From NCBI RefSeq assembly GCF_001983995.1, contig NZ_CP019450.1:62001-126000 (forward strand): a stretch of DNA of 64,000 nt. The letters are read 5' to 3'. Below the pieces are notes generated by a model, which was not told the origin of the DNA, made no database searches, and saw only the letters and a list, made by a program, of their open reading frames with translations. This DNA comes from Halioglobus japonicus. Its GTDB lineage: Bacteria > Pseudomonadota > Gammaproteobacteria > Pseudomonadales > Halieaceae. Within the stretch, counting starts at the first letter, position 1. Each line of letters opens with the position of its first letter. Position numbers and translations under genes: made by a program. Shown here in pieces: positions 1 through 64,000 of the stretch.

Positions 1-285
1 AGACAAGCAAACCATACTGACGTGCAGGCTCCCGTGATGGCAGATCAGGTTGAAAGCTACGTTGAGGCCACTGAGAGCATGTTCCTGTACCCCGGCGACC
101 GCCTGATGGTCATGAAGGGTGGCAGCGCTCAGGCGCATTTTGCCAATGGCTGCATACAAAGCCTAGGCGACAACGAAATCGCGACCATAGCATCGCCAGA
201 GGCCTGTGAAAGCATCTTCACCGCAGCCACACACAATCAGGTAGGTGCGACTCCAACAGCGACGACAACGCGGCCATCTCTCTGA
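1..285 (+). CDS. C-terminal part of a FecR-like or unidentified protein (5' end outside window)
   Basis: The frame is open from base 1, so the gene begins upstream; a GTG at 22 is only an internal codon. The visible 95 residues contain a short stretch (GDRLMVMKGGSAQAHFANGC) that reads like the beta-strand core of FecR-type domains, where a 'GD..mv..GGsA...f.dGc' pattern is usual. It ends in a Thr/Pro-rich tail. A 7-bp inverted repeat (310-316 with 331-337) follows but has no T-run. Proteins of this type occur beside envelope polysaccharide genes. The FecR link is a weak inference; with only the C-terminus visible the function is unknown. Confidence 0.4.
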   Translation, partial: RQANHTDVQAPVMADQVESYVEATESMFLYPGDRLMVMKGGSAQAHFANGCIQSLGDNEIATIASPEACESIFTAATHNQVGATPTATTTRPSL

Positions 286-363
286 TTTCACTTAATAACC
301 CCCACCGCTGGAAGACAACTCTCCATAGAGGTCTTCCATGCTTGCACCACCCTCCTTCCACAC

Positions 364-1488
364 ATGACCGCTAAAAGTCGCACTGGCTCGAGCCTCACAG
401 GCTGGGAGCAGCTACAGTTGCTGTGCCTATTGCTGACGGATAGTGAACCGACGAGTTACATTGAGCGCATCAATTCGACAGATAGCTGGCCGACACTCGT
501 GGACCTCGCGAGCAGCCATCAGTGCCTGCCTGCGCTAGCCGCGAAGCTAAACGCGTGCGCCCACCTCTCTTGCGCACCAGAAACAACCCCTGCATCGCTG
601 AATGGACTTGGCAGGCAAGTTGCCGTGCGGACAATGTCCATTTACGCACAAGCTCTGAGGCTGGCCGAAACCCTCAACAAGGCAGAAATAACGCCTATAT
701 TCCTAAAAGGTACTGCAACCCTTTTGAGTTCGAAGGCAGCAGATTTCGCGGCGAGAGACCAAGCGGATATCGACGTGGTCGTCGAGCCCGCTAATTTGCG
801 CGCCGCTTGCGAGCAGCTGGTGGAGGCGGGCTATCGTTTTACTACCACAAGGCCCAACGACAACAAAGGAAATGTCACCACGCATAGAGACATTGAGAGA
901 GCCCTAAAAGAATCTCGCTACCACCACCATCTGCCACCGATGACACACCCAAAAGCAACGGCATTGGTCGAGTTGCATCGTTACCATCTCCCCGCTGGCT
1001 TCGATCAGGCAGGAATTTTAGAGGACCTGCTCAACACCGCAGCTACACATACCGCCGGCGACATTCGTTTCAGGGTGCCCAGCTTCGAACACCGTGCCAT
1101 TCACCTGATTCTCGGGAGTTTCGTTCACGATGGCTACGCCGCCACCTGCCGAGTGCCGATTCGGCCTGCTTTGGACTACATACAGTTGATGAGCGAGGCC
1201 GCGGCCGACAATACAAAAATTGATAACGCCAGCGTGGCCCAGACATGTGGCATTAGAGGGGAACAATTTTTCTATTCACTCAAGTGGCTATTCGAAGTAG
1301 AAGCGCCCATGTCATTTACAGAGGCTAAAGCCAATGCGCTCACTGAGCGACTTATAAAGGCTCGGTACAACAATGCGAGAACAGCGACTTACCTCGATAC
1401 ATTAGGCCGAGTTCGGCACCTTGGGAAAAAGATGCTAGTGAGCCCTGGTAAACTTACAGGGTATATCCGCAATAACTTGAAGGGATAG
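364..1488 (+). CDS. Nucleotidyltransferase family protein (NTP_transf_5-like)
   Basis: 374 residues. Around residues 110-150 the pattern 'FLKGTATLL', then 'DQADIDVVVEP', then 'A.eqLveaGY' matches the family of putative nucleotidyltransferases (NTP_transf_5 type) in which K-G and D-x-D residues lie in the catalytic fold. The C-terminal half is helical and poorly conserved. Members often accompany PqqD-like proteins, HPr-kinase-like proteins and S26-like proteins in peptide-modification or polysaccharide loci; such a set occurs here at 27.8-34.9 kb but too far away to share an operon. No strong ribosome-binding site is seen before this ATG. The substrate is unknown. The gene converges on the VanZ-like gene, leaving 1 bp between them. 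Confidence 0.7.
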   Translation: MTAKSRTGSSLTGWEQLQLLCLLLTDSEPTSYIERINSTDSWPTLVDLASSHQCLPALAAKLNACAHLSCAPETTPASLNGLGRQVAVRTMSIYAQALRLAETLNKAEITPIFLKGTATLLSSKAADFAARDQADIDVVVEPANLRAACEQLVEAGYRFTTTRPNDNKGNVTTHRDIERALKESRYHHHLPPMTHPKATALVELHRYHLPAGFDQAGILEDLLNTAATHTAGDIRFRVPSFEHRAIHLILGSFVHDGYAATCRVPIRPALDYIQLMSEAAADNTKIDNASVAQTCGIRGEQFFYSLKWLFEVEAPMSFTEAKANALTERLIKARYNNARTATYLDTLGRVRHLGKKMLVSPGKLTGYIRNNLKG

Positions 1489-1489
1489 G

Positions 1490-1872
1490 TCACGCTGAAG
1501 GCAGCTTACGCATAATAAAGCAGCCGAATAAATAGACACTGGCCGCACCCACAACGCCCATCGTCAAGTCAGACAGTGAAAACGATCGGTTGGGAATAAG
1601 TGCCTGCGAGCCTTCTTCCAGTAACACCAGCACAAGGGCCAAACCAAACGCCTTGCGCATGCGTGCCACTGGACTACCTCCAGACAGGAAGAGCCAGCCA
1701 GCAATCACAAATGCAGCACCCATCAAGGCGTGGGTCATCTTGTCGCCGCCCAGCCGCTCCTGGACACGATAAATATCGTGGATAAAAACCCCGTTGTTCG
1801 CAACACCGAAGTTCCGACGATTGCCAGCACCAAGAATACGCCTGCAAAAATTCCCAAATAACGTCTAGACAT
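1490..1872 (-). CDS. VanZ-like small membrane protein, frameshifted
   Basis: Two overlapping minus-strand frames join into one VanZ-like protein of about 127 residues. The first starts at ATG 1872 (MSRRYLGIFAG...) with a membrane helix; the second (1490-1738 and upstream) carries the VanZ signature: D-K near the start of the core, 'THALMG', then 'LEEGSQALIPNRSFSLSDL' and a final membrane helix. Adding one G to the four-G run (C run on the plus strand, 1789-1792) restores 'TTGVFIHDI'. The ATG has a GGAGCAAGG-like ribosome site about 9 bases upstream. VanZ-like proteins occur widely in polysaccharide loci and their role there is unknown. The break may be a sequencing under-call. Confidence 0.65.
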
Positions 1873-1895
1873 CCAATCAGGGCCTTGCTCCGGGC

Positions 1896-2099
1896 TCAAT
1901 CCATAAACGGATTTCTGTCACTACCCTCATCCACCGGCTGTAGCAGCGGCTTCGAGCGTTCAACAGGAACGCGGGGCGTGTTGCGCTTGCTAGGTCTCGG
2001 AGCCGATTCAGAATAGGGGTGAAAGAACACGCCAGTAAGAAATCCAAAGTAGACCATATTGGCCGGCACAAAGAGATTGAAGTCAACCATCTGTTGCAT
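1896..2099 (-). CDS. Small hypothetical protein, possibly the 3' remnant of a larger gene
   Basis: 67 residues with one probable membrane helix near the N-terminus (NMVYFGFLTGVFF) and a polar, Pro/Arg-rich tail. It ends 23 bp before the VanZ-like start on the same strand, so the two could be co-transcribed. It abuts the point near 2,100 where FkbM-like sequence begins on the other strand. That suggests that a rearrangement removed its upstream part. I do not recognise the family. It may not be translated on its own. Confidence 0.35.
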   Translation of the reverse strand: MQQMVDFNLFVPANMVYFGFLTGVFFHPYSESAPRPSKRNTPRVPVERSKPLLQPVDEGSDRNPFMD

Positions 2100-2672
2100 T
2101 TATTGCCAAAGCCGTTTGCCCCAATTCATCTGTTGATGCCTTTGAACCAATACAAAGAATAGCGGAACTTCCTGAGGAGACCCGACTAGTTTCCGGCCTT
2201 GACGTTAAGATTTATCCTTTAGCAATCTCAAACATAGAGAGTCAGCTCCAAATTTTCGATCCTGGAGGTGATATGGCTTATAGCACTTCTCTAGATGCGG
2301 AATTCCTAGGGACCCGTATGGATTCATACTATGGTATCGGTCACCACTATTGACAAATTCTGCTCGACACACGGACTAAAGCCAAACCATGTTAAGATAG
2401 ACGTCGAAGGGGTTGAAGGCAAAGTTCTTCTAGGCGCGAGAGAAGTTCTGGAGCAAGGAAATTGCAAGTACATTTGCGAATGGTTAGGTGGAGCGGAAAA
2501 GAATAGAGAAGCAGCCAACCTACTCGAGCGGTGTGGATACGTTGCTCTTGACCCTTCCTGCTCAGATAGAGTTGACCTAGGTAGCATTGAAGACCACGAA
2601 GATCGAAACGTACTTCTAGTCCATTCGAGCAAGGCCCCTTCATTAGAGATATTGCCCAAGGGAACCTTGTGA
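2100..2672 (+). pseudogene. FkbM-family methyltransferase fragment, 5'-truncated and frameshifted
   Basis: Two frames together read as the middle and end of an FkbM-type SAM-dependent methyltransferase. The first frame has 'VDAFEPIQRIAELPEE', then 'VKIYPLAISN' and runs to about 2,325. The second (from 2331) has 'VSVTTIDKFC' and the family-typical 'VKIDVEGVEGKVLLGAREVL'. The N-terminal SAM-binding region is missing. The shift at about 2,325-2,335 needs one extra or two missing bases and does not sit in a homopolymer. With the 5' truncation this looks like true gene decay. In polysaccharide loci FkbM enzymes usually O-methylate sugars. Confidence 0.75.
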
Positions 2673-2710
2673 GACATCTCCGCCATAGCCCAGGGTATGA
2701 GATGTAGTGG

Positions 2711-2854
2711 TCAACTATTCTCGGACAATGGTTTAGGTCTATTTTCTGCGTCAGCGGGCGATAGACCCCCGTTGTACTGATGCGGCCGTTGCCAGTTGTA
2801 GTAGTCCATCAGGTAGCAACCGATGTCCCGCTTCGCCTCACTGAACGGTGCCCT
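2711..2854 (-). pseudogene. IS3-family transposase (orfB) C-terminal remnant
   Basis: About 46 codons on the minus strand match the end of IS3-type integrases: 'DIGCYLMDYYNWQRPHQYNG' followed by 'LSPADAE', the usual 'YN..RPH...G.sPa..E' tail. The rest of the element is missing. A TGGTCAACTATTCTCGGACA-like end just outside the stop (about 2,704-2,727) may be the old terminal repeat. It marks a former insertion between the FkbM fragment and the next decayed gene, and differs from the IS3 element at 11 kb. Confidence 0.75.
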
Positions 2855-3039
2855 GCAAGCCCCTCTGCACCTATACATAAAAAGCGCTTCATTTATAGCA
2901 AAGCCAGGGAGTCGACTAGGCAAATAGGCAACGGACATAGATACATCTTTAAACCCAAGCTTTTGAGGAAAATGGGAGCGGAATTCTGGTTTGGATAATC
3001 GAGGATAAAGCCACCTCCTTACGCTGCCAATATGTCCTT

Positions 3040-3380
3040 TGAGTTTTTTATGATTTCCGTAAACGCTCCTCGTCCACCAAATGTAAAGTGGGTTGCACTC
3101 ATATAAGATTGATAGGCCAATCCATGTACTCCGTTACGATGAACATTGTGGGCGATGAAACCATTAACTGCCTTGAGTTACCCCCCGCCTTAGACTCCCA
3201 GCATAACTGTTTCTGGATGGGAATCGCGAAGAGTGTGGGCCTGGAGCGTTGGTGAGAAATCCCCAAAGCACAATTTTTGGAGCTCATTAACTTCTGTCCA
3301 AACATCTTCATCTTGTAAATTCAGCTGCTCGATATCCAAGTCTCTTCCCTCTGCGACACTCTTTCTATATAGGAAGTATC
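3040..3380 (-). pseudogene. Decayed gene of unknown family with two in-frame stops
   Basis: On the minus strand one frame reads continuously as protein-like sequence (ELQKLCFGDFSPTLQAHTLR, 'SHPETVMLGV', then 'NGFIAHNVHRNGVHGLAYQS' and 'FGGRGAFTEIIKNSKDILAA') but is cut by two TAA codons at about 3,180-3,195. Stops without a frame change point to real decay, not a homopolymer error. I do not recognise the family. It lies between the IS3 remnant and the acyltransferase gene. Confidence 0.4.
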
Positions 3381-3528
3381 AGTAAATATCCGTGCATCAA
3401 GTTTCGACCAATACTGAAATCTTCCAGAGCCTATGGAGAGAAAACTCATCTCCTCAAATCAGCCGATAGAAAGAACAACTATTCTAGAATGAAGCATTCC
3501 CTCTATCACGAGAATTTCCAAGGGTACA

Positions 3529-5463
3529 TCAGTTCACTATATCTGACTTAATCGGCATAGATCTCACAAAAAATTTCGCCAACTTGGCTGCGCCCTGCTC
3601 TGTAGGGTGAATTTTGTCAGATACTAGTAACTCACCATTGGAAGATAGCGTACAGAGGCCCTCCTCGCACATTTCTGCCTCGGGATAAATTCTAGTAATA
3701 GGGCGTGATATTCTGTCCAAAATTCTGTAACTAAACTCAGACGAATTGAGTGCATTTGCTCGGGTCTCCTGGACAAGAGGCCATTCTACTTGATGTACCA
3801 ATGACTGCTGAATATAACGTAGGACGTCTTTGGAGCTTCTTACTACAGGGTAGACAACTGTCACACTAATATCATTGCTTCTGAGTATATCTATAGTTGA
3901 ATCGAGGCTAGATGCCAATTGCTCAGATACGTTAATGTTATTTGATAATATGTCCCCGCCTCCGAAATCGAGATACTCTGAGCCAAAAAAGTCATCCCAA
4001 TTCGCCATCAATATAACCGTGTCAATCTTATTAGATAAAATCATTTCGATAGCGACTTTGTTAAACTCTCTGCAGTTTGATGACCACCTGTGATACGCGC
4101 GCTCTACCCCACTTATTGGTGCGCAATGTCCATGCGTTAGCTGTAGCAGGCCTATATCAAGATTCGCAAATTCGGCTGCAACAGAAGGAGCCACAGCTGC
4201 AGCAATAGAATCTCCCCAGATTGCGTACGCTGTATTCCTGTCACGACCGTAACGACAATCACTCATTGGCATATCTCTCGGCGCGCCATCATCAATTTGA
4301 AAAAGGCAGTAGTTACTCCACGAACCGATTTCATCAAGGTCATTAACTATGGATGAAAGTCTATTAGGCAAGCCTTCATTTCGAACCACATGAACCCCAA
4401 AAAGAGATAGAATCGCAATAGACAGTGCTAATGTGGCAAGAAACAACCTTGCAGGCATAAAACTAGATCGTCTCATTGGCGCCTCCACAACCTTCCATGA
4501 AAGCGCCGCACATACAAATGTAGTAATAAGAAAATAGAGGACATCGAAGCCCAATATTTCGTCTTGCGTGCGTATACGCCAAAACGCCAAGATTGGCTGG
4601 TGGAACAGGTACAAACTGTAACTTATGAGTCCTATAAAAACCAATAAACGCATAGATAGAAGAGCATTTACCAGCGTTCCCCGAACCGCTCCTATAAGTA
4701 TAAGAGAGGTACCCAACACAGGCACAAGAGTATATATCGATGGAGTTGGGACAGTTTCGTCAAAAACTAAGATAGAAAATGTAACTAGTGCCAGACCAGC
4801 CATAGAAACATAATTGGCTGACTGCACACTCAACCGAACGCTTGAGAGCGCCAAGATAGAACCGACTAATAGCTCCCAAGCCCGAGTCGGTGCGAGGTAA
4901 AAATTCGCTGATTCAGCGTTACGCCAGCCCCACTCTGCCAGCAGTAAACTAGCTACCGCAAGGATTATCAAAAGTACTACCTGAGGTTTGGCGCCGTAGT
5001 GCACCGTCGTCACAAGAAATGCAGGAAAGAGAAGGTAAAATTGTTCTTCTACAGCAAGGCTCCAAGTGTGCAGCAAAGGCTTGAGATCTGCATCTGTATT
5101 GAAATAGCCGATTTCGCTCCAGAAAAAATATTTGAAACGAAATATGGGATACTAAGAACACTTCTCGCAAAGCTATCCAAATCATCCGGAAGCATCCAAA
5201 GCCAAGCAAAGGGAATCGTCAAAAACGTCACTAGAAAAAGTGCCGGCAATATACGTCTTAGCCTACGCATATAGAAATTAGAGACAGAGAAAGCCCCTTT
5301 TTCTGGTCTCTAACTATGATCGAGGTGATCAGGTAACCGCTAATAACAAAGAAAACATCGACGCCTACAAAGCCACCAGAAAAAGTTGAAATCCCGGCAT
5401 GAAAAAAAGCACCGGAACCACCGCCACGGCTCGCAACCCATCAATCTCTGGACGATACTTCAT
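3529..5463 (-). CDS. OafA/YrhL-type acyltransferase with C-terminal SGNH domain, three frameshifts
   Basis: A membrane acyltransferase-3 domain (about 10 helices) followed by a periplasmic SGNH hydrolase-like domain; such proteins O-acetylate O-antigen or other envelope sugars. From ATG 5463: '[13 protein letters not shown]', then FHAG, '[18 protein letters not shown]', '[11 protein letters not shown]', and '[13 protein letters not shown]'. The SGNH part has 'IWGDSIAAA' and a late '[14 protein letters not shown]'. The full protein would be 645 residues. Three one-base losses break it: in a run of seven (5402-5408), of four (5294-5297) and of six (5123-5128). Repairing all three gives an uninterrupted, canonical protein. 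It is either a sequencing artefact or a pseudogene; the consistent losses favour artefact. Confidence 0.8.
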
Positions 5464-5535
5464 GCTGTATCCCCAACACCGTGAAAAATATGTAAACCCC
5501 GAAGATTTTACTCAACCAAAAAACTGGCAAGGTCA

Positions 5536-7277
5536 TTAGCTCAAATTTTCTATTTCGGCGATCGAACCATTCTCTAGCCTAATGATGCTATCGCAGTATT
5601 TAAGTGTCTCTAGGCGATGAGCAACTATTATAATTGTTTTGTTTCCATGGAGTTTTTTAAGAGACTCTACTAAAGCGGCCTCGGTATCTTTGTCCAGCGC
5701 ACTAGTAGCCTCATCGAAAATGAGTATTTCCGGGCTGCTATACAAAGCCCTTGCTATGCCAATCCTCTGGACTTGGCCTCCTGAAAGACGGACCCCACGC
5801 TCACCCACTACAGTTTTAAAGCCGTTCGGTAGCAAGTGGATGAACTCATCGGCCTGGGCTATCTTTGCGGCCCTTCGAATCCTCTCCTCGTCCATGCAAT
5901 CTTTATGCACACCGAACGCGATATTTTCGGAGATAGTAGTGTCACTGAGGTAGATAGATTGAGGTACGTAACCGATAGTTTTTCTCCAGCCGCCAAGATT
6001 TCGCTCCGACAGTCGACAGCCGTCAACTAATATTGCGCCTCGATAGCCTGGTAACAAGCCAAGTAACAAATCAATGAATGTACTTTTTCCCGCGCCTGTT
6101 TTTCCAACCACACCATATGTTCTATGAGCTAATATTTTGCAATTAAGTGAATCCAAACTTGGTCTATCCGCGCCTGGGTAGGTGAATGTTGTATCACGCA
6201 GTTCGATACAATCACTCAATCTAAACCGCTTCTCGACCTTTGGATCAGGTTCCGAATTTATTTCAGTCACTTCGCGCATAGCCAAATAGAGATTGTCGAG
6301 CCCTGCATGGCCGAAGCCTAGCTGGACGTATGACGCGTACACTTGCTGCAAATTTGGGAGCAAGCGATAGCCAGCGTAAATGTACACTCCCATCATCGGA
6401 ATTTTCTGTATAAAATTTTCGTCTGTCCCGAGGAAAATAGTAGCCACAAGTATGACGCTTACTAGCGTAATAGCTTCCAGAAGATATCTAGGAAGCTCAC
6501 CCAAGAAACCATTCATCGCCGTCGTTCTGGTGTTATCTTTCACTGCTATCGCGAATTTACGGAGAAAATACGTCTCCTTACCAAGCATCTTTATGGTCTT
6601 TATGCCGGCCAACAGTTCATTGGCTGACTTCGCTCGATCAGTATTGGAGCTTGCTCTCAACTCCCCTTGCCTACTAATCTTCCGCCTAACAAAAAGAAAA
6701 ACAAGCACATAAGCCAGTCCAAAACCAAAGCCAACAATCGCTGCGAGTATCGGGTCCATAAAGACAATTAGTAGTATTATCGCGATGGAAGCTATTAAGC
6801 GCGCTATAAATCGCAACACAGGCCTGAGGATCGAGCTAGATACGAAATCAATTTCCGATATCAAATTCTTGTGAAGCTCAGCAGTATTATTGTCTAAAAA
6901 AAACGTATAATCCTGTTCTGCGTAATGAGCCATCAATCTGGTTGAAATAGAGTAGCGGAAATTTCCCGCAATTCTGAGCTGCGCCCAGAGAGTAAAAGCA
7001 ATAAAGGCATTACTAATGCAAATAAAGGTTGAAGAAAAAACACCAAGATAAATCAAAAATTCCTCTGGAGATTCGGCCCCGAGTATCTATACGCAAAGCT
7101 CAACCATTCGTTAGCATAAACTGCTTCGGGATTCGTGGCAGTGGTCAAAAATGGTGAAATCGAGGCGATTCCAATCATTTCAAACATCGCGCTAAATATG
7201 ACTGCAGCCATCAGTAAGTAGAGCTGAATTCGCTCTCTTGGCTGAAGTAAAAATAAAAGCTTTCGAACTATTTGCAT
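5536..7277 (-). CDS. PglK-like ABC transporter (permease-ATPase fusion), frameshifted
   Basis: An ABC exporter with fused membrane and ATPase domains, about 580 residues. The N-terminal part (start at ATG 7277, or a slightly earlier start at 7319) has 'ERIQLYLLMAAVIFSAMFE', as in PglK-type lipid-linked oligosaccharide flippases. The ATPase has Walker A 'GKTGAGKST', signature 'LSGGQVQRIGIAR', Walker B 'ILIFDEATSALD' and the switch 'IIVAHR'. The frame breaks at the four-C run 7077-7080 (plus strand); one more base restores 'YSGAESPEEFLIYLGVF'. It probably flips a lipid-linked glycan across the inner membrane in this island. Confidence 0.8.
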
Positions 7278-7630
7278 CAAATTAACCAATAGATATGTAT
7301 TTCTTCTAGAACGATCCAAAAAATGCCACTAAGCGACTGATCATATTCTGAACTTACTTACCATCTAACCTTTAAAAGCTTTCGACCGCATACTGCTGCC
7401 TTGATATGGAACCCTCTCGATCAGGCAGACATTCCCTGCATGCCAAATATTCATTTTTTAACGGCTCAGTTCAACACCGCACCATCGAACTAACGTTTTA
7501 TAATACTAGTCTTTGGTGGTATTCTGCAGAAAGAAAACAGAGCGGGACTACTCTAAGATGAGTCAAACATTTAGCTAACTAGGGTTTTCAGATCAACCAA
7601 TAAAGACCAGTCAGCATTTGCTTTTAGTTG
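7278..7630. other. AT-rich intergenic stretch, no gene seen
   Basis: About 350 bases between the glycosyltransferase stop and the ABC transporter start. No convincing reading frame, RNA gene or terminator hairpin was found. It should hold the promoter for the leftward ABC transporter and acyltransferase genes. Confidence 0.4.
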
Positions 7631-8854
7631 TCAATCTTTCAAATAACTGTCTGTGCCAGCAACCGCATTCACTACATTCTCATAACGGAGCTGAGGACGA
7701 CCAGTTGCATTCCCAATTCTGATTCGAGCTTCACGATAGACATCTCGTGACTTCTCAAAAAGGCCCAGCTTAAAGAGTACTTTTCGAACGAGAGTGTTTT
7801 TTTTTCTTCGAGCTGCTAAAACCTCAACTCCGTGGTCTATTCTTTGGCGTGATTCAGAATCAAGAGTACCAACATAGTGATGCCACTCAGCTTTCATGTC
7901 CTTAGTATCTAAACCAGAACCATGAAACTCCTTGACTATTATTTCGCGATATAGCGACAGGCAGTAACCCACAGTATCAATACGGTAGTCGCCAAGCTTG
8001 GGCTCTACTCTCTTCATGGCGTAGAAATCTCTATACAAGGTGTTCTGAACTGCATGTATTCGAGTAGGACAATCCTGAAAAGGATCTACGCCAGGGTAAT
8101 TTTCGAGGAATTTTTCCATGCCATTAACCACAGAATTTCGACCATTACTCTGAGATCCGAAAGTACAATAGAAAGGTTTATCCACCAACAAAACGTCTAA
8201 TGCGTGTGCCAACAAAAGAAACGACGATGTATAGTCCGGGGAGATTTCATGAAATAGCTTCCCGTGCTGGTCACGAACAGCATCACAGATCCTCCTACTA
8301 TAAAGACAGTTCATACCCCGCGGCAGATTGGTAGCCAACATCGAATCATCATTCCAAGCGTCAAACTTCAAGAAATCCCTCAGAACATCCTGCGCACTTC
8401 TCGATACAATTTCACCCGTGAAAGATGCTGTACGCTCAGTACGAGTAACACTGGAGTATCCTGAGCGAACATTTGACATAACAATGTCGGGGCTAGACGC
8501 TGAATTTCCAATTATCTCACGCCAGGTCGAAACTGCACTTGGTCTCAATGCGTAATGATCACAGAGTATGGCCAGGTAATCACCAGTGAAACCCTTGGCT
8601 GCAAACTCCCAATGGTCGGCCATATTTAGCCTCTTATCGGGACGAACAAGAGAGACAGAAACAGAACTATTTAACTTGGCTTTCTCGACAGCTTCTCTAA
8701 CCTGCAACTGATCCTCTACCCGTGTAGAGGTATCGGAAACTATAATCTCCATATTCTCATCGGTTTGCGAGGCAGCGCTCTCAATAGCAAACCGTACTAA
8801 TTTTCCACGATTGTGGGTCGGTATAACTACTGATATAAAATTCGGACCTTTCAC
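7631..8854 (-). CDS. Glycosyltransferase family 2 protein
   Basis: 407 residues with a GT-A fold N-terminus: 'ISVVIPTHNRGKLVRFAIES' is the typical nucleotide-sugar binding start of GT2 enzymes. It is followed at about residue 95 by 'LAILCDHYALRP', which sits where the DxD motif is expected but reads CDH. The C-terminal half has no recognised motif. It presumably adds one sugar during assembly of the surface glycan encoded in this island. Base composition is AT-rich compared with the flanking regions, suggesting transfer. Donor and acceptor cannot be deduced. Confidence 0.75.
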   Translation of the reverse strand: MKGPNFISVVIPTHNRGKLVRFAIESAASQTDENMEIIVSDTSTRVEDQLQVREAVEKAKLNSSVSVSLVRPDKRLNMADHWEFAAKGFTGDYLAILCDHYALRPSAVSTWREIIGNSASSPDIVMSNVRSGYSSVTRTERTASFTGEIVSRSAQDVLRDFLKFDAWNDDSMLATNLPRGMNCLYSRRICDAVRDQHGKLFHEISPDYTSSFLLLAHALDVLLVDKPFYCTFGSQSNGRNSVVNGMEKFLENYPGVDPFQDCPTRIHAVQNTLYRDFYAMKRVEPKLGDYRIDTVGYCLSLYREIIVKEFHGSGLDTKDMKAEWHHYVGTLDSESRQRIDHGVEVLAARRKKNTLVRKVLFKLGLFEKSRDVYREARIRIGNATGRPQLRYENVVNAVAGTDSYLKD

Positions 8855-9127
8855 TTTAATACCCTTCTGAAAGCTAAGTGCTTCTATCTAAGTAAATAGC
8901 ACTAACAATTACCCCTGAGAACACTTGTGATTCGGCTCGAACTATCATCTCCGATGCAGAGTGTCTGTGATACCTAGAACGTCATTTAGTACGCTCACTT
9001 CCACAACCGCCTTACATCTATCCAAAGGATTTCTTGACTTGGCGCACCTAGCTCTCAATGACACCAAAACTGTAGAATGAGCTCAATATACAAAATCGAA
9101 GGTGCATCCTTCTCGAAAAATCATGCA
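8855..9127. other. AT-rich intergenic stretch, no gene seen
   Basis: About 270 bases between the GNAT and GT2 genes, both leftward. No open frame of protein-like composition and no clear hairpin-T terminator. It may hold the GT2 promoter. Confidence 0.35.
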
Positions 9128-9637
9128 TTATTGAGCCCTGCACAAACCCATTCTAAGCATTTTTTCACTTTCCAGCGTGACCTTAAACCCTAGTGATTTG
9201 TACAATTCAATCGCTCGGAAGTTGTCATCTTTAACCTCAAGATAAAGCTCCTGCATTTCCAATTCGCTAAAAGCGAATTCAATCAACAATATTATGGACC
9301 TTCTCACGAACCCCATACCAACCGTTCTAGGGTTAGAAACGAAACGTCCAACTTCGGCAGTCGCTGAACTTTCGTCAATATTGTAAATAGATACTTGGCA
9401 GACTCTTTCTTTAGTGGTGCCTCCATGTCCAATTAATACAATATCTTTATCGTTGGACAGATTCCGGTGGTACCAATCTTTGTGAGCTTTCTCAGTGATA
9501 ACTGCGTCGTTTAAAAACCATTTCCGCACGTCAGGACTATTCCGCCAAGATAGTGTGTACGCTAGATCGTCACCCTCAAGTGATCTTAACTCTAGATCAC
9601 CGTCACGCATGTATATTTCTTGCTTATTTATTTCCAT
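9128..9637 (-). CDS. GNAT-family N-acetyltransferase (RimJ/PseH-like)
   Basis: About 169 residues from the ATG at 9637. The start overlaps the end of the aminotransferase gene, indicating translational coupling. The fold markers are an early 'LELRSLEGDD', a 'WRNSPDVRKW' segment typical of RimJ-like sugar acetyltransferases, 'EVGRFVSNPRTVGMGFVRRS' for the acetyl-CoA loop, and 'ELYLEVKDDNFRAIELYKSL' with the late GNAT 'N..Ai.lYkslGF' motif. Paired with a DegT aminotransferase, it most likely N-acetylates the amino sugar that the aminotransferase makes, as PseH does after PseC. The exact sugar is unknown. Confidence 0.75.
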   Translation of the reverse strand: MEINKQEIYMRDGDLELRSLEGDDLAYTLSWRNSPDVRKWFLNDAVITEKAHKDWYHRNLSNDKDIVLIGHGGTTKERVCQVSIYNIDESSATAEVGRFVSNPRTVGMGFVRRSIILLIEFAFSELEMQELYLEVKDDNFRAIELYKSLGFKVTLESEKMLRMGLCRAQ

Positions 9638-10754
9638 ACATACCAACAACTTCTACGATTGAGTCAACGTCTTTCTTAGTAACGCCAAGGTGCATAGGCA
9701 ATGAGAGGAGCTTATCTGAAAAAGACCTCGAGCGAGAATTCTCGCACCCATCATATGAGTACATCTCGTACACCGTATTGTCTGTGTAATGCACGCCCGG
9801 GTAAATTTCATGGTCATTTAAAGCCATAATGACCCGATCTCGCTCTTCTACGAGTATCTGGAATAAATGAGTAGACGATTCACAGTCAGGAGCGATTGGT
9901 ATCAAATCAACACCAGAAACCGAAGCCAATCCATGCCTGTACCAAGACGCTAGTTGACGGCGATATGCATTGTCATTGTCGAGATATTTTAGGCCCACAA
10001 GTGCCAGAGAGGCCATGATTGAATTCCCATGATATTTAAATCCAATATCTTCAACGTCATACTTCCATTTGTAGGCCCCCTTACCAACTGTACGAGAGAA
10101 TGTGTCCTTATTTATCCCCAACCAAGTCAACTTTCTCACGACTTCATCGTCCTCTCTTTCTGCAAAGCAAATCATACCGGAATCAGCAGTAGGCAGGTTT
10201 TTTACAGCCTGAAAGCTAAACACAGTCGCATCGGCGCCCGGCCCTACATGCTTACCCTCCAGCCTAGTGCCAGCCATATGAGCGGCATCAAGTACAAGCT
10301 TCAAATTATGCTTTCTACACAGCTCTACAATTTTATTGAACTGCCCTGTGTTTCCCGCTATGCCGACAAATATTATCGCTCTTGTATTTGCGCCGATTTT
10401 TTTCTCTACATCGATCGGGTCTAAACACAGATGGTCGTCGACATCCGCAAACACCGGCATCAAATTGCAATACTTGATTGCATGATTAGTTGAAACGAAT
10501 GTCAGTGATGTGGAAATAACCTCGTCCCCATCACTCCAGCCATACCGCTTCCTAAGCACATACAAGGCGAGGTGCAGCCCGGCAGTGGCCGAGGAAATAA
10601 AGTGCGCGTGCTCCAAGCCTGTATATTTTTTCCATTCTTCTTCAATCTCTACTGTCTTATACCCTAGACCAGTCCAACCTTTTTCAAGACACTCCTTAAC
10701 TTCGTTCAGACACTCATCGACTCTAAATTTAGGAACGAACAACTGTATACTCAT
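9624..10754 (-). CDS. DegT/DnrJ/EryC1/StrS-family sugar aminotransferase
   Basis: 376 residues, PLP-dependent. Recognisable parts are 'HFISSATAGLHLALY' (cofactor phosphate region), 'GDEVISTSLTFVSTNHAIKY', 'LKLVLDAAHMAG' with the Asp that pairs with the pyridine ring, and 'VFSFQAVKNLPTADSGMI', where the Lys is the likely Schiff-base residue. These enzymes aminate keto-deoxy sugar nucleotides. No dehydratase or nucleotidyltransferase for the precursor sugar is in this window. It overlaps the GNAT gene, so the pair probably makes an N-acylated amino sugar for this glycan. Confidence 0.85.
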   Translation of the reverse strand: MSIQLFVPKFRVDECLNEVKECLEKGWTGLGYKTVEIEEEWKKYTGLEHAHFISSATAGLHLALYVLRKRYGWSDGDEVISTSLTFVSTNHAIKYCNLMPVFADVDDHLCLDPIDVEKKIGANTRAIIFVGIAGNTGQFNKIVELCRKHNLKLVLDAAHMAGTRLEGKHVGPGADATVFSFQAVKNLPTADSGMICFAEREDDEVVRKLTWLGINKDTFSRTVGKGAYKWKYDVEDIGFKYHGNSIMASLALVGLKYLDNDNAYRRQLASWYRHGLASVSGVDLIPIAPDCESSTHLFQILVEERDRVIMALNDHEIYPGVHYTDNTVYEMYSYDGCENSRSRSFSDKLLSLPMHLGVTKKDVDSIVEVVGMYGNK

Positions 10755-10988
10755 ATCACCTCCTCCCTGCCAATCACTTTTTAAAGTGCATAGTTTTAAA
10801 TTTCAAAACAACACTTCAGCCAATCTATTGGCCACCTATATATAGAGTACGGGAACGCTGTATTCAATACTCCAGTCATGGATAAATATTCGAGAATTTC
10901 CTGACACAAATACTAAAAGCAAACATAAAGTTTCAATCTACTGAAAGCTCACCGAAAACAACCTGTTACAAAGAGTCACGCGTAAAAG
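10755..10988. other. Intergenic stretch upstream of the aminotransferase
   Basis: About 230 AT-rich bases between the aminotransferase start and the left end of the IS3 element. It contains a plausible ribosome site (GGGAGGAGGTGAT on the minus strand) just before the aminotransferase ATG. No gene was seen. The leftward promoter for the aminotransferase-GNAT pair must lie here, or the IS insertion may have separated the pair from it. Confidence 0.4.
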
Positions 10989-11051
10989 TGGACTTCCCAG
11001 GGGTTGCTAGACACCTAATAGCGTTAAAATGTAACTCTATTGGAGATGTTT

Positions 11052-11330
11052 ATGACCAGCAAGCGATACACAGAAGAATTCAAGATTGAAGCGGTCAAGC
11101 AAGGCACGGACCGAGGCTATTCTGTCATCGAGGTCGCGGAACGATTGGGTATGACCACCCACAGTTTGTATGCGTGGAAGAGGCGATATGGAGAGCCCAA
11201 TCCCCAACAGGCGAACTAGGTCGACGACCAGGCAGAGATTGCCAAGCTCAAGGCGGATCTTCGCCGAGTCACTGAAGAGCATGATATCCTTAAAAAGGCC
11301 GCCGCGTACTTTGCCAACGACCCCGGGTGA
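11052..11330 (+). pseudogene. IS3 orfA (helix-turn-helix transposase subunit) with internal stop
   Basis: The frame begins 'MTSKRYTEEFKIEAVKQ', the usual start of IS3 orfA HTH proteins, with 'VAERLGMTTHSLYAWKRRYG' as the recognition helix. It is cut by TAG at 11217-11219 and continues in the same frame as 'AEIAKLKADLRRVTEEHDIL', the leucine-zipper segment, ending 'KKAAAYFAND'. Because the frame is kept, the defect is a nonsense change, not a shift. orfB starts at 11327, overlapping the last bases as expected for programmed frameshifting in IS3 elements. Confidence 0.8.
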
Positions 11331-12198
11331 AGTACGCCTTTATCCTTGACCATCGTTCAGCCTCTTCTGTCAGAGCCATGTGTCGGATATTCAAATTGCA
11401 CTTCAGTGGCTTTTACGCCTGGCCTGACAAGCCCCTGTCGAACCGGGCAATAGAGGACCAGCGTTTACTGAAGCTGATCAAGCAGTTCTATATTGCCAGC
11501 GAAGCGACGTACGGTAGTCCCGGGATTCATCGGGATATGCGCGAGACCGGACAAAGCTGCGGCGTTCATCGCGTTGCGAGGATTATGCGTGTGAACAAGA
11601 TAAAGTCTCAAATCGGCTACAAGCGCTGTTATATCAAGCGTGGCAATCTGGCGAATGTTGCAGCCAATGTGCTGGATCGTAATTTTAATCCTGAAGAGCC
11701 CAATCGGGCATGGGTGAACGACATTACCTATGTTCGTACGTATAAAGGCTTTTTGTATGTGGCCACAGTGTTGGACCTATTCTCCGGTCGCATCTTGGGC
11801 TGGTCGATGGATGGAACCATGGATCTGCACCTGGTTATTCGGGCTTTGCTAATCGCGGTCTGGAAACGGCAGCCAAAGAGAACCGTATTGGTACACAGCG
11901 ACCAGGGCAGCCAATATGACAATGCCGATTATCTTGCCTTTATGAAGGAGACTAATCTGGAGCCGTCGATGAGTCGTCGCGGGAATTGCCATGACAATGC
12001 CGTTGCTGAAAGCTTCTTCGCCACCTTCAAAAAACGTGTCACCCAAAGAGAAATCTACTCAACACGCGAGGAAGCCAAGGCGGAGATATTCAATTTTATC
12101 GAAATGTTCTACAGTCCAGTGAAGCGCCGCAGCCTCAGGGTGGTGTTTCGCCGGCTAAGTTTGAAGAGGCCTATTTCGCGGAGCTAGAAGGCGTCTAG
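11327..12198 (+). pseudogene. IS3 orfB (DDE integrase-type transposase), frame broken near the end
   Basis: An rve-type integrase with the HTH_21-like N-terminal part ('YGSPGIHRDMRETG') and the DDE catalytic set in 'WVNDITYVRT', 'LVHSDQGSQY' and 'NAVAESFFATFK'. The open frame ends at 12187 in a non-homologous tail. In the next frame from about 12,133 it reads 'GGVSPAKFEEAYFAE', the proper IS3 ending, with a stop at 12198. One extra C in the CC at 12133-12134 would join them, giving about 290 residues. The break could be a sequencing under-call, but orfA is independently broken. Confidence 0.8.
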
Positions 12199-12216
12199 TA
12201 AAGGCTGGGAAGTCCA

Positions 12217-12888
12217 AAGCTATGAAGTACTACTAATTTTCACTTTTCTGGATTGGCACTCTTCGCTCTCTGCATATCAAAACATTAGCTACACTTGCGT
12301 AAGTAAAGATATCACTCGCTACAAATGATTGTCTCTGCTTTTAAGAGTAAGGGAGTACTACACCGCTTTTTCTATCGACTCTAATACTTCAATCGCAGCT
12401 TCGACTACCAATTTCTCATCATATCTCTGCTCGACTAACTAGCTAGGTTCATCCTATTTTCAGCCAATCACTCAAACCCGTTTCCTCTAGCTCAACCAAG
12501 CGGGGCTTCGCAGACAGTCCTAGCGACTATCGAACACACCGCCGATTTCGTTGCCGCTACGCTCAACGCTCGCCCAAATTTCTAAGTACAGATACTAGAG
12601 AGCTCTCTTCTTTCCCAACAGCAATTTCGGGAGCAGAATTATTAGTCTTCGTCGATGGTAGCAGTCTGATCAATTCACGCTGGCAGACCTACACTCTGCA
12701 GATTAGAAGGGCATTCGATTGCACACAATGCGGCCGCGCACTCGGGCGCTGCAGTTCGAAATGCAATCAAATTTACGCAACTAGCCAGACGAAAAAACCG
12801 TTGCCGAGAGCAAACAGTGCTATCCATAATTTATCGTTCAGGACGCGCAATCCAAATAAAATGGAGATCTAAATTGACCTCACACAAA
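12217..12888. other. About 670 bases without a recognisable gene
   Basis: The stretch between the IS3 right end and the stop of the first exopolysaccharide-operon gene has no long frame on either strand and no RNA-like structure that I can name. A GC-rich patch at 12,728-12,755 stands out from AT-rich surroundings. It probably consists of decayed sequence from past insertions. Confidence 0.4.
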
Positions 12889-14010
12889 TCATGCCACCTC
12901 GCCATAGGTAGATACTGTCTCGCTTAGCACGATCCTCTCATCAAACTCCATCAACGCTTTTCTACGTGCCGCAATCCCTAACCTTTGCCTCAGTGATGAA
13001 TTATCGAGCAGATTTTTAATAGCAATAGCAAGCATCTGGGAGCTCTGAGGCTGCACCAAATATCCGTTAATTCCGTTTTCGACGACATGCCGACAGCCCG
13101 GTACATCTGTCGTGACCAGCGGTAAGCCACACGCAGAAGCTTCGATCAACCCTTTTGGCAGTCCTTCTCTGTAGCTGGGCAGTACCACCACATCCACAGA
13201 ACAAAACAGCATAGGCATATCATCCACGTGACCAAGCCACTCCAGGATACCCTCGCCTACCCATTTCTCAATATCGCTTCTGGAGACCGAAGCGGGATTA
13301 CCTGGATCAGGCTCACCGGCGAGCAAGAATACAGCTTGATAGCCGTCGGCTATAATTTCCCTTGCAGCAGACGCGTACTCAGCCAAGCCCTTGTCCCACA
13401 ACAACCTGGCCGGAAGCAGAACTCTAGGTGGATTGTTGGTTCGAGATCTTTGATTGGGCTTGAACCTCTCACAGTCAACGCCTGACCCAGGGATAAGGCG
13501 AATTATCTCCTCTCTCACCAAGCGAGTTCGCACAAACATATCCACATCATCTGGATTCTGAAGAATCAACCTCGCTCGATCCCCGCCGAGTGCAAACCGC
13601 ATCATCCCGCGCACCATAGGCCTTAGCACGCGAGCTTTTATATCGTTGCTAATAAAGACATATCCCAATCCCGCAACAGCATTGATTCGCGCGACATCAC
13701 CGGCAAGTCTTGCAGCTAGTGATCCGTAAACTGCGCACTTGATTGTGAAACCGTGGATTAAAGTCACCCCTTCTAACTGGATCAATCTCTTCAGCCACCA
13801 AAGCAGCGCTAGTTCTCTTAGCGGGTTAAGGCTGGTTCTATCCATCGGAGCAGCGATCCATTCGTAGCCAAGTTCACGAAGTTTAGGACCATACTCTCCA
13901 TTCGGCGAAACCAGGACAAGATCGAAGCCCTGTCGCTTGATCTCGGCTGCAAGCGATAATCTGAAGTTATATAAGTACCAATCCGTATTGGCAAAAAGCA
14001 TGACTTTCAC
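12889..14010 (-). CDS. Glycosyltransferase family 4 (GT-B), PglA-like
   Basis: 373 residues. The N-terminal half has 'MLFANTDWYLYNFRLSLA', the usual beginning of PglA/WbpX-type enzymes. The C-terminal half has 'RVLLPARLLWDKGLAEYA', 'DVVVLPSYREGLPKGLIEAS' and 'VVENGINGYLV', the GT4 donor-binding motif with the E-x7-E glutamates. It is last in the operon and starts 6 bp after the ChbG-like gene ends. It likely adds a sugar from a UDP- or GDP-donor to the lipid-linked repeat unit on the cytoplasmic face. Specificity is unknown. Confidence 0.85.
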   Translation of the reverse strand: MKVMLFANTDWYLYNFRLSLAAEIKRQGFDLVLVSPNGEYGPKLRELGYEWIAAPMDRTSLNPLRELALLWWLKRLIQLEGVTLIHGFTIKCAVYGSLAARLAGDVARINAVAGLGYVFISNDIKARVLRPMVRGMMRFALGGDRARLILQNPDDVDMFVRTRLVREEIIRLIPGSGVDCERFKPNQRSRTNNPPRVLLPARLLWDKGLAEYASAAREIIADGYQAVFLLAGEPDPGNPASVSRSDIEKWVGEGILEWLGHVDDMPMLFCSVDVVVLPSYREGLPKGLIEASACGLPLVTTDVPGCRHVVENGINGYLVQPQSSQMLAIAIKNLLDNSSLRQRLGIAARRKALMEFDERIVLSETVSTYGEVA

Positions 14011-14016
14011 GAGTAT

Positions 14017-14859
14017 TCACAAACCTCTAAAGCTGCGAAGTCTTAAACCACTATCCACCAGCATGCGCCTGAATTCTGGCGTTCGCATTACGGTCCATTC
14101 CTGAAGACTTACTTCACCAATTCGGGTTAGTGATCCTATATCCTGCAGATTGGTAGCCGGATGCACCATCAGTTCAACGACTCCACCAGGCTGCTCGCCT
14201 ATCAGCGCTGCATAATCTCCTACAGTCACCAACGAAGGCCTTCTAGCAATATCAAAGACACTGCACAGAGCGTCATTCCACTTGAGCTTGCCATCCCAGC
14301 GCCGCGCATTCCAGCTGTTTGCGGAAGAGAGGATTCCACGTTTGGCGCGCTTCGGGAGCGACAATCGGTTGCTCGGACTGTGCGCAACCCAGGGCATCCT
14401 GATTGGCAGATACTTCGAGGCACAGAAGTTAGCGAGAACATCAAACACAAGTGGATAAACATGAAGGTGCTGATGACTGTCGATGTGCGTGGGCTTCAAG
14501 CCAAAGCTCAGCATGCGTTGATACTGCGACTCTAGTTCAAGACTTATTTGCTCCGCTTGCACACTCCTCGCCGCCAACCTCTTCAAGAGCTTAGATCTTG
14601 GATAGAAATACCCATCACTATCAACTAGACCATCTAACTCATTTGCAGGTGCAACAGCCTTCCCCAGCGTCAGGTTAAAATGCAATCCCACACCAAGATT
14701 CGGATTCTTCTCCGCGATAGTGACAGCGCTCAAGGTAGAATCCGCGTTGACCATTAGCGTTGTGCTGGTCAGCACTCCCAGCTCAAACAGCTCAACAATT
14801 GCGTCGTTTACACCATCGCACAGCCCAAAGTCATCTGCATTAATGATCAGTTCGCTCAA
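14017..14859 (-). CDS. ChbG/HpnK (YdjC)-family carbohydrate deacetylase
   Basis: 280 residues. The family's metal site is visible: 'LIINADDFGLCDGVNDAI' at the N-terminus (Asp-Asp), 'GLHFNLTLG' (His) and 'THIDSHQHLHVYP' (His residues). Known members remove N-acetyl groups from acetylated sugars or related substrates. The start overlaps the end of the ATP-grasp gene by 4 bp. In this operon it may de-N-acetylate a sugar of the repeat unit or an intermediate, producing a free amine that the neighbouring ATP-grasp ligase could acylate; that coupling is inference. Confidence 0.85.
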   Translation of the reverse strand: MSELIINADDFGLCDGVNDAIVELFELGVLTSTTLMVNADSTLSAVTIAEKNPNLGVGLHFNLTLGKAVAPANELDGLVDSDGYFYPRSKLLKRLAARSVQAEQISLELESQYQRMLSFGLKPTHIDSHQHLHVYPLVFDVLANFCASKYLPIRMPWVAHSPSNRLSLPKRAKRGILSSANSWNARRWDGKLKWNDALCSVFDIARRPSLVTVGDYAALIGEQPGGVVELMVHPATNLQDIGSLTRIGEVSLQEWTVMRTPEFRRMLVDSGLRLRSFRGL

Positions 14860-16043
14860 ACTATTCTTCCGACGAATTTTCGAATAGAGACCAGGAACTC
14901 GGCAAAGACGGGCAATGGGTCGTCGAGCGAAAAAACTGGCCAGGAACGTCCGGCGACTCTACGGGTGCTGCTCACATCCGGGGGAGGTAACGCGAACCTT
15001 CGAGGCACTAGCATGTAGAAAATCTTGGAGTACATATCTTTGAGCAAGTAGCGCCAGACGACACCATTACGTTGAACCTCACCTGCATTAGAGTCAACCC
15101 CTACAAGTTCCTCAACCAACTTCTGTACTATGCGCTTACCTGCATCGTGGCTGATCTGAAACCACAGAGTTGGTCGTGGATTGATTTCGATGGCTTTCAG
15201 TCGGCCATCTCTTGGATCTCGTTTGAACTCTGCACCAAAGATTCCGGAATATCCAGCAGCGCGAACCAGCCGTTTCGAAAGCCTTGCAGTTTCCTCACAC
15301 TCCTCACTTTCTACCAAAGACGCAGAGCCAAACCCCGGTGGATACTGACGCAGCTTCCGGGCGGTAAAGTACTCGGAAAGGTCTCCATCATCCGTGGCTA
15401 TACCTGCCAAAAGTGTTATCCGTGATTCTTCGCCTGGCACCAGTTCTTGTAAGAACCAATCGCCAGACTCACTGGGAAACTTACTCATCAGCTCACGAGT
15501 TTCGGTAATGCTATTCACGACAAGAAGTTTTTCGCCGCGCAGAAAAGGCTTCGCCAGATGAATGAACACCGGCTTGAGAATACATGGGTACTTGATCTCG
15601 CTCTCAAACGCTGACACATCTGAATCTTTGGACAGCCGCCAAATCCTCGGCGCCTCAATATTGGCCCCAACGCACAGCTCTGAGAAAAGAGTCTTGTCAA
15701 GTAGGGCCAAAGCCGCCCGCTTGTATCCCGTGCTTACTAGAAACTCTTCGCTTAGCAACTCGAAGTTCTCGATTAAAAATTCAATGTAGTAATCACTGGT
15801 AGGAATCAATACCGGCTTCTCCTCGACAGACTTGGCAAAGTCGATCAACTTTGAAACCAACCGATCCCTTGACGATTCTATCCAACACTTACCGGCAGCT
15901 CTGATGAATCTCGACCATGATGCACAGGCGAATTCCTTGTCGACGCCAATTACATCTACACCAAAACCGCCCAGTTCCCTAAGGACGTACAAACCTGTAG
16001 GAGACATACCTAAGACGACGCCGTGCGGTAGAGAACCTTTCAT
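14856..16043 (-). CDS. ATP-grasp domain ligase
   Basis: About 395 residues from the ATG at 16043. 'VVLGMSPTGLYVLRELG' resembles the pre-ATP-grasp nucleotide-binding domain. The ATP-grasp core shows 'YPCILKPVF', 'WFLQELVPGEESRITLL' and 'IFGAEFKRDPRDGRLKAIEI', followed by NPRPTLW, where the Glu and Asn are metal ligands. ATP-grasp proteins join a carboxylate to an amine or similar nucleophile via an acyl phosphate. The overlap with the ChbG-like deacetylase suggests that the two act in sequence on an aminosugar, but the acyl group is unknown. Confidence 0.75.
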   Translation of the reverse strand: MKGSLPHGVVLGMSPTGLYVLRELGGFGVDVIGVDKEFACASWSRFIRAAGKCWIESSRDRLVSKLIDFAKSVEEKPVLIPTSDYYIEFLIENFELLSEEFLVSTGYKRAALALLDKTLFSELCVGANIEAPRIWRLSKDSDVSAFESEIKYPCILKPVFIHLAKPFLRGEKLLVVNSITETRELMSKFPSESGDWFLQELVPGEESRITLLAGIATDDGDLSEYFTARKLRQYPPGFGSASLVESEECEETARLSKRLVRAAGYSGIFGAEFKRDPRDGRLKAIEINPRPTLWFQISHDAGKRIVQKLVEELVGVDSNAGEVQRNGVVWRYLLKDMYSKIFYMLVPRRFALPPPDVSSTRRVAGRSWPVFSLDDPLPVFAEFLVSIRKFVGRIV

Positions 16044-16093
16044 TGCCAATCCATATTTATACAGAGCACTACACTAGTTCACGAACTCAGCCG

Positions 16094-17146
16094 TTACCAA
16101 TAGAACAAAAAGGAGTCATATGGTACATAGCAAGTTCGTGCGTGACTTGACAATGAAAACCAGACAACGACATACAACAGAAAAACGCCTGCCGGAATAA
16201 GCTCGCTGAAACGTCTACCACCAAAGTGTACGCTCATAGCGTATGGCAAGGCTGCAAAAGTAAATAACTGCATCGGTGCGACGTAATAAATCAACCTGTG
16301 GACGACCACGGTGTTGACAAAGGCAATTGGGACAAGGAATAGAGATGCCAACGCCACAATTTCCATGAGGCTGTATTCCTTAGGAAAGTACTTTCGCATG
16401 CGTTTCCTATAGTTGAAGAACAGCAGGGAAATAATAATGATCAATCCAAGCCGAAGAAGTGCGCCAGCTGACTCCATCTCGCCATAGGTCTCCTCAAAGT
16501 ATCTAGCCTGATAAACATCCAGACGATCAGACAAGAGATAAAGTGCCACCGGCATCAAGAGAAGCATTGCCAGTATCATCCTCCAGTAGGAAACAGTTCT
16601 GCCTACCATTAATGCCAAAGGGAGGAAGATGACCGCAGACTGATGAAACGTAGACGCGAGCAACACGTATGCCGCCACCTTGATGCGTGAGCCGTCGAAA
16701 AAAGCACCAAAAGCGCCCATTAGCAACGCCACTGCCAAGGCTTGTCTTACCCCTGACATTGACAACTGAATGACAAGGAGAGGAAACATTATGGCCAGCA
16801 GGAGCAAAGGCCGAGGGTGCCTGTATGAAAAACTAACCGCGAAATAGAAGAAGATTGCTGCACAGATCACGTTTAGCCAGACGTAGTCCAACCCGAGAGA
16901 CTTGACAGTCTTGGTCAGAAGGAAGAATCCCGGCTCATTTAGCCCGGACCAAAAATCAGCGTTTACGTCGAAGTTACTCCACCGCAAAAAGTAGCCTGTG
17001 TAGTCACATCCGGTTTCGAAACGGAAACCTACAAACGCCACAAACAGGAAGAAAAGGGCAAATAACAACAGAACGTTCTGTCGACGAGAGCCCTTCATCA
17101 GACCGATAAGAGCTAGAGAAAAATAGATGGAGATATAGGTGTACAA
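16094..17146 (-). CDS. epsG: EpsG-family polysaccharide polymerase-like membrane protein
   Basis: 350 residues with about ten membrane helices. 'FRFETGCDYTGYFLRW' is the characteristic EpsG motif (R-x-x-x-G-x-D-Y-x-x-Y). EpsG proteins act as Wzy-like polymerases of exopolysaccharide repeat units. It starts 3 bp after the upstream glycosyltransferase stop. Its presence together with the O-antigen ligase-like protein at 25.9-27.3 kb gives the operon two candidate polymerases or ligases. Confidence 0.8.
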   Translation of the reverse strand: MYTYISIYFSLALIGLMKGSRRQNVLLLFALFFLFVAFVGFRFETGCDYTGYFLRWSNFDVNADFWSGLNEPGFFLLTKTVKSLGLDYVWLNVICAAIFFYFAVSFSYRHPRPLLLLAIMFPLLVIQLSMSGVRQALAVALLMGAFGAFFDGSRIKVAAYVLLASTFHQSAVIFLPLALMVGRTVSYWRMILAMLLLMPVALYLLSDRLDVYQARYFEETYGEMESAGALLRLGLIIIISLLFFNYRKRMRKYFPKEYSLMEIVALASLFLVPIAFVNTVVVHRLIYYVAPMQLFTFAALPYAMSVHFGGRRFSELIPAGVFLLYVVVWFSLSSHARTCYVPYDSFLFYW

Positions 17147-17149
17147 GGT

Positions 17150-18265
17150 TCAGTCTGCCGCCTTAGCTTTGGTGATCTCTTCTTCGTCGCGGCGGAGAAG
17201 ATCGGAAAAGAGGCGGTTCATTTGGCTGGCTTTATCTTCAATTGAGAAGTTCTCTATTACGTGATTTCTAGCTGAGGCCGACATTTTTTCCCGTTGGCCT
17301 GGGCTTTGCACTAGTTCAGCGATGGTTGAGTACCACTCCTCCTCGCTACTACACAAGCAACCTGTTTCTCCTTGAACTACCAACTCATTATTGTAGCCAA
17401 TGGCCGAACAGATAGGTACAACACCGGCCGCCATGTAGGTTCTTGCCTTACCGCCCGATTTGCCAAGCGCCCAGTCCTCTGATGGCAGTGGCATTAAACC
17501 GATATCAATTTCCGCCAGGGCGTCTACCTCTCCGCTCAATGACCAATCTCTCAGCACCCATGGGACGCCGGGCATGGCGAACTCGCCCCCGCCAACCATC
17601 AGAAAATCTACATCACTGAACTCACTGGCAACTCTACGTAACGCGCCTTCAATTTCGAAAAGGTACTTGGATGTTGAAGGCGAGCCCAGCCAGCCGATGG
17701 TAACCTTAGCTCGGGACGCTCGATCCTCGGGAAGGATGTAGCGTGAAACATCTTCAGCAACCTCAATGGTTTCGGCGCGCCTAGCACCGTGTTTCTGGGC
17801 CGATTCCTGGAGCCACTTGTTGCCAGCGACCACACAATCCACAACCTTGAAAATATCTAGTGTCTTGGTGGGTGAGCGGAAAAACGTCGCAATGGAATTG
17901 TATCGACTGGGTTTCTTGATGAACAAAGCATCGTCATAGTCAAAGCAAAGTACGGCGCCTTTTTTCTTTAAGTAACGCTCTACGACTGCACCGCCCAAGG
18001 GAAACAGTTCCCGCTGCATGTATATGATGTCGTACTGCCGGTGCTTTGTCAGGACCGCGATTCGCTTCGCGATGGCAAGCAAAGTTAGGTAGATCTTCTG
18101 TACGGTGCGGCCTTTCGCGAGACTCAGATCGTACATTTTTCGGTCCATGAAGCTCTGCACTTCGCAGCTGACACCCAGTTCTTCCAGATAAGGGACGTAC
18201 TGATAGACTCGATAGCGACTGCTCGCTCCCTCGACGGGGTATCGAGTCAGAAACAATACTCTCAT
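17150..18265 (-). CDS. Glycosyltransferase (GT-B, family 1/4-like)
   Basis: 371 residues. The N-terminus 'VLFLTRYPVEGASSRYRVYQ' is typical of a group of GT4-like enzymes that bind an acceptor at an 'SSRYRV' loop. The donor half has 'VTIGWLGSPSTSKYL', 'IDIGLMPLPSEDWALGKSGG', 'KARTYMAAGVVPICSAIGYN' and 'GETGCL'. It lies 18 bp after the stop of the preceding glycosyltransferase gene, within the operon. It is a cytoplasmic, membrane-associated sugar transferase with unknown specificity. Confidence 0.8.
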   Translation of the reverse strand: MRVLFLTRYPVEGASSRYRVYQYVPYLEELGVSCEVQSFMDRKMYDLSLAKGRTVQKIYLTLLAIAKRIAVLTKHRQYDIIYMQRELFPLGGAVVERYLKKKGAVLCFDYDDALFIKKPSRYNSIATFFRSPTKTLDIFKVVDCVVAGNKWLQESAQKHGARRAETIEVAEDVSRYILPEDRASRAKVTIGWLGSPSTSKYLFEIEGALRRVASEFSDVDFLMVGGGEFAMPGVPWVLRDWSLSGEVDALAEIDIGLMPLPSEDWALGKSGGKARTYMAAGVVPICSAIGYNNELVVQGETGCLCSSEEEWYSTIAELVQSPGQREKMSASARNHVIENFSIEDKASQMNRLFSDLLRRDEEEITKAKAAD

Positions 18266-18283
18266 AACAGGAAGACCATAGAA

Positions 18284-19497
18284 CTACCGTTCATCCTCAA
18301 GACGCAGGTAGATTGAGGAGTATCCTTCCACACCGGATTGCAGAGAAAATTGCCGCTCTGCAGTTTCCCTGCACCTGACACCTAGTTCAGGGTCACTCGC
18401 AAGTTCAACGATAGATGCCAGAGCCGCAGACAATTCCTCGTCTGAAAACTCCTTGATGACAACCCCCGTTCCAGAGCTGAGTAAATCTGACTCAACGTCA
18501 CCCACGCCAGCGTTTGCCAGCAATGGCTTTCCACAAGCCAGGAATTCTCCCAGCCTGGTTGGAGATGACGCTCGCTTCGACCAGGCCGGCTTGATGAAAG
18601 AAATTCCAGCTGTCATGCACGCAATGTGCTGCGAGACCTCCTGATAAGGAACCGATTTCAACTCGACTCTGGAGATATCAACGTCTTCAGATTCCAGGTG
18701 CCTGAGAATCTCGGTATGCCCCCTTTGTTCAGCACAAGAAATCGCGAATCTGGCAACTGATCAAACAGCCTCTTTACCGCTTTGGCAACCTGATCGAACA
18801 TATACCAGCTACCCGCGGACCCCACGTAGCCCATCACAAAGCCACTTCCAGCACCCGGTCTGGTTTCTTCTACTGGCGAAAAAAGTTGCAAATTGGTGCA
18901 GGTCGGAATGACTGAAACCTTGAAATCTCGATCTTTAAGATAGTCAAACTTGGTAAGCTCCGTTACACCCGAGCGAGTGAGTGAAACCACATAGTCGGTG
19001 CCCAGCAGCAGGGTCCTCTCCAGCCTTTTGAACAAACGGTAGCGCAGGGACGCTTTCGTCCACACGCCACCATCCACCCTCTCATCAGGCCAGAACCCGC
19101 GCATATCAAAAATGTGACGTGTACCGGTCAGCCTCTTAACTGCCAGCCCCATAAGGCCGGCAAGATAACTGCGGCAATGCACAACGTAAATTTCATGTCG
19201 TCTGGCCAGTTGCGTTCCTGCAAATATTCCCACGAGAAGATCGTAGAACGTGGCCGGTAGGTTTGGGCGGCGATGATAATGACGGTAGTGCCATTCCACC
19301 CCGGCATCACTACAAGTCCGCTTTAATTCAGATAGCTTCTGCTCATCTTTCAGGGCCTCCGGCTTTTCAAAAGTCAGGATCACCATCTTATGTTTTTTGC
19401 TCAGCCCAATAACGTACTGAAGGACCTGGGATTCGCCCAATGGATCCAAAATACCTGTGTAGGATATATACAGTACGCTTGGTTTCATCTCTGCCAT
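18284..19497 (-). CDS. Glycosyltransferase family 4 protein, frameshifted
   Basis: Two frames form one GT4 enzyme of about 404 residues. The first (18658-19497) has 'PSVLYISYTGILDPLGESQV' and 'RHIFDMRGFWPDERVDGG', a known GT4 subgroup start. The second (18284-18661) has 'ISFIKPAWSKRASSPTRLGE' and 'LACGKPLLANAGVGD'. Adding one base to the five-G run (plus-strand C run, 18719-18723) gives 'LNKGGHTEILRHLE' and continuous protein. It probably transfers one sugar of the repeat unit. Confidence 0.8.
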
Positions 19498-19515
19498 TCA
19501 GGTTCGCTGCACATT

Positions 19516-20642
19516 TCACTGTGCATGCTGCAATTGCTCTTGATAAACATCGATATACTGATCGGCAATCATGCCCAGCGAAAAAGCAGCTTCAGCCCTC
19601 TCTCTGGCGGCAAGGCCAATCCGCTGCATCAGTTCAGGGCTGTTCACAAGCTCCAGCAGGATCGAGGCTAACTCTTCGCTATCTCCTGCAGGAAACAGCA
19701 CTCCGCTCTCACCATCTATTATTACTTCCTTTAGTCCGCCCACATCTGACGCAACGACCGGTTTCGACAGCGCCATCGCCTCCAGCGCCGTAAGCCCGAA
19801 ACCTTCCGACAGTGAAGGAACGACTACAATATTGGCACTGTGAACCGACTCTAGCAGAGCTGCATGATCCAGATTGCCAGTTACCGTTACAAGTGCTCCC
19901 AAGCCCAAAGAGGTGATTCTCTCTTCAATATCGTCCTTTAACGGCCCCCGCCCGCCAAGCTAATGCGAAAGGGAGGCAACTCTTGCGCAATTGTAGCGAT
20001 CGCAGAAAGGAATACTTGATGCCCCTTTTCATGTACCAAGCGGCCCGGCAAAACAATGTGTAACAGTGCATCTCCTTGTTCGCTGCCGATTCGAATCGCT
20101 CTATCGACCATAGCGAGATCAATGGGATTGTGAATCACGCGAATGCCGTCCAAACCCAGCGCCTGAGAGTAGTGGTAGGATACGACACCACTGACCGCTA
20201 GACATTGATCCATACCGCCGGGATATATCAGAGATGCCAGTTTCTTCTTCAGTGAAAGTCCGACTCCGGCCTTGTTAACGCCCTCTGCGTACGCCAAGTT
20301 GTGGAACGTCGTTACTGTGCGCACCCTGGCAAGTCGAAAAGAGCGCACCAACGATGAACATATTGCGGGGAAATAAAGGTGAGCGTGCAATATGTCCACA
20401 TCCAACTCATCACACAACGTCGCTATATCCCTGGCACTAGCGAACAAATTCCACTTATGTCTGGCGGGAAGCCTGATCACTGGAACTCCAGCTTCTTCGA
20501 GCACTACTTGCAGTTCGTAGGGCGCCCTCATAACTGCTACTGTGAAGCTGTGCCCGCGTTTGGCAAGTTCAGGCAAAATAGTTACCAGAAGGCGTTCAGC
20601 ACCTCCAACGCCCAACGTGTCGATGACATGAAGTACCCTCAT
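19516..20642 (-). CDS. Glycosyltransferase family 4 protein, frameshifted
   Basis: Two frames form one GT4 enzyme of about 375 residues. The first (19938-20642) has 'VLHVIDTLGVGGAERLLVTI', the diagnostic N-terminus of capsular and lipooligosaccharide GT4 enzymes, 'ILHAHLYFPAI' and 'VLPGRLVHEKGH'. The second (19516-19908) has 'NIVVVPSLSEGFGLTALEAM', with the E-x7-E donor motif. One base added to the five-G run (plus-strand C run, 19945-19949) yields 'LAGGGPLKDDIEERI' and joins them. It starts 13 bp after the acetyltransferase stop. Confidence 0.85.
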
Positions 20643-20655
20643 CAGTCTTCAAGAC

Positions 20656-21233
20656 TCATGAGCTAGAAGAAGTAATCTCACGAATGACCACCGCAGGATT
20701 ACCCGCCGCCACTACTTCGGAAGGAATGTCCTTCGTCACCACAGAATTAGCACCAATCACGGCGTTGTCTCCTATGGAGACACCCTTGGTAACAGTAACT
20801 TTAGCTCCGCACCAAACATTGTTTCCGATGACTATGGGCGCTGTCGCGAATCCCGACCTCGCTGTTACCAATCCGGGGCCGAATATATGGTCCTGATCCC
20901 GAATCGTGACATGCTCTACAATGAGCACGTTGTCACCGATGAGCACGCTTTGTCTGGCGCAGACGTGTGTACCCGCACCAACATGCGTATGGCTCCCTAT
21001 TACCAATTCGCCCTCCTTGACACAATGGTAGCGAATCGATCTATCGAACATCCCGCGCCGATTTCCGCGTGACCTCCGTCAGTAACTTGTACGCGTGCAC
21101 CAGAAGCTAAACGCATATCTGAAGGGAATCTTGACCTCGGGTATATGAGTTTTAATTTCAGAAGCGCACAGGCTCCGCGGAAAGAATCCGCCAGTTTGAA
21201 CACCCTTCTGAGCAAAGCTCGCAGTATTGTCAC
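20656..21233 (-). CDS. Hexapeptide-repeat acyltransferase (left-handed beta-helix), frameshifted
   Basis: About 192 residues when joined. The N-terminal frame (to 21233) ends in 'GGHAEIGAGCSIDRFATIV'. The second frame carries 'GELVIGSHTHVGAGTHV', 'VLIGDNVLIVEHVTIRDQDH', 'IVIGNNVWCGAKVTVTKGVS' and 'DNAVIGANSVVTKDIP', the [LIV]-G-x4 hexads of WbbJ/LacA-type acetyltransferases, with His in 'VEHVTIRDQDH'. Restoring one base at the AA (plus TT, 21017-21018) gives 'IVSKEGELVIGSH'. It probably O-acetylates a sugar of this polysaccharide using acetyl-CoA. Confidence 0.8.
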
Positions 21234-21347
21234 TTCACTGACTTACAGCCACGGCGTCGTTGCACCGCTGCTTGAGACCTCGGGAATTTTGGAACAACCC
21301 TCACTTCACGGCTCCATGGTCGCCTGGAGCACCAACGGATAAACCTT

Positions 21348-23591
21348 TCACGCCTGCTCCTGAGAGTAACCACCATACTGATAGTACCCGCCGTTAGCGA
21401 AGTATTGGTCAGCACGCCGGCTGTCAAATTGATTCAAGACGACGCCATTTAAAGACTTATTGACAGTTAGCAACCCACCAATGCCTTTCTTGATGGCCCC
21501 GGCGTGGGTGGAACCTGCCTTCACAACATACACCACAGCGTCGGCATACGCTGCGAGCACCAGCGCATCACTCACCGCCTGTACAGGCGCTGAATCAATC
21601 AAAATTCTGTCGAATTGCCCTTTTAGTGAAGACAAGGCGTTTTCAAACTTCTTTGAACTGATCATTTCCAGTGGATTGGGCGGAATAACCCCAGCGGGCA
21701 TAGCCCAGATACCAGAGTCTTCAAGTTCTGAAATGCACTCTTCCAGTTCTGCCGTACCCGAGACATAGTGGCTCAGCCCAAGATGCCCGGGCTCCAGGCC
21801 GCATTTCTGGGCAAGACTGGGCCTGCGGAGGTCGGCACCGATGATCAATATGCGCTCCATCTGGGCAAGTGCCGCCCCCAGGTTCAAAACGAGCGTCGAC
21901 TTACCTTCGCCCGGCACTGTTGAGGTTACGAGAATAATTTTCTCCGGCTCATCAAGCTCGGACAGCAACACACCGGTTCGTATCGTACGTATGGCCTCCG
22001 CGTAGCGGCCCTGAGGCTCGTGCCAATAGGCAGGGAATGTGCTTTCTCCCTTGGTCTTTTCGAGCGGCAGAGTGCCCAATAGAGGCACGCCAAGCTCATT
22101 CTGGACATCATCGGGCTGCTTAATCGTGTAGTCGATAAGCTCTATGACCGCCGCGACTGCCGCACCCAACACTAGGCCCAAAACTGCCGCAATAACCGCG
22201 GCGCGTTTTACATTAGGGCTGTGAGGACTCGCTGGTACTCTCGCTCGATCAACTATACGCGCATGAGGTTTTTCAAATCCACCACCCTCGCTGACCCCGC
22301 GGATCCGGGTGAAGAAGAGATCATATAGCTGACGATTTGTCTCAACATCGCGCTCCAATTCCTGGAGGTCGAACTCGACGCGATTGAACTCCTGAAGCTC
22401 TTTCTTCCGGGACTCCCAATTGACTTGCAATTGCTGCTCGTTCCGCAGCGCTATTTCATACTCTAGGCTGATACCCGAAATAACCTTCCGCACCTCTCGA
22501 CGCAAGTCCTCGGTTGCAACCTGAAGGTCTGATCTAGCAGAAATCATTACCGGGTGTTTGGGGCCGTACCGCATGCTCAGCTCGGCTACACGGCGCTCTG
22601 CCTCACTCTGGCTTCGCTTCAGGCCTCCAATCAGCGGATGCTTTAACACCGCTGGCAAGGCCATCAACTCTTCGGTGCTTGCACCGGGCATGTTTTGAAT
22701 ATCCGCTTTGATGTTCTGCGCTTCAATTCTCGACCTTCGGGCATCTTCCAAGCGCTGAGACAGTCCGGCCAACTCATTGCCACCGAGGTTGGTCTCACCA
22801 TCAATGTGGACCAGACCCTCCATCTGCCTGAAGTCATGTAACGCTTGTTCCGAGTCTCGGAGGTTCTTCTTCAATACGCTCAAGCGCTCAGAAAGCCACC
22901 CTGTGGCTTGCAGTGTTCCCTCGACACGGGCCTCAAGATTAGCCGCGATAAACTCTTCAGCCATGGCATTAACGATATCTGCTGCCAACCGGGGGCTGGT
23001 GGAGTTAAAGCTCAGATGCGCCATATGGGTGTAATCGACTTGCTCCACAACAAGACCACCGGCCACATAGCCTGTAAGTTGATCGATCAAGCGCTTCTCG
23101 CGCTCTGCAGGACTCAGCTGAACCGGCGGCGACTGCTCACGTGCGGGAAGCAATGACTGCAAAGAGAAACCAGATTGCTTTTTCTCCCCGGGTTGAAATT
23201 CGGGACGCTTGTGCAATTCAAGATTCCTGACTACACGTTCAGCGATACTCCGGCTCTTCAGTATCTCGAACTGTGTCGTGTAGTAATCGTATGCGCGATA
23301 GCTGCTTGAATATATATCCTCAACGCCAACCAGATTCGCTTCGCGACTCTCGAGCAGCAACGTCGCAGAGGCCCGGTAAACGGGCTCGATCGTGGAAACA
23401 TACATTGCCGTTATCAAACCGAAAAGTATCGAGAGCCCGACAATTCCCCATTTGTAGCGGAATACCGCTCTCCATACTTTCTTGAGATCAATCAGGTCGT
23501 CTTCAGATGTCTCAGGCGAGGTTTGGATCACTGCAACCTGGGCTTGCTGCCGGGCCAGTTCCTCTGAGCCAAGACTAGAACGCTGATTCAT
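21348..23591 (-). CDS. Wzz/GumC-type chain-length protein fused to a BY-kinase (Wzc-like)
   Basis: 747 residues. The N-terminal Wzz domain has one membrane helix at about 50-70 and a second before the kinase, with a long coiled-coil periplasmic part ('NLRDSEQALHDFRQM'). The cytoplasmic CpsD/CapB-type kinase has Walker A 'STVPGEGKSTLVLNLG', Walker A' 'ILIIGADLRRPS' and Walker B 'ILIDSAPV'. A C-terminal Tyr cluster follows (seven Tyr in the last 20 residues), the autophosphorylation site of bacterial tyrosine kinases. It controls export and chain length with the OPX protein, whose stop codon overlaps this start (ATGA). Confidence 0.93.
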   Translation of the reverse strand: MNQRSSLGSEELARQQAQVAVIQTSPETSEDDLIDLKKVWRAVFRYKWGIVGLSILFGLITAMYVSTIEPVYRASATLLLESREANLVGVEDIYSSSYRAYDYYTTQFEILKSRSIAERVVRNLELHKRPEFQPGEKKQSGFSLQSLLPAREQSPPVQLSPAEREKRLIDQLTGYVAGGLVVEQVDYTHMAHLSFNSTSPRLAADIVNAMAEEFIAANLEARVEGTLQATGWLSERLSVLKKNLRDSEQALHDFRQMEGLVHIDGETNLGGNELAGLSQRLEDARRSRIEAQNIKADIQNMPGASTEELMALPAVLKHPLIGGLKRSQSEAERRVAELSMRYGPKHPVMISARSDLQVATEDLRREVRKVISGISLEYEIALRNEQQLQVNWESRKKELQEFNRVEFDLQELERDVETNRQLYDLFFTRIRGVSEGGGFEKPHARIVDRARVPASPHSPNVKRAAVIAAVLGLVLGAAVAAVIELIDYTIKQPDDVQNELGVPLLGTLPLEKTKGESTFPAYWHEPQGRYAEAIRTIRTGVLLSELDEPEKIILVTSTVPGEGKSTLVLNLGAALAQMERILIIGADLRRPSLAQKCGLEPGHLGLSHYVSGTAELEECISELEDSGIWAMPAGVIPPNPLEMISSKKFENALSSLKGQFDRILIDSAPVQAVSDALVLAAYADAVVYVVKAGSTHAGAIKKGIGGLLTVNKSLNGVVLNQFDSRRADQYFANGGYYQYGGYSQEQA

Positions 23592-24118
23592 CAGAAAAAT
23601 GTGCTCTGAACAGTAATGATGTCGCCTGGCTCTATCCGATAATCCAAGCCTACCTTCTGTTCCTTGCGCTCTGGGTCACTTTCAGCAATGAGTACAAACT
23701 GTTTTTTATTGGCTCGTTCTGTAAAGCCACCTGCAAGTGCAACGGCTTTGCGGAGCGTGAGGCCGGGCTGAAAGTCTACCCCCCCTGGGGCATTAACTTC
23801 GCCATTAACGAAAAAGGGACGGTAACTCACCACACTCACCGAGATTCTAGGGTCTACTAGATAATCGGGCTTCAGCCCGGTGACCAGACGCTGCTGCACT
23901 TCAGAAGCGGTTTGGCCGCTGACCTTCATCTCACCGAGGAATGGGTAAGTGATACGGCCGTTTTGGCCGACCAGGAGATCCTCGAAGGTCAGGTCTTGCT
24001 CGCCATAGACGTGGATTCGGATAGTGTCACCGGCGGACAGAGTATATGCGTCTTGGGCTTGTATGGTACCGACCCATACTAGTAACAGTGTTGTTAGTAG
24101 TTTTGTGACGTACTGCAT
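23591..24118 (-). CDS. Polysaccharide export protein (OPX, Wza-like, short form)
   Basis: 175 residues with a signal peptide cleaved near 'GTIQA|QDAYTL'. The Poly_export domain follows ('YTLSAGDTIRIHVYGEQDLT', 'GRITYPFLGEMKVSGQTASE') and then a SLBB-type domain ('PFFVNGEVNAPGGVDFQPGL', 'LRKAVALAGGFTERA'). No lipobox Cys is seen, and it lacks the C-terminal membrane helix of full Wza. OPX proteins form the periplasmic part of the export channel. In this class a separate beta-barrel is expected to complete the route; the barrel gene is two genes upstream. Confidence 0.9.
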   Translation of the reverse strand: MQYVTKLLTTLLLVWVGTIQAQDAYTLSAGDTIRIHVYGEQDLTFEDLLVGQNGRITYPFLGEMKVSGQTASEVQQRLVTGLKPDYLVDPRISVSVVSYRPFFVNGEVNAPGGVDFQPGLTLRKAVALAGGFTERANKKQFVLIAESDPERKEQKVGLDYRIEPGDIITVQSTFF

Positions 24119-24147
24119 TATTGGATAGCTACTGGCGAATTCTGACG

Positions 24148-24543
24148 TCAGTTTACTGGATTCCGAAATCTCGGACCACCGACTTCACGGGAATAACTAT
24201 GAGCGGGGCGGAGCTTTATAGCTAGTTCCTGGTAGTTTTTGGATTGTTGGCGGTACCCTACTGCAGCTTCTGGGTTGAAGGTGAAATACGCGAGCCACTC
24301 ATAGGTGCGCGCCGCCAAGACATGGTAGTCGGCGTTCTGGGGATACTGGTTCACCAGGTTAGCGATGCCAGCTGCGGTCGCTTCGCGCGTGTCGGGGGTT
24401 GGCCTGTAATCGTTGTGACCCCAGAAGCTCACTTCAGTGGAGAGATTTGTATACTTGAAGTCTGCAGGGATTCTTGTTGCAGCACTGAAAGCTGTACCAC
24501 AGGCTACTACCAACAGGCTAACGACAGCAGCCCTTGCAACCAT
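24148..24543 (-). CDS. Small exported hypothetical protein in the exopolysaccharide operon
   Basis: 131 residues with a signal peptide ending near 'GTAFSA|ATRIP'. The body has alternating helical segments ('ATAAGIANLVNQYPQNADYH', 'VLAARTYEWLAYF') that resemble TPR-like helix pairs. Its start overlaps the beta-barrel gene's stop and it precedes the OPX gene, so it probably assists periplasmic export. I do not recognise the family. Confidence 0.65.
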   Translation of the reverse strand: MVARAAVVSLLVVACGTAFSAATRIPADFKYTNLSTEVSFWGHNDYRPTPDTREATAAGIANLVNQYPQNADYHVLAARTYEWLAYFTFNPEAAVGYRQQSKNYQELAIKLRPAHSYSREVGGPRFRNPVN

Positions 24544-25793
24544 TACAGGCTCAGCTTCAGATCTATAAAGAACTCATTGCGCTCATACTTGAACTGCGCC
24601 TCGTCGGAATCGCGGTCCTCATAGCGCCAGCCGATACCTGCTTCCAGCCAGCGGCGAAATGCCTTGGTTAAACTGAGCTCGACATTCAGGCGCACATCCT
24701 CACGGTCCGTGCCCTTGTAATCATCTTCCGCCCGCATGATAGCCAAGTTAGAGCGATAGCCTCGCTTAAACATATACAGCCAATCAAAAGTGTATTCCTT
24801 GGAGTCAATGAAGTCTCCCTGGCCATTGGTCTCGCGGGAGATCTGCGCTGCGCCAAAATCGAAATTAGAGTGCGTTCTCAAACGGTAGGTCACATCGACT
24901 TCCCATGAAAAACCAGTGGACTTGTCTCGTTCGCTGTCGTCAAAGTCTCGCTCATACCCACCCACTTTGACAGCACCTCGAGTACGACCGCTGGCCTCCC
25001 ATTCTACGCCAACCAGCACACGGAGCTCCTGCGCATCCAGCGAGGACATGTCAGCCCGATCTTCAGCGTATTTGGTTTGCAAGTAAGAGGCATCCAGGAC
25101 CAAGGCCGTTTTGGGGGCCACACCCCAGAAGAATTCACCTTGATAATGAGTCGCATCGTAGTCGAAATTTTGCGTGTAGCTTTCAAAATTGCGGTAATCC
25201 ATCTCCCAGTATTCGGCGGTAGCCTCCAGGCGTCCCTGGCCGGTCTGGCTACCATAAATATAGGTGCCTCCCAGGCTATCACGGTCATACTCCAACGGTT
25301 CGCTGGTTAAGCGACCGACATCATCGCCTTCGGTGAGGCCAGTGCCGCGCTCCTCCGCTGCCCTGTGGTGTTCGGCGTAAAGGTTCAGCTCATTGCGCAC
25401 ATTAAAACGCTGGTGGATATCACCGCGAAAAAGATGACCGGTGAAGTCATCATCTTCACCGCTAGGTGTACCGGAATATCGCCTGTCCTGCAGCTCGTAA
25501 TGGAAGATGTATTTGCTAGGCCCATTGTCTAGCCATACATCGAGCGTGGGCTGGGTGTAGAAAACCCAGGATTCGATTTCGTCATCCGCGCTGCGGTAAA
25601 GGTTGTCCACCCAGGCGGCATCAAAGAGCAGCGTGGGCTCAATTTTAAGCGGGCCGAGAGGAATATTCGCTGGCTGCAGGGCAGCTACCGGCGCACACGC
25701 GCACGCCAGCCCCAGGGCAATAATCCCGCGGCGCAAACGCCCATCCTGGCGATCAGATATGCCTTTATCCCTGGCAGAGTTCTTAATTGTCAT
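24543..25793 (-). CDS. Outer-membrane beta-barrel protein (exopolysaccharide export type)
   Basis: 416 residues with an N-terminal signal segment ('GIIALGLACACAPVAALQPA') and then many amphipathic strands with alternating aromatic residues ('SKYIFHYELQDRRYSG', 'GRLEATAEYWEMDYRNFESY', 'SNFDFGAAQISRET'), ending 'YERNEFFIDLKLSL', a typical C-terminal barrel strand. Barrels of this type (EpsL/TIGR03016-like) accompany short OPX proteins that lack an outer-membrane helix. It is therefore the best candidate for the outer-membrane exit of this polysaccharide. That assignment is by position and topology. Confidence 0.75.
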   Translation of the reverse strand: MTIKNSARDKGISDRQDGRLRRGIIALGLACACAPVAALQPANIPLGPLKIEPTLLFDAAWVDNLYRSADDEIESWVFYTQPTLDVWLDNGPSKYIFHYELQDRRYSGTPSGEDDDFTGHLFRGDIHQRFNVRNELNLYAEHHRAAEERGTGLTEGDDVGRLTSEPLEYDRDSLGGTYIYGSQTGQGRLEATAEYWEMDYRNFESYTQNFDYDATHYQGEFFWGVAPKTALVLDASYLQTKYAEDRADMSSLDAQELRVLVGVEWEASGRTRGAVKVGGYERDFDDSERDKSTGFSWEVDVTYRLRTHSNFDFGAAQISRETNGQGDFIDSKEYTFDWLYMFKRGYRSNLAIMRAEDDYKGTDREDVRLNVELSLTKAFRRWLEAGIGWRYEDRDSDEAQFKYERNEFFIDLKLSL

Positions 25794-25891
25794 TTAAACG
25801 GGAAAGACATCCGGTCACTTTGCAGCATTTCGCGACGATTTATATGGACTTCGGCGCAGTTGCCCATACTAATCAAACTATACCTCCGCAG

Positions 25892-27307
25892 CTAGGACAA
25901 ATCTGTGACTTTGTGACACGGTTCCCCCACAGCGGGCAGGCCACGCGCGATCCACGCAAGAGACAGAATGGCCGCGAAGGTGACAGCATTCGCCGGAATC
26001 TGCATGTTGAAGTCCACAGCGGCGTGCAACAACAGCCAGACAATGGTCATAAGCACAGCAAATGCCGCACCTTGGTAAAGGCGAGTATGGCGCATCCTCA
26101 AGACTAGCCAGCTCTGCCAAGCCGCGGCCAACACCAGCGCACCCAGCACCAGTAGCACTGGCACCCCTAGCTCAGCAGCAAACTCGACATAATCATTGTG
26201 CGCGTGGTCCAGATACCCCTCAACGTTCGGGGGCTGAAAATTGGGAAAGATACCGTAGAAAGAACCGCCGCCAGACCCGGTCATTGGAAAGTGGCTGACG
26301 TAGTCCAGGCCTGGCTTGAAATAGTCCACACGAGCCTCGGTATCCGGTGCGGTCTGCTCGAGTCGCTCTACCACTTTGTCGAGGCCAAACCACTGCCCCA
26401 AGATGAGCAGATCCACCACCAAAAGGCTGCCCAGGAAGACGGGGATGCGCCAACTAAACCGCCGCTGACTGATGAGCAGTATGCTGCCGGTGACTCCCAG
26501 CGCCGTAAAGAACGCCACATTGCCCATTCTCGATCGCGTCAGTACCAGGGCAATCACCATTAGGGCCAGATAGATGCGCAGGCGCATTTTGGAGCTCAAC
26601 ATCAGCTGCAGATAACGGCGAATACGATCGCGCCATCCATTGGAAGAACGGGTACTGAGCTGCGAGAGGAGAAGCCCAATGCCCGCAGCAAGGCACATCA
26701 CGAGATAGCCCGCATAGTGATTGCGATTCACAAACGTGCCGCTAGCGGAGCCGAGACTCGCGTACTTTTCAATCAGAAACCCGTATTCCAGGCCCGTCAG
26801 CACCATCATGGACCCATAGATAGCCTGAGCGGTGCCGGAAAAAACGAGGGTCTGCAGGAGAAGTTTCATCCTGTCTGCCGTGTTTACCAGGGCGACTGTC
26901 AGGAAGAATGCGCCGGTAACGGCCAGGCCTTTCAGCAGGTATTGACGAGTGGCCTCGGGGTCTAGCGATATGGACGCTGGGCCTTCTGTAAGCCACCAGG
27001 CATCGGCCTGCGGGCTGACCAGGCCAAGCAGCCATCTGGGCAAGGGCAACAGTTGCAATAACACCCAGCACTGCACACCAAGTAGAGCCAGCAGCGGCCA
27101 GCGAGCAATACGCCAGACATCCCGCTGGAGTTGCGTTCTACCTGCTAGATACAACATAGCCCAGGCTGCACACAGAAGGGCTATGAGTGTGGTGAGCAGC
27201 ATTGCACCCCAAACACGGTTGGACGCAAACGGCAGCGGCGCCCACACCAGCACTAACAGCAGGCAGGCGAACAGGCCTGCCTCCCATCGAGAGGGCTGTG
27301 GGCTCAA
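25892..27307 (-). CDS. O-antigen ligase/polymerase-family membrane protein
   Basis: 471 residues with about 12 membrane helices. The Wzy_C-like part is the large periplasmic loop, where 'FPMTGSGGGSFYGIFPNFQP' and 'LDHAHNDYVEFAAELGVPVL' contain the G-x-G-x-x-x-F and H-x-H-N-D motif of the O-antigen ligase family. It begins 4 bp inside the end of the upstream small gene (ATGA). It either polymerises or ligates the repeat unit; EpsG in the same operon is the alternative polymerase. Confidence 0.85.
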   Translation of the reverse strand: MSPQPSRWEAGLFACLLLVLVWAPLPFASNRVWGAMLLTTLIALLCAAWAMLYLAGRTQLQRDVWRIARWPLLALLGVQCWVLLQLLPLPRWLLGLVSPQADAWWLTEGPASISLDPEATRQYLLKGLAVTGAFFLTVALVNTADRMKLLLQTLVFSGTAQAIYGSMMVLTGLEYGFLIEKYASLGSASGTFVNRNHYAGYLVMCLAAGIGLLLSQLSTRSSNGWRDRIRRYLQLMLSSKMRLRIYLALMVIALVLTRSRMGNVAFFTALGVTGSILLISQRRFSWRIPVFLGSLLVVDLLILGQWFGLDKVVERLEQTAPDTEARVDYFKPGLDYVSHFPMTGSGGGSFYGIFPNFQPPNVEGYLDHAHNDYVEFAAELGVPVLLVLGALVLAAAWQSWLVLRMRHTRLYQGAAFAVLMTIVWLLLHAAVDFNMQIPANAVTFAAILSLAWIARGLPAVGEPCHKVTDLS

Positions 27308-27750
27308 CTAGAAGGGCTAACGGGGACGCCTGGGCCGCGGGGCTCAGGAGCTCCTACCCCTTGAGGGTAGGGCAAACCCTTCAGGAATGTTTCGCACTTT
27401 TCGAAGCTGAAAGTACTGATCGTATTCACCACCGCGTCATCTTCGGGGGCGATGGCATACACGGCATTCCCTACACTACCGGCAAATTCCTCCAGCCTCC
27501 CCGCAAGGCACATGCCGGCCAAGGTGGCCGCGGCCCGCGTAGTTTCATTGCCTACGCGCACTACCAGCACTGTGGCATCCTCGACACTGCGGCCATCATC
27601 CACTAGCAAATTGACCAACTCGTATGCGGGACGACCGTCGCGTTCCAACTGCATGACAGCGGCGACTGCCTCAGCGTCGCCCATAGGAACAGCCCAGGCG
27701 GTCGTAGTGAACACCAGCGGCATGCAAATAGTGAGGAAAAACCTGCTCAT
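27304..27750 (-). CDS. Small exported hypothetical protein, first gene of the exopolysaccharide operon
   Basis: 148 residues from the ATG at 27748-27750, which has GGAG six bases upstream; a longer frame to 27954 overlaps the divergent ABC gene and is not used. A signal peptide ends near 'TTTAWA|VPMGD'. The body has helices ('AVAAVMQLERDGRPAYELVN') and two Cys (in 'AGMCLAG' and 'FEKCETF'); the tail is Pro/Gly-rich. The family is not recognised. It is divergent from the RiPP exporter gene with 77 bp between the starts and translationally coupled to the ligase-like gene. Confidence 0.7.
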   Translation of the reverse strand: MSRFFLTICMPLVFTTTAWAVPMGDAEAVAAVMQLERDGRPAYELVNLLVDDGRSVEDATVLVVRVGNETTRAAATLAGMCLAGRLEEFAGSVGNAVYAIAPEDDAVVNTISTFSFEKCETFLKGLPYPQGVGAPEPRGPGVPVSPSS

Positions 27751-27827
27751 AATCATCTCCACCTGAGTCTGGGCAAATTGTAACAGCTGAGGGGGAAAGA
27801 GCTGAACCCATTGGGTAATATACACGG
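27751..27827. promoter_or_regulatory. Divergent promoter region between exopolysaccharide operon and peptide exporter
   Basis: A 77-bp gap separates the leftward exopolysaccharide operon (first codon at 27750) and the rightward ABC exporter (27828). Both transcripts must begin here unless read-through occurs. No perfect -10/-35 pair can be named. The ribosome site GGTGGAG for the leftward gene lies at its left edge. Confidence 0.5.
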
Positions 27828-29477
27828 ATGACAAAATACACAGCTGTGACCCAGTTCCGCACCGTGCTGGCGTATCTGACCCCGCATCGCGATCGATTGA
27901 TCCTGATACTGGCTCTGCTGCTGTGCGTAAGTGCAGCTTCGATCGTGCCGCCAATGCTCGCAGGGGTGTTCACTCGCGGCCTGCTGCAGCCTGAAGAAGC
28001 GGCTGTTGGGCCATGGGCCATTGTCGGGCTTTGGTTGCTGGTGGCCGCTGTCAAAGCGGGGCTGAGCGCGGCGTCTAGCTATATCATCGGGCAAACCGGC
28101 ATGGAGCTCACCCATGAGCTGCGCCAGCGTCTTTACGAACACATGCAGGTGCTGCCCCTGAGCTACCACCACAGCCAGCGGCGAGGCGATGTGCTCACCA
28201 TTCTCTACGCCGATACCAGTCGCATCAGCCACTTCGTGACAGGCAGTGGGTTGCAGGCGCTCCCGGCGCTGGTGACTTTGCTGGCTGCAATGGGAATGAT
28301 GTTGTGGCTGAACCCTCTGCTTGGCGGTATCGCGATGCTGTTTCTTCCCGGCTACATGCTGGCCATGAAAATACTGGGCCGCCGGATGCGGCCACTGTCT
28401 CGGCGCCTGGTGGATGCCGATAGCGCGAGCTATTCGGTAATGGAAGAAAACCTGGGGATGCTCCCAGCCATCAAAGCATTTAACCGGGAGCCATTGGAGA
28501 ACCGCCGTTTTGGCGAGAGCCTGCAACACCTGCTGGCGGTATCGCGGGAGCGCCTGTGGATTGACTCCCTGTATGGGCCCACGATGAACCTGATCGGCAG
28601 CGCCGGTTTGGTCGGCGCACTGGCGCTGGGTTACCAGCAAATTCAGGCAGGCCAACTTGAAGCACCTGAACTGGTGTCGCTGATGTTCTATGCGATGCTG
28701 ATGATGGGTCCGCTTCAAAGCCTGGCCAATCTGTATGGCCAACTTCAAGCAACAAGGGGGGCAGCTGAGCGCATTGTTGATTTTCTCAATGAGCAGCGAG
28801 AGCCAGAAGATAGCGGCGCAACCAACTTGCAGGCAACAGGCGCGAGCATCGATTTCTGTGAGGTCAGCTTTGCCTATCCGGGGAGCTCACAGGTACTGGA
28901 AGCCTTGAATTTACATATTGATGCAGGCGAAACTGTGGCGATCACCGGGCCCAACGGGGCGGGGAAATCCACCCTCGTGCACCTGCTAATGAGGTTCGCC
29001 GACCCGGACGCTGGCGTGATTCGAATCGGCGGTGTCGATACGCGGGAAGCGACCATAAAATCGGTACGCAATGCTATCGGGTTAGTCGCTCAACGGGTGC
29101 TGCTGATCAATGGTCCTGTGCGGGAAAATATTGCATACGGCAAGCCTGGCGCCTGTAACGCTGAAATCGAGGCTGCAGCGATTTCCGCTCGGGCTGACGA
29201 CTTTATTAGGGCGCTACCAGATGGCTACGACACCGTGATCGGCGATCAGGGGGTGCGCTTGTCAGGTGGCCAGAGGCAACGGCTGGCGCTGGCACGGACA
29301 TTGTTGAAAAACCCTGCGATTCTGATTCTGGACGAGGCAACGTCAATGTATGACGAGGAAGGTGAAACAGCATTCATTCACGAATGCGGCCAATCCCTGA
29401 CAGGCAAAACAGTACTGCTCATCACTCATCGCGAGAGTACGCTGGCACTCGCCGATCGAGTAATACGCCTGAAGTAA
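27828..29477 (+). CDS. ABC exporter (permease-ATPase fusion), likely peptide exporter of the RiPP-like locus
   Basis: 549 residues. Six membrane helices (residues 1-310) are followed by an ATPase with Walker A 'GPNGAGKSTLVHLL', Q-loop 'GLVAQRVLL', signature 'LSGGQRQRLALAR', Walker B 'ILILDEATSMYD' and 'LLITHRES'. There is no N-terminal C39 peptidase domain, so leader removal must be done by another protein. It is converging and nearly adjacent (7 bp) with the radical SAM gene. It is most likely the exporter for the modified peptide, although lipid export by an MsbA-like protein cannot be excluded. Confidence 0.85.
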   Translation: MTKYTAVTQFRTVLAYLTPHRDRLILILALLLCVSAASIVPPMLAGVFTRGLLQPEEAAVGPWAIVGLWLLVAAVKAGLSAASSYIIGQTGMELTHELRQRLYEHMQVLPLSYHHSQRRGDVLTILYADTSRISHFVTGSGLQALPALVTLLAAMGMMLWLNPLLGGIAMLFLPGYMLAMKILGRRMRPLSRRLVDADSASYSVMEENLGMLPAIKAFNREPLENRRFGESLQHLLAVSRERLWIDSLYGPTMNLIGSAGLVGALALGYQQIQAGQLEAPELVSLMFYAMLMMGPLQSLANLYGQLQATRGAAERIVDFLNEQREPEDSGATNLQATGASIDFCEVSFAYPGSSQVLEALNLHIDAGETVAITGPNGAGKSTLVHLLMRFADPDAGVIRIGGVDTREATIKSVRNAIGLVAQRVLLINGPVRENIAYGKPGACNAEIEAAAISARADDFIRALPDGYDTVIGDQGVRLSGGQRQRLALARTLLKNPAILILDEATSMYDEEGETAFIHECGQSLTGKTVLLITHRESTLALADRVIRLK

Positions 29478-29484
29478 ACTTGCG

Positions 29485-30537
29485 TCAGCTTGGGATCAGC
29501 CGGATAAGCTCTACGCCTTTGGGCAGCTCATCAAAGGGCGTATCAGTGTTGCAGCCCTTTTCTGCGTTCTCTTCTACCGCGAGGCAATATATCGGCGCAC
29601 CGTATTGTTCGGGCGGGCGCTCGGCAAAGCCCTGAGCCGCCTGTTCGGCCCGATCACGTGCCTCGACAAACAATGGCGAGGCAGTCCAGATATCTTTTAT
29701 AGAACGCTCATGCAAATTACCGGCCGAACGTTGCAAGTGAATACATGCCTGCACATTGCCATAGGGGTCAATGTCTACTCCCTGAACACCAACCGAACAA
29801 GTCGCGGTGACCGAGCAAGACTGACTCTGCCGCCCCTCAAGTTCCGATTCCAGCAGAGGATTTCGAGAACTGAGCTCAGCACGCACCACATCCCACACGG
29901 CACTGGAAGGTTGCAGCTCCAGTGGCGCAGTATCACCATTGTCTCGAGGGGCAACAGGCCCCTGGCAGCGCAACCGCACTCCAAGGGCATCAGACAATAG
30001 AAACATTTCCGAGATCTGATGCTGATTCCATTTCGTTGGCGTGCACACCATATCTACCCGGAGCCCCGCAGATACCGCCTGCGCGACATTCGCCATCAGG
30101 CGCTCAAAACTACCCGCCACCCGCGTCTGGCGGTCGTGAACTTCGGCATTGGCGCCGTGGAGGGACACTTCAACCTTGTAGGGGTCGACCTCATCACGCA
30201 TGCGCTCGATATTTCGAGCGCCAAGGGAATGGCCGTTGGTGCGTATCGTCGTCGCAAAACCGAGTTCGCGTGTTAGCGCACCAATAGCGAAGAAGTGCGG
30301 GTGTAGCATGGGCTCACCACCCGTCAGCATGAGATACATGGTCTGCATCTCGGCGAGGTCGTGCAGCAGCGTTCGGTATTGCGCAAGGCTCAGGGCCTCG
30401 CCCGGTTTGTCTCTATCGTTGTAGCAGTAGAAACAATCCAGATTGCAGCCGTAAGTAAGCTCAAGGGTGACATCATGGAGAAGGCGTTGCTCGCGAATAC
30501 GGCTGAGCACAACACGGCTATAGTGGTCGGCTGTCAT
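29485..30537 (-). CDS. Radical SAM/SPASM-type peptide-modifying enzyme
   Basis: 350 residues. The N-terminal radical SAM core has C-x3-C-x2-C at Cys31, 35 and 38 ('LTYGCNLDCFYCYNDRDKPG'), which holds the SAM-binding 4Fe-4S cluster, and 'YLMLTGGEPMLHPHF'. The C-terminal part has SPASM-like cysteines in 'CSVTATCSVGVQGVDIDPYG', 'NVQACIHL', then 'APIYCLAVEENAEKGC', suggesting auxiliary clusters. Enzymes of this layout crosslink or epimerise ribosomal peptides. The gene overlaps the PqqD-like gene (ATGA), as expected for a modifying enzyme and its recognition partner. Confidence 0.92.
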   Translation of the reverse strand: MTADHYSRVVLSRIREQRLLHDVTLELTYGCNLDCFYCYNDRDKPGEALSLAQYRTLLHDLAEMQTMYLMLTGGEPMLHPHFFAIGALTRELGFATTIRTNGHSLGARNIERMRDEVDPYKVEVSLHGANAEVHDRQTRVAGSFERLMANVAQAVSAGLRVDMVCTPTKWNQHQISEMFLLSDALGVRLRCQGPVAPRDNGDTAPLELQPSSAVWDVVRAELSSRNPLLESELEGRQSQSCSVTATCSVGVQGVDIDPYGNVQACIHLQRSAGNLHERSIKDIWTASPLFVEARDRAEQAAQGFAERPPEQYGAPIYCLAVEENAEKGCNTDTPFDELPKGVELIRLIPS

Positions 30538-30833
30538 GACTCAGCCTGTTGGCTCACCAGCTCCTGTGCCTGCAATTCAGCGATAAAATGCGCTATATCG
30601 TCAGACGCCCTGGAAAACGTCACTTCGTAATTTGCAGAGACAGAGGTGGCCAGTTGAGCGATCGTAGCGCCCGCCTTTAATTGTTCGAGTAATTCAAGGC
30701 CCAGTTCATTTACCACGACAATCTGGTCGCGATCGAGCTGAATAACAACCCCTTCGCCAGCTACCGCACGGTACCTGGCGCGGGGGGAGAGAGTAAACAC
30801 AAAGGGCCCAGCTATGATCCGAGAGTAGAACAT
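30534..30833 (-). CDS. PqqD-family peptide-binding (RRE) protein
   Basis: 99 residues with the PqqD fold pattern: 'PRARYRAVAGEGVVIQLDRD', 'IVVVNELGLELLEQLKAGAT', then 'FIAELQAQELVSQ'. In known systems PqqD-like proteins bind the leader of the precursor and present it to the radical SAM enzyme. The gene overlaps the precursor candidate's end by about 22 bp and the radical SAM start by 4 bp, so the three are translationally coupled. The start has a weak ribosome site, consistent with coupling. Confidence 0.9.
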   Translation of the reverse strand: MFYSRIIAGPFVFTLSPRARYRAVAGEGVVIQLDRDQIVVVNELGLELLEQLKAGATIAQLATSVSANYEVTFSRASDDIAHFIAELQAQELVSQQAES

Positions 30834-31000
30834 TGTAGAGGCACACTCTTCCCTGGCCCGTTGGGATTGGGCGGCGGCCCACAGGTCGAGGCGGCAGCCT
30901 CCAAGCGTTCAATACTAATCACTTTTGGCGGCTGGTAGGCTTTGCGCACTTTCTGCCCAGCCCCACTGCGAGTATCATTGTCGTGCTTTTGTGTACTCAC
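30812..31000 (-). CDS. Candidate RiPP precursor peptide, 62 residues
   Basis: The GTG at 31000 has GGGAG seven bases upstream and is a better start than the ATG at 31048. The leader is polar and basic, with 'KAYQPPKVISIERLEAAAS'. The Y22-x-x-P25 pattern followed by hydrophobic residues resembles the RRE-binding YxxP stretch of lasso and related leaders. The C-terminal part holds Cys40 and Cys57, a Pro/Gly-rich middle ('CGPPPNPNGPGKSVP') and ends 'CSTLGS' with a C-terminal Ser. STC and CST mirror each other around the segment. Location directly before a PqqD and a radical SAM gene supports the precursor role; the modification is unknown. Confidence 0.75.
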   Translation of the reverse strand: MSTQKHDNDTRSGAGQKVRKAYQPPKVISIERLEAAASTCGPPPNPNGPGKSVPLQCSTLGS

Positions 31001-31037
31001 GTATTCTCTCCCACCTGAACCTTGCTGATGAGCCACA

Positions 31038-33404
31038 CTACCGCGCATTCAGCGCAGGGTCACCCTTTACGTCATAAATCAGCGGCATGAAATCCCGAAT
31101 CACGCCTACATTGGCCGCCTTGGCGGCCGTTGCCGCGTTGCCAATCGATTCATTGGTCTCAAAAAGCCCTTCAGCCAGGCTCATGCCTAGCGTATGCGCA
31201 TCCGCATCAAGCGATGCTCCAGCAGGCGCCAGCGCAGCAATGGCGCCGCCATCGGGGTTGAGCACAAGTGCCGATGCCAACGACAAGTAATTAGGATACC
31301 AGTCGTTGCCCGCGGAACAGGTAAGCGCAGAGAATATCGGGCGGCCAGTATTTGTGAGGCTCGCTGCTGCGCTTTCATTAAAGAAGTTCTCTGAATAGTT
31401 ACCCAGCTGCTGGGTGGAACCGTGACCATCATAAGAGACATAGCCGGAATTCCAGGTTTCAGGGTCATTGAACGCTGTGCGCACGGCGGTGCCACTCACG
31501 TGAACGTTCTGCTCAACCGTAAAGAAGCCGCCCTCGTTGCCCAGGTATGCGCCCTTCTCCACGGTATTGGCAGGGAAATCGCCAGCGGAATCAGCGTTGT
31601 CGGCAAAAAGTACCGCCTTGTCATGCGAGGCGAAGTTGCCGTAAAGCAAATCTTCCTCATAGGCCTGCATTTTCTGCAGATACAGCAAGCCATCTTCATT
31701 AGTCGTTACCGCGATTCGACCTATGGCCAGGTCATTACGGCCATCATTGCCGAGCAATGCGTCATCAGACGCCACGATAGACCACGGAGTTGACACGAAC
31801 CGCACAGGGAGAACGCCATCGCCGTATCCCATCCGGTCTTTCAAATCGAGGCTGCCCTTGCCCAACAGCACCACGTAGGAAGGCACCTGACTCCAGCGCT
31901 TGCGGACTTTTTCCATAAATAACGTCACTGCAGCCGGATCCTTGCGGCCCTGGGCGTATTGGTCGTAGATGTCTTCCAGCCATACAATCTTGACCGCGCC
32001 AAACATCTGACGGCGATAGCTTGCCAATTCCTCAGCAAACTCGGTAAGCGAGCGAGGCGCGATGATCAGGTAATCAGAGCCATTGGAACGCTTCTGCAGA
32101 GAGGACCGCTCATCAATCGCGACTTCAGGAAGTGCAGCTGTACCCTGTTGCATCACCACATAGTCTGCGCCAGCGAGTGCGTCGAAAGAAGCGATAAAAC
32201 CATCGGTGCCGCCGTCCACCACTGCAACGTCCTGCCGCACGGATGAACCACCATCGGCCACTTCATACACACTGATCTGATCGCTAGAAAAGCCAGAGAC
32301 CGACTGGAGGCCTCCCACGGCATTGTGCACGCGTAAAAAACCGTCTTTTGCAACAGGTTGGCGCTGGTAGTCGAGTTCAATGTCATCAACATAAACCCGG
32401 CTTCCGCCATCTGGAATACCTGAAATTGTCAGCGCTACCGTATTGGTGCCATCCATCATAAGATAGTCCTGCACAGCTGCCGCGCTGATGACCACTTCCT
32501 GAAAGCCATCGAAACTTTGCGCTGCCACATCGACACCGTTCAGCGCTACCGTCACATAATGGTCGTCGCCCGTCTGTAATTCGCTGGCTCCACGAAGGCG
32601 CACCCGCAGGTTCGCATTACCAGATACATCGGGATCGGGGGCATCGAATGTAAATTCACGGGTAATAAAGTCGGGAAAACCGGTGCTCAACACATCCCAG
32701 AACCAAAAGTCTGCCTCGGGCTCCTCGGCAACTGCCCATGGGATGTACACCATGTCCGGCTCTTCTTCGAACAACAGGGTCTCTGGGAAGGCAGTCAGAG
32801 CAGTTTCTGCGGGGCCCTCACCCACGGCGACGGCCATTCTCAGCGCACGCTTGCCACCACCGAATTTCAGGTGATAGGCATTTTCGCTCGTGAAGAATGT
32901 ATCGTATGTCTCTGCAACAAATTGAATCGAATCGCCCGCGGCGTCGTAGTACCAGGCCACACCTTTGCGGGCATTACGCAGCACGAGTCTGCCCTGGTCT
33001 GCTCGATCACGGATGCTTGCCTCGGATTTGCCCATCTTCAGTGCAAGCTCGGCAATCGAAACGCTTTGGACCCCGTCACCCTGGGTATATAGCCAAACAT
33101 GTCCCGAGGGCGGCACAGACTCTTTGGCCGAGACAGCAGCAAGATCGCTACCGCGGAAACTATTGCGTGATAGTTTTGCGGGCGATGGCAGCGCTTGTCG
33201 CTCAGCGCGGCTCACTCCCATGCCGTGGGGCTCGCGACGACGCCCTACAAAGCCGCCGCTAATAGCCTGCCACTCGCCCCACGTTGCCTGCTCGCTGCTA
33301 CGCGGTGCTGCCTGTGTACCGGCACTGGCGGCAATCAGGCCGAGCGCCAGCGCCGCTGCGCCGATGCCAGCTCTCGCTGCATTGTACTTGCCTGATAGTG
33401 GCAT
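31038..33404 (-). CDS. Stand-alone C25 (gingipain-type) cysteine peptidase
   Basis: 788 residues from the ATG at 33404, which follows GGGAGAGGTTA and starts a signal peptide ending 'AGTQAA|PRSS'. Residues about 30-420 form beta-rich prodomain-like and jelly-roll-like parts. The C25 core is C-terminal: 'VSYDGHGSTQQLG' carries the catalytic His (about 661), 'FSALTCSAGN' the catalytic Cys (about 696), and the chain ends 'DVKGDPALNAR', as C25 domains usually do. No anchor follows. It is 37 bp upstream of the precursor on the same strand. It is secreted to at least the periplasm, where it could remove the leader or process surface proteins. Confidence 0.88.
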   Translation of the reverse strand: MPLSGKYNAARAGIGAAALALGLIAASAGTQAAPRSSEQATWGEWQAISGGFVGRRREPHGMGVSRAERQALPSPAKLSRNSFRGSDLAAVSAKESVPPSGHVWLYTQGDGVQSVSIAELALKMGKSEASIRDRADQGRLVLRNARKGVAWYYDAAGDSIQFVAETYDTFFTSENAYHLKFGGGKRALRMAVAVGEGPAETALTAFPETLLFEEEPDMVYIPWAVAEEPEADFWFWDVLSTGFPDFITREFTFDAPDPDVSGNANLRVRLRGASELQTGDDHYVTVALNGVDVAAQSFDGFQEVVISAAAVQDYLMMDGTNTVALTISGIPDGGSRVYVDDIELDYQRQPVAKDGFLRVHNAVGGLQSVSGFSSDQISVYEVADGGSSVRQDVAVVDGGTDGFIASFDALAGADYVVMQQGTAALPEVAIDERSSLQKRSNGSDYLIIAPRSLTEFAEELASYRRQMFGAVKIVWLEDIYDQYAQGRKDPAAVTLFMEKVRKRWSQVPSYVVLLGKGSLDLKDRMGYGDGVLPVRFVSTPWSIVASDDALLGNDGRNDLAIGRIAVTTNEDGLLYLQKMQAYEEDLLYGNFASHDKAVLFADNADSAGDFPANTVEKGAYLGNEGGFFTVEQNVHVSGTAVRTAFNDPETWNSGYVSYDGHGSTQQLGNYSENFFNESAAASLTNTGRPIFSALTCSAGNDWYPNYLSLASALVLNPDGGAIAALAPAGASLDADAHTLGMSLAEGLFETNESIGNAATAAKAANVGVIRDFMPLIYDVKGDPALNAR

Positions 33405-33567
33405 TAACCTCTCCCATCGATTTGATAGATCGCACGCTGTCATCCGGACAGCCAAAGCGATCTTGACCCCCAATTATCGTCCCTATCACCTTCCCTGTAA
33501 ACGTTGCTGCGGACCACAAATGCACCGTGATATGATCCGCGTCACACAACGAGCAAAAGGTTGTCAG
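33405..33567. promoter_or_regulatory. Divergent promoter region of the RiPP-like locus
   Basis: 162 bases between the leftward peptidase-precursor-PqqD-radical SAM operon and the rightward kinase-like/S26-like pair. Both must be driven from here. No clear operator palindrome or sigma-70 pair with correct spacing was found by eye. Confidence 0.45.
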
Positions 33568-34464
33568 ATGGAACTCGCCACCTGGGGCGAACAGCACGTA
33601 GATCTCTCGTTCGCCGGCTTCCAGTTCCGCATTGAGGGGCTGACGCAGGAGCAGTGTGCGCCCATCAGGCAGCGCTATGGCTTAAACCCTGATCAGGCGA
33701 GCATCCAACGCTGCCAGGCCACCATTTGTGCCGCTGAAAAGGCTTTTCCGAGGCACTCTATAGAGCGCTATAACGACCCTCAAACCGGCTACAGACAATT
33801 GATTGAAGAAGTTGCCGACTCCAAACTGAGCGTGGAGGGTGTCGACTACCGCGGCGAAATCAGCCTCACCCCCGACGCCGGTGGAGTGCTGTACACCAAC
33901 ACCGCCACCGAGGCCGCTACCTCGGTGGTGTTCGAAAACTTCCTGCGAATCCTCAGCGCACTCATGGCTCTAGAGTTGCGTGGACTGCTGCTGCACAGCG
34001 CCGGGGTCGTCATCAACGACAAGGCGTACTTGTGCCTGGGTCGCTCAGGCGCTGGTAAATCAACCCTCGCCGCCAAAGCACTAGAGGCCGGCGCGACTAT
34101 CCTTAGTGATGACGGTAATCTACTACTCCCCTCCCCAGAAGGCGGCTACGAGGTAGCACCAGTACCCTTCGCCGGAGACCTCGGGCAGACAGCGTGCCAG
34201 GGTAACCGCCCCTACCCCGTAGCGGGCTTGTTCTGGCTGTGCCAAAGCGATGAACTGGCTGTAGAGACCCTGTCTCCGGGGGTCGCCTTCGGCCGGCTGA
34301 TGGCCTGTGCCCCAACAGTGAATTCCCTGCATTCACGCGGACCCCAGCTGGAAGATGTTCTGCTGGAGATTCTTGCGATACTCCCATTTCACCAGCTCAA
34401 ATCGCGGGCAGGGGATGACTTCACGACGATTTATTCCCGCATACTTGAGGCTAACCATACATGA
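33568..34464 (+). CDS. HPr kinase-like protein (HprK-like P-loop)
   Basis: 298 residues from the ATG at 33568, preceded by AAAAGG; the frame upstream overlaps the peptidase gene and is not used. The C-terminal half has 'LCLGRSGAGKSTLAAKALEA' (P-loop) and then 'GATILSDDGNLLL', where the SDD lies as in HPr kinase/phosphorylase. The N-terminal half is unlike classical HprK. Homologues in lasso-peptide loci such as that for paeninodin phosphorylate the C-terminal Ser of the precursor. Here the precursor candidate ends in Ser, so a similar role is possible but inferred. It overlaps the next gene by 4 bp. Confidence 0.75.
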   Translation: MELATWGEQHVDLSFAGFQFRIEGLTQEQCAPIRQRYGLNPDQASIQRCQATICAAEKAFPRHSIERYNDPQTGYRQLIEEVADSKLSVEGVDYRGEISLTPDAGGVLYTNTATEAATSVVFENFLRILSALMALELRGLLLHSAGVVINDKAYLCLGRSGAGKSTLAAKALEAGATILSDDGNLLLPSPEGGYEVAPVPFAGDLGQTACQGNRPYPVAGLFWLCQSDELAVETLSPGVAFGRLMACAPTVNSLHSRGPQLEDVLLEILAILPFHQLKSRAGDDFTTIYSRILEANHT

Positions 34465-34871
34465 CCTCAAGGGCGCATATCGCTGAGGTACTGCGCGAGG
34501 GCGAGGCACTCAAGCTGACTGTCAATGGCGAGTGTATGATGCCCACATTGGGTCCTGGGTCCTGTATTACAGCCCAGAAAGCGAACAAATACCTACCCGG
34601 TGACGTTCTGGTGTTCACCACCAGCCATGACAGTATGCTTGTGCACCGCTTACTTGGCACTCTTCCCGGAGAACGCCTGCTATGCAAGGCAGACCGTGAA
34701 CCTCGGCCAGACGCCCTGCTCCCCATAACCAGGGTCGTGGGGCGGGTTATTGAAATTGAGGGCCAGCCGCTGCGCACCCAGGCCACGAAGCGCCTAACAT
34801 GCTGCTTGGCCTTCGCCTGGCACCTGACCCGGCTAGCCACGGCAAAGCTAGTACCGAGGAAAACCGTTTAG
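34461..34871 (+). CDS. S24/S26-like peptidase-fold protein with Cys at the nucleophile position
   Basis: 136 residues. The S26/LexA-type fold pattern 'VNGECMMPTLGPGSCI' corresponds to the G-x-S-M-x-P motif with Cys25 where the nucleophilic Ser would be. 'YLPGDVLVF' and 'MLVHRLLGTL' follow, and Lys76 in 'LLCKADRE' sits where the general base is expected. There is no N-terminal membrane anchor; the C-terminal end is helical and basic. It is coupled to the kinase-like gene. Such proteins recur in RiPP loci with HprK-like and PqqD-like genes, where their role is unknown. It may act as a thiol peptidase or have lost activity. Confidence 0.75.
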   Translation: MTSRAHIAEVLREGEALKLTVNGECMMPTLGPGSCITAQKANKYLPGDVLVFTTSHDSMLVHRLLGTLPGERLLCKADREPRPDALLPITRVVGRVIEIEGQPLRTQATKRLTCCLAFAWHLTRLATAKLVPRKTV

Positions 34872-35024
34872 TTATCACTAATACCCAGACTCCTCCGGGA
34901 ACCCGCTTCCACTAGATTGTGACCCAATGGCGTGAACGTGCTCACAAACTGTAAAAGCCCCATTTGTAGAAAAGACCGCCGCTGATATAGTTGGAAAACG
35001 CTTATTCGATGAAGCTTGGATACC

Positions 35025-36641
35025 ATGCTGCTATCACGCCGCGCCCTTGCACTTGGCACGGGACTTTTGCTATTGAACAACCCTATCGCCCACGCCTTTG
35101 ATTTTGATTGGGGCAGTGTAACGTGGGTTGATGGTGATGATGGTCCGCAAATTTTCAATGACGTAGATGGTTCCGGCGTGACCGTGACCGTGACCGTGAC
35201 CGGAGACGTCGCTCAATTGACAAACAACACGCCCGCGCTGTTCGACGTTGGAGGCAATGACGAACTTAGACTCTTCCCAAACTACTCGTCCACCGCCCAA
35301 TCGGTTACCGCGCAAATTGCATTCTCTACCCCTGTGTCGGTGAGCCAGCTCATTATTAAAGATATCGACAGCCTAGATTTCTTTGGATTTGGTTTCAATG
35401 ACGCGGTGGAAGTTCAGGGCAGCGATGGCGTGAACCCGGTACTGGCGGATAATGTCACTGTAGGCTCTGCGGTAACGGATGCCGGGGACAACATTAACTA
35501 TGATTCTCAGACATTTACGTCGCTGGGTTACACAGACACAACAGGCTGGCTTACAACCAATTTCAGTGACCCCAATGCGCTGGTCACTTCCATAAGCATC
35601 ACTCATAAGCCTCTCGACAATTTTGATGACCCTATAGGTCAAGCTATAACCATCTCCGATTTTTCGTTTACGCCTGGCAGCGATAGAGGAGATGCGCCCT
35701 CAACCTACGGCGATCCGCAGCACAATGCGTCGGGCAATGTCATTTACCTGGGCGACATCGCGCCAGATTTCGAAAACACCACCCCCCACGCTGTCCCTGG
35801 AGCAGATGCTGTAGGCGACGACGACAACAACCTTAACGATGAAGACGGCGTAACATTCACTGCCTCTGCTGGTGCCACTCCAAATGCGCTAACGGCAAGC
35901 ATCGAGACTATCAGCGAGATTGCAACTCACTATGTTTGTGCCTGGGTAGATCTCGATAACAGTGGCAACTTTAGTGATGACGAAGGGCGCTGCTCGGATA
36001 GAACCAGCACGTCGGATGCCTTGGATCCACCTATTGAGCTTACGTGGTCGGCGGATACGGGTGTTGTCTCCAGTTACGCAAGGGTGCGCATCTCCTCTGA
36101 TGTTCTCACAACAAATGACTTTGACACCGTTGTGAGCGATGGTGAGGTTGAGGACTACCAACTTATCTACGACCCCACCTCTGTAACCATTGGCAACATT
36201 GAACTGGAGCCTGCCTCAGTAGACAGTTATCTGAGCGAGTCTGGCACAGGCGAAATGGACACCGCCTCACTTTATCGCGTCTTGCAGGTCTGGGCACCGG
36301 CGCTGGCCGCACAGACCAATCCCGAAGACCGCGATGCAACACTGCAGGCTCTGACCAGTTATCTGGACCCCGACGGTGACGGGCAGGTAGCGCTGCTCAT
36401 CTGGGAAACGCTCGAAGAACAAGGCACACTGGGCTTCTACGTGGAGCGCAGAACCCCGGGCGGCGAGTGGCAATCCGTGAACGAGAGAATGCTACCCTCG
36501 CTGCTCATCGCGCCCATGGGTGGGCAGTATCAGCTGGTAGATCCCTCCGTGTCCTCAGGCACCTGGGAGTACAGGTTGATCGAGCAAGAGGCCCGCGGCG
36601 GCAAGAACACCTACGGGCCATATGAACTGGAACTTCGCTAG
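35025..36641 (+). CDS. Secreted GEVEDY-type repeat protein A (541-codon frame)
   Basis: About 538 residues with a signal peptide 'MLLSRRALALGTGLLLLNNP'...'AHA|FDF'. An N-terminal beta-rich domain is followed by an acidic, calcium-binding-like linker ('DDDNNLNDEDGV') and a domain ending 'SDGEVEDYQLIY', as in GEVEDY surface proteins. The C-terminal 150 residues contain 'LDPDGDGQVALLIWETLEEQ', 'TLGFYVERRTPGGEW', and end 'RGGKNTYGPYELELR'. This tail recurs in the next two large genes and resembles the FN3-like domain attached to C25-type proteins. An in-frame TTG at 35016 is an alternative start. It converges on gene B with 24 bp between. Confidence 0.75.
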   Translation: MLLSRRALALGTGLLLLNNPIAHAFDFDWGSVTWVDGDDGPQIFNDVDGSGVTVTVTVTGDVAQLTNNTPALFDVGGNDELRLFPNYSSTAQSVTAQIAFSTPVSVSQLIIKDIDSLDFFGFGFNDAVEVQGSDGVNPVLADNVTVGSAVTDAGDNINYDSQTFTSLGYTDTTGWLTTNFSDPNALVTSISITHKPLDNFDDPIGQAITISDFSFTPGSDRGDAPSTYGDPQHNASGNVIYLGDIAPDFENTTPHAVPGADAVGDDDNNLNDEDGVTFTASAGATPNALTASIETISEIATHYVCAWVDLDNSGNFSDDEGRCSDRTSTSDALDPPIELTWSADTGVVSSYARVRISSDVLTTNDFDTVVSDGEVEDYQLIYDPTSVTIGNIELEPASVDSYLSESGTGEMDTASLYRVLQVWAPALAAQTNPEDRDATLQALTSYLDPDGDGQVALLIWETLEEQGTLGFYVERRTPGGEWQSVNERMLPSLLIAPMGGQYQLVDPSVSSGTWEYRLIEQEARGGKNTYGPYELELR

Positions 36642-36665
36642 TAAGCTGTTGTGCGTTGCCCCGTA

Positions 36666-39329
36666 TCAGGGTGACGCGTCCAGCGTGAACGGACCGTATG
36701 TCCGAGTACTGCCTCGCGCCTCCTGCTCAATCAGACGGTAACGCAATACCTGCTGAAGGTCCGCCTCGGGGTCGAGCAACTGATATTCCGCACCCATGGG
36801 CGCAATGGGTAGCGCTGGCAGCATCCGCTGGTTAACCCTGTTCCACCCCCCCTCGCTTCCGCGCCGCTCAACGTAAAAGCCCAGGGTACCGTACTCCTCC
36901 AGCGTCTCCCAAATCAACTGCGCGACCTGGCCATCACCATCGGGATCAAGATAGTCGATCAACGCGACGGCGATGTCTTCGCGTGAGGCATCGCCCAGCA
37001 GTTCAGCTTGATTTTCGTCCCAGCTGGCGAGCATTGCCAGCAGAACCTGTTCCGGCGCCCCTCTGGGTCCCAGCAACTGTTCGATCGGCATTGCCTCGAG
37101 GCTGAAGCTCGCCAGGGTCACCGCGGTAGGATCTACCACAATCTGGTAGTCCTCCACCTCTCCATCACTGGCTTCGCCAGCGGCGTCTGCCGCAGTGAGT
37201 GCGTCTGTACTGATCCGAACACGCGCGTAGGTAGAGTAGGGTACCGAGGTGGGCAAGCCCGTCCAGACGAACTGCACAGGTGTCTGAGGCCCAGCCGAAT
37301 TAGTTGGGACGGGCACGCAGCCGGGCGTCCCAAGATCAGTCGTATCGAAACTGCCATCACCGACCGCGCCCGACGGTACATCCAACCAGGCGCAGACCGT
37401 TGCAACCGTATTGGCAAAATTATTGACCGTGACGCTGGCCTGGATAGTGCCCGGCGAGGTGTAAGTAAAGACAACCCCGTCCTCATCGTTACCGGCACCC
37501 ACCTCGCTCGTATCATTGGTGTCATCGCCGTCAGCGCCCGCATTGGACTGGGAGCCGCTTTCGAGATCGGGCGGAACCACACCCAGATATGGCCCAGCGG
37601 TCAAAAGAACGTTCTGCCGATCAAAGACCCAATATGCGACCTGCTCCGTCGTATGTTGTCGCTCGTCATCCTGAATGGTGTCTTCGTCAATGCGTAAATT
37701 TATCAGACCAGAGTTCGGCGGTTGTGGCTCATCGATAGGCGGCGTACCAAAAAGCACCGCCCAACCACCATTGAACCCATCCATCGCCGCCAAAGTTGCG
37801 ACCCCTGAAACGTACTCAGTCGTCGCTGGCGTAAGGGTGTATCCGGGAGGGGTCGAGGGATTGGTCACTCCTTGTATAAAATCAGACCCCAGAGCCACCT
37901 CATAGGCGACCCCATTTTGTGCTTCAAGCCCAGTCGTGCCTGACTCAGTCTCAACTATAACGTATCCGAGCGTTTCGTTTGCGCGAGGCCCATCATCTTC
38001 GAGGATACCCACATCCTCTGCTACATGTTTGCCCACACATATACCATCGGCATCTGGTGGAGATAGTTCCGACACGCAATCATTACTCCAGAATACAGAG
38101 AAGCGCTCGTCGTTAAATGTCATCACCTGCCCGAATACGGCAGGTTGCACAAATGGAACCAGCGGTGTGACATCCGCGGTAGAGGCCGGGTCCCAAAAGG
38201 TAGGCTGAACCCCATAATTTGTCACGGTTGACGTTACCGTCCCTGCCAGGATGCGACGACCGTCTGGGAGAGTCTGTTCACCTGATTCAGCAACCAGGCA
38301 GGTAGCATCCCAGTCTACTTGTGCAGAAAACGCCTTCCCGGGACGCTGTGCTCGAATTTGGAAACTACCACTTCCGACATTGCGCACACGCAAGACTCTC
38401 TCGTCATCACCAACTGAAGGCAATACCGGGGTACACACCACGACCGGACTGACGAACTTCCCTCTCAAATTGACAGTGACCCAATCGTCGTTAGAGCCCG
38501 AGACTTCTCGCGTTTCAATGAGCGCAGCTGCAGAATGCGAAGCATCCGCATAACCATCGATATCGCCAAAATCGCTGAAAGCAGCGCCCCGCTCAAAGCT
38601 AAATCCAGATATGCTCGACCCTTGAACCGTGGGGTTGTCATTTGGAAACGGGTACACCGGAAGCTGTTCCACGACCGGAAACCAGGTCAAGACTATTCTC
38701 TCGATGGCTTGCCGACCTTCGAAGCCAAAGGTGAACCTGGACTCAGGCCCATAAGACGAACCGGTCGTGACCGCGGGCCGAACGCCATTCACTCCAATCA
38801 CATCATGTTGAGCGCCTGGTATAAAACTAGTGGGCGGCACACTCGTCGCGACAGATACAGGAAAACCCTCAACTCGATAACCGTCAGCAAAACTGGAACC
38901 ACCACTATCGCCGGCATCAACATCGTTCACCTCCACTGTATCTACACTGACACCGACCGGAGTACTTCCATCCGTTTCAAAAAACTCAATCGTAATCTCG
39001 ACCCGTTGATCGGGATTTGCAGCACTGCTGCCGTGATTAGCCGCCAGTTCAAGCTGACCGAAGGGGGCACCAAATGCGCAGCTATTCGTGCAGGGAGTAC
39101 CTTCCTCGAAAAGGCTCGAGGCATCTTGCACGTCCTGCGGAGTTATGGTCGCCCTCACGAGAATATCAGCACCCACCCCAGACACAGTATCAACATAGGT
39201 GAACACACCGCTGCCAAGATCAGTGCGAGTGGCAGCCGCCCAGTCAAAGCTATAAGCGGAAGACTGCGTGGCCGCCAGCCCTGTACTCAAGGCTAGGGCA
39301 ATTGTTATACCAATATTCGTTATTCGCAT
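36666..39329 (-). CDS. Secreted GEVEDY-type repeat protein B
   Basis: 887 residues with a signal peptide ending near 'ATQSSA|YSFD'. An N-terminal domain like that of protein A ('FDWAAATRTDLGSGVFTYVD') is followed by a lectin-like beta domain ('SPVVVCTPVLPSVGDDERVL', 'ICVGKHVAEDVG', 'NETLGYVIVETESG'), an acidic 'NDTSEVGAGNDEDGVVF' linker and 'SDGEVEDYQIVVDP'. The C-terminal 150 residues are nearly the same as in protein C ('SFSLEAMPIEQ', 'LDPDGDGQVAQLIWETLEEY', ending 'YGPFTLDASP'). Probably extracellular and calcium-stabilised; function unknown. It is read in the same direction as protein C, 113 bp downstream of it. Confidence 0.75.
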   Translation of the reverse strand: MRITNIGITIALALSTGLAATQSSAYSFDWAAATRTDLGSGVFTYVDTVSGVGADILVRATITPQDVQDASSLFEEGTPCTNSCAFGAPFGQLELAANHGSSAANPDQRVEITIEFFETDGSTPVGVSVDTVEVNDVDAGDSGGSSFADGYRVEGFPVSVATSVPPTSFIPGAQHDVIGVNGVRPAVTTGSSYGPESRFTFGFEGRQAIERIVLTWFPVVEQLPVYPFPNDNPTVQGSSISGFSFERGAAFSDFGDIDGYADASHSAAALIETREVSGSNDDWVTVNLRGKFVSPVVVCTPVLPSVGDDERVLRVRNVGSGSFQIRAQRPGKAFSAQVDWDATCLVAESGEQTLPDGRRILAGTVTSTVTNYGVQPTFWDPASTADVTPLVPFVQPAVFGQVMTFNDERFSVFWSNDCVSELSPPDADGICVGKHVAEDVGILEDDGPRANETLGYVIVETESGTTGLEAQNGVAYEVALGSDFIQGVTNPSTPPGYTLTPATTEYVSGVATLAAMDGFNGGWAVLFGTPPIDEPQPPNSGLINLRIDEDTIQDDERQHTTEQVAYWVFDRQNVLLTAGPYLGVVPPDLESGSQSNAGADGDDTNDTSEVGAGNDEDGVVFTYTSPGTIQASVTVNNFANTVATVCAWLDVPSGAVGDGSFDTTDLGTPGCVPVPTNSAGPQTPVQFVWTGLPTSVPYSTYARVRISTDALTAADAAGEASDGEVEDYQIVVDPTAVTLASFSLEAMPIEQLLGPRGAPEQVLLAMLASWDENQAELLGDASREDIAVALIDYLDPDGDGQVAQLIWETLEEYGTLGFYVERRGSEGGWNRVNQRMLPALPIAPMGAEYQLLDPEADLQQVLRYRLIEQEARGSTRTYGPFTLDASP

Positions 39330-39442
39330 ATGTTGAATCTGTTCCGAAATGATGAGTCAGCGCAGGCATCCCACCCCTGCGTATTGGGGCCTTGCGGGTT
39401 CAGTTTTGAGGCGCGCACAGCTAACCGAAGCATGACATCCAC

Positions 39443-42400
39443 CTATCGGCTTGGCACTTCCAGCACGAACGGACCATAGGTACGCTTACTACCTCTCGCC
39501 TCTTGCTCAATCAACCGGTAATGCAACACTTGCTGCAGGTCCGCCTCTGGATCAAGCAGTTGATATTGCGCACCCATGGGTGCGATGGGCAGCGAGGGCA
39601 GCATACGATTGTTGATCCGCGTCCAATGTCCACTGTTACTCCTCCGCTCTATATAATAACCCAAAGTACCACGCTCCTCGACGGTCTCCCAAATCAACTG
39701 CGCGACCTGGCCGTCACCATCGGGATCAAGATAGTCGATCAGCGCGGCGGCGATGTCTTCGCGTGAGCTATCTTCCAGCAGTCCAGCCTGGCTTTCATCC
39801 CAACTTGCGAGCATTGCCAGCAATACCTGCACCGGCGCCCCTTCGGATCCCACAAATTGTTCGATCGGCATTGCCTCTAGGCCGAAGCTCGCCAGGGTCA
39901 CCGCTGTTGGATCCACAACGATCTGGTAGTCCTCCACCTCACCATCACTGGCGCCACCAGTGGAATCTGCCGCAGTAAGTGCATCTGTACTGATCCGAAC
40001 ACGCGCATAGGTAGAGTAGGACACTGAGGTGGGCAAGCCATTCCAGGAGAACAGCACCGGCGCTTGGGGCACGTCGGTATTAGGTGAGACGGTCACGCAA
40101 CCGGGCGTGCCAAGATCAGACACATCGAAGCTGCCATCTGCCACCCCTGCCAGGTTGGGCACATCCAGCCAGGCGCAGACCGTTGCATCCGTATCGGCAA
40201 AATTGTTGACCGTCACGCTGGCCTGAATAGTGCCCGGCGAGGTGTAAGTGAAGGTCACCCCGTCCTCATCGTTACCGGCACTTACCTCGCTCGTATCATT
40301 GGTGTCATCGCCGTCAGCACCCGCACTGTACTGGGAAGCGCTTTCAAGATCGGGCGGAATCACACCGAGATGTGGCCCGGTGGTCACAAAGGCATTTTCT
40401 CGATCGAACACCCAGACAGCCACTTGTTCTGCCGTGTGATTGCGCTCACCATCACCGATAGTGTCTTCATCTATCGCCAGGTTAATTTCTCCTGCGGAAA
40501 CAGGATCAGTCATTGCGTTGGGTGGCAGCAGCACCGCCCAACCTCCATCTGCACCATCCATAGCGGCGTGGATGGCCACACCAGAAACGTAGTCTGAGGA
40601 TGAGAGCGCATAGGTATAGGGCGGTGGCGTCCCTCCAACACCCTGAATGGAATCTGTGCCAAGAAACACTTCATATGCTGCGCCATTAGCGGCAACGCTA
40701 CCGATGGTGCCGCCCGTAGTCTCCACGATGATATAGCCGAGAGTCTCAGAACCACGACCGGATGTATCCTCACCCACATGCTTGCCAACACAAATGCCAC
40801 CACTATCGGGCGGTGCCGTGCGTGCGCTGCAGTTGTTACTCCAAAACGCACTGAAACGAGTATCGTTAAAGCTCATGACCTGGCCGAAGACTGCAGGCTC
40901 AGTAAACGCCGGCGCCGGGCTCACATTCTCTGTCTGGCTGGTCAACCATCCGGCTGCCAGTGTGCTGCCACTAGTGAGGTCAGACTCCACTGTGCCGGCG
41001 ACAATGCGACGTCCATCAGGAAGGGTGCTGTCGCCCGCCTCCACCACCAGGCAGGAAGCTTGCCAATTACCCACAAATACCCCGCCGGGGCGCTGTGCAC
41101 GGACTTCGAAACTCTCGCTCGCTACATTACGAACGCGAATCACTCGCTCGGCATCCCCAGCAGAGGACAAAATGGGCGTGCAAACCACGACCGGGTCCTG
41201 ATAGTCGCCGCGCAGATTCACAGTAGTCCAATTGTCGCCGCTGCCGGACACTTCCCGCGTCTCCAACAAGGGCGCCTGGCCATGAAAAGCATCCCCGTAA
41301 TCAACTTCCGGTGCATCGCCAAAGTCCCTCTCGGGCGACGGTGGCGGGATGACCTCCACAATGAAATCCTCCGCCTCACCGTCCGTGGCAATGCCGACTG
41401 CATCGGCAGCAGTCAATAGGTCGCTACTGATCCTGAAACGCAGGAACGTGGTATACCCGGACTCAGGCAAACCAGTCCATGTAAGTGTCTGATCTGAAGA
41501 CCCGGGAGCCACTGCAACGCAACCTTCCTCGGCCACTTCACCGGCGTCAAAACTGCCATTGACTACCGGCCCATCCATCCAGCCGCAAAGCGTCACGTCG
41601 CCGGCTGTCGGGTTTTGCGCTCGAACTGTCGCTGTAAGCGTCAGCGTCGGCGTGAAGGACAGCGCCAGACTCACCCCCGTCTCGTCACTGCCAACGCCGC
41701 GCACGCTGGTGTCGTTAAGATCATCCGCCAGCGCATTGGCATCTGACTGCGGGTCCTCACGGTCACCCGGGTTGAAACCCATATAGGGCTCTTGCAGCAG
41801 GATACCTTCGGCCGTCTCCATCAGGAAATAAGCCACGCGCTCGGCAAGATGTGTGCGGTCGTCAAACGTGGTGTCCTCGTCAATGGCAAGGTCCAACTCT
41901 CCATCGGCGAGAGGGTCACCACCGAACAGCACTGCAAATCCGCCCTGCCCGCCAATCTCGGCCGTCTGGGTAACGGTGCCCGATACAAAGTTGCCCGTCA
42001 GGCCATAGGTGTAAGGCGGCGAATTGTCCACGCCCTCTACAAACGCAGGGCCCACCGCCGCAACCCAGTTGCGTTCGTTGATGGTGCCGCTGGCGCTTTC
42101 GAAGACCATATAACCGAGGGTCTCGTTGTTGCGCACGGTGAGGTCGTCGTTTTTACCCACGTGCTTACCGACGCAGATGGCCGCCCCCGTGGGCGGATTG
42201 GCCCTGTCAGTACAATCGTGGGTCCAGAATTGGCTGTAACGGGAATCGTTAAAGCTCATGACTTGGCCCAACACGACGGGCGATGTATAAGTTTGGGCCA
42301 GGGCTGGGGTTATATTCACCGTGTCGGCGCTGTCCCAGCCGAAGAACAGCTCGAAACCGTTGGTCTCGGTGGCTTCTGTCGTCCGCGCTTCGAACTTTGG

Positions 42401-42850
42401 CCCGCCCACGGCAGTCAGGTCGTAATCACCCTCTTCCGCAACCAGACAATACACATCGGACGCCGCCGAGCCTGGCTGGTCACTGGGTACCTGTAGCCTG
42501 ACATCGAAGCTGTTATTGGTGCGGTTGTTGACCCTGACTCCCGCCTCAGTAAGGCCAGCGTTATCCAGTTCGCGTGTACAGACGATAACGGGGCTGTCGT
42601 ATACCGTGCGTAAGCTCACGGTCTGCCAGGCGTCGCCCACACCGGACGCAACCACCGTTTCCAGCAGCCCACTCTGCTGGTGACCGGCATCGCCATAGCC
42701 CGCTGCGTCGCCGTAATCCGTTTCAGGGACAGACAATTGGGGGACATCAACGGCAGCATGAATATTGGTGTTCGCAAACATCACAGCCGTAAGCGTTAAT
42801 AGCAGCGCGTTAAGCCGGGGGGTCCCAACGCTGGCAGGTCTAGCAAACAT
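39443..42850 (-). CDS. Secreted GEVEDY-type repeat protein C
   Basis: 1,135 residues with a signal peptide ending near 'NTNIHA|AVDV'. It contains two tandem copies of the lectin-like domain found once in B (first around 'SPVIVCTRELDN' and 'ICVGKHVGKNDD'; second around 'DPVVVCTPILSSAGDAERVI' and 'ICVGKHVGEDTS'). Each is followed by an acidic linker and a GEVEDY- or GEAEDF-type module. The same C-terminal domain closes the protein ('LDPDGDGQVAQLIWETVEER', ending 'TYGPFVLEVPSR'). Sequence identity with gene B at the DNA level is high over the last 900 bp, indicating a recent duplication. Likely exported surface protein of unknown binding partner. Confidence 0.75.
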   Translation of the reverse strand: MFARPASVGTPRLNALLLTLTAVMFANTNIHAAVDVPQLSVPETDYGDAAGYGDAGHQQSGLLETVVASGVGDAWQTVSLRTVYDSPVIVCTRELDNAGLTEAGVRVNNRTNNSFDVRLQVPSDQPGSAASDVYCLVAEEGDYDLTAVGGPKFEARTTEATETNGFELFFGWDSADTVNITPALAQTYTSPVVLGQVMSFNDSRYSQFWTHDCTDRANPPTGAAICVGKHVGKNDDLTVRNNETLGYMVFESASGTINERNWVAAVGPAFVEGVDNSPPYTYGLTGNFVSGTVTQTAEIGGQGGFAVLFGGDPLADGELDLAIDEDTTFDDRTHLAERVAYFLMETAEGILLQEPYMGFNPGDREDPQSDANALADDLNDTSVRGVGSDETGVSLALSFTPTLTLTATVRAQNPTAGDVTLCGWMDGPVVNGSFDAGEVAEEGCVAVAPGSSDQTLTWTGLPESGYTTFLRFRISSDLLTAADAVGIATDGEAEDFIVEVIPPPSPERDFGDAPEVDYGDAFHGQAPLLETREVSGSGDNWTTVNLRGDYQDPVVVCTPILSSAGDAERVIRVRNVASESFEVRAQRPGGVFVGNWQASCLVVEAGDSTLPDGRRIVAGTVESDLTSGSTLAAGWLTSQTENVSPAPAFTEPAVFGQVMSFNDTRFSAFWSNNCSARTAPPDSGGICVGKHVGEDTSGRGSETLGYIIVETTGGTIGSVAANGAAYEVFLGTDSIQGVGGTPPPYTYALSSSDYVSGVAIHAAMDGADGGWAVLLPPNAMTDPVSAGEINLAIDEDTIGDGERNHTAEQVAVWVFDRENAFVTTGPHLGVIPPDLESASQYSAGADGDDTNDTSEVSAGNDEDGVTFTYTSPGTIQASVTVNNFADTDATVCAWLDVPNLAGVADGSFDVSDLGTPGCVTVSPNTDVPQAPVLFSWNGLPTSVSYSTYARVRISTDALTAADSTGGASDGEVEDYQIVVDPTAVTLASFGLEAMPIEQFVGSEGAPVQVLLAMLASWDESQAGLLEDSSREDIAAALIDYLDPDGDGQVAQLIWETVEERGTLGYYIERRSNSGHWTRINNRMLPSLPIAPMGAQYQLLDPEADLQQVLHYRLIEQEARGSKRTYGPFVLEVPSR

Positions 42851-42981
42851 GGGCGCTAGTCTATTTGTTCTGGATGTTCGGACGACACTAACAGAATCAA
42901 TGAGAGAGGGTAACCCGCGGCATCAGCACAAGGTGAACAGGTTCACAGACTATATCGATTGACGGCAGTCGGTAAATGCGA

Positions 42982-43398
42982 CTAATGAAAGGTGAGGCGG
43001 TCCTCAGATCGGCGCCCGCCGCTGCGCGATCGGCGGTCACCCTTGCCCGATTGGGTATAAAGCTCAGCACGCAGGCCGTTGAGGCCACGGCGCTCATCCA
43101 TATCGTCACGACGGTCGGTGTAGTGCACATACCTGCAGTCGCAGTGATCTGCCTTACAACCGGGGACGGGGAGCGGTGGCGCATTAGCCACCAGGAAGCG
43201 CTTGCCTTTGTAGGTATTGAGTGCCGGACAATTGCCCACGCAAGAAACGGAGTGCCACTGTTCGACCGCGGCTGATTGTCGGGTTCTGCGTTTGGAGGGC
43301 GGCTGACTGGCCCTGGCATCCCGCCAGCTGCCGTAGATCCTCAACACGAGCAGACTCATCAACACAATGACTAACGCAAACAGCATTCCCTGGTACAT
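42982..43398 (-). CDS. Membrane-anchored small protein with a Cys-rich motif
   Basis: 138 residues. An N-terminal membrane helix ('MLFALVIVLMSLLVLRIYG') is followed by a basic linker, 'WHSVSCVGNCPALNTYKGKR', and 'PGCKADHCDCRYVHYTDRRD'. The five or more cysteines and the 'DRRDDMDERR' run form a motif that I have the impression recurs in marine gammaproteobacterial proteins of unknown role. The cysteines could bind metal. It is followed by the palindrome at 43484-43555 on its upstream side. Function unknown. Confidence 0.6.
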   Translation of the reverse strand: MYQGMLFALVIVLMSLLVLRIYGSWRDARASQPPSKRRTRQSAAVEQWHSVSCVGNCPALNTYKGKRFLVANAPPLPVPGCKADHCDCRYVHYTDRRDDMDERRGLNGLRAELYTQSGKGDRRSRSGGRRSEDRLTFH

Positions 43399-43483
43399 CC
43401 TGTACCTCCCGCGTGTTCAGCGACTCCAGCTTCTCTGAAGTATAGACAGGAATTCGCAGGGTGGTTATTTTTCGACCAACCAC

Positions 43484-43555
43484 AACCCTGGGGTCAGGTC
43501 TTATTTTTCTCAGACAAACCCTTGTCTGAGAAAAATAAGACCTGACCCCAGGGTT
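43484..43555. repeat. Intergenic palindrome R1 (34-bp perfect arms)
   Basis: AACCCTGGGGTCAGGTCTTA... at 43484-43517 is an exact inverted copy of 43522-43555, with a 4-base loop. The same GGGGTCAGGTCTTA..TTCTCAGACA unit recurs at 59268 and 62105. It abuts the TAA of the vWA/DUF11 gene (43556) and may act as its transcription terminator. The unit resembles the REP-type ends mobilised by RAYT (IS200-like) transposases; none is in this window. Confidence 0.85.
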
Positions 43556-46500
43556 TTATTTGCGGCGGGCGTGGCCTATGAGGGCCGCCAGGGCCAATAC
43601 AGACATCACCAGGTAGAACAGCGGCATCACCGGCACGCCGAACAGCTCGTTGCGGGACAGGCCGCGGTGGTGGCTGGGGTCAGTGTCTTCCACGGTGTCG
43701 GGCAGAACGCCTGGGCCTACGCCGGATGCGGTGCCCTCGTTCCGGTACTGGCCACTGGTAACGACCGTGTCGCCCGTACAGGTCTCGGTAGCGCCTGGCA
43801 TCATGACAGGAATGGGGTTGCCCGAGGGGCAGTCCACCGTCACACCCTGGTCATCGGTCACCAAGACAGTAGCCACCGGCACCGCACTCTCGTTCGTCAC
43901 CTGGTATGTGAAATTGGCGGTAGAACCTACCTGCAACAAGGGCCCTGGCGGGTTGTCAGCGTCATCGCCATTAGTGGCTTTCTCGATATCGATCGTCAGA
44001 TCTCCAAAGCCCCTATCATCGATATAACCGAAGTGATGACTGGGGTCACTGGAAAGCAGAGGGTCACCGAGGAGGCTAGTGCCCACCGCAGTGCCCAGGT
44101 TACTGTATTGGCCGCGACCCACTGTCCCGAGACCCACACAGTAGCCGAAGCCACCGACAGGAATCTCGGCAATAGGATTTCCTCCGGCACAGAATACCTG
44201 CACGCCCCGGTCATCGGTGATCTCAACCTGCTCTAGCGGCACGTCACCTGTATTTTGTGGCACGTAGACAAAAATCAGTGGAGAGCCCTCCTCCAGCAGC
44301 GGGCCCGGCGGAGTATCGGCATCCACCCCGTTGGTATACTTCTCTATCGACAATCCGGGCGAGCTCTCACCACCAAAGTAGTGAGAGGGGTCAATATCAT
44401 CAACCTCTTCGCTGTCAGGGCCAATACCGGTAATAGTGGCAATGTTGGCGTACTGCCCTTGCTGGGCGACACCACCTACGGTGTAGATCCATGTTTCGTT
44501 GGGATCGAGTATGCCATCGTTGTTATCGTCGCCCATTTGCGGGCCGGCGATAATACCCAACTGGTCATCCTCCAGTACCACCTGCTCTAGCGGCGTGGCT
44601 GAGGCTCCGGTATTGGTCACCACATATTCCCAGGTAACCGCGTCACCCACGTCCAGATTGGGCCCGGGAGGCAAGTCGGCGTCCTCGCCGTTGGTAGACT
44701 TCTCCACATTGATGGCATTTTCGAAGCCAAAGTAATGCGAGGGATCCTCGTCCTCCACCACAGAACCCAGGGGGTCTCTGCCGAATACACTACCGATGTT
44801 GGCATACATACCTGGGGCGGCCACGCCCTGGGCTTCATAGAGCCACTGTTCGCCCACATCCAGCAGATTGTTGTTGTTGTCGTCGCCGCTCTTATAGACA
44901 GGTACTTCGCCCTGATTATCAGTCACCGCGACATCCTCAAGCGCGTCGTTGCCCGTATTGATAATGACATAGCCCCACTCCACCGGGTCGCCGATGGGAA
45001 TCCGGGTGGCCGCATCGGGCGTGTCGGCGTCAATGCCGTTGGTGAATTTCTCGATGGCAATACCCGGGCTGGCACCAAAGTAATGGGACAGGTCAAAGTC
45101 GCCTACCACACTGCTGGGATTGTTAGGATCCTCAGCAGCGGGCACCGCTAGAGCAATACCAACGTTGGTGTATTGGCCGGGCTGGGAGGTGCCACTGGCT
45201 GTGCACACTGCTGAGTCTGTGGGATTCAGCACCACGTTCGGGCAGGTCACCTCGCTCAGTGGCAACTTGGAGTCCAGCACACCAAGCAGGCGCAGAGGGA
45301 TGTTACCGGAGTTCGTCGCCTCATAAGTCCAGTTAACCGGATCCCCTACCTCGATGAAGGGACCTGTGGGGATGTCGGCGTCCTCGCCATTGGTGGCCTT
45401 CTCCAGGCTCAAAGCAGGAGTGGCACCGAAATAGTGAGACGGGTCGGTATCGGTGGCTGGCGTGCCTCCGGCCGGATTCACCGCCGTGACCAACGCCACA
45501 TTGCGGTACTGCCCTTCTGTTGCGAAGCCACGCACTGAGCAAATCGCCGGAGGACCACCTGGCAGTAACACAATGTTCGGGCAGGTTCCCACCACACCTA
45601 ACTGATCGTCAACAACCGTCCAGTCGTCGATGGGGTAGTTGCCCACGTTGCTAATCGTGTATGTCCAGTTCACACCAGCACCGCGCGCCAATATCGGCCC
45701 GGGTGGAGTATCAGCATCTTCGCCGTTAGTGGACTTTTCAATATCCACCTGAATATCGAGCCCGAAATAATGCGAGGGGTCTGCATCCGACACCGTCTGG
45801 ATAGAGCCCTTAGCGCTTACCTGTCCACGGTTTGCATACTGCCCGGCAATCGCTGTGCCACTGCCGATATAAACCCACGTTTCAGTGATGTCGAGCAGGC
45901 CATTGTTGTTCAGGTCACCGCTGCGGAAGAACACTGACACGCCCTGATCGTCGATTACGACGACATCAGAGAGTGGCTCAGATCCGGTATTGCGTACCTC
46001 GTAGCGCCATTCAACATTGCGGCCCTGACGTATAAAGGGACCCGGGGCCGATCGGCATCTTGATCATTGGTGAACTTTTCAATGCTGACGCCCGGTTCCA
46101 CCTCAAAGTAATGAGAAGGGTCAGCAGCCGACACTGGCGTGCCATAGCTGTCCACCGCATTCACGGTGGCATCGTTGCGGAATTGCCCGCTGAATGGGTT
46201 GCCTTGCGGCGTCTCGCCCGCCACGCCGGTGGCGGTACACAACATGGATTCTCCCTGTATCAGCTCCGTCTTGGGACAATTTACGGACTGCACTTCACCC
46301 TGAAACGCATTGGGTTCAGTCACCAAATCCGTAATACTGATACTGCTGAGCGTGGTGTTCCCAGTGTTGGTTACCTCGTAAGTCCAGTTCACAGCATCGC
46401 CACGAGGGATGATTGGCCCTGTCGGCGTGTCCGCGTCCAGGCCGTCGGTAAGTTTTTCCAAAGTGATTGAGGGCGCGGGATCCGCCAGGTTAAACAGCTT

Positions 46501-47763
46501 ACAGGTGACAATAGATTCTTCCGGCACCGTGATCTCAAAGAAGCCATCGCCGACATCATCGAGATTTAGCGTTGTATCGGGTGTATCCGGCGTGCGGAAG
46601 GTGCAGTTAGTGAGATCGGGGTCATTGGTAAAGCCAGCCTGAACAACTTCGGTGGCAGTAAAGCCCGAAGGACCGACCTCGTCTGCAGGACGCCATTGAT
46701 ACGTTGCAAATCCCGAGGCATCCGTGAGTGTGCTCTTTGGGCCAGTGGCAGGATCTTCCTGTACCGGCAGGATCCAGGCGTAATCGCCATTGACGCCAGG
46801 AGCGTCCACATCACCAGTAATGCCCCAGTTGGCGCCAGGAACCCCATCGCTGGTGGTGCCAGGGTCGGGGGTGAGGTCGAGGATTTTCTCTACAGTCACT
46901 GAAGGCGAACACAGCTGGAATGCTGCTTCGCGCAACGCGTCTTCCAATTCTGAAAAATTCGGCTGCCGATACACGTCATCGGTGCTGATATCGAAGGGGT
47001 CGCCATCGTCAGGATAAACGTCGTCACCGGAAATCTTCTTGATGCGATCCAAAGAAGACGTGGAGGTAACGCCTTTGCCCACCGCCACCACGAGAATATG
47101 CGAGCCCTGTGACTTGAGGTTATTGGCATTGGCCACAGCGCGGTCGGCCGCCGGGTTTTTGTTGGAATCGGTGGTTTCGTTGTTGTCCAGAGGAACCTTG
47201 TTGTAATACTCAGCTGTAGTCACGCGATCGTTTCGAATCACGCGGGTGGGATCGCCGTCGGTGATAAACACCGTCAGGTGAGGTACGTTGAACGAGGGGC
47301 GAGGTGCGAAAGCAGACCCCGCAATACCCATGCGCAGGCCATCCTCCCAATTGGTATTACCATTAGGGTTGTAATCAGAATCCACGTAAGTGTCGAGAAA
47401 GACTTTGGTCTGGTCGGTAACGGTAATGTAGTCGCCGGGCTGGAACGGCCCGATGCCTGGCAGCCTGGCCACCCTGGAAAACTCCGCCACCGCCATGGAC
47501 GAACTGGTGTTCTTAATCGCGGCGGTAAATGCCTTGAACGCCGTGCGAACATTGCCAGCGTTACTGCCGATAGAGCCCGACTCATCGAGAATCATCAACA
47601 CGTTCAGGCCACAGGCCTGATCGAGATCCGGGTTGACGACCGGGCTTTCTGTAGCACGCACGACTGCGTGCCCCTCGTGACTTGCCACGAAGGTCAGTGT
47701 GACAACTGCTGTGGCCACCAGCGCGGTACTGGCAGCACGTGACGCTATAGAAAAAAGGCGCAA
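43556..47763 (-). CDS. Large vWA and DUF11-type repeat surface protein with C-terminal sorting-like tail, frameshifted
   Basis: Two frames form one protein of 1,402 residues. After a signal peptide, a vWA domain has MIDAS 'MILDESGSIGSNAGNVRTAF' (Asp60, Ser62, Ser64). It is followed by eight repeats of the type 'SIEKxTNGxDADtPxGP...WxYxVxNTGN...xDPSHYFG', resembling DUF11 modules of surface proteins. The end is 'FGVPVMPLFYLVMSVLALAA' followed by 'HARRK', a short motif-TM-basic tail similar to IPTL-type sorting signals. Adding one base to the four-G run at 46044-46047 (plus) gives 'DADRPPGPFIRQGRNVEWRY' and joins the frames. It is probably a long stalk that binds a surface or ligand via the vWA domain. 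Confidence 0.8.
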
Positions 47764-47855
47764 TCCGTCACCCTTGAATCAGCTTCCAAAACAGCTTCGC
47801 CCTGAATCCAGACGAAGTCAAGTCAGGCATAATTCGATCACCCACACTCTCAAGA

Positions 47856-48329
47856 CTAAAATTCGGCCGCTACCTGCGTCGCTGTATCACTGCGACTAGG
47901 ATACCAATCCCCTGCCCGCGCCAGCTCGCGCTCTCTGCTGCTGCGGTCCCTTGAATACCAAAACGAATGGTCCACACGATGATGGTCCCAGCCATGACAG
48001 TGGCGACGCTCGTGATCCAAAGTGCTGCGCTGTCCGCGCTCACCTATCCATATATCGCACACGTCGCCCTGCAACTTGGCGCAGCCAAGTGCAAAGAAGT
48101 TGCCGCAGATTTCCTGCACATTGGAAACGCGATGAATCCGAATCTCTGGATCCGCCAACTTTTCGTAGTTGTAGATGGTTTCCCAGGTGCCAATGCCGCG
48201 GTCGTGAAGCCAGTCGGCGGGGCCGTAGTTGTAGCTGGCCCAATCGCCGGAGGCACACCCACCAAGCACCAAAGTAGATAAAACCAGGACAGCGCCCAAG
48301 CACCGAAACTTTAGCTGTTCTTTCTGCAT
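47856..48329 (-). CDS. Small lipoprotein with a metzincin-type HExxHxxGxxH motif
   Basis: 157 residues from the ATG at 48329. Signal II: 'LSTLVLGGCASGDW' with lipid Cys at about 25. The middle has four Cys ('VQEICGNFF', 'LGCAKLQGDVC'). 'LDHERRHCHGWDHHRVDHSF' contains HERRHCHGWDH, which fits HExxHxxGxxH (His106, Glu107, His110, Gly113, His116), the zinc-binding motif of metzincin proteases. The small size is unusual for an active metzincin. It precedes the vWA protein gene on the same strand, 92 bp away. The family is unidentified. Confidence 0.65.
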   Translation of the reverse strand: MQKEQLKFRCLGAVLVLSTLVLGGCASGDWASYNYGPADWLHDRGIGTWETIYNYEKLADPEIRIHRVSNVQEICGNFFALGCAKLQGDVCDIWIGERGQRSTLDHERRHCHGWDHHRVDHSFWYSRDRSSRERELARAGDWYPSRSDTATQVAAEF

Positions 48330-48700
48330 CGCCCTCGCCCTCTTCGCTTGTGTACGCAAGCTCTACAACAACTTCGCGGCGGCGCTGTGCGCCATTCACA
48401 CAGCATCGCTACACACTGCTTTTATCGACTCACACGAGGGTAACTTAAGGATTACGCGCAATGGGTGGCCTCCTCCGCCAAGTACGCTCAAGATTCAAGC
48501 CATGGCGTCGATAAGGATGAGAATATGGTCAGCAGCCCAGAAGCTGGGCAGAAATCAAGCGTTGTGACTATATTTAAAAGAACGCGTGGTAACCGCCGAA
48601 CGCTGTCCATAGATACAAGAGCGTCAGGCGACCAAGACAAGCATGGAAGATGTCACTGACACTGACAGGGCCCTCACAGGCCCGAAGAAGGACTCTCGTT
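48330..48700. other. About 370 bases between divergent genes, no gene seen
   Basis: This spans the start regions of the leftward metzincin-like lipoprotein and the rightward kinase-like gene. A frame at 48465-48659 exists but has no protein-like composition or good ribosome site. Promoters for both genes should be here. A GAAGGA site precedes the kinase ATG by about nine bases. Confidence 0.45.
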
Positions 48701-49537
48701 ATGCAAGCCAATACGGCGAACGACACCCAGACCTATCCCGCAGAGAGTATTCCCGCAGGCCCCTACGACCCTCGAGCCTTCCGGGAACTATCGCCACGTG
48801 CGGCCCCACCTGCCAAAAGCGATTCAGAGCACCTACGGCAAGGCGCCGTACATGATCTCAACAACCTCTTGCATATCGCCTTCACCAACCTGTTTCTGCT
48901 CGTGCAGGAGCAGGATAAAAACACCCAGCGCGCCAATGAGGAAATTGGCGATGCGCTGTGCGCCCTTCAGGACGCCATCACCAACCTAACTCGCTTGTCT
49001 AGCAAAAACGACAATGGCGAGGACCTCATCTCTGTCGCAAGAGTGAACTACAGTATGAATGTTGTGTATGGCTGGACCCATCGCACCGTATTTCAGGGCA
49101 GGGTCAGCTACTCAGAGCCCGAGCAGGGGCTCTATGCCACCGTGAATGCCCACTTCCTCGAATCGGCCATTCTTAACCTGTGCCTGAACGCGCGGTCAGC
49201 CGTGAAAGGGAAACACGACGGGGGAATCCGCCTGATACTCGAGCAGGCCAGTGTCGGTCGCGGTGAGGAACTGGCGCCCGGCAACTACGTGAAGATAACC
49301 GTTTCCGACAATGGCGTGGGCATGGGATCGGAGCAGATTAGGTGCCTGTTACAGCCAGGATCCTGTGAATGCCGCTTGTGCGATTCGCGCGATCAGGATG
49401 GCCGCGGGCTGGGGCTGAAAATGGTGCAGCGCTTTGCCAGCGACGCTGGCGGCGGCGTGCGCATTGTCAGCACGCCAGGTAAGGGTACCGACGTCACGAT
49501 ACTGCTGCCGGCGGCCGCGGGCCCGCAGGCCCGGTAA
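48701..49537 (+). CDS. Orphan histidine kinase-like ATPase
   Basis: 278 residues from the ATG at 48701. The N-terminal 40 residues are disordered. A HisKA-like helix has 'GAVHDLNNLLHIAFTN' with His51, followed by a HATPase_c domain: N-box 'AILNLCLNARSAV', G1 'ITVSDNGVGMG', and G2 'DGRGLGLKMVQRFASDAGGG' and 'STPGKGTDVTILLPAA'. There is no sensor, membrane or receiver domain, so it must act with a partner not visible here. The ATP lid has 'GSCECRLCDSRD' with Cys222, 224 and 227, an unusual feature that could bind a metal or sense redox state. It converges on the lipoprotein gene at 49603. Confidence 0.75.
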   Translation: MQANTANDTQTYPAESIPAGPYDPRAFRELSPRAAPPAKSDSEHLRQGAVHDLNNLLHIAFTNLFLLVQEQDKNTQRANEEIGDALCALQDAITNLTRLSSKNDNGEDLISVARVNYSMNVVYGWTHRTVFQGRVSYSEPEQGLYATVNAHFLESAILNLCLNARSAVKGKHDGGIRLILEQASVGRGEELAPGNYVKITVSDNGVGMGSEQIRCLLQPGSCECRLCDSRDQDGRGLGLKMVQRFASDAGGGVRIVSTPGKGTDVTILLPAAAGPQAR

Positions 49538-49547
49538 TTTCTCAGGC

Positions 49548-49588
49548 AAAAAAAAGCGCGACGAGTTTGGAGCTACCCCTCGCCGCGC
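49548..49588 (-). terminator. Rho-independent terminator for the lipoprotein gene
   Basis: On the minus strand GCGCGGCGAG pairs with CTCGTCGCGC (49579-49588 with 49556-49565, one mismatch) and is followed by eight T (A run 49548-49555 on the plus strand). It lies 15 bp after the stop of the lipoprotein gene at 49603, so it ends the LruC-lipoprotein transcript. It may also terminate the converging kinase transcript less well. Confidence 0.85.
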
Positions 49589-49602
49589 AAACACAGAACC
49601 GC

Positions 49603-50547
49603 TTAAATCCGTAGACGATTGCCATCCTCTTGCTGTGACCATGGGAAGTAGAGCGCATCCTCAGGAGACTCCATGGGCAGAACGACCACCAGCAGTTCCG
49701 TAAAGGTGCCTGTGAGATTCAACTCTCCGACGTAACGGCCGCCAATCAACGCCGTCCGCAGCTGACAGGCGTCGAAGTCAATCTCATAGCCCGCCCCGCT
49801 CTCTTCGTATTCAGCACAGACCAGCAGAAACGCCTCTTCTTCCAGCATGGATGACACATCCACATCAACGCTAATCTTGAAGGAGTCATCGAAATCGAAA
49901 CCCTCAGGTACGACCAGGTCCATGGTTTCGGTGGCAGACTGCCCCAGCAAGGCATCCACACCAAAGCCGGGCTGCTCGAGCATCATATGTTCAGCTGTAT
50001 CGTACAGCCGCGCGTTGACCAGCCGGGCGATGTGCTTGGGCTTGCGCTCCGGGTCGAGGGCCAAAAACGCCGCGTAGTTTTGTTCACCGCTGGCGGTGAG
50101 CCGACCGGCGAGCACATCCAGCGCCGGGCGCACCTCTTCCACTGGCAGATTCAACACCTGGTTGGCCATGGCTGTGGTGATGGCATTCATCGATGCGTAC
50201 CCGCTGACCAGTCCCTCGGCGGACAAGCTGAACATATTGCCGAACACCACGACCCGGTAACAGGTTTCCTCGGCACAGGCTTCGATGAGAATCGGCTCAT
50301 CGGGGCGCTCTGCAAGTTCCGGATAGTCCGTCAAGACGTCGCTGAAATCGAAGTCGCCGCTGAAGTAGCCGCCCTCCTCTTCATGGGCCTCACCGGTGCG
50401 TGTGGCCACCGCGCTCTGGCGATCATCCCAGCGGTACAGTGTGGCAATCGATCCCACCGGCAGGGGGCTGCTAATACACCCGCCCATGGCTGCCAGGACA
50501 GCGGCCGTGAGGCCAGCTTTAAGTACGGCTCTGATAGACGTCATCAT
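49603..50547 (-). CDS. Lipoprotein of unknown function, partner of the LruC protein
   Basis: 314 residues from the ATG at 50547, which has AGGAG eight bases upstream. A lipoprotein signal ends at 'LAAMGGCISS'. The mature protein is acidic and beta-rich with helical repeats ('VRPALDVLAGRLTASG'). It has a Cys pair in 'EACAEETCYR' and later Cys in 'LVCAEYEES' and 'DACQLRT'. It begins 5 bp after the LruC gene stops, so the two are one operon and probably one surface complex. I do not recognise a catalytic motif. Confidence 0.7.
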   Translation of the reverse strand: MMTSIRAVLKAGLTAAVLAAMGGCISSPLPVGSIATLYRWDDRQSAVATRTGEAHEEEGGYFSGDFDFSDVLTDYPELAERPDEPILIEACAEETCYRVVVFGNMFSLSAEGLVSGYASMNAITTAMANQVLNLPVEEVRPALDVLAGRLTASGEQNYAAFLALDPERKPKHIARLVNARLYDTAEHMMLEQPGFGVDALLGQSATETMDLVVPEGFDFDDSFKISVDVDVSSMLEEEAFLLVCAEYEESGAGYEIDFDACQLRTALIGGRYVGELNLTGTFTELLVVVLPMESPEDALYFPWSQQEDGNRLRI

Positions 50548-50552
50548 GAACA

Positions 50553-52667
50553 TTACTCCTGGAACAGTTTTGAGGTAACGGCGTTTTCGGTGCGGTACCA
50601 ATCGCTATTGGCACTGCCGCCGCTGCTCGCATAGGGCTCGAACGAGGGATATGTTTGCGCGATATCGTGAGCCTCCTCCGGGTGATCCCAGGAGTCGCCG
50701 ATCACGATGGCAAAGGGCAGGCCGGACGCGGTCTGGTAGTAACGGCCAGCGCTCGGGTTCGAGGCATCATCCCCACTGCCAAGCAGGCTTGTGTCAGCTT
50801 TCCCTGTGGGCGGTTTGCCCTTCAGATGCACCTCAACTCGGCGCGCGCTCTCGCCAAAGATAAAGGGATTGAACAGCAGATCGTCAATGGCGTCGTCAGA
50901 CACATCGCCACTCACCGGCACCGAGAGCGTAAAGCGGCTCTCAGACGTACCGCCGCAATAGTCTTCCGTGCGGAAAAACTCGCAGCCTTCGCCGCGGGTG
51001 ACGTAGTCGTGGGCGTCGTCATAGACAATAAACACCGCATTCTCATAACCGGCACCTTCCTCGAGGAATGCGCGGGTCTGATAGGTGCCGTTAATCTTCA
51101 GTGACATATTGTCCTGATCCACGGCCGAGCGTGGCAGCCCAGGAATTTCCACGGCAAAACCACTGTGTATCGAGGCGCCAATAGCGAGAATCTCTCCGGA
51201 TACTTCGATGGAGTACACCGAACGGTTAGCCGGGTCGTTGTCCAGCGCAACGGTGTTAAGTTGAGTGCTGTAGCTCATCACCAGGTCATTCATGTCGTAG
51301 TCGCCGGTCGCGGGCCACAGGTCCTCATACGCCAACGTCACACTGCCGCTTTCGGAGGGGTAGAAGCTGGTAGTGACCCGGCGGCCATACAGTTCAACCG
51401 GATAGTCCTCGACCTCACCGCCGCTGGCACCGCCGGTGGGCGGCAATTTAGGCGTATCGGACACTCTGAATCGCGCCCAGCTGGAGCCAGTTTGCAGATC
51501 TGCAGGCATATCCAGGGAAAGGACTTGCGTCTCGTCGTTGATCACACGACCCTGAAGAATTTGCTCATCGTCTTCAAACTCGCCGTTGATATTGAAATCA
51601 ATCCAAGCGTTTACATAACCGTTCCCGGTGGTTTTTACCGAGATTAACGCTTTTTGTCCGGCGGCGATGTCGGTGATAAAGCTGACACCGTCCTCATCGT
51701 CAGATCCCATGCTGTCGTCCGATTCAACCCCAAGAGGCGCCTGGACCTCGCTATCGACAAGATTACCGAGGATGGGAGCACCGTCCTCGAGTTGGTGGCG
51801 GGCGCCGTTGCTGTCAAAGGTAGTGCCGTAACTGTCGGGAGCATCACCAAAATCGATCTCGGTGGTAGGTAGTGGTGCTACCGGCGCCAACGCGCAGCGG
51901 GCGCCATCGTTCTGGAAGGATTTCGGGCCCTGGGCGTAGGGCTCCACCTCAAGATCGCTACTGCTGACATCCACGCGGAAAATACGGCCGTCGGTGTTGC
52001 GGCTGAAATACAATCTGCCGTCCAGATCAAAATATACCGCCCCGAAGGTACCGCGCTCAGGCAACCGACCCATGAAATTTACTGTACCGTTGTCGGGATT
52101 GATGGCGACCAGATCACCTGCAGAGGTCACAGAGTACAACGTCCCATTGCTTGGGTGGAAGGCCATATCGTATATCGATAGCGACAATGAACTGCCATCG
52201 GTGATGCGCTGCGGGTTGAGGTAGTTGCCCGAACTCTCGTCCAGGGAAATCCGCCACAGTCCGTGGGTGCCACCGCTGCCGCGTTTGTAAATGTAATAGT
52301 CACTACCGCTAATCGAGACATCACCCACGAAAAAATTATCGTCGATAAGCTGTGTCAGGGTGAGTGGCGTGAGGCTGTAATCCTCCCCAAGACGGGCAAT
52401 GGTTTTGTGCTGGTAACTCCAACCATACATATAGCCGTCCTCGTAGTTGAACCCCACACCGTTGTACTTGCTACTGGTACCGATGTTGGTGGCCAGTGTT
52501 TCGACGTAACCCGTTGAGAGATCGACACCGTAGAGTTTCGCTGTCGAACCCTGAACGAGAAACGCCTGCGTGGGGCAAGAAGAGAATGGTGATGCGTTAA
52601 CAATGCCACTCAAACACATCAGTGATGTAGAGAGCGACACGTTCAGTAAACCTTTCGTGACCCTCAT
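50553..52667 (-). CDS. LruC-domain secreted protein with propeller-like N-terminus
   Basis: 704 residues with a signal peptide ending near 'CLSGIVNA|SPFS'. Residues 25-260 form repeated short strands ('YIYKRGSGGTHGLWRIS', 'DMAFHPSNGTLYSVTSAGDL', 'VYFDLDGRLYFSRNTDGRIF') typical of a beta-propeller. 'DFGDAPDSYGT' and 'GGEVEDYPVELY' mark a GEVEDY module. The C-terminal 270 residues match the LruC domain: 'AYEDLWPATGDYDMNDLVMS', 'GFAVEIPGL' and 'PFIFGESARRVEVHLKGKPP'. LruC proteins are exported and often linked to envelope or sorting systems in marine gammaproteobacteria; the ligand is unknown. Confidence 0.85.
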   Translation of the reverse strand: MRVTKGLLNVSLSTSLMCLSGIVNASPFSSCPTQAFLVQGSTAKLYGVDLSTGYVETLATNIGTSSKYNGVGFNYEDGYMYGWSYQHKTIARLGEDYSLTPLTLTQLIDDNFFVGDVSISGSDYYIYKRGSGGTHGLWRISLDESSGNYLNPQRITDGSSLSLSIYDMAFHPSNGTLYSVTSAGDLVAINPDNGTVNFMGRLPERGTFGAVYFDLDGRLYFSRNTDGRIFRVDVSSSDLEVEPYAQGPKSFQNDGARCALAPVAPLPTTEIDFGDAPDSYGTTFDSNGARHQLEDGAPILGNLVDSEVQAPLGVESDDSMGSDDEDGVSFITDIAAGQKALISVKTTGNGYVNAWIDFNINGEFEDDEQILQGRVINDETQVLSLDMPADLQTGSSWARFRVSDTPKLPPTGGASGGEVEDYPVELYGRRVTTSFYPSESGSVTLAYEDLWPATGDYDMNDLVMSYSTQLNTVALDNDPANRSVYSIEVSGEILAIGASIHSGFAVEIPGLPRSAVDQDNMSLKINGTYQTRAFLEEGAGYENAVFIVYDDAHDYVTRGEGCEFFRTEDYCGGTSESRFTLSVPVSGDVSDDAIDDLLFNPFIFGESARRVEVHLKGKPPTGKADTSLLGSGDDASNPSAGRYYQTASGLPFAIVIGDSWDHPEEAHDIAQTYPSFEPYASSGGSANSDWYRTENAVTSKLFQE

Positions 52668-52966
52668 CTACATGTCTCTTTCTGATAGCCCTCCGTTGGT
52701 AAAGCAAGGAACTTGCCAGCGTCGTGAAACGTAGTGGTGACAAGGGCTACAGTCAGAATGCGCGCATCGCTAGCATGCTTGTGTCCCGAAATTATTTGCG
52801 TTTTGCAACCCATACCGGGAAGCCCCTCAGCCACTGTGAATGACGTAGTGTTCCTATCGGCTTTGCGGGGCGAGTGATTCAGTCAGACAAGCAGGGAAAG
52901 CGCAGAAATGAAGCGTGAACCTCATGCCTGCGCCGCGGTAGAAGCGCCAGCGAGGGGGTATTGAGA
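52668..52966. other. About 300 bases without a gene
   Basis: Between the LruC gene start and the stop of the next lipoprotein, no open frame or hairpin-T terminator stands out. The LruC operon promoter should lie in the left part of it. Confidence 0.4.
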
Positions 52967-53727
52967 TTACAGGGATGCCACCTGAAATTCGTCTCGCCAC
53001 CACCAGAACATTTGATCGATCTCACCCGCCGCATTGAGCGTGAGTGAGTACTTGAACAGTTTGCCCTCAGGCCACCAACCGCAGCCCGTGGCGTATAGCA
53101 TCGCTTCTCCCGTGACAGTCACCGGATCTCGGGTCCACTCGGTGGAGCGAATGACTAGTTTCTGTTGGTCGTACAGTCGAAGGTGTCCTGATACACAGAG
53201 CGCATCTCGCCGATACCCACCCAACTTTCGTACTTGACGTTATCGGCCCACAGCATCGCCAGGGCATCCGTATCACCCTGCGACCAGTTGTCTGCCAATT
53301 GCTCGGGAATCTTCTTCTCAGCCTCGAAGGGCTCGTAGCTGCAATCGAACGCTTGCGGCTCAAGGAAGGATTTGGCCATGTGGTAACCCACACCACAGGC
53401 CGCGCCGATGAGGAGATTAAAGCCCGCGAGGTTGGAACAACTAAGACCATAGCAAATGGGGTTAACGGTACTGGCGTATTTGGCGCGATCAGCACAGTTG
53501 TAGCTCTTCTCAACCACAGACCCCATCATGAGTTTTACAGGGATGAGGATAGGGCCTAAGGGGTTGGCCTCCATCGCGCCTTCCACGACTGTAAGTGCGT
53601 ATCCCGTGGATGCCAGGTCGGCCATATTAGCGCGATCTATAGATTGGCCTTGTTCGGTCGACGCACAACCCGCGACCAAAACAGCCGTCATGATAGCCAG
53701 AAGCCATTTACAAAAGATTGTTTTCAT
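52967..53727 (-). CDS. Lipoprotein, frameshifted, function unknown
   Basis: About 253 residues after joining two frames. The first has a lipoprotein signal 'IMTAVLVAGCASTEQ', a Gly/Leu-rich hydrophobic segment ('FNLLIGAACGVGYHMAKSFL') and 'ALAMLWADNVKYESWVGIGE', a pattern seen in SnoaL/DUF4440-like folds. The second frame continues 'RSTEWTRDPVTVTGEAMLYA' to 'IDQMFWWWRDEFQVASL'. One base added to the AAA (plus TTT, 53159-53161) gives 'TNRKLVIRSTEW' and a continuous protein. The NTF2-like fold is a guess from the alternation of W/F-rich strands. Confidence 0.65.
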
Positions 53728-53879
53728 CAGCCTGCCTCTTCACCTACGAATAGACAGGTAATGGGCAAATAACTTGCCCAGTATGGACCGGCCCAGTAGC
53801 AGCAGGCCTTAAGCGCTGAACCAGCGTTAGCTGCAAAACGTTGATAGGCAAATCACGTTTTATTTTTCGAGACATATCG

Positions 53880-53903
53880 AAAAAAAGGGGCCCGGAGGGC
53901 CCC
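53880..53903 (-). terminator. Rho-independent terminator of purA
   Basis: On the minus strand GGGGCCC-TCC-GGGCCCC (53903 to 53887) is followed by TTTTTTT (A run 53880-53886). It lies 20 bp after the purA stop and ends the housekeeping transcript. Confidence 0.9.
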
Positions 53904-53922
53904 TTTATCCTGATGCAGATGA

Positions 53923-55317
<1,395 letters not shown>

Positions 55318-55330
55318 TTACTTTAGTGAA

Positions 55331-56503
55331 CTATAAATTCTGAACCATCCAACCTTCGTCGGAACCCACCAGCTCCCGGTCACAGCGGGCATCTGACGCG
55401 CCGCCCAGGGTGTTGATCACAATCTCGCCGTCCGCGCGCAGTGCCTCTACTTTCGCCAGCAGCTCTGGGTCGTCGCTGTCGGGCATGCTGATCGCGCCCT
55501 GGGCTGCCTTAGCAACCGGGGCCAGCGCCATCAGCGCCTTCAAATCGGTGGCAAAGCCGGTGGCAGGACGGGCCCGGCCGAAGACTTCACCTACATCATT
55601 GTAGCGCCCACCGTTGGCCAGCGCCTGGCCGTGGCCGGGCACATAGGCGGCAAATACAATGCCGGTGTGATAGTGATAGCCGCGCAGCTCTGCGAGGTCA
55701 AAGTAAATGTTAATGTCCGGGCGCTGGCGGCGGATATCGGTGGCCACGTCTGCCAGGGCTTCTACCGCGGCCAGGGCCTCGGGAGCGTGCTCGGCGAACA
55801 GCTCGCGGGCGTCGGCCAGTACGCTGTCGTCGCCGTGTAAATCCACCAGTCCGACAATGAGCTCAGCCGTGGCCTCGGGGATATCGGCCTTGGCCAGCGC
55901 TTCGGTTAGGTCAGGGACAGATTTACGCTGCAAGCAATCGAAGATAGTGGCCTCGAGCTCGGCGTCCAGTCCGGCGCTAGCGAGCACTGCCTCGTAAATG
56001 CCCACGTGGCCGAGGTCCAGGGTAATGGTGTTTTCAAGCTGGGCCGCGTCGAGGGTGGCCAGCATCAGGCGAATCACCTCCACATCGGCGGCCAGGCTGT
56101 CGTCTCCGTAAAGCTCGGCGCCCAACTGGATGGGCGAACGCGAGGCCATGAGCGACTTGGGCCGGGTGTGCAGGGTGGAGCCGGCATAGCACAGGCGAGA
56201 CACCCCTTCCGGGGCCAGGCTGTGGGCGTCGATACGCGCCACCTGGGGGGTGATATCCGCGCGCACGCCCATGGTGCGGCCGGAGAGCTGGTCGGTGAGC
56301 TTGAAGGTGAGCAGGTCGAGGTCCTGCCCCAGGCCAATCAGCAGGGAATCGGTGAATTCCACCAGCGGCGGAATCACCAGTTCGTAGCCCCAGGCCCGGA
56401 ATAAATCGAGCAGGCGGCGGCGCAGGCGCTCTACCGTGGCTGCCTGTGCGGGAAGCACTTCCTCTATGCCGTCTGGCAATTGCCAGCGATCAACCGATGT
56501 CAT
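55331..56503 (-). CDS. hisZ: ATP phosphoribosyltransferase regulatory subunit
   Basis: 390 residues. It resembles histidyl-tRNA synthetase but lacks tRNA-charging parts and serves as the regulatory subunit of HisG in histidine synthesis. Class II-type segments are visible: 'RRLLDLFRAWGYELVIPPLV', 'LTFKLTDQLSGRTMGVRADI', 'TPQVARIDAHS', 'YFDLAELRGYHYHTGIVFAA' and 'ALANGGRYNDVGEVFGRARP'. The C-terminus is shortened in comparison with HisS. It stands between the DUF2065 gene and purA as in other gammaproteobacteria. Confidence 0.95.
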   Translation of the reverse strand: MTSVDRWQLPDGIEEVLPAQAATVERLRRRLLDLFRAWGYELVIPPLVEFTDSLLIGLGQDLDLLTFKLTDQLSGRTMGVRADITPQVARIDAHSLAPEGVSRLCYAGSTLHTRPKSLMASRSPIQLGAELYGDDSLAADVEVIRLMLATLDAAQLENTITLDLGHVGIYEAVLASAGLDAELEATIFDCLQRKSVPDLTEALAKADIPEATAELIVGLVDLHGDDSVLADARELFAEHAPEALAAVEALADVATDIRRQRPDINIYFDLAELRGYHYHTGIVFAAYVPGHGQALANGGRYNDVGEVFGRARPATGFATDLKALMALAPVAKAAQGAISMPDSDDPELLAKVEALRADGEIVINTLGGASDARCDRELVGSDEGWMVQNL

Positions 56504-56523
56504 CTGGAATCCTACCTGGAACC

Positions 56524-56715
56524 CTAGTTAAAAACGTAAAGCAAAAACACCCCCAGCAGCATGCTGCCGAGGCCGATGTTGCGAATCACGCGGTCTTCCA
56601 TCTGCGCCACGAGCGCCAGCATGTTGCGCCAGCGATTGGGGCTGATGAAGGGCATCGCGCCCTCAATAATAAAAACCAGTGCCAGGGCCACCGGGAGAAC
56701 CTGCCAAAAGTCCAC
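56524..56715 (-). CDS. DUF2065 small membrane protein (YjeT family)
   Basis: 63 residues with two hydrophobic helices ('VLPVALALVFIIEGAMPFIS' and 'IGLGSMLLGVFLLYVFN') separated by 'PNRWRNMLALVAQMEDRVIR'. This matches YjeT-type proteins that always follow hflC in gammaproteobacteria. The function is unknown but is assumed to relate to the HflKC membrane complex. It ends 20 bp before hisZ. Confidence 0.9.
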   Translation of the reverse strand: MDFWQVLPVALALVFIIEGAMPFISPNRWRNMLALVAQMEDRVIRNIGLGSMLLGVFLLYVFN

Positions 56716-56833
56716 TTTTTCCCCTCAAAAACGGCCAGACACAAAAAAACCGCGGCTTCATCGCTTGTGGCTCAAACGACAAATCCCACGGCTGCGGGAT
56801 GCTACCACAGAATGGTGTCTGGAAGGGAATGGA

Positions 56834-57103
56834 TTATGCTGTGAAAAAGGCGCGAAGTTGGGGGAGGACGATCACAGCGATAGTGAGACCCTGCGCCCAT
56901 ATGACGAGGCGAAACTTGGCATCAACCTGTGCTTTGAACGCCTCCAGGCGCGCATCCAGATATTCTCTTGTCACCAAATCTTCCATAGTGATCTTGAATG
57001 CCTCAGCAAGCATTTCACCCTGAGCTTCAGCCTGTTTACGGCTAAAGCCGGCCTCCTGTCGATGGCGGGCAGACTTCAGTGTATCAAATGTCGTTGTGGC
57101 CAT
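56834..57103 (-). CDS. Small coiled-coil protein, DUF1640/CCDC90-like
   Basis: 89 residues. The N-terminus 'TTFDTLKSARHRQEAGFSRK' and 'QAEAQGEMLAEAFKI' matches DUF1640-type proteins. The middle, 'YLDARLEAFKAQVDAKFR', is a coiled coil and the end ('LVIWAQGLTIAVIVLPQL') is a membrane helix. It lies between hflC and the DUF2065 gene, 78 bp after hflC and 118 bp before DUF2065, which is not the usual arrangement. The function is unknown. Confidence 0.7.
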   Translation of the reverse strand: MATTTFDTLKSARHRQEAGFSRKQAEAQGEMLAEAFKITMEDLVTREYLDARLEAFKAQVDAKFRLVIWAQGLTIAVIVLPQLRAFFTA

Positions 57104-57181
57104 GGAAAACCCCCGGATCGTACAGAGTAGTCCAATTCCCGCTCACGATGGAACATCAGAATGGACCACTCTGTGCAAGGA

Positions 57182-58057
57182 TCATTTCCCGCCTGAAGAA
57201 TCCTTCAAGTAGCGGAAGAACTCGCTATCGGGCTGCACCAGCAGCACGTCGCCCTGGCCCTGGAAGGATTCCTGGTAGGCCTTGAGGCTGCGAGTGAAGG
57301 AGTAGAACTCCGGGTCCTGGTTAAAGGATTCGGCGTAGATACGCGTGGCCTCGGCATCACCGTTACCGCGAATCTGCTCCGCGTCGCGGTAGGCGTTCGC
57401 CGCGATAACGGTGACCTCGCGGTCGGCCGCTGCGCGAATACCCTCGGCCAGTTCCTGACCCTGGGCGCGATGCTCACGGGCCTCCTTCTCACGCTCGGCA
57501 TTCATCCGTCGGTATACGGAATCGGATACGTCGCGAGGCAGGTCGATCTGCTTCACGCGCACGTCGACCAGTTCAACACCGAGTTCGGTTTTCACCACGT
57601 CGCGCAGGTCGTTGGCCAGGTCTTCCATGAGCTCGTCGCGCTCACCGGAAACCACTTCCTGAATGGTGCGCACAGCCACCTGGTTACGCAGGCCGTCGTT
57701 AATCCGCTGCGCCAGCAGGCCCATGGCCCGGGCTTCTTCACCGTTGGTGGCGGTGTAGAACTTGGTGGTGTCAGACACGCGGAACTTGGCGTAAGAATCC
57801 ACGATCAGGGCTTTTTTCTCCTGGGTGAAGAATGGCTCTGGCTGGGAATCCACTGTGAGTACGCGGCCATCAAACTTGCGCACGTTGTTCACGAACGGCA
57901 CTTTGAAGTGTAGACCGGGTTGAATATCCGGGTTGACCACCTCACCGAACTTGAGCAGTACGCCGCGCTCGGTTTCCTTGATTACGTAAACGGATTTGCT
58001 GCCCACGAAGATCACCAGGGCAAACAGAATCATAAAGATCATATTGCGATTAGACAT
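57182..58057 (-). CDS. hflC: HflC, membrane protease modulator
   Basis: 291 residues. An N-terminal membrane helix ('MIFMILFALVIFVGSKSVYV') precedes the SPFH/band 7 domain ('IKETERGVLLKFGEVVNPDI', 'DSYAKFRVSDTTKFY', 'VVKTELGVELVDVRVKQIDL') and a long coiled coil ('YRRMNAEREKEAREHRAQGQ'). With HflK it forms a large periplasmic cage around FtsH and controls its proteolysis. It starts 2 bp after the hflK stop, as normal. Confidence 0.97.
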   Translation of the reverse strand: MSNRNMIFMILFALVIFVGSKSVYVIKETERGVLLKFGEVVNPDIQPGLHFKVPFVNNVRKFDGRVLTVDSQPEPFFTQEKKALIVDSYAKFRVSDTTKFYTATNGEEARAMGLLAQRINDGLRNQVAVRTIQEVVSGERDELMEDLANDLRDVVKTELGVELVDVRVKQIDLPRDVSDSVYRRMNAEREKEAREHRAQGQELAEGIRAAADREVTVIAANAYRDAEQIRGNGDAEATRIYAESFNQDPEFYSFTRSLKAYQESFQGQGDVLLVQPDSEFFRYLKDSSGGK

Positions 58058-58059
58058 GA

Positions 58060-59219
58060 TTAGCGCCCTCCCCGACGGCTGGAACTTCCGGCGGCGGCCG
58101 CATCGCGACGCAGCTGCTCAGTCACCTGGTTAGTGAGCTCACGCAGAGTGGCGGAATCAATGGTGGCCCCACCGGCGCTGCGGCTCTGGCTCTGCTCGGC
58201 AAGCTTGTCCAGCGGCAGGTACATCATGTTGTTGCCTCCTTCGACATCGACCATGACCTTGCTGGTATTGGTGTAGACGCCCTGTACCGCATCGAGGTAC
58301 AGGCGCTCGCGGGTTACCTCTGGCGCTTTCTGGTATTCCGTCAGAAGCTTGTTAAAGCGGTCTGCCTCACCTTCTGCGTTGGCGATAACCTGCTCCTTGT
58401 AAGCGCTGGCTTCTTCCACCTGGCGCTGGGCCTGACCGCGGGCCTCAGGGACCACCGCGTTGGCGTAGGCCTGGGCTTCGTTCTTCACGCGCTCCTCGTC
58501 CTCACGGGCCTTGATCACGTCGTTAAACGCGGCCTCAACCTGGCTGGGGGCTTGGAATCGTCAACGTTCACGGTGGATACCAGGATGCCTGTTTCATACA
58601 AGTTCAGGTATTCCTGCAGGCGCTGCTTCACATCGATACCGATCTTGGCACGGCCCTCGGTGAGCACCAGGTCCATGCTGGTGCCGCCCACGACATGACG
58701 CAGGGCACTTTGCGCGGCGTGCTGCAGCGAGCGCTCCGGATCGCGCACTTTCAGCACGAACCTGGTGGGATCGTCGATCACGTACTGCAGGGAGAGCTTC
58801 ACCTCGACAATGTTCTCGTCCTGGGTGAGCATGGTCTCGCTGAGCGTAGAGGCGCGAACCTTGGTGGTGTTGATTTTGATCACTTCGTCGATACCCGGCG
58901 GGTTCCAACGCAGGCCTGGCTGGCGGGTGTCGTGATACTTACCAAAGCGCAGCACCACGGCACGCTCCTGCTGGTCGACCTGGTAGAAGCCCAGCAGGCC
59001 CCACAGCAGCAGGCCTACCACAGCCACAATCACCATGGCCGCCCAGGGGAAACCCCCGCTGCCACCGCCGCGCGACGATGAACCGCCACCGAACATGCCG
59101 CCCAGTTTTTCCTGCAGCTTCTTCAGCGCTTCATCAAGATCCGGCGGCCCCTGGTTCCCACCACCCCATGGGTCGTTGGGTCCCTTGTTGTTACCGCCAC
59201 CCGGTTCATTCCAGGCCAT
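58060..59219 (-). CDS. hflK: HflK, membrane protease modulator, frameshifted
   Basis: 386 residues when joined. The start at ATG 59219 has AAGGAG upstream. The Gly/Pro-rich cytoplasmic N-terminus ('MAWNEPGGGNNKGPNDPWGG') is followed by a membrane helix ('AAMVIVAVVGLLLWGLLGF') and SPFH domain ('VVLRFGKYHDTRQPGLRWNP'). The second frame continues with 'REDEERVKNEAQAYANAVVP' and the coiled coil. The break is in the five-C run (plus G run, 58546-58550); one more base yields 'DDSKPPSQVEAAFNDVIKAR' as in other HflK proteins. Loss of hflK in a natural strain is possible, but the pattern suggests a sequencing error. Confidence 0.95.
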
Positions 59220-59267
59220 GTTGCAACTCCTTAATCCAAAGTCGAATGAGTCTACCAAATTTTAAAA

Positions 59268-59362
59268 CCCTGGGGTCAGGTCTCTGATTTCTCAGACAAA
59301 CCTGGGGGCAGGTCTTAAATGTCTGAGAAATTTAAGACCTGACCCCAGGTTTGTCTGAAACC
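59268..59362. repeat. Intergenic palindrome R2, composite
   Basis: Contains three copies of the GGGGTCAGGTCT..TTCTCAGACA unit: two direct (from 59271 and a variant GGGGGCAGGTCTTAAATGTC from 59304) and one inverted (to 59349). The inner pair forms a long hairpin. It sits between hflX and hflK, downstream of the hflX stop at 59369. See R1 and R3. Confidence 0.8.
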
Positions 59363-59368
59363 CAGGCG

Positions 59369-60639
59369 TTAGAACAAAGGCTCGGGGCCTTTCTTCATTA
59401 AACGGTTCCAATCGGCGCGGGGCAGGCGTACTTGCAGGTGGGCGGTGCCATCGTCTGCATAGTTCTCTGACTCCACAGCGCCTAGCGCATAAAAAGCGGC
59501 GCGTAATTGGCCCTGATCGGGGGCCAGTTCCAGTTCTTCGTTGACCATATCTTGTCCCACCAGCTCGCTGACGGCCTGCAGGAGCAGCTCCACGCCATCG
59601 CCGGTAGCGGCGCTTAACCATACCCGCTCGGGTTTACCTTCGGCATTACGATCTATACGTGGCTGCTGCTCGAGTAGATCCAGTTTGTTAAACACCTCCA
59701 GGCGCGGTATTTCGTCGGCGCCAATCTCATGAAGGACGTCCTGCACCTGGTAAATATTGTCTTCACGCTCGTCGCTGGCTGCATCGATCACATGTAGCAG
59801 CAGGTCAGCATTGAGGGTTTCTTCCAGTGTGGCTTTGAACGCCTCTACCAGCTTGTGGGGCAGATGGGCGATAAAGCCCACGGTATCGGCCAACACAACC
59901 GGGCCCACATTCTCAAGCTCCAGGCGACGCAGGGTGGGATCCAGGGTGGCGAAGAGCTGGTCGGCGGCGTACACACCGCTCTGTGTAATGTAGTTAAACA
60001 GTGTCGATTTGCCGGCGTTGGTGTAGCCGACCAGTGACACGGTGGGGATTTCCTGGCGCTTGCGCGAGCGGCGACCCTGGTCGCGTTGCTTGCGCACTTT
60101 TTCGAGACGCGCGGTAATCGACTTGATACGCACCCGCAGCAGGCGTCGGTCGGTTTCGAGCTGGGTTTCACCCGGGCCGCGCAGGCCAATACCGCCCTTC
60201 TGGCGCTCGAGGTGGGTCCAGCCGCGGACCAGGCGCGTGCTCATATGCTGTAACTGGGCGAGTTCAACCTGCAATTTACCCTCGTGGGTACGAGCGCGTT
60301 GGGCAAAAATATCGAGAATGAGACCGGTGCGGTCGAGCACCCGGCACTTGAGCTCCTGCTCGAGATTGCGTTCCTGGCTGGGGCTGAGGCTGTGGTTAAA
60401 CATCACCACCTCGGCCTCGTGCAGGGCGACTTCGTCACAAATTTCTTCCAGCTTGCCGGCGCCGACAAAGGTGCCGGGATGGGGGCACTGCGCGAGCCCA
60501 TAATGTAGGCAGCAGGGTCCCCTCCTGCGGAGAGCACGAGTTCTTCAAATTCGCGGGGGTCTTCCCGCTCGGATTCGCTGTCGAGGTTGAGGTGAACGAG
60601 CACAGCGCGTTCCCCGGACTCGGGTCGATCAAAAAACAA
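59369..60639 (-). CDS. hflX: HflX ribosome-associated GTPase, frameshifted
   Basis: 423 residues when joined. The start is TTG at 60639, following GAGGT. The N-terminal frame reads 'FFDRPESGERAVLVHLNLDS' and 'FEELVLSAGGDPAAYIMGSR'. The second has 'MFNHSLSPSQERNLEQEL', 'LRGPGETQLETDRRLLRVRI' and the G domain 'SLVGYTNAGKSTLFNYIT' with 'LADTVGFIAHLPHKLV' and 'NKLDLL'. The break is in the five-C run (plus 60481-60485); one more base gives 'SAPHPGTFVGAGKLEEI', the canonical HflX sequence. It splits stalled ribosomes and hydrolyses GTP. Confidence 0.95.
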
Positions 60640-60710
60640 ATTTACCTCGGGAGTCTTTCCCGCAGCGGAGAATCGGGGGGCGGCTGCGCTGACAACCGCG
60701 GCCGGCGTTC

Positions 60711-60959
60711 TTAGCTGTCACCGCCCTCTTCCGGCGGATGCTGCATGGGCAGGCGCACCACGCGGCTGGGAACAACGGTAGAAATCGCATGCTTGTAAAC
60801 CATCTGACTGACGGTGTTCTTCAGCAGCACGACAAACTGGTCGAAGGACTCAATCTGGCCCTGCAACTTAATGCCATTCACCAGGTAAATGGATACAGGT
60901 ACACGTTCCTTACGCAGAATATTCAGGTAAGGGTCTTGTAGGGTATGCCCTTTTGACAT
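60711..60959 (-). CDS. hfq: RNA chaperone Hfq
   Basis: 82 residues with Sm1 '[20 protein letters not shown]' and '[20 protein letters not shown]', and Sm2 '[14 protein letters not shown]'. It lacks the long C-terminal tail of E. coli Hfq. It binds small regulatory RNAs and mRNAs as a hexamer. It lies between miaA and hflX in the standard order. Confidence 0.98.
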
Positions 60960-61110
60960 GGGATCTCTCCTAGCAGGCTCAACTCGAGCCGAAAAAAATT
61001 AAAAACTGGCCTTCTGCCCGCGCTGGTGTCGTACTTGCGTACCCCTTGACGTCCAGCGAGGGGGCGGGCCCTCACTACCGCTGAGCACATTATAGTGCAT
61101 CCGCAGATTT

Positions 61111-62094
61111 CTACATGGGGGCGATGTTCAAATAGTTCAAGGTCGCCTCCACAGTAGTGAGACCAGAGACGTCGGGCGATGGTTCCTCGGGAGATACAAA
61201 TTCCTTCAGGTTCCCGTCTGCATCGGTGTATGTCCATGCAAGATCGGGCCATTTGCGCAGCCAGGTGAGCTGGCGCTTGGCCAATTGGCGTGTCGCGGCG
61301 ATGCCTTTTTCGACCGCCTCTTCCAGATTGGTTTGTCCTTCGAGATGCTCCCACAGCTGGCGATACCCCACGGCCCTCAACGCTGGCAAATCGGACGTGA
61401 GATCACCCCGCTCCTGGAGTGCTTTGACTTCGTCCAGAAAGCCCGCCTGCATCATCAGCTCATAGCGCAGCGCGATCCGCTGGTGGAGCACGGCGCGGTC
61501 TGTGGGGCAGATGACCAGCTGTTTAATGTCGTAGGTGTCGGCCGGTACTGGCGCACTATTTTGGTGCAACTCATGCCACTCTGACATGGGCTTTCCGGTG
61601 GCGCGGTACACCTCGAGCGCCCGCGCCAGACGCTGGGAATGATTGGGGTGGATGCGTGCCGCAGCGGCTGGGTCGACCTTGGCTAGCTCGGCGTGAATAT
61701 GGGGCCAGCCATGCTCTGTCGCCTCTGCCTCAATGCTTGCGCGAATGGCTGGGTCTGCGGGCGGCATGTCCGCCATGGGCTCGAGAAACGCTTTGAAGTA
61801 CAGCATCGTACCGCCGACCAGCAGCGGAATTTTCCCGCGGCTGGTGATCTCCACGGCCAGGCGGTTGGCATCGGCCGCAAAGTCTGCTGCGGAGTACGGG
61901 TCAGCCGGGTCACGGATATCCACGAGATGATGCGGATAATCCGGCTTGGCACTGCCGATGTCCAACCCACGGTACACGAGCGCGGAGTCAACACTGACCA
62001 ACTCACAGTTGAGCTGCTCGCAGAGCGCGATGGCAAGATCTGTCTTCCCCGAGGCCGTCGGCCCCATCAGGCAGATCAGCGGCGGCTTGCTCAT
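61111..62094 (-). CDS. miaA: tRNA dimethylallyltransferase
   Basis: 327 residues. It adds the dimethylallyl group to A37 of tRNAs reading U-starting codons. The P-loop '[20 protein letters not shown]' and '[20 protein letters not shown]' (tRNA and substrate site) are followed by '[20 protein letters not shown]', '[20 protein letters not shown]' and the late '[17 protein letters not shown]'. Its start is 93 bp from the mutL stop; palindrome R3 fills this gap. Confidence 0.98.
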
Positions 62095-62104
62095 GCGCCC
62101 ACAA

Positions 62105-62186
62105 CCTTGGGGTCAGGTCTTAAATTTCTCAGACACGAGAGGCCTGACCATGCTTGTCTGAGAAATTTAAGACCTGACCCCATGGT
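62105..62186. repeat. Intergenic palindrome R3 (28-bp perfect arms)
   Basis: TGGGGTCAGGTCTTAAATTT... (from about 62108) is matched by its exact inverted copy ending about 62182, with a loop of about 19 bases. It shares the R1 unit. It lies between the mutL stop (62188) and the miaA start (62094), so it forms in the mutL-miaA transcript and might act as terminator or RNA stabiliser. Confidence 0.85.
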
Positions 62187-62187
62187 G

Positions 62188-64000
62188 TTAGCGGCCGCGG
62201 AGGAAGAGCTTGTCGAGTTCATCGAGGCCCAGTTGGGTCCAGGTGGGGCGGCCGTGGTTGCACTGGCCTGAGCGTTCGGTCTCTTCCATGTCGCGCAGCA
62301 GGGCATTCATCTCAGGCACGGTTAGGCGGCGGTTGGCGCGCACCGAGCCGTGACAGGCCATGGTGGACAGAATTTCATCCATGTGGGCTTCGATGCGCTC
62401 AGAGCTGCCAAACTCGATGAGGTCAGCCAGCACATCCCGGAGCAGCTGCTCAACATCGGAATCACGCAGGCTTACGGGGATTTCACGAATCACCAGTGCC
62501 TCTTCACCGGCCACATCCACAGCCATGCCAAGGCGCTGAAACAGCGCGCCATTTTCTGCCGCTATTGCGACCTCGCGCTGGCTCACCGCTATCGATTGCG
62601 GCACCAGCATGGGCTGGCTGCGAATGCCTTCCGCGTCGCGGGCGGTTTTCAGGCGCTCATAGGTAATACGTTCGTGGGCGGCATGCATGTCCACCAGCAC
62701 CAGGCCGGCGGCGTTTTCGGCCAGAATGTATATACCCTTGAGCTGGGCCAGCGCATAGCCGAGCGGCGGAGCATCTTCCTTGCGCTCCTGCTCGGGCAGG
62801 GGTGGATGCACTTGTTGGTAGGCCACCATCTGCGCCTGGCCAGCTGCGCCGGCGCCCGACCCTCCAAAAAAGCCTGAGCCCATAGGGCGCGGTTCATTGA
62901 CCGGCGGCGCATTGAGAGGCGCGCGCTCGCTGCCCCAGGTCAGTGCTGACTGAGTGGTGATTTCACCGGTTTCGGTATTGATGGCCATGCCGTCGCCGGT
63001 GGCCACAGTATTTTCCGGCAGTTGATCGGCCGGGCGCACATCGGCCAGAGCCCGATGCAGGCTGGAAAAGATGAAGTTGTGGACACTGCGACCATCCCGG
63101 AAACGCACCTCATGCTTGGTGGGATGTACGTTGACATCCACCAGGGCCGGGTCAAGTTCCAGATAGAGTACAAACGCCGGGTGGCGACCGTGGTAGAGCA
63201 CGTCGCGATAGGCCTGCTTCACGGCGTGAGCGATGAGCTTGTCACGAATCACCCGGCCGTTAACGAAGAAATACTGCAGATCCGCCTGGCTCCGTGAGAA
63301 GGTCGGCAAGCCTACCCAGCCCCACAAACGGAGTCCGGGCACCTCGTTCTCCACGTAAATGGCCTGCTCCATAAACGCAGGCCCGCACACGGTGGCCACC
63401 CGCCGCTGCTGTTCCGCCTGGCTGGTGCCAGATTTGAGCTGGTGAATGGTTCGGCCGTTGTGACGCAGGCTGAACGCCACATCAAAGCGCGACAGCGCCA
63501 GGCGCTTCACCACTTCTTCGAGGTGGTTGAACTCTGTTTTCTCAGTACGTAGAAACTTGCGCCGCGCGGGCGTATTAAAAAACAGGTCGCGCACTTCCAC
63601 GGTGGTGCCCTGCGGGTGCGGCGCTGGCTTAACAACCACGTCCATGTCGCGCCCCTCACAGGAGGCGCTGTTGCCGCCACTACCTTCTTCATCGGCATTG
63701 CTGGTCAGGGTAAGCCTCGACACCGAGCCAATACTGGCCAGCGCCTCGCCGCGAAAGCCCAGGCTGCCTACGGCTTCCAAATCTTCCAGGGACACAATCT
63801 TACTGGTGGCATGGCGAGCCATGGCCAGCGGGAGATCGTCCGGCGGCATACCGCTGCCATTATCGCGGATGCGGATGAGTTTCACGCCGCCGCCTTCAAC
63901 ATCGACGTCGACCCGGGTAGCGCCGGCGTCCAAGCTATTCTCCAACACCTCTTTAACCACCGAGGCCGGCCGCTCAACCACTTCACCAGCGGCAATCTGG
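62188..64000 (-). CDS. mutL: DNA mismatch repair protein MutL (N-terminal end beyond window)
   Basis: The frame is open to base 64000; the visible part begins '[20 protein letters not shown]', so only about 13 residues are missing. The GHKL ATPase motifs are '[17 protein letters not shown]', '[20 protein letters not shown]' and '[20 protein letters not shown]'. The C-terminal dimerisation part ends '[12 protein letters not shown]'. No DQHA(x)2E endonuclease motif is seen in the C-terminus ('[16 protein letters not shown]' is the related non-nuclease form), as in gammaproteobacteria with MutH. It couples MutS mismatch recognition to MutH cutting. Confidence 0.98.

Follow-up and report, generated by a model that had tools for sequence, protein, structure and literature searches.

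Background

Linear polyphosphorylated peptides (LPP) have been described from lppAKBSDN of Paenibacillus alginolyticus and, in the accessible text of that report, are called restricted to Bacillota (PMC13381572, 2026). Their leader has the form YxxPxVLxHQxIxFET/xxS (the slash marks the cut), Ser3 is phosphorylated, and the leader peptidase LppS has the catalytic residues S29, H68 and D93 (PMC13381572). The main text of this report makes no mention of 'radical', 'C25' or 'Proteobacteria'. Paeninodin-type lasso peptides (PadeK, ThcoK, PsmK/PsmN), as far as the accessible text of the reports describes them, combine a [YW]xxPx leader, a lasso-like RiPP recognition element (RRE), an HprK-like kinase and a conserved C-terminal Ser (PMC9266682, PMC10368454). 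In type IX secretion (T9SS), the accessible literature describes the C25 enzyme PorU together with cargo proteins that have a common C-terminal domain and a polysaccharide locus nearby (PMC4560394; PDB 6za2).

Results and Discussion

Organization of the locus

The window, a stretch of 64,000 nucleotides from Halioglobus japonicus (Halieaceae; GCF_001983995.1, NZ_CP019450.1, positions 62,001-126,000, forward strand), carries at 27828..34871 a compact group of genes, all of which were found where an initial annotation had placed them. Three genes for secreted adhesin-like proteins adjoin this group outside those coordinates, and domain alignments revealed one common C-terminal domain in the three products. 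The features are as follows.

27828..29477, + strand: MsbA-like ABC exporter, candidate peptide exporter (PF00664/PF00005; best NCBIfam match MsbA_rel)
29485..30537, - strand: radical SAM (rSAM)/SPASM peptide-modifying enzyme (PF04055, 9.5e-20; SPASM PF13186, 1.5e-06)
30534..30833, - strand: PqqD-type discrete RRE (PF05402, 3.9e-10)
30812..30994, - strand: precursor peptide, 60 aa (GTG start behind GGGAGAG; the alternative ATG at 31048 gives 78 aa)
31038..33404, - strand: C25 cysteine peptidase, PorU/gingipain relative (PF01364, 3.9e-50)
33568..34464, + strand: HprK-like kinase, probable peptide Ser kinase (ScmC 2.2e-10 and HprK_rel_B 2.1e-06, both below cut-off)
34461..34871, + strand: S26 (signal peptidase I)-like protein, probable leader peptidase (TIGR02227, 2e-06, below cut-off)
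35016..36641, + strand: GEVED-domain adhesin-like protein (PF20009, 3e-10), shared C-terminal domain at 36159-36638
36666..39329, - strand: GEVED-domain adhesin-like protein (PF20009, 4.3e-08), shared C-terminal domain at 36669-37148
39443..42850, - strand: GEVED-domain adhesin-like protein (PF20009, 7.4e-15), shared C-terminal domain at 39446-39925
364..1488, + strand: NTP_transf_5 protein (PF14907, 4.9e-28), 28 kb from the cassette, link uncertain

The layout proposed initially, a leftward operon (C25, precursor, PqqD-type and rSAM genes) with a divergent pair of kinase and S26-like genes, was correct; the divergent gap is 163 bp and, with the GTG start, the peptide and C25 genes are 43 bp apart. 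The reported absence of a lasso cyclase was confirmed by a Pfam scan, in which none of 50 window proteins matched Asn_synthase (PF00733), a family that the same library detects in locus L026.

Recurrence of the gene set

Relatives of the rSAM enzyme at E<=1e-50 numbered 1107, of which 120 were among the matches listed, and 12 loci with such a relative were compared (the window, L005, L012-L017 and L026-L029). The rSAM, PqqD-type and HprK-like genes were present in all 12 (the HprK-like gene is cut off in L014) and the S26-like gene in 10, being missing from L014 and L015. The C25 and precursor genes were each found in 10 loci, both missing from L005 and L014, whose contigs are 3.1 and 4.9 kb long. 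Where both were seen (the window and nine other loci), the precursor gene adjoined the C25 gene in 10 out of 10 cases. Gene order is rearranged among lineages while the gene set is the same, and the grouping exceeds chance. A cassette of this kind also seems to be present in H. maricola. The peptide, C25 and kinase genes thus recur beside the rSAM gene elsewhere, and therefore neither of the two outcomes that the initial annotation had set against itself, a peptide not conserved in related loci or C25 and kinase-like genes never found beside the rSAM gene, was observed. Gene content and recurrence support its view of a probable RiPP locus with radical SAM tailoring.

On the other hand, inclusion of the ABC exporter in the unit was not borne out, since a homologue was found near only two of the 12 loci, the window and L026 (some loci are short); the exporter is accessory and lies outside the conserved core. 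In L026 the homologue is near lasso-type genes, with a PF00733 protein also nearby.

Comparison with described classes

The initial annotation knew no described class with exactly this set, but a close precedent exists. According to the accessible text, LPP clusters share with these loci a discrete RRE beside the precursor, an HprK-like kinase, a leader peptidase of the S26/SipW-type family, a YxxPx leader with equal distance to the cut, an MsbA-like exporter (here in the window), a polysaccharide locus nearby and the absence of a macrolactam cyclase (PMC13381572). They differ in that an extra radical SAM enzyme, a conserved C-terminal Ser, a C25 peptidase and tagged adhesins are found here, and in that the hosts are Gram-negative rather than Bacillota. 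All four features listed above for paeninodin-type peptides, including the C-terminal Ser, also match, but the window has a radical SAM enzyme and, by Pfam, no macrolactam cyclase, the B2 peptidase being covered by Pfam scans only. The SynChlorMet cassette has the rSAM/SPASM family in common and its ScmC is the best match of the HprK-like protein; both ScmC (40.3 of 125 bits) and ScmF (77.3 of 400 bits) nevertheless scored below the NCBIfam cut-offs, and no paper with the name SynChlorMet was found in the open PMC literature. Nor did that literature yield a paper on a C25 or gingipain-like peptidase in a radical SAM gene neighbourhood.

The precursor peptide and its predicted modification

The predicted leader cut in the window peptide falls between RLEAAA and STC, and the core ends in CSTLGS. 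The set analyzed comprised 25 non-redundant precursors found by profile or picked by eye, so that their common leader motif is partly a product of construction; all 25 have [YW]xxP with the spacing to the cut of the LPP leader, Ala at -1 and Cys at +3. Ex[LM]ExxA stands where LPP has HQxIxFET, and Cys takes the +3 position of the phosphorylated Ser3, which sets these leaders apart from the full LPP leader as given in the accessible text. At least two core Cys and a core Lys each occur in 24 of the 25, and position +1 is Gly, Ala or Ser in 23. The C-terminal residue is Ser in 23/25, and in nine of the 10 precursors read in loci.

The closest solved relative of the PqqD-type protein is the lasso RRE TbiB1 (E 3.9e-13, PDB), and in 16 rSAM sequences C31, C35, C38, C247, C265, C318 and C329 were invariant. 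A thioether formed from core Cys by the rSAM enzyme, as in sactipeptides or ranthipeptides, would be a hypothetical product. The HprK-like proteins keep the P-loop GxxxxGK[ST] and the LSD[DE] motif, and the phosphorylation of the peptide suggested initially is probable. By analogy, the conserved C-terminal Ser points to phosphorylation of the paeninodin kind.

The S26-like protein aligns with SEC11A (E 2.3e-07). All 12 S26-like sequences (one of them from L065) contain GxCMxP and keep the His and Asp of the catalytic triad with Cys instead of Ser, the comparison with LppS being based on the motif and residues that PMC13381572 gives and not on the LppS sequence. The putative catalytic Cys and His are Cys25 and His62. 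Because the precursor register matches the LPP cleavage site, the S26-like protein is likely to be the leader peptidase, with Cys-His-Asp replacing Ser-His-Asp. An S26-type peptidase that uses Cys and the exact leader cleavage site are predictions of this comparison.

By precedent, the PqqD-type RRE would bind the [YW]xxP leader, the rSAM enzyme would modify the Cys-containing core and the HprK-like kinase would phosphorylate the peptide, most likely at the C-terminal Ser. Removal of the leader by the S26-like peptidase after the invariant Ala would leave a core of about 20-30 residues starting with xxC.

The C25 peptidase and the tagged adhesins

The N-terminus of the C25 protein is signal-peptide-like when read by eye, and His661 and Cys696 are invariant in 7/7 C25 sequences. 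We take these residues to be the His-Cys catalytic pair of the family. The protein matched PorU (6za2) with E 2.4e-13, over about 340 profile positions, but scored 152.2 bits against a cut-off of 420 for NCBIfam PorU. The structure model of the C25 protein was too poor for use.

The shared C-terminal domain (tag) of the 39443..42850 protein gave a predicted fibronectin-III-like model with helices (pLDDT 82). The fibronectin-III-like fold is a common one. This tag and the gammaproteobacterial host, together with the low PorU score, distinguish the system from T9SS as described in the accessible literature. A scan of two of the adhesins gave no match to a T9SS tail; the SprA translocon search matched 0/7 genomes, and 0/14 control genomes as well.

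The initial annotation had assigned to C25 the cleavage of the peptide outside the cytoplasm. This reading, which makes C25 the protease that matures a secreted (e.g. antimicrobial) modified peptide outside the cell and treats the GEVED proteins as unrelated neighbours, is in line with the invariable adjacency of the C25 and peptide genes, the signal-peptide-like start and the exporter next door in the window. We consider it unlikely, since the cassette already has an S26-like candidate for leader removal, as in the LppS precedent (PMC13381572), the exporter lies outside the conserved core, four loci (L015, L027, L028, L029) have C25 fused to a preceding relative of the tag domain, and the tag follows the cassette across genomes. 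Of the initial interpretation, the RiPP locus, the radical SAM enzyme and probable phosphorylation stand, whereas the lack of a close known class, the role of C25 and the exporter as part of the unit are not supported.

The rSAM gene was found in 4/140 family, 5/274 class and 1/398 phylum genomes. Among the 140 family genomes only the four carrying it have the tag domain (E<=1e-8), and at E<1e-20 the tag was found in six of the 274 class genomes, including all five with rSAM, a co-occurrence to which physical linkage and common ancestry contribute. In the sixth, G194, an S26-like gene adjoins the tag gene at a contig end, and no rSAM or C25 was found in this genome. Seven of the eight cassette genomes searched have the tag. 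In G799 and G393 the tag is on a different contig from the cassette. In G796 (locus L014) the cassette is present and C25 and the tag are absent from the 4.4-Mb MAG, the cassette contig being only 4.9 kb. C25 relatives occur without tag or close rSAM relative in family genomes G325 and G394 (5e-23 and 2e-38). Weak tag-like domains occur in G232 (1e-9) and G177 (2e-6); the rSAM proteins found in these two genomes are all distant, with a best E of about 1e-15.

Such a patchy distribution fits horizontal transfer, as would be expected if the peptide acted on its own as a signal or toxin, with the C25 and adhesin genes merely sharing its mobile surface island and having no functional link to it; LPP and paeninodin clusters are also often near capsule loci. 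Retention of the gene set despite rearranged order, and tag genes on other contigs, argue against this explanation, which we regard as rather improbable. We favour, with moderate confidence, an LPP-like RiPP pathway joined to a PorU-like C25/tagged-adhesin module, the two travelling together. The second module would comprise the secreted PorU/gingipain-like C25 and the adhesin-like proteins with their fibronectin-III-like tag, which C25 would most likely recognize and cut at or before the tag. The coupling of the two modules hints that the peptide may have a role in handling or anchoring the adhesins. The tag may mark a protein-sorting system, and the combination of an LPP-like pathway, a sortase-like protease and tagged adhesins offers a testable hint of the job of a phosphopeptide, in Gram-negative bacteria.

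Long C25 versions have a Lys/Arg-rich linker, with 17-25 K+R in 66-70 residues in the three of six that were analysed, suggesting self-processing. This feature, together with the adjacent peptide gene, could indicate that the mature peptide is retained in the cell envelope and there controls C25, as a cofactor or as an inhibitor, like a detached propeptide. That role seems very improbable, as the core sequences carry no sign of a C25 inhibitor and the fusions favour the tag as the partner of C25.

A more specific form of the two-module arrangement, rather doubtful at present, would make the peptide a covalent linker, with its phosphorylated C-terminal Ser bound to exopolysaccharide and C25 acting as a transpeptidase that exchanges the adhesin tag for a peptide amine. 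The acceptor would be the free amine of residue +1 (Gly, Ala or Ser) or the core Lys, and an NTP_transf_5 protein would perhaps sugar-cap the phosphorylated Ser. If so, a RiPP would bridge surface proteins and the polysaccharide coat covalently, comparable to the A-LPS linker of type IX secretion. LPP and paeninodin clusters may carry this family, the 'NTP transferase' of LPP clusters being presumably of the Pfam family NTP_transf_5. NTP_transf_5 scored over cut-off in 8/9 cassette genomes, but also in 2/14 controls; in L015 and L028 its gene lies near the cassette, and in G393 some 5 kb separate it from the tag gene.

Gene content of the cassette and its distribution

The locus was read as a RiPP pathway like that of the linear polyphosphorylated peptides (LPP) of Bacillota with an added radical SAM (rSAM) step, alongside which a PorU-like C25 peptidase and tagged adhesin-like proteins are retained. 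Every gene that the initial annotation had named in this compact RiPP-like locus (27828-34871) was found in the window sequence, which belongs to a 4.1-Mb genome. A polysaccharide locus with matches to Wzz, Poly_export, BBP2_2, Wzy_C, EpsG and glycosyltransferase lies left of the cassette, and three large proteins lie past its right edge:

35016-36641, large protein with GEVED domains
36666-39329, large protein with GEVED domains
39443-42850, large protein with GEVED domains

The rSAM protein has 1107 relatives at E<=1e-50 and despite this its gene is patchily spread, being present, with the window's genome counted each time, in 4 of 140 family genomes (E<=1e-30), 5 of 274 class genomes (E<=1e-40) and 1 of 398 genomes of the phylum sample (E<=1e-60). 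Twelve loci were mapped (the window, L005, L012-L017 and L026-L029), originating from Halioglobus, Chromatiaceae, Thermoanaerobaculaceae and Verrucomicrobiae MAGs, from the Solemya velum symbiont and from further gammaproteobacterial genomes; contigs may be misbinned in the MAG-derived loci. The rSAM, PqqD and HprK-like genes each occur in all 12, the S26-like gene in 10 (absent from L014 and L015), and C25 and the precursor each in 10, both missing from the short contigs L005 and L014. The co-directional order C25, peptide, HprK, PqqD, rSAM, S26-like was found in L012, L013, L016, L017 and L026, and is rearranged in the window, L027, L028, L029 and L005; L015 carries two cassettes. Beyond the cassette families and the frames opposite them, no gene was common to at least three lineages among the 12 loci.

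Among these loci, the MsbA-like ABC exporter gene (27828-29477) is confined to the window and L026, a locus from a genome of the same genus (G299). In L026 it adjoins an HprK-like gene and Asn-synthetase-like genes, and the best match of one Asn-synthetase-like protein was a lasso cyclase model (327/525 bits, below the cut-off). These lasso-like neighbours recall the co-location of LPP and lasso clusters, described as frequent (PMC13381572). The lasso-like group (L026:10767-18545; two Asn-synthetase-like proteins, an HprK-like protein, an MsbA-like ABC protein and a PRMT-like methyltransferase) begins about 400 bases past the cassette.

Further variations were also observed. The second cassette copy in the MAG locus L015 (8381-15776) is divergent and has a fused C25 of 1625 residues, a separate contig of genome G057 (L069) carries a second fused C25 along with a PqqD-like gene, and in the lineage of L028 and L029 two tandem PqqD-type genes precede the rSAM gene (L028:8747-9361 and L029:1704-2314).

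Precursor peptides

Ten loci gave a precursor, read each time from the gap next to C25. Leaving the window aside, four of the nine (L012, L013, L016 and L026) were also found by similarity; six-frame translations were inspected by eye for the others, so the motif partly guided their choice. A profile search returned 22 proteins, several identical to those read in the loci, and together with three more from the loci these gave 25 non-redundant precursors. All 25 have [YW]xxP, Glu -7, Glu -4, Ala -1 and Cys +3 at fixed spacing; the leader motif is favoured by the way they were chosen, through the profile and by eye. The final residue is Ser in 23, Thr in one and Ala in one, and 24 of the 25 cores have at least two Cys, as many as have Lys.

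LPP precursors are described with the motif YxxPxVLxHQxIxFET|xxS, the peptidase LppS cleaving after T-1 and the kinase LppK phosphorylating Ser3 (PMC13381572). The spacing between leader motif and cut is identical in the cassette precursors; on this basis a leader cut is predicted after the invariant Ala -1, and the invariant Cys +3 is read as occupying the place of LPP Ser3. The conserved C-terminal Ser resembles that of paeninodin-type peptides, in which it is given as the target of the kinase (PMC9266682).

The database representative of the window's peptide (P0001) has Glu in place of the GTG-encoded Val at 30994, so its sequence starts elsewhere, for example at the ATG at 31048.

Cassette enzymes

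The C25 protein, which retains His and Cys, matched PorU (2.4e-13), which we take to be PG0026 of type IX secretion, and gingipain R (8.6e-06). Relatives of the rSAM protein in the PDB are BlsE, SkfB and PqqE, and its Cys residues are conserved. Among solved structures, the PqqD-type protein is closest to the lasso RRE TbiB1 (3.9e-13), followed by a lasso PqqD chaperone (6.4e-10). The HprK-like kinase retains the P-loop and an LSD[DE] motif, and all its NCBIfam scores were below the cut-offs.

SEC11A subunits are the best solved relatives of the S26-like protein (2.3e-07). In the profile alignment, GxCMxP falls on GSMEP (GAMEP in one entry) and HR on HR, positions that we take to be the catalytic ones of SEC11A. 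The Cys of GxCMxP is present in 12 of 12 sequences, including that of L065, a locus from a class genome (G194). Since LppS requires S29, H68 and D93 (PMC13381572), the S26-like protein, if active, would be a Ser-to-Cys peptidase variant. The peptide arm of the cassette is probably LPP-like by function; however, it lacks two features tested for strict membership, the Ser nucleophile and the Ser3 motif, and was therefore classed next to LPP as a new variant and not as a member.

Tag domain of the adhesin-like proteins

GEVED domains are known from fibrillar adhesins (PMC10952558). The three GEVED proteins have signal-peptide-like N-termini, as judged by eye, and one common C-terminal domain of about 130-160 residues (the tag domain), predicted to adopt a fibronectin-III-like fold with inserted helices (pLDDT 82). 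At E<=1e-8 the tag domain occurred in 4 of 140 family genomes, exactly those with the rSAM gene, an overlap with a chance of one in 15,329,615 under genome independence, although genomes are not independent. At E<1e-20 it occurred in 6 of 274 class genomes, and the five rSAM-bearing ones are all among them. In the sixth (G194), searches found neither rSAM nor C25; the tag domain lies at a contig end with the S26-like gene adjoining (L065), so an assembly cut is likely. Weaker tag matches occur in G232 and G177, where the rSAM proteins found are all distant (best E about 1e-15).

When cassette genomes were searched individually, 7 of 8 had the tag domain. It is not always beside the cassette: the Solemya symbiont has four tag proteins on contig C3 and the cassette on C1, and one of two copies in G393 is off the cassette contig. 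In the stand-alone tag proteins read, the tag domain forms the protein end and the front parts vary. A relative of the tag domain precedes C25 as a fusion in L015, L027, L028 and L029, and the linker is rich in Lys/Arg in each of the three cases measured. Counting against the association are G796, a MAG with the cassette on a 4.9-kb contig and neither tag domain nor C25, and G325 and G394, with C25 relatives but no close rSAM or tag.

Type IX secretion offers a precedent: there, a C25-family enzyme is proposed to remove the C-terminal domain of cargo and to couple the cargo through a peptide bond with a linker thought to be part of anionic lipopolysaccharide (PMC4560394). Identity with type IX secretion was nevertheless rejected, since the window's C25 scores below the PorU cut-off and no T9SS tail turned up in the two adhesins, out of three, that were scanned with NCBIfam. 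Of the readings still standing, the boldest makes the mature peptide a covalent linker joining adhesin to polysaccharide; it seems improbable.

Other proteins were also noted. In G299, of the tag proteins next to the cassette, the second (L026:2088-5215) has its tag domain split across two reading frames, and thus may be broken or reflect a sequencing error. Another GEVED protein in the window (50553-52667, minus strand), also with DUF4842 and DUF6923, has no tag domain, indicating that GEVED and tag are separable. A DUF7507-repeat protein (43556-45940, minus strand) ends in VPVMPLFYLVMSVLALAALIGHARRK, which resembles a different, CTERM-like membrane sorting tail, and adjoins a protein with VWA and DUF7507 (45955-47763). 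At L087:4348-5874, a stretch of the same genome to the left of the window, a solitary PqqD-like gene lies beside a protein with a CTERM-like VPLPSLWLVPLVIALGGLAARRNRRR tail.
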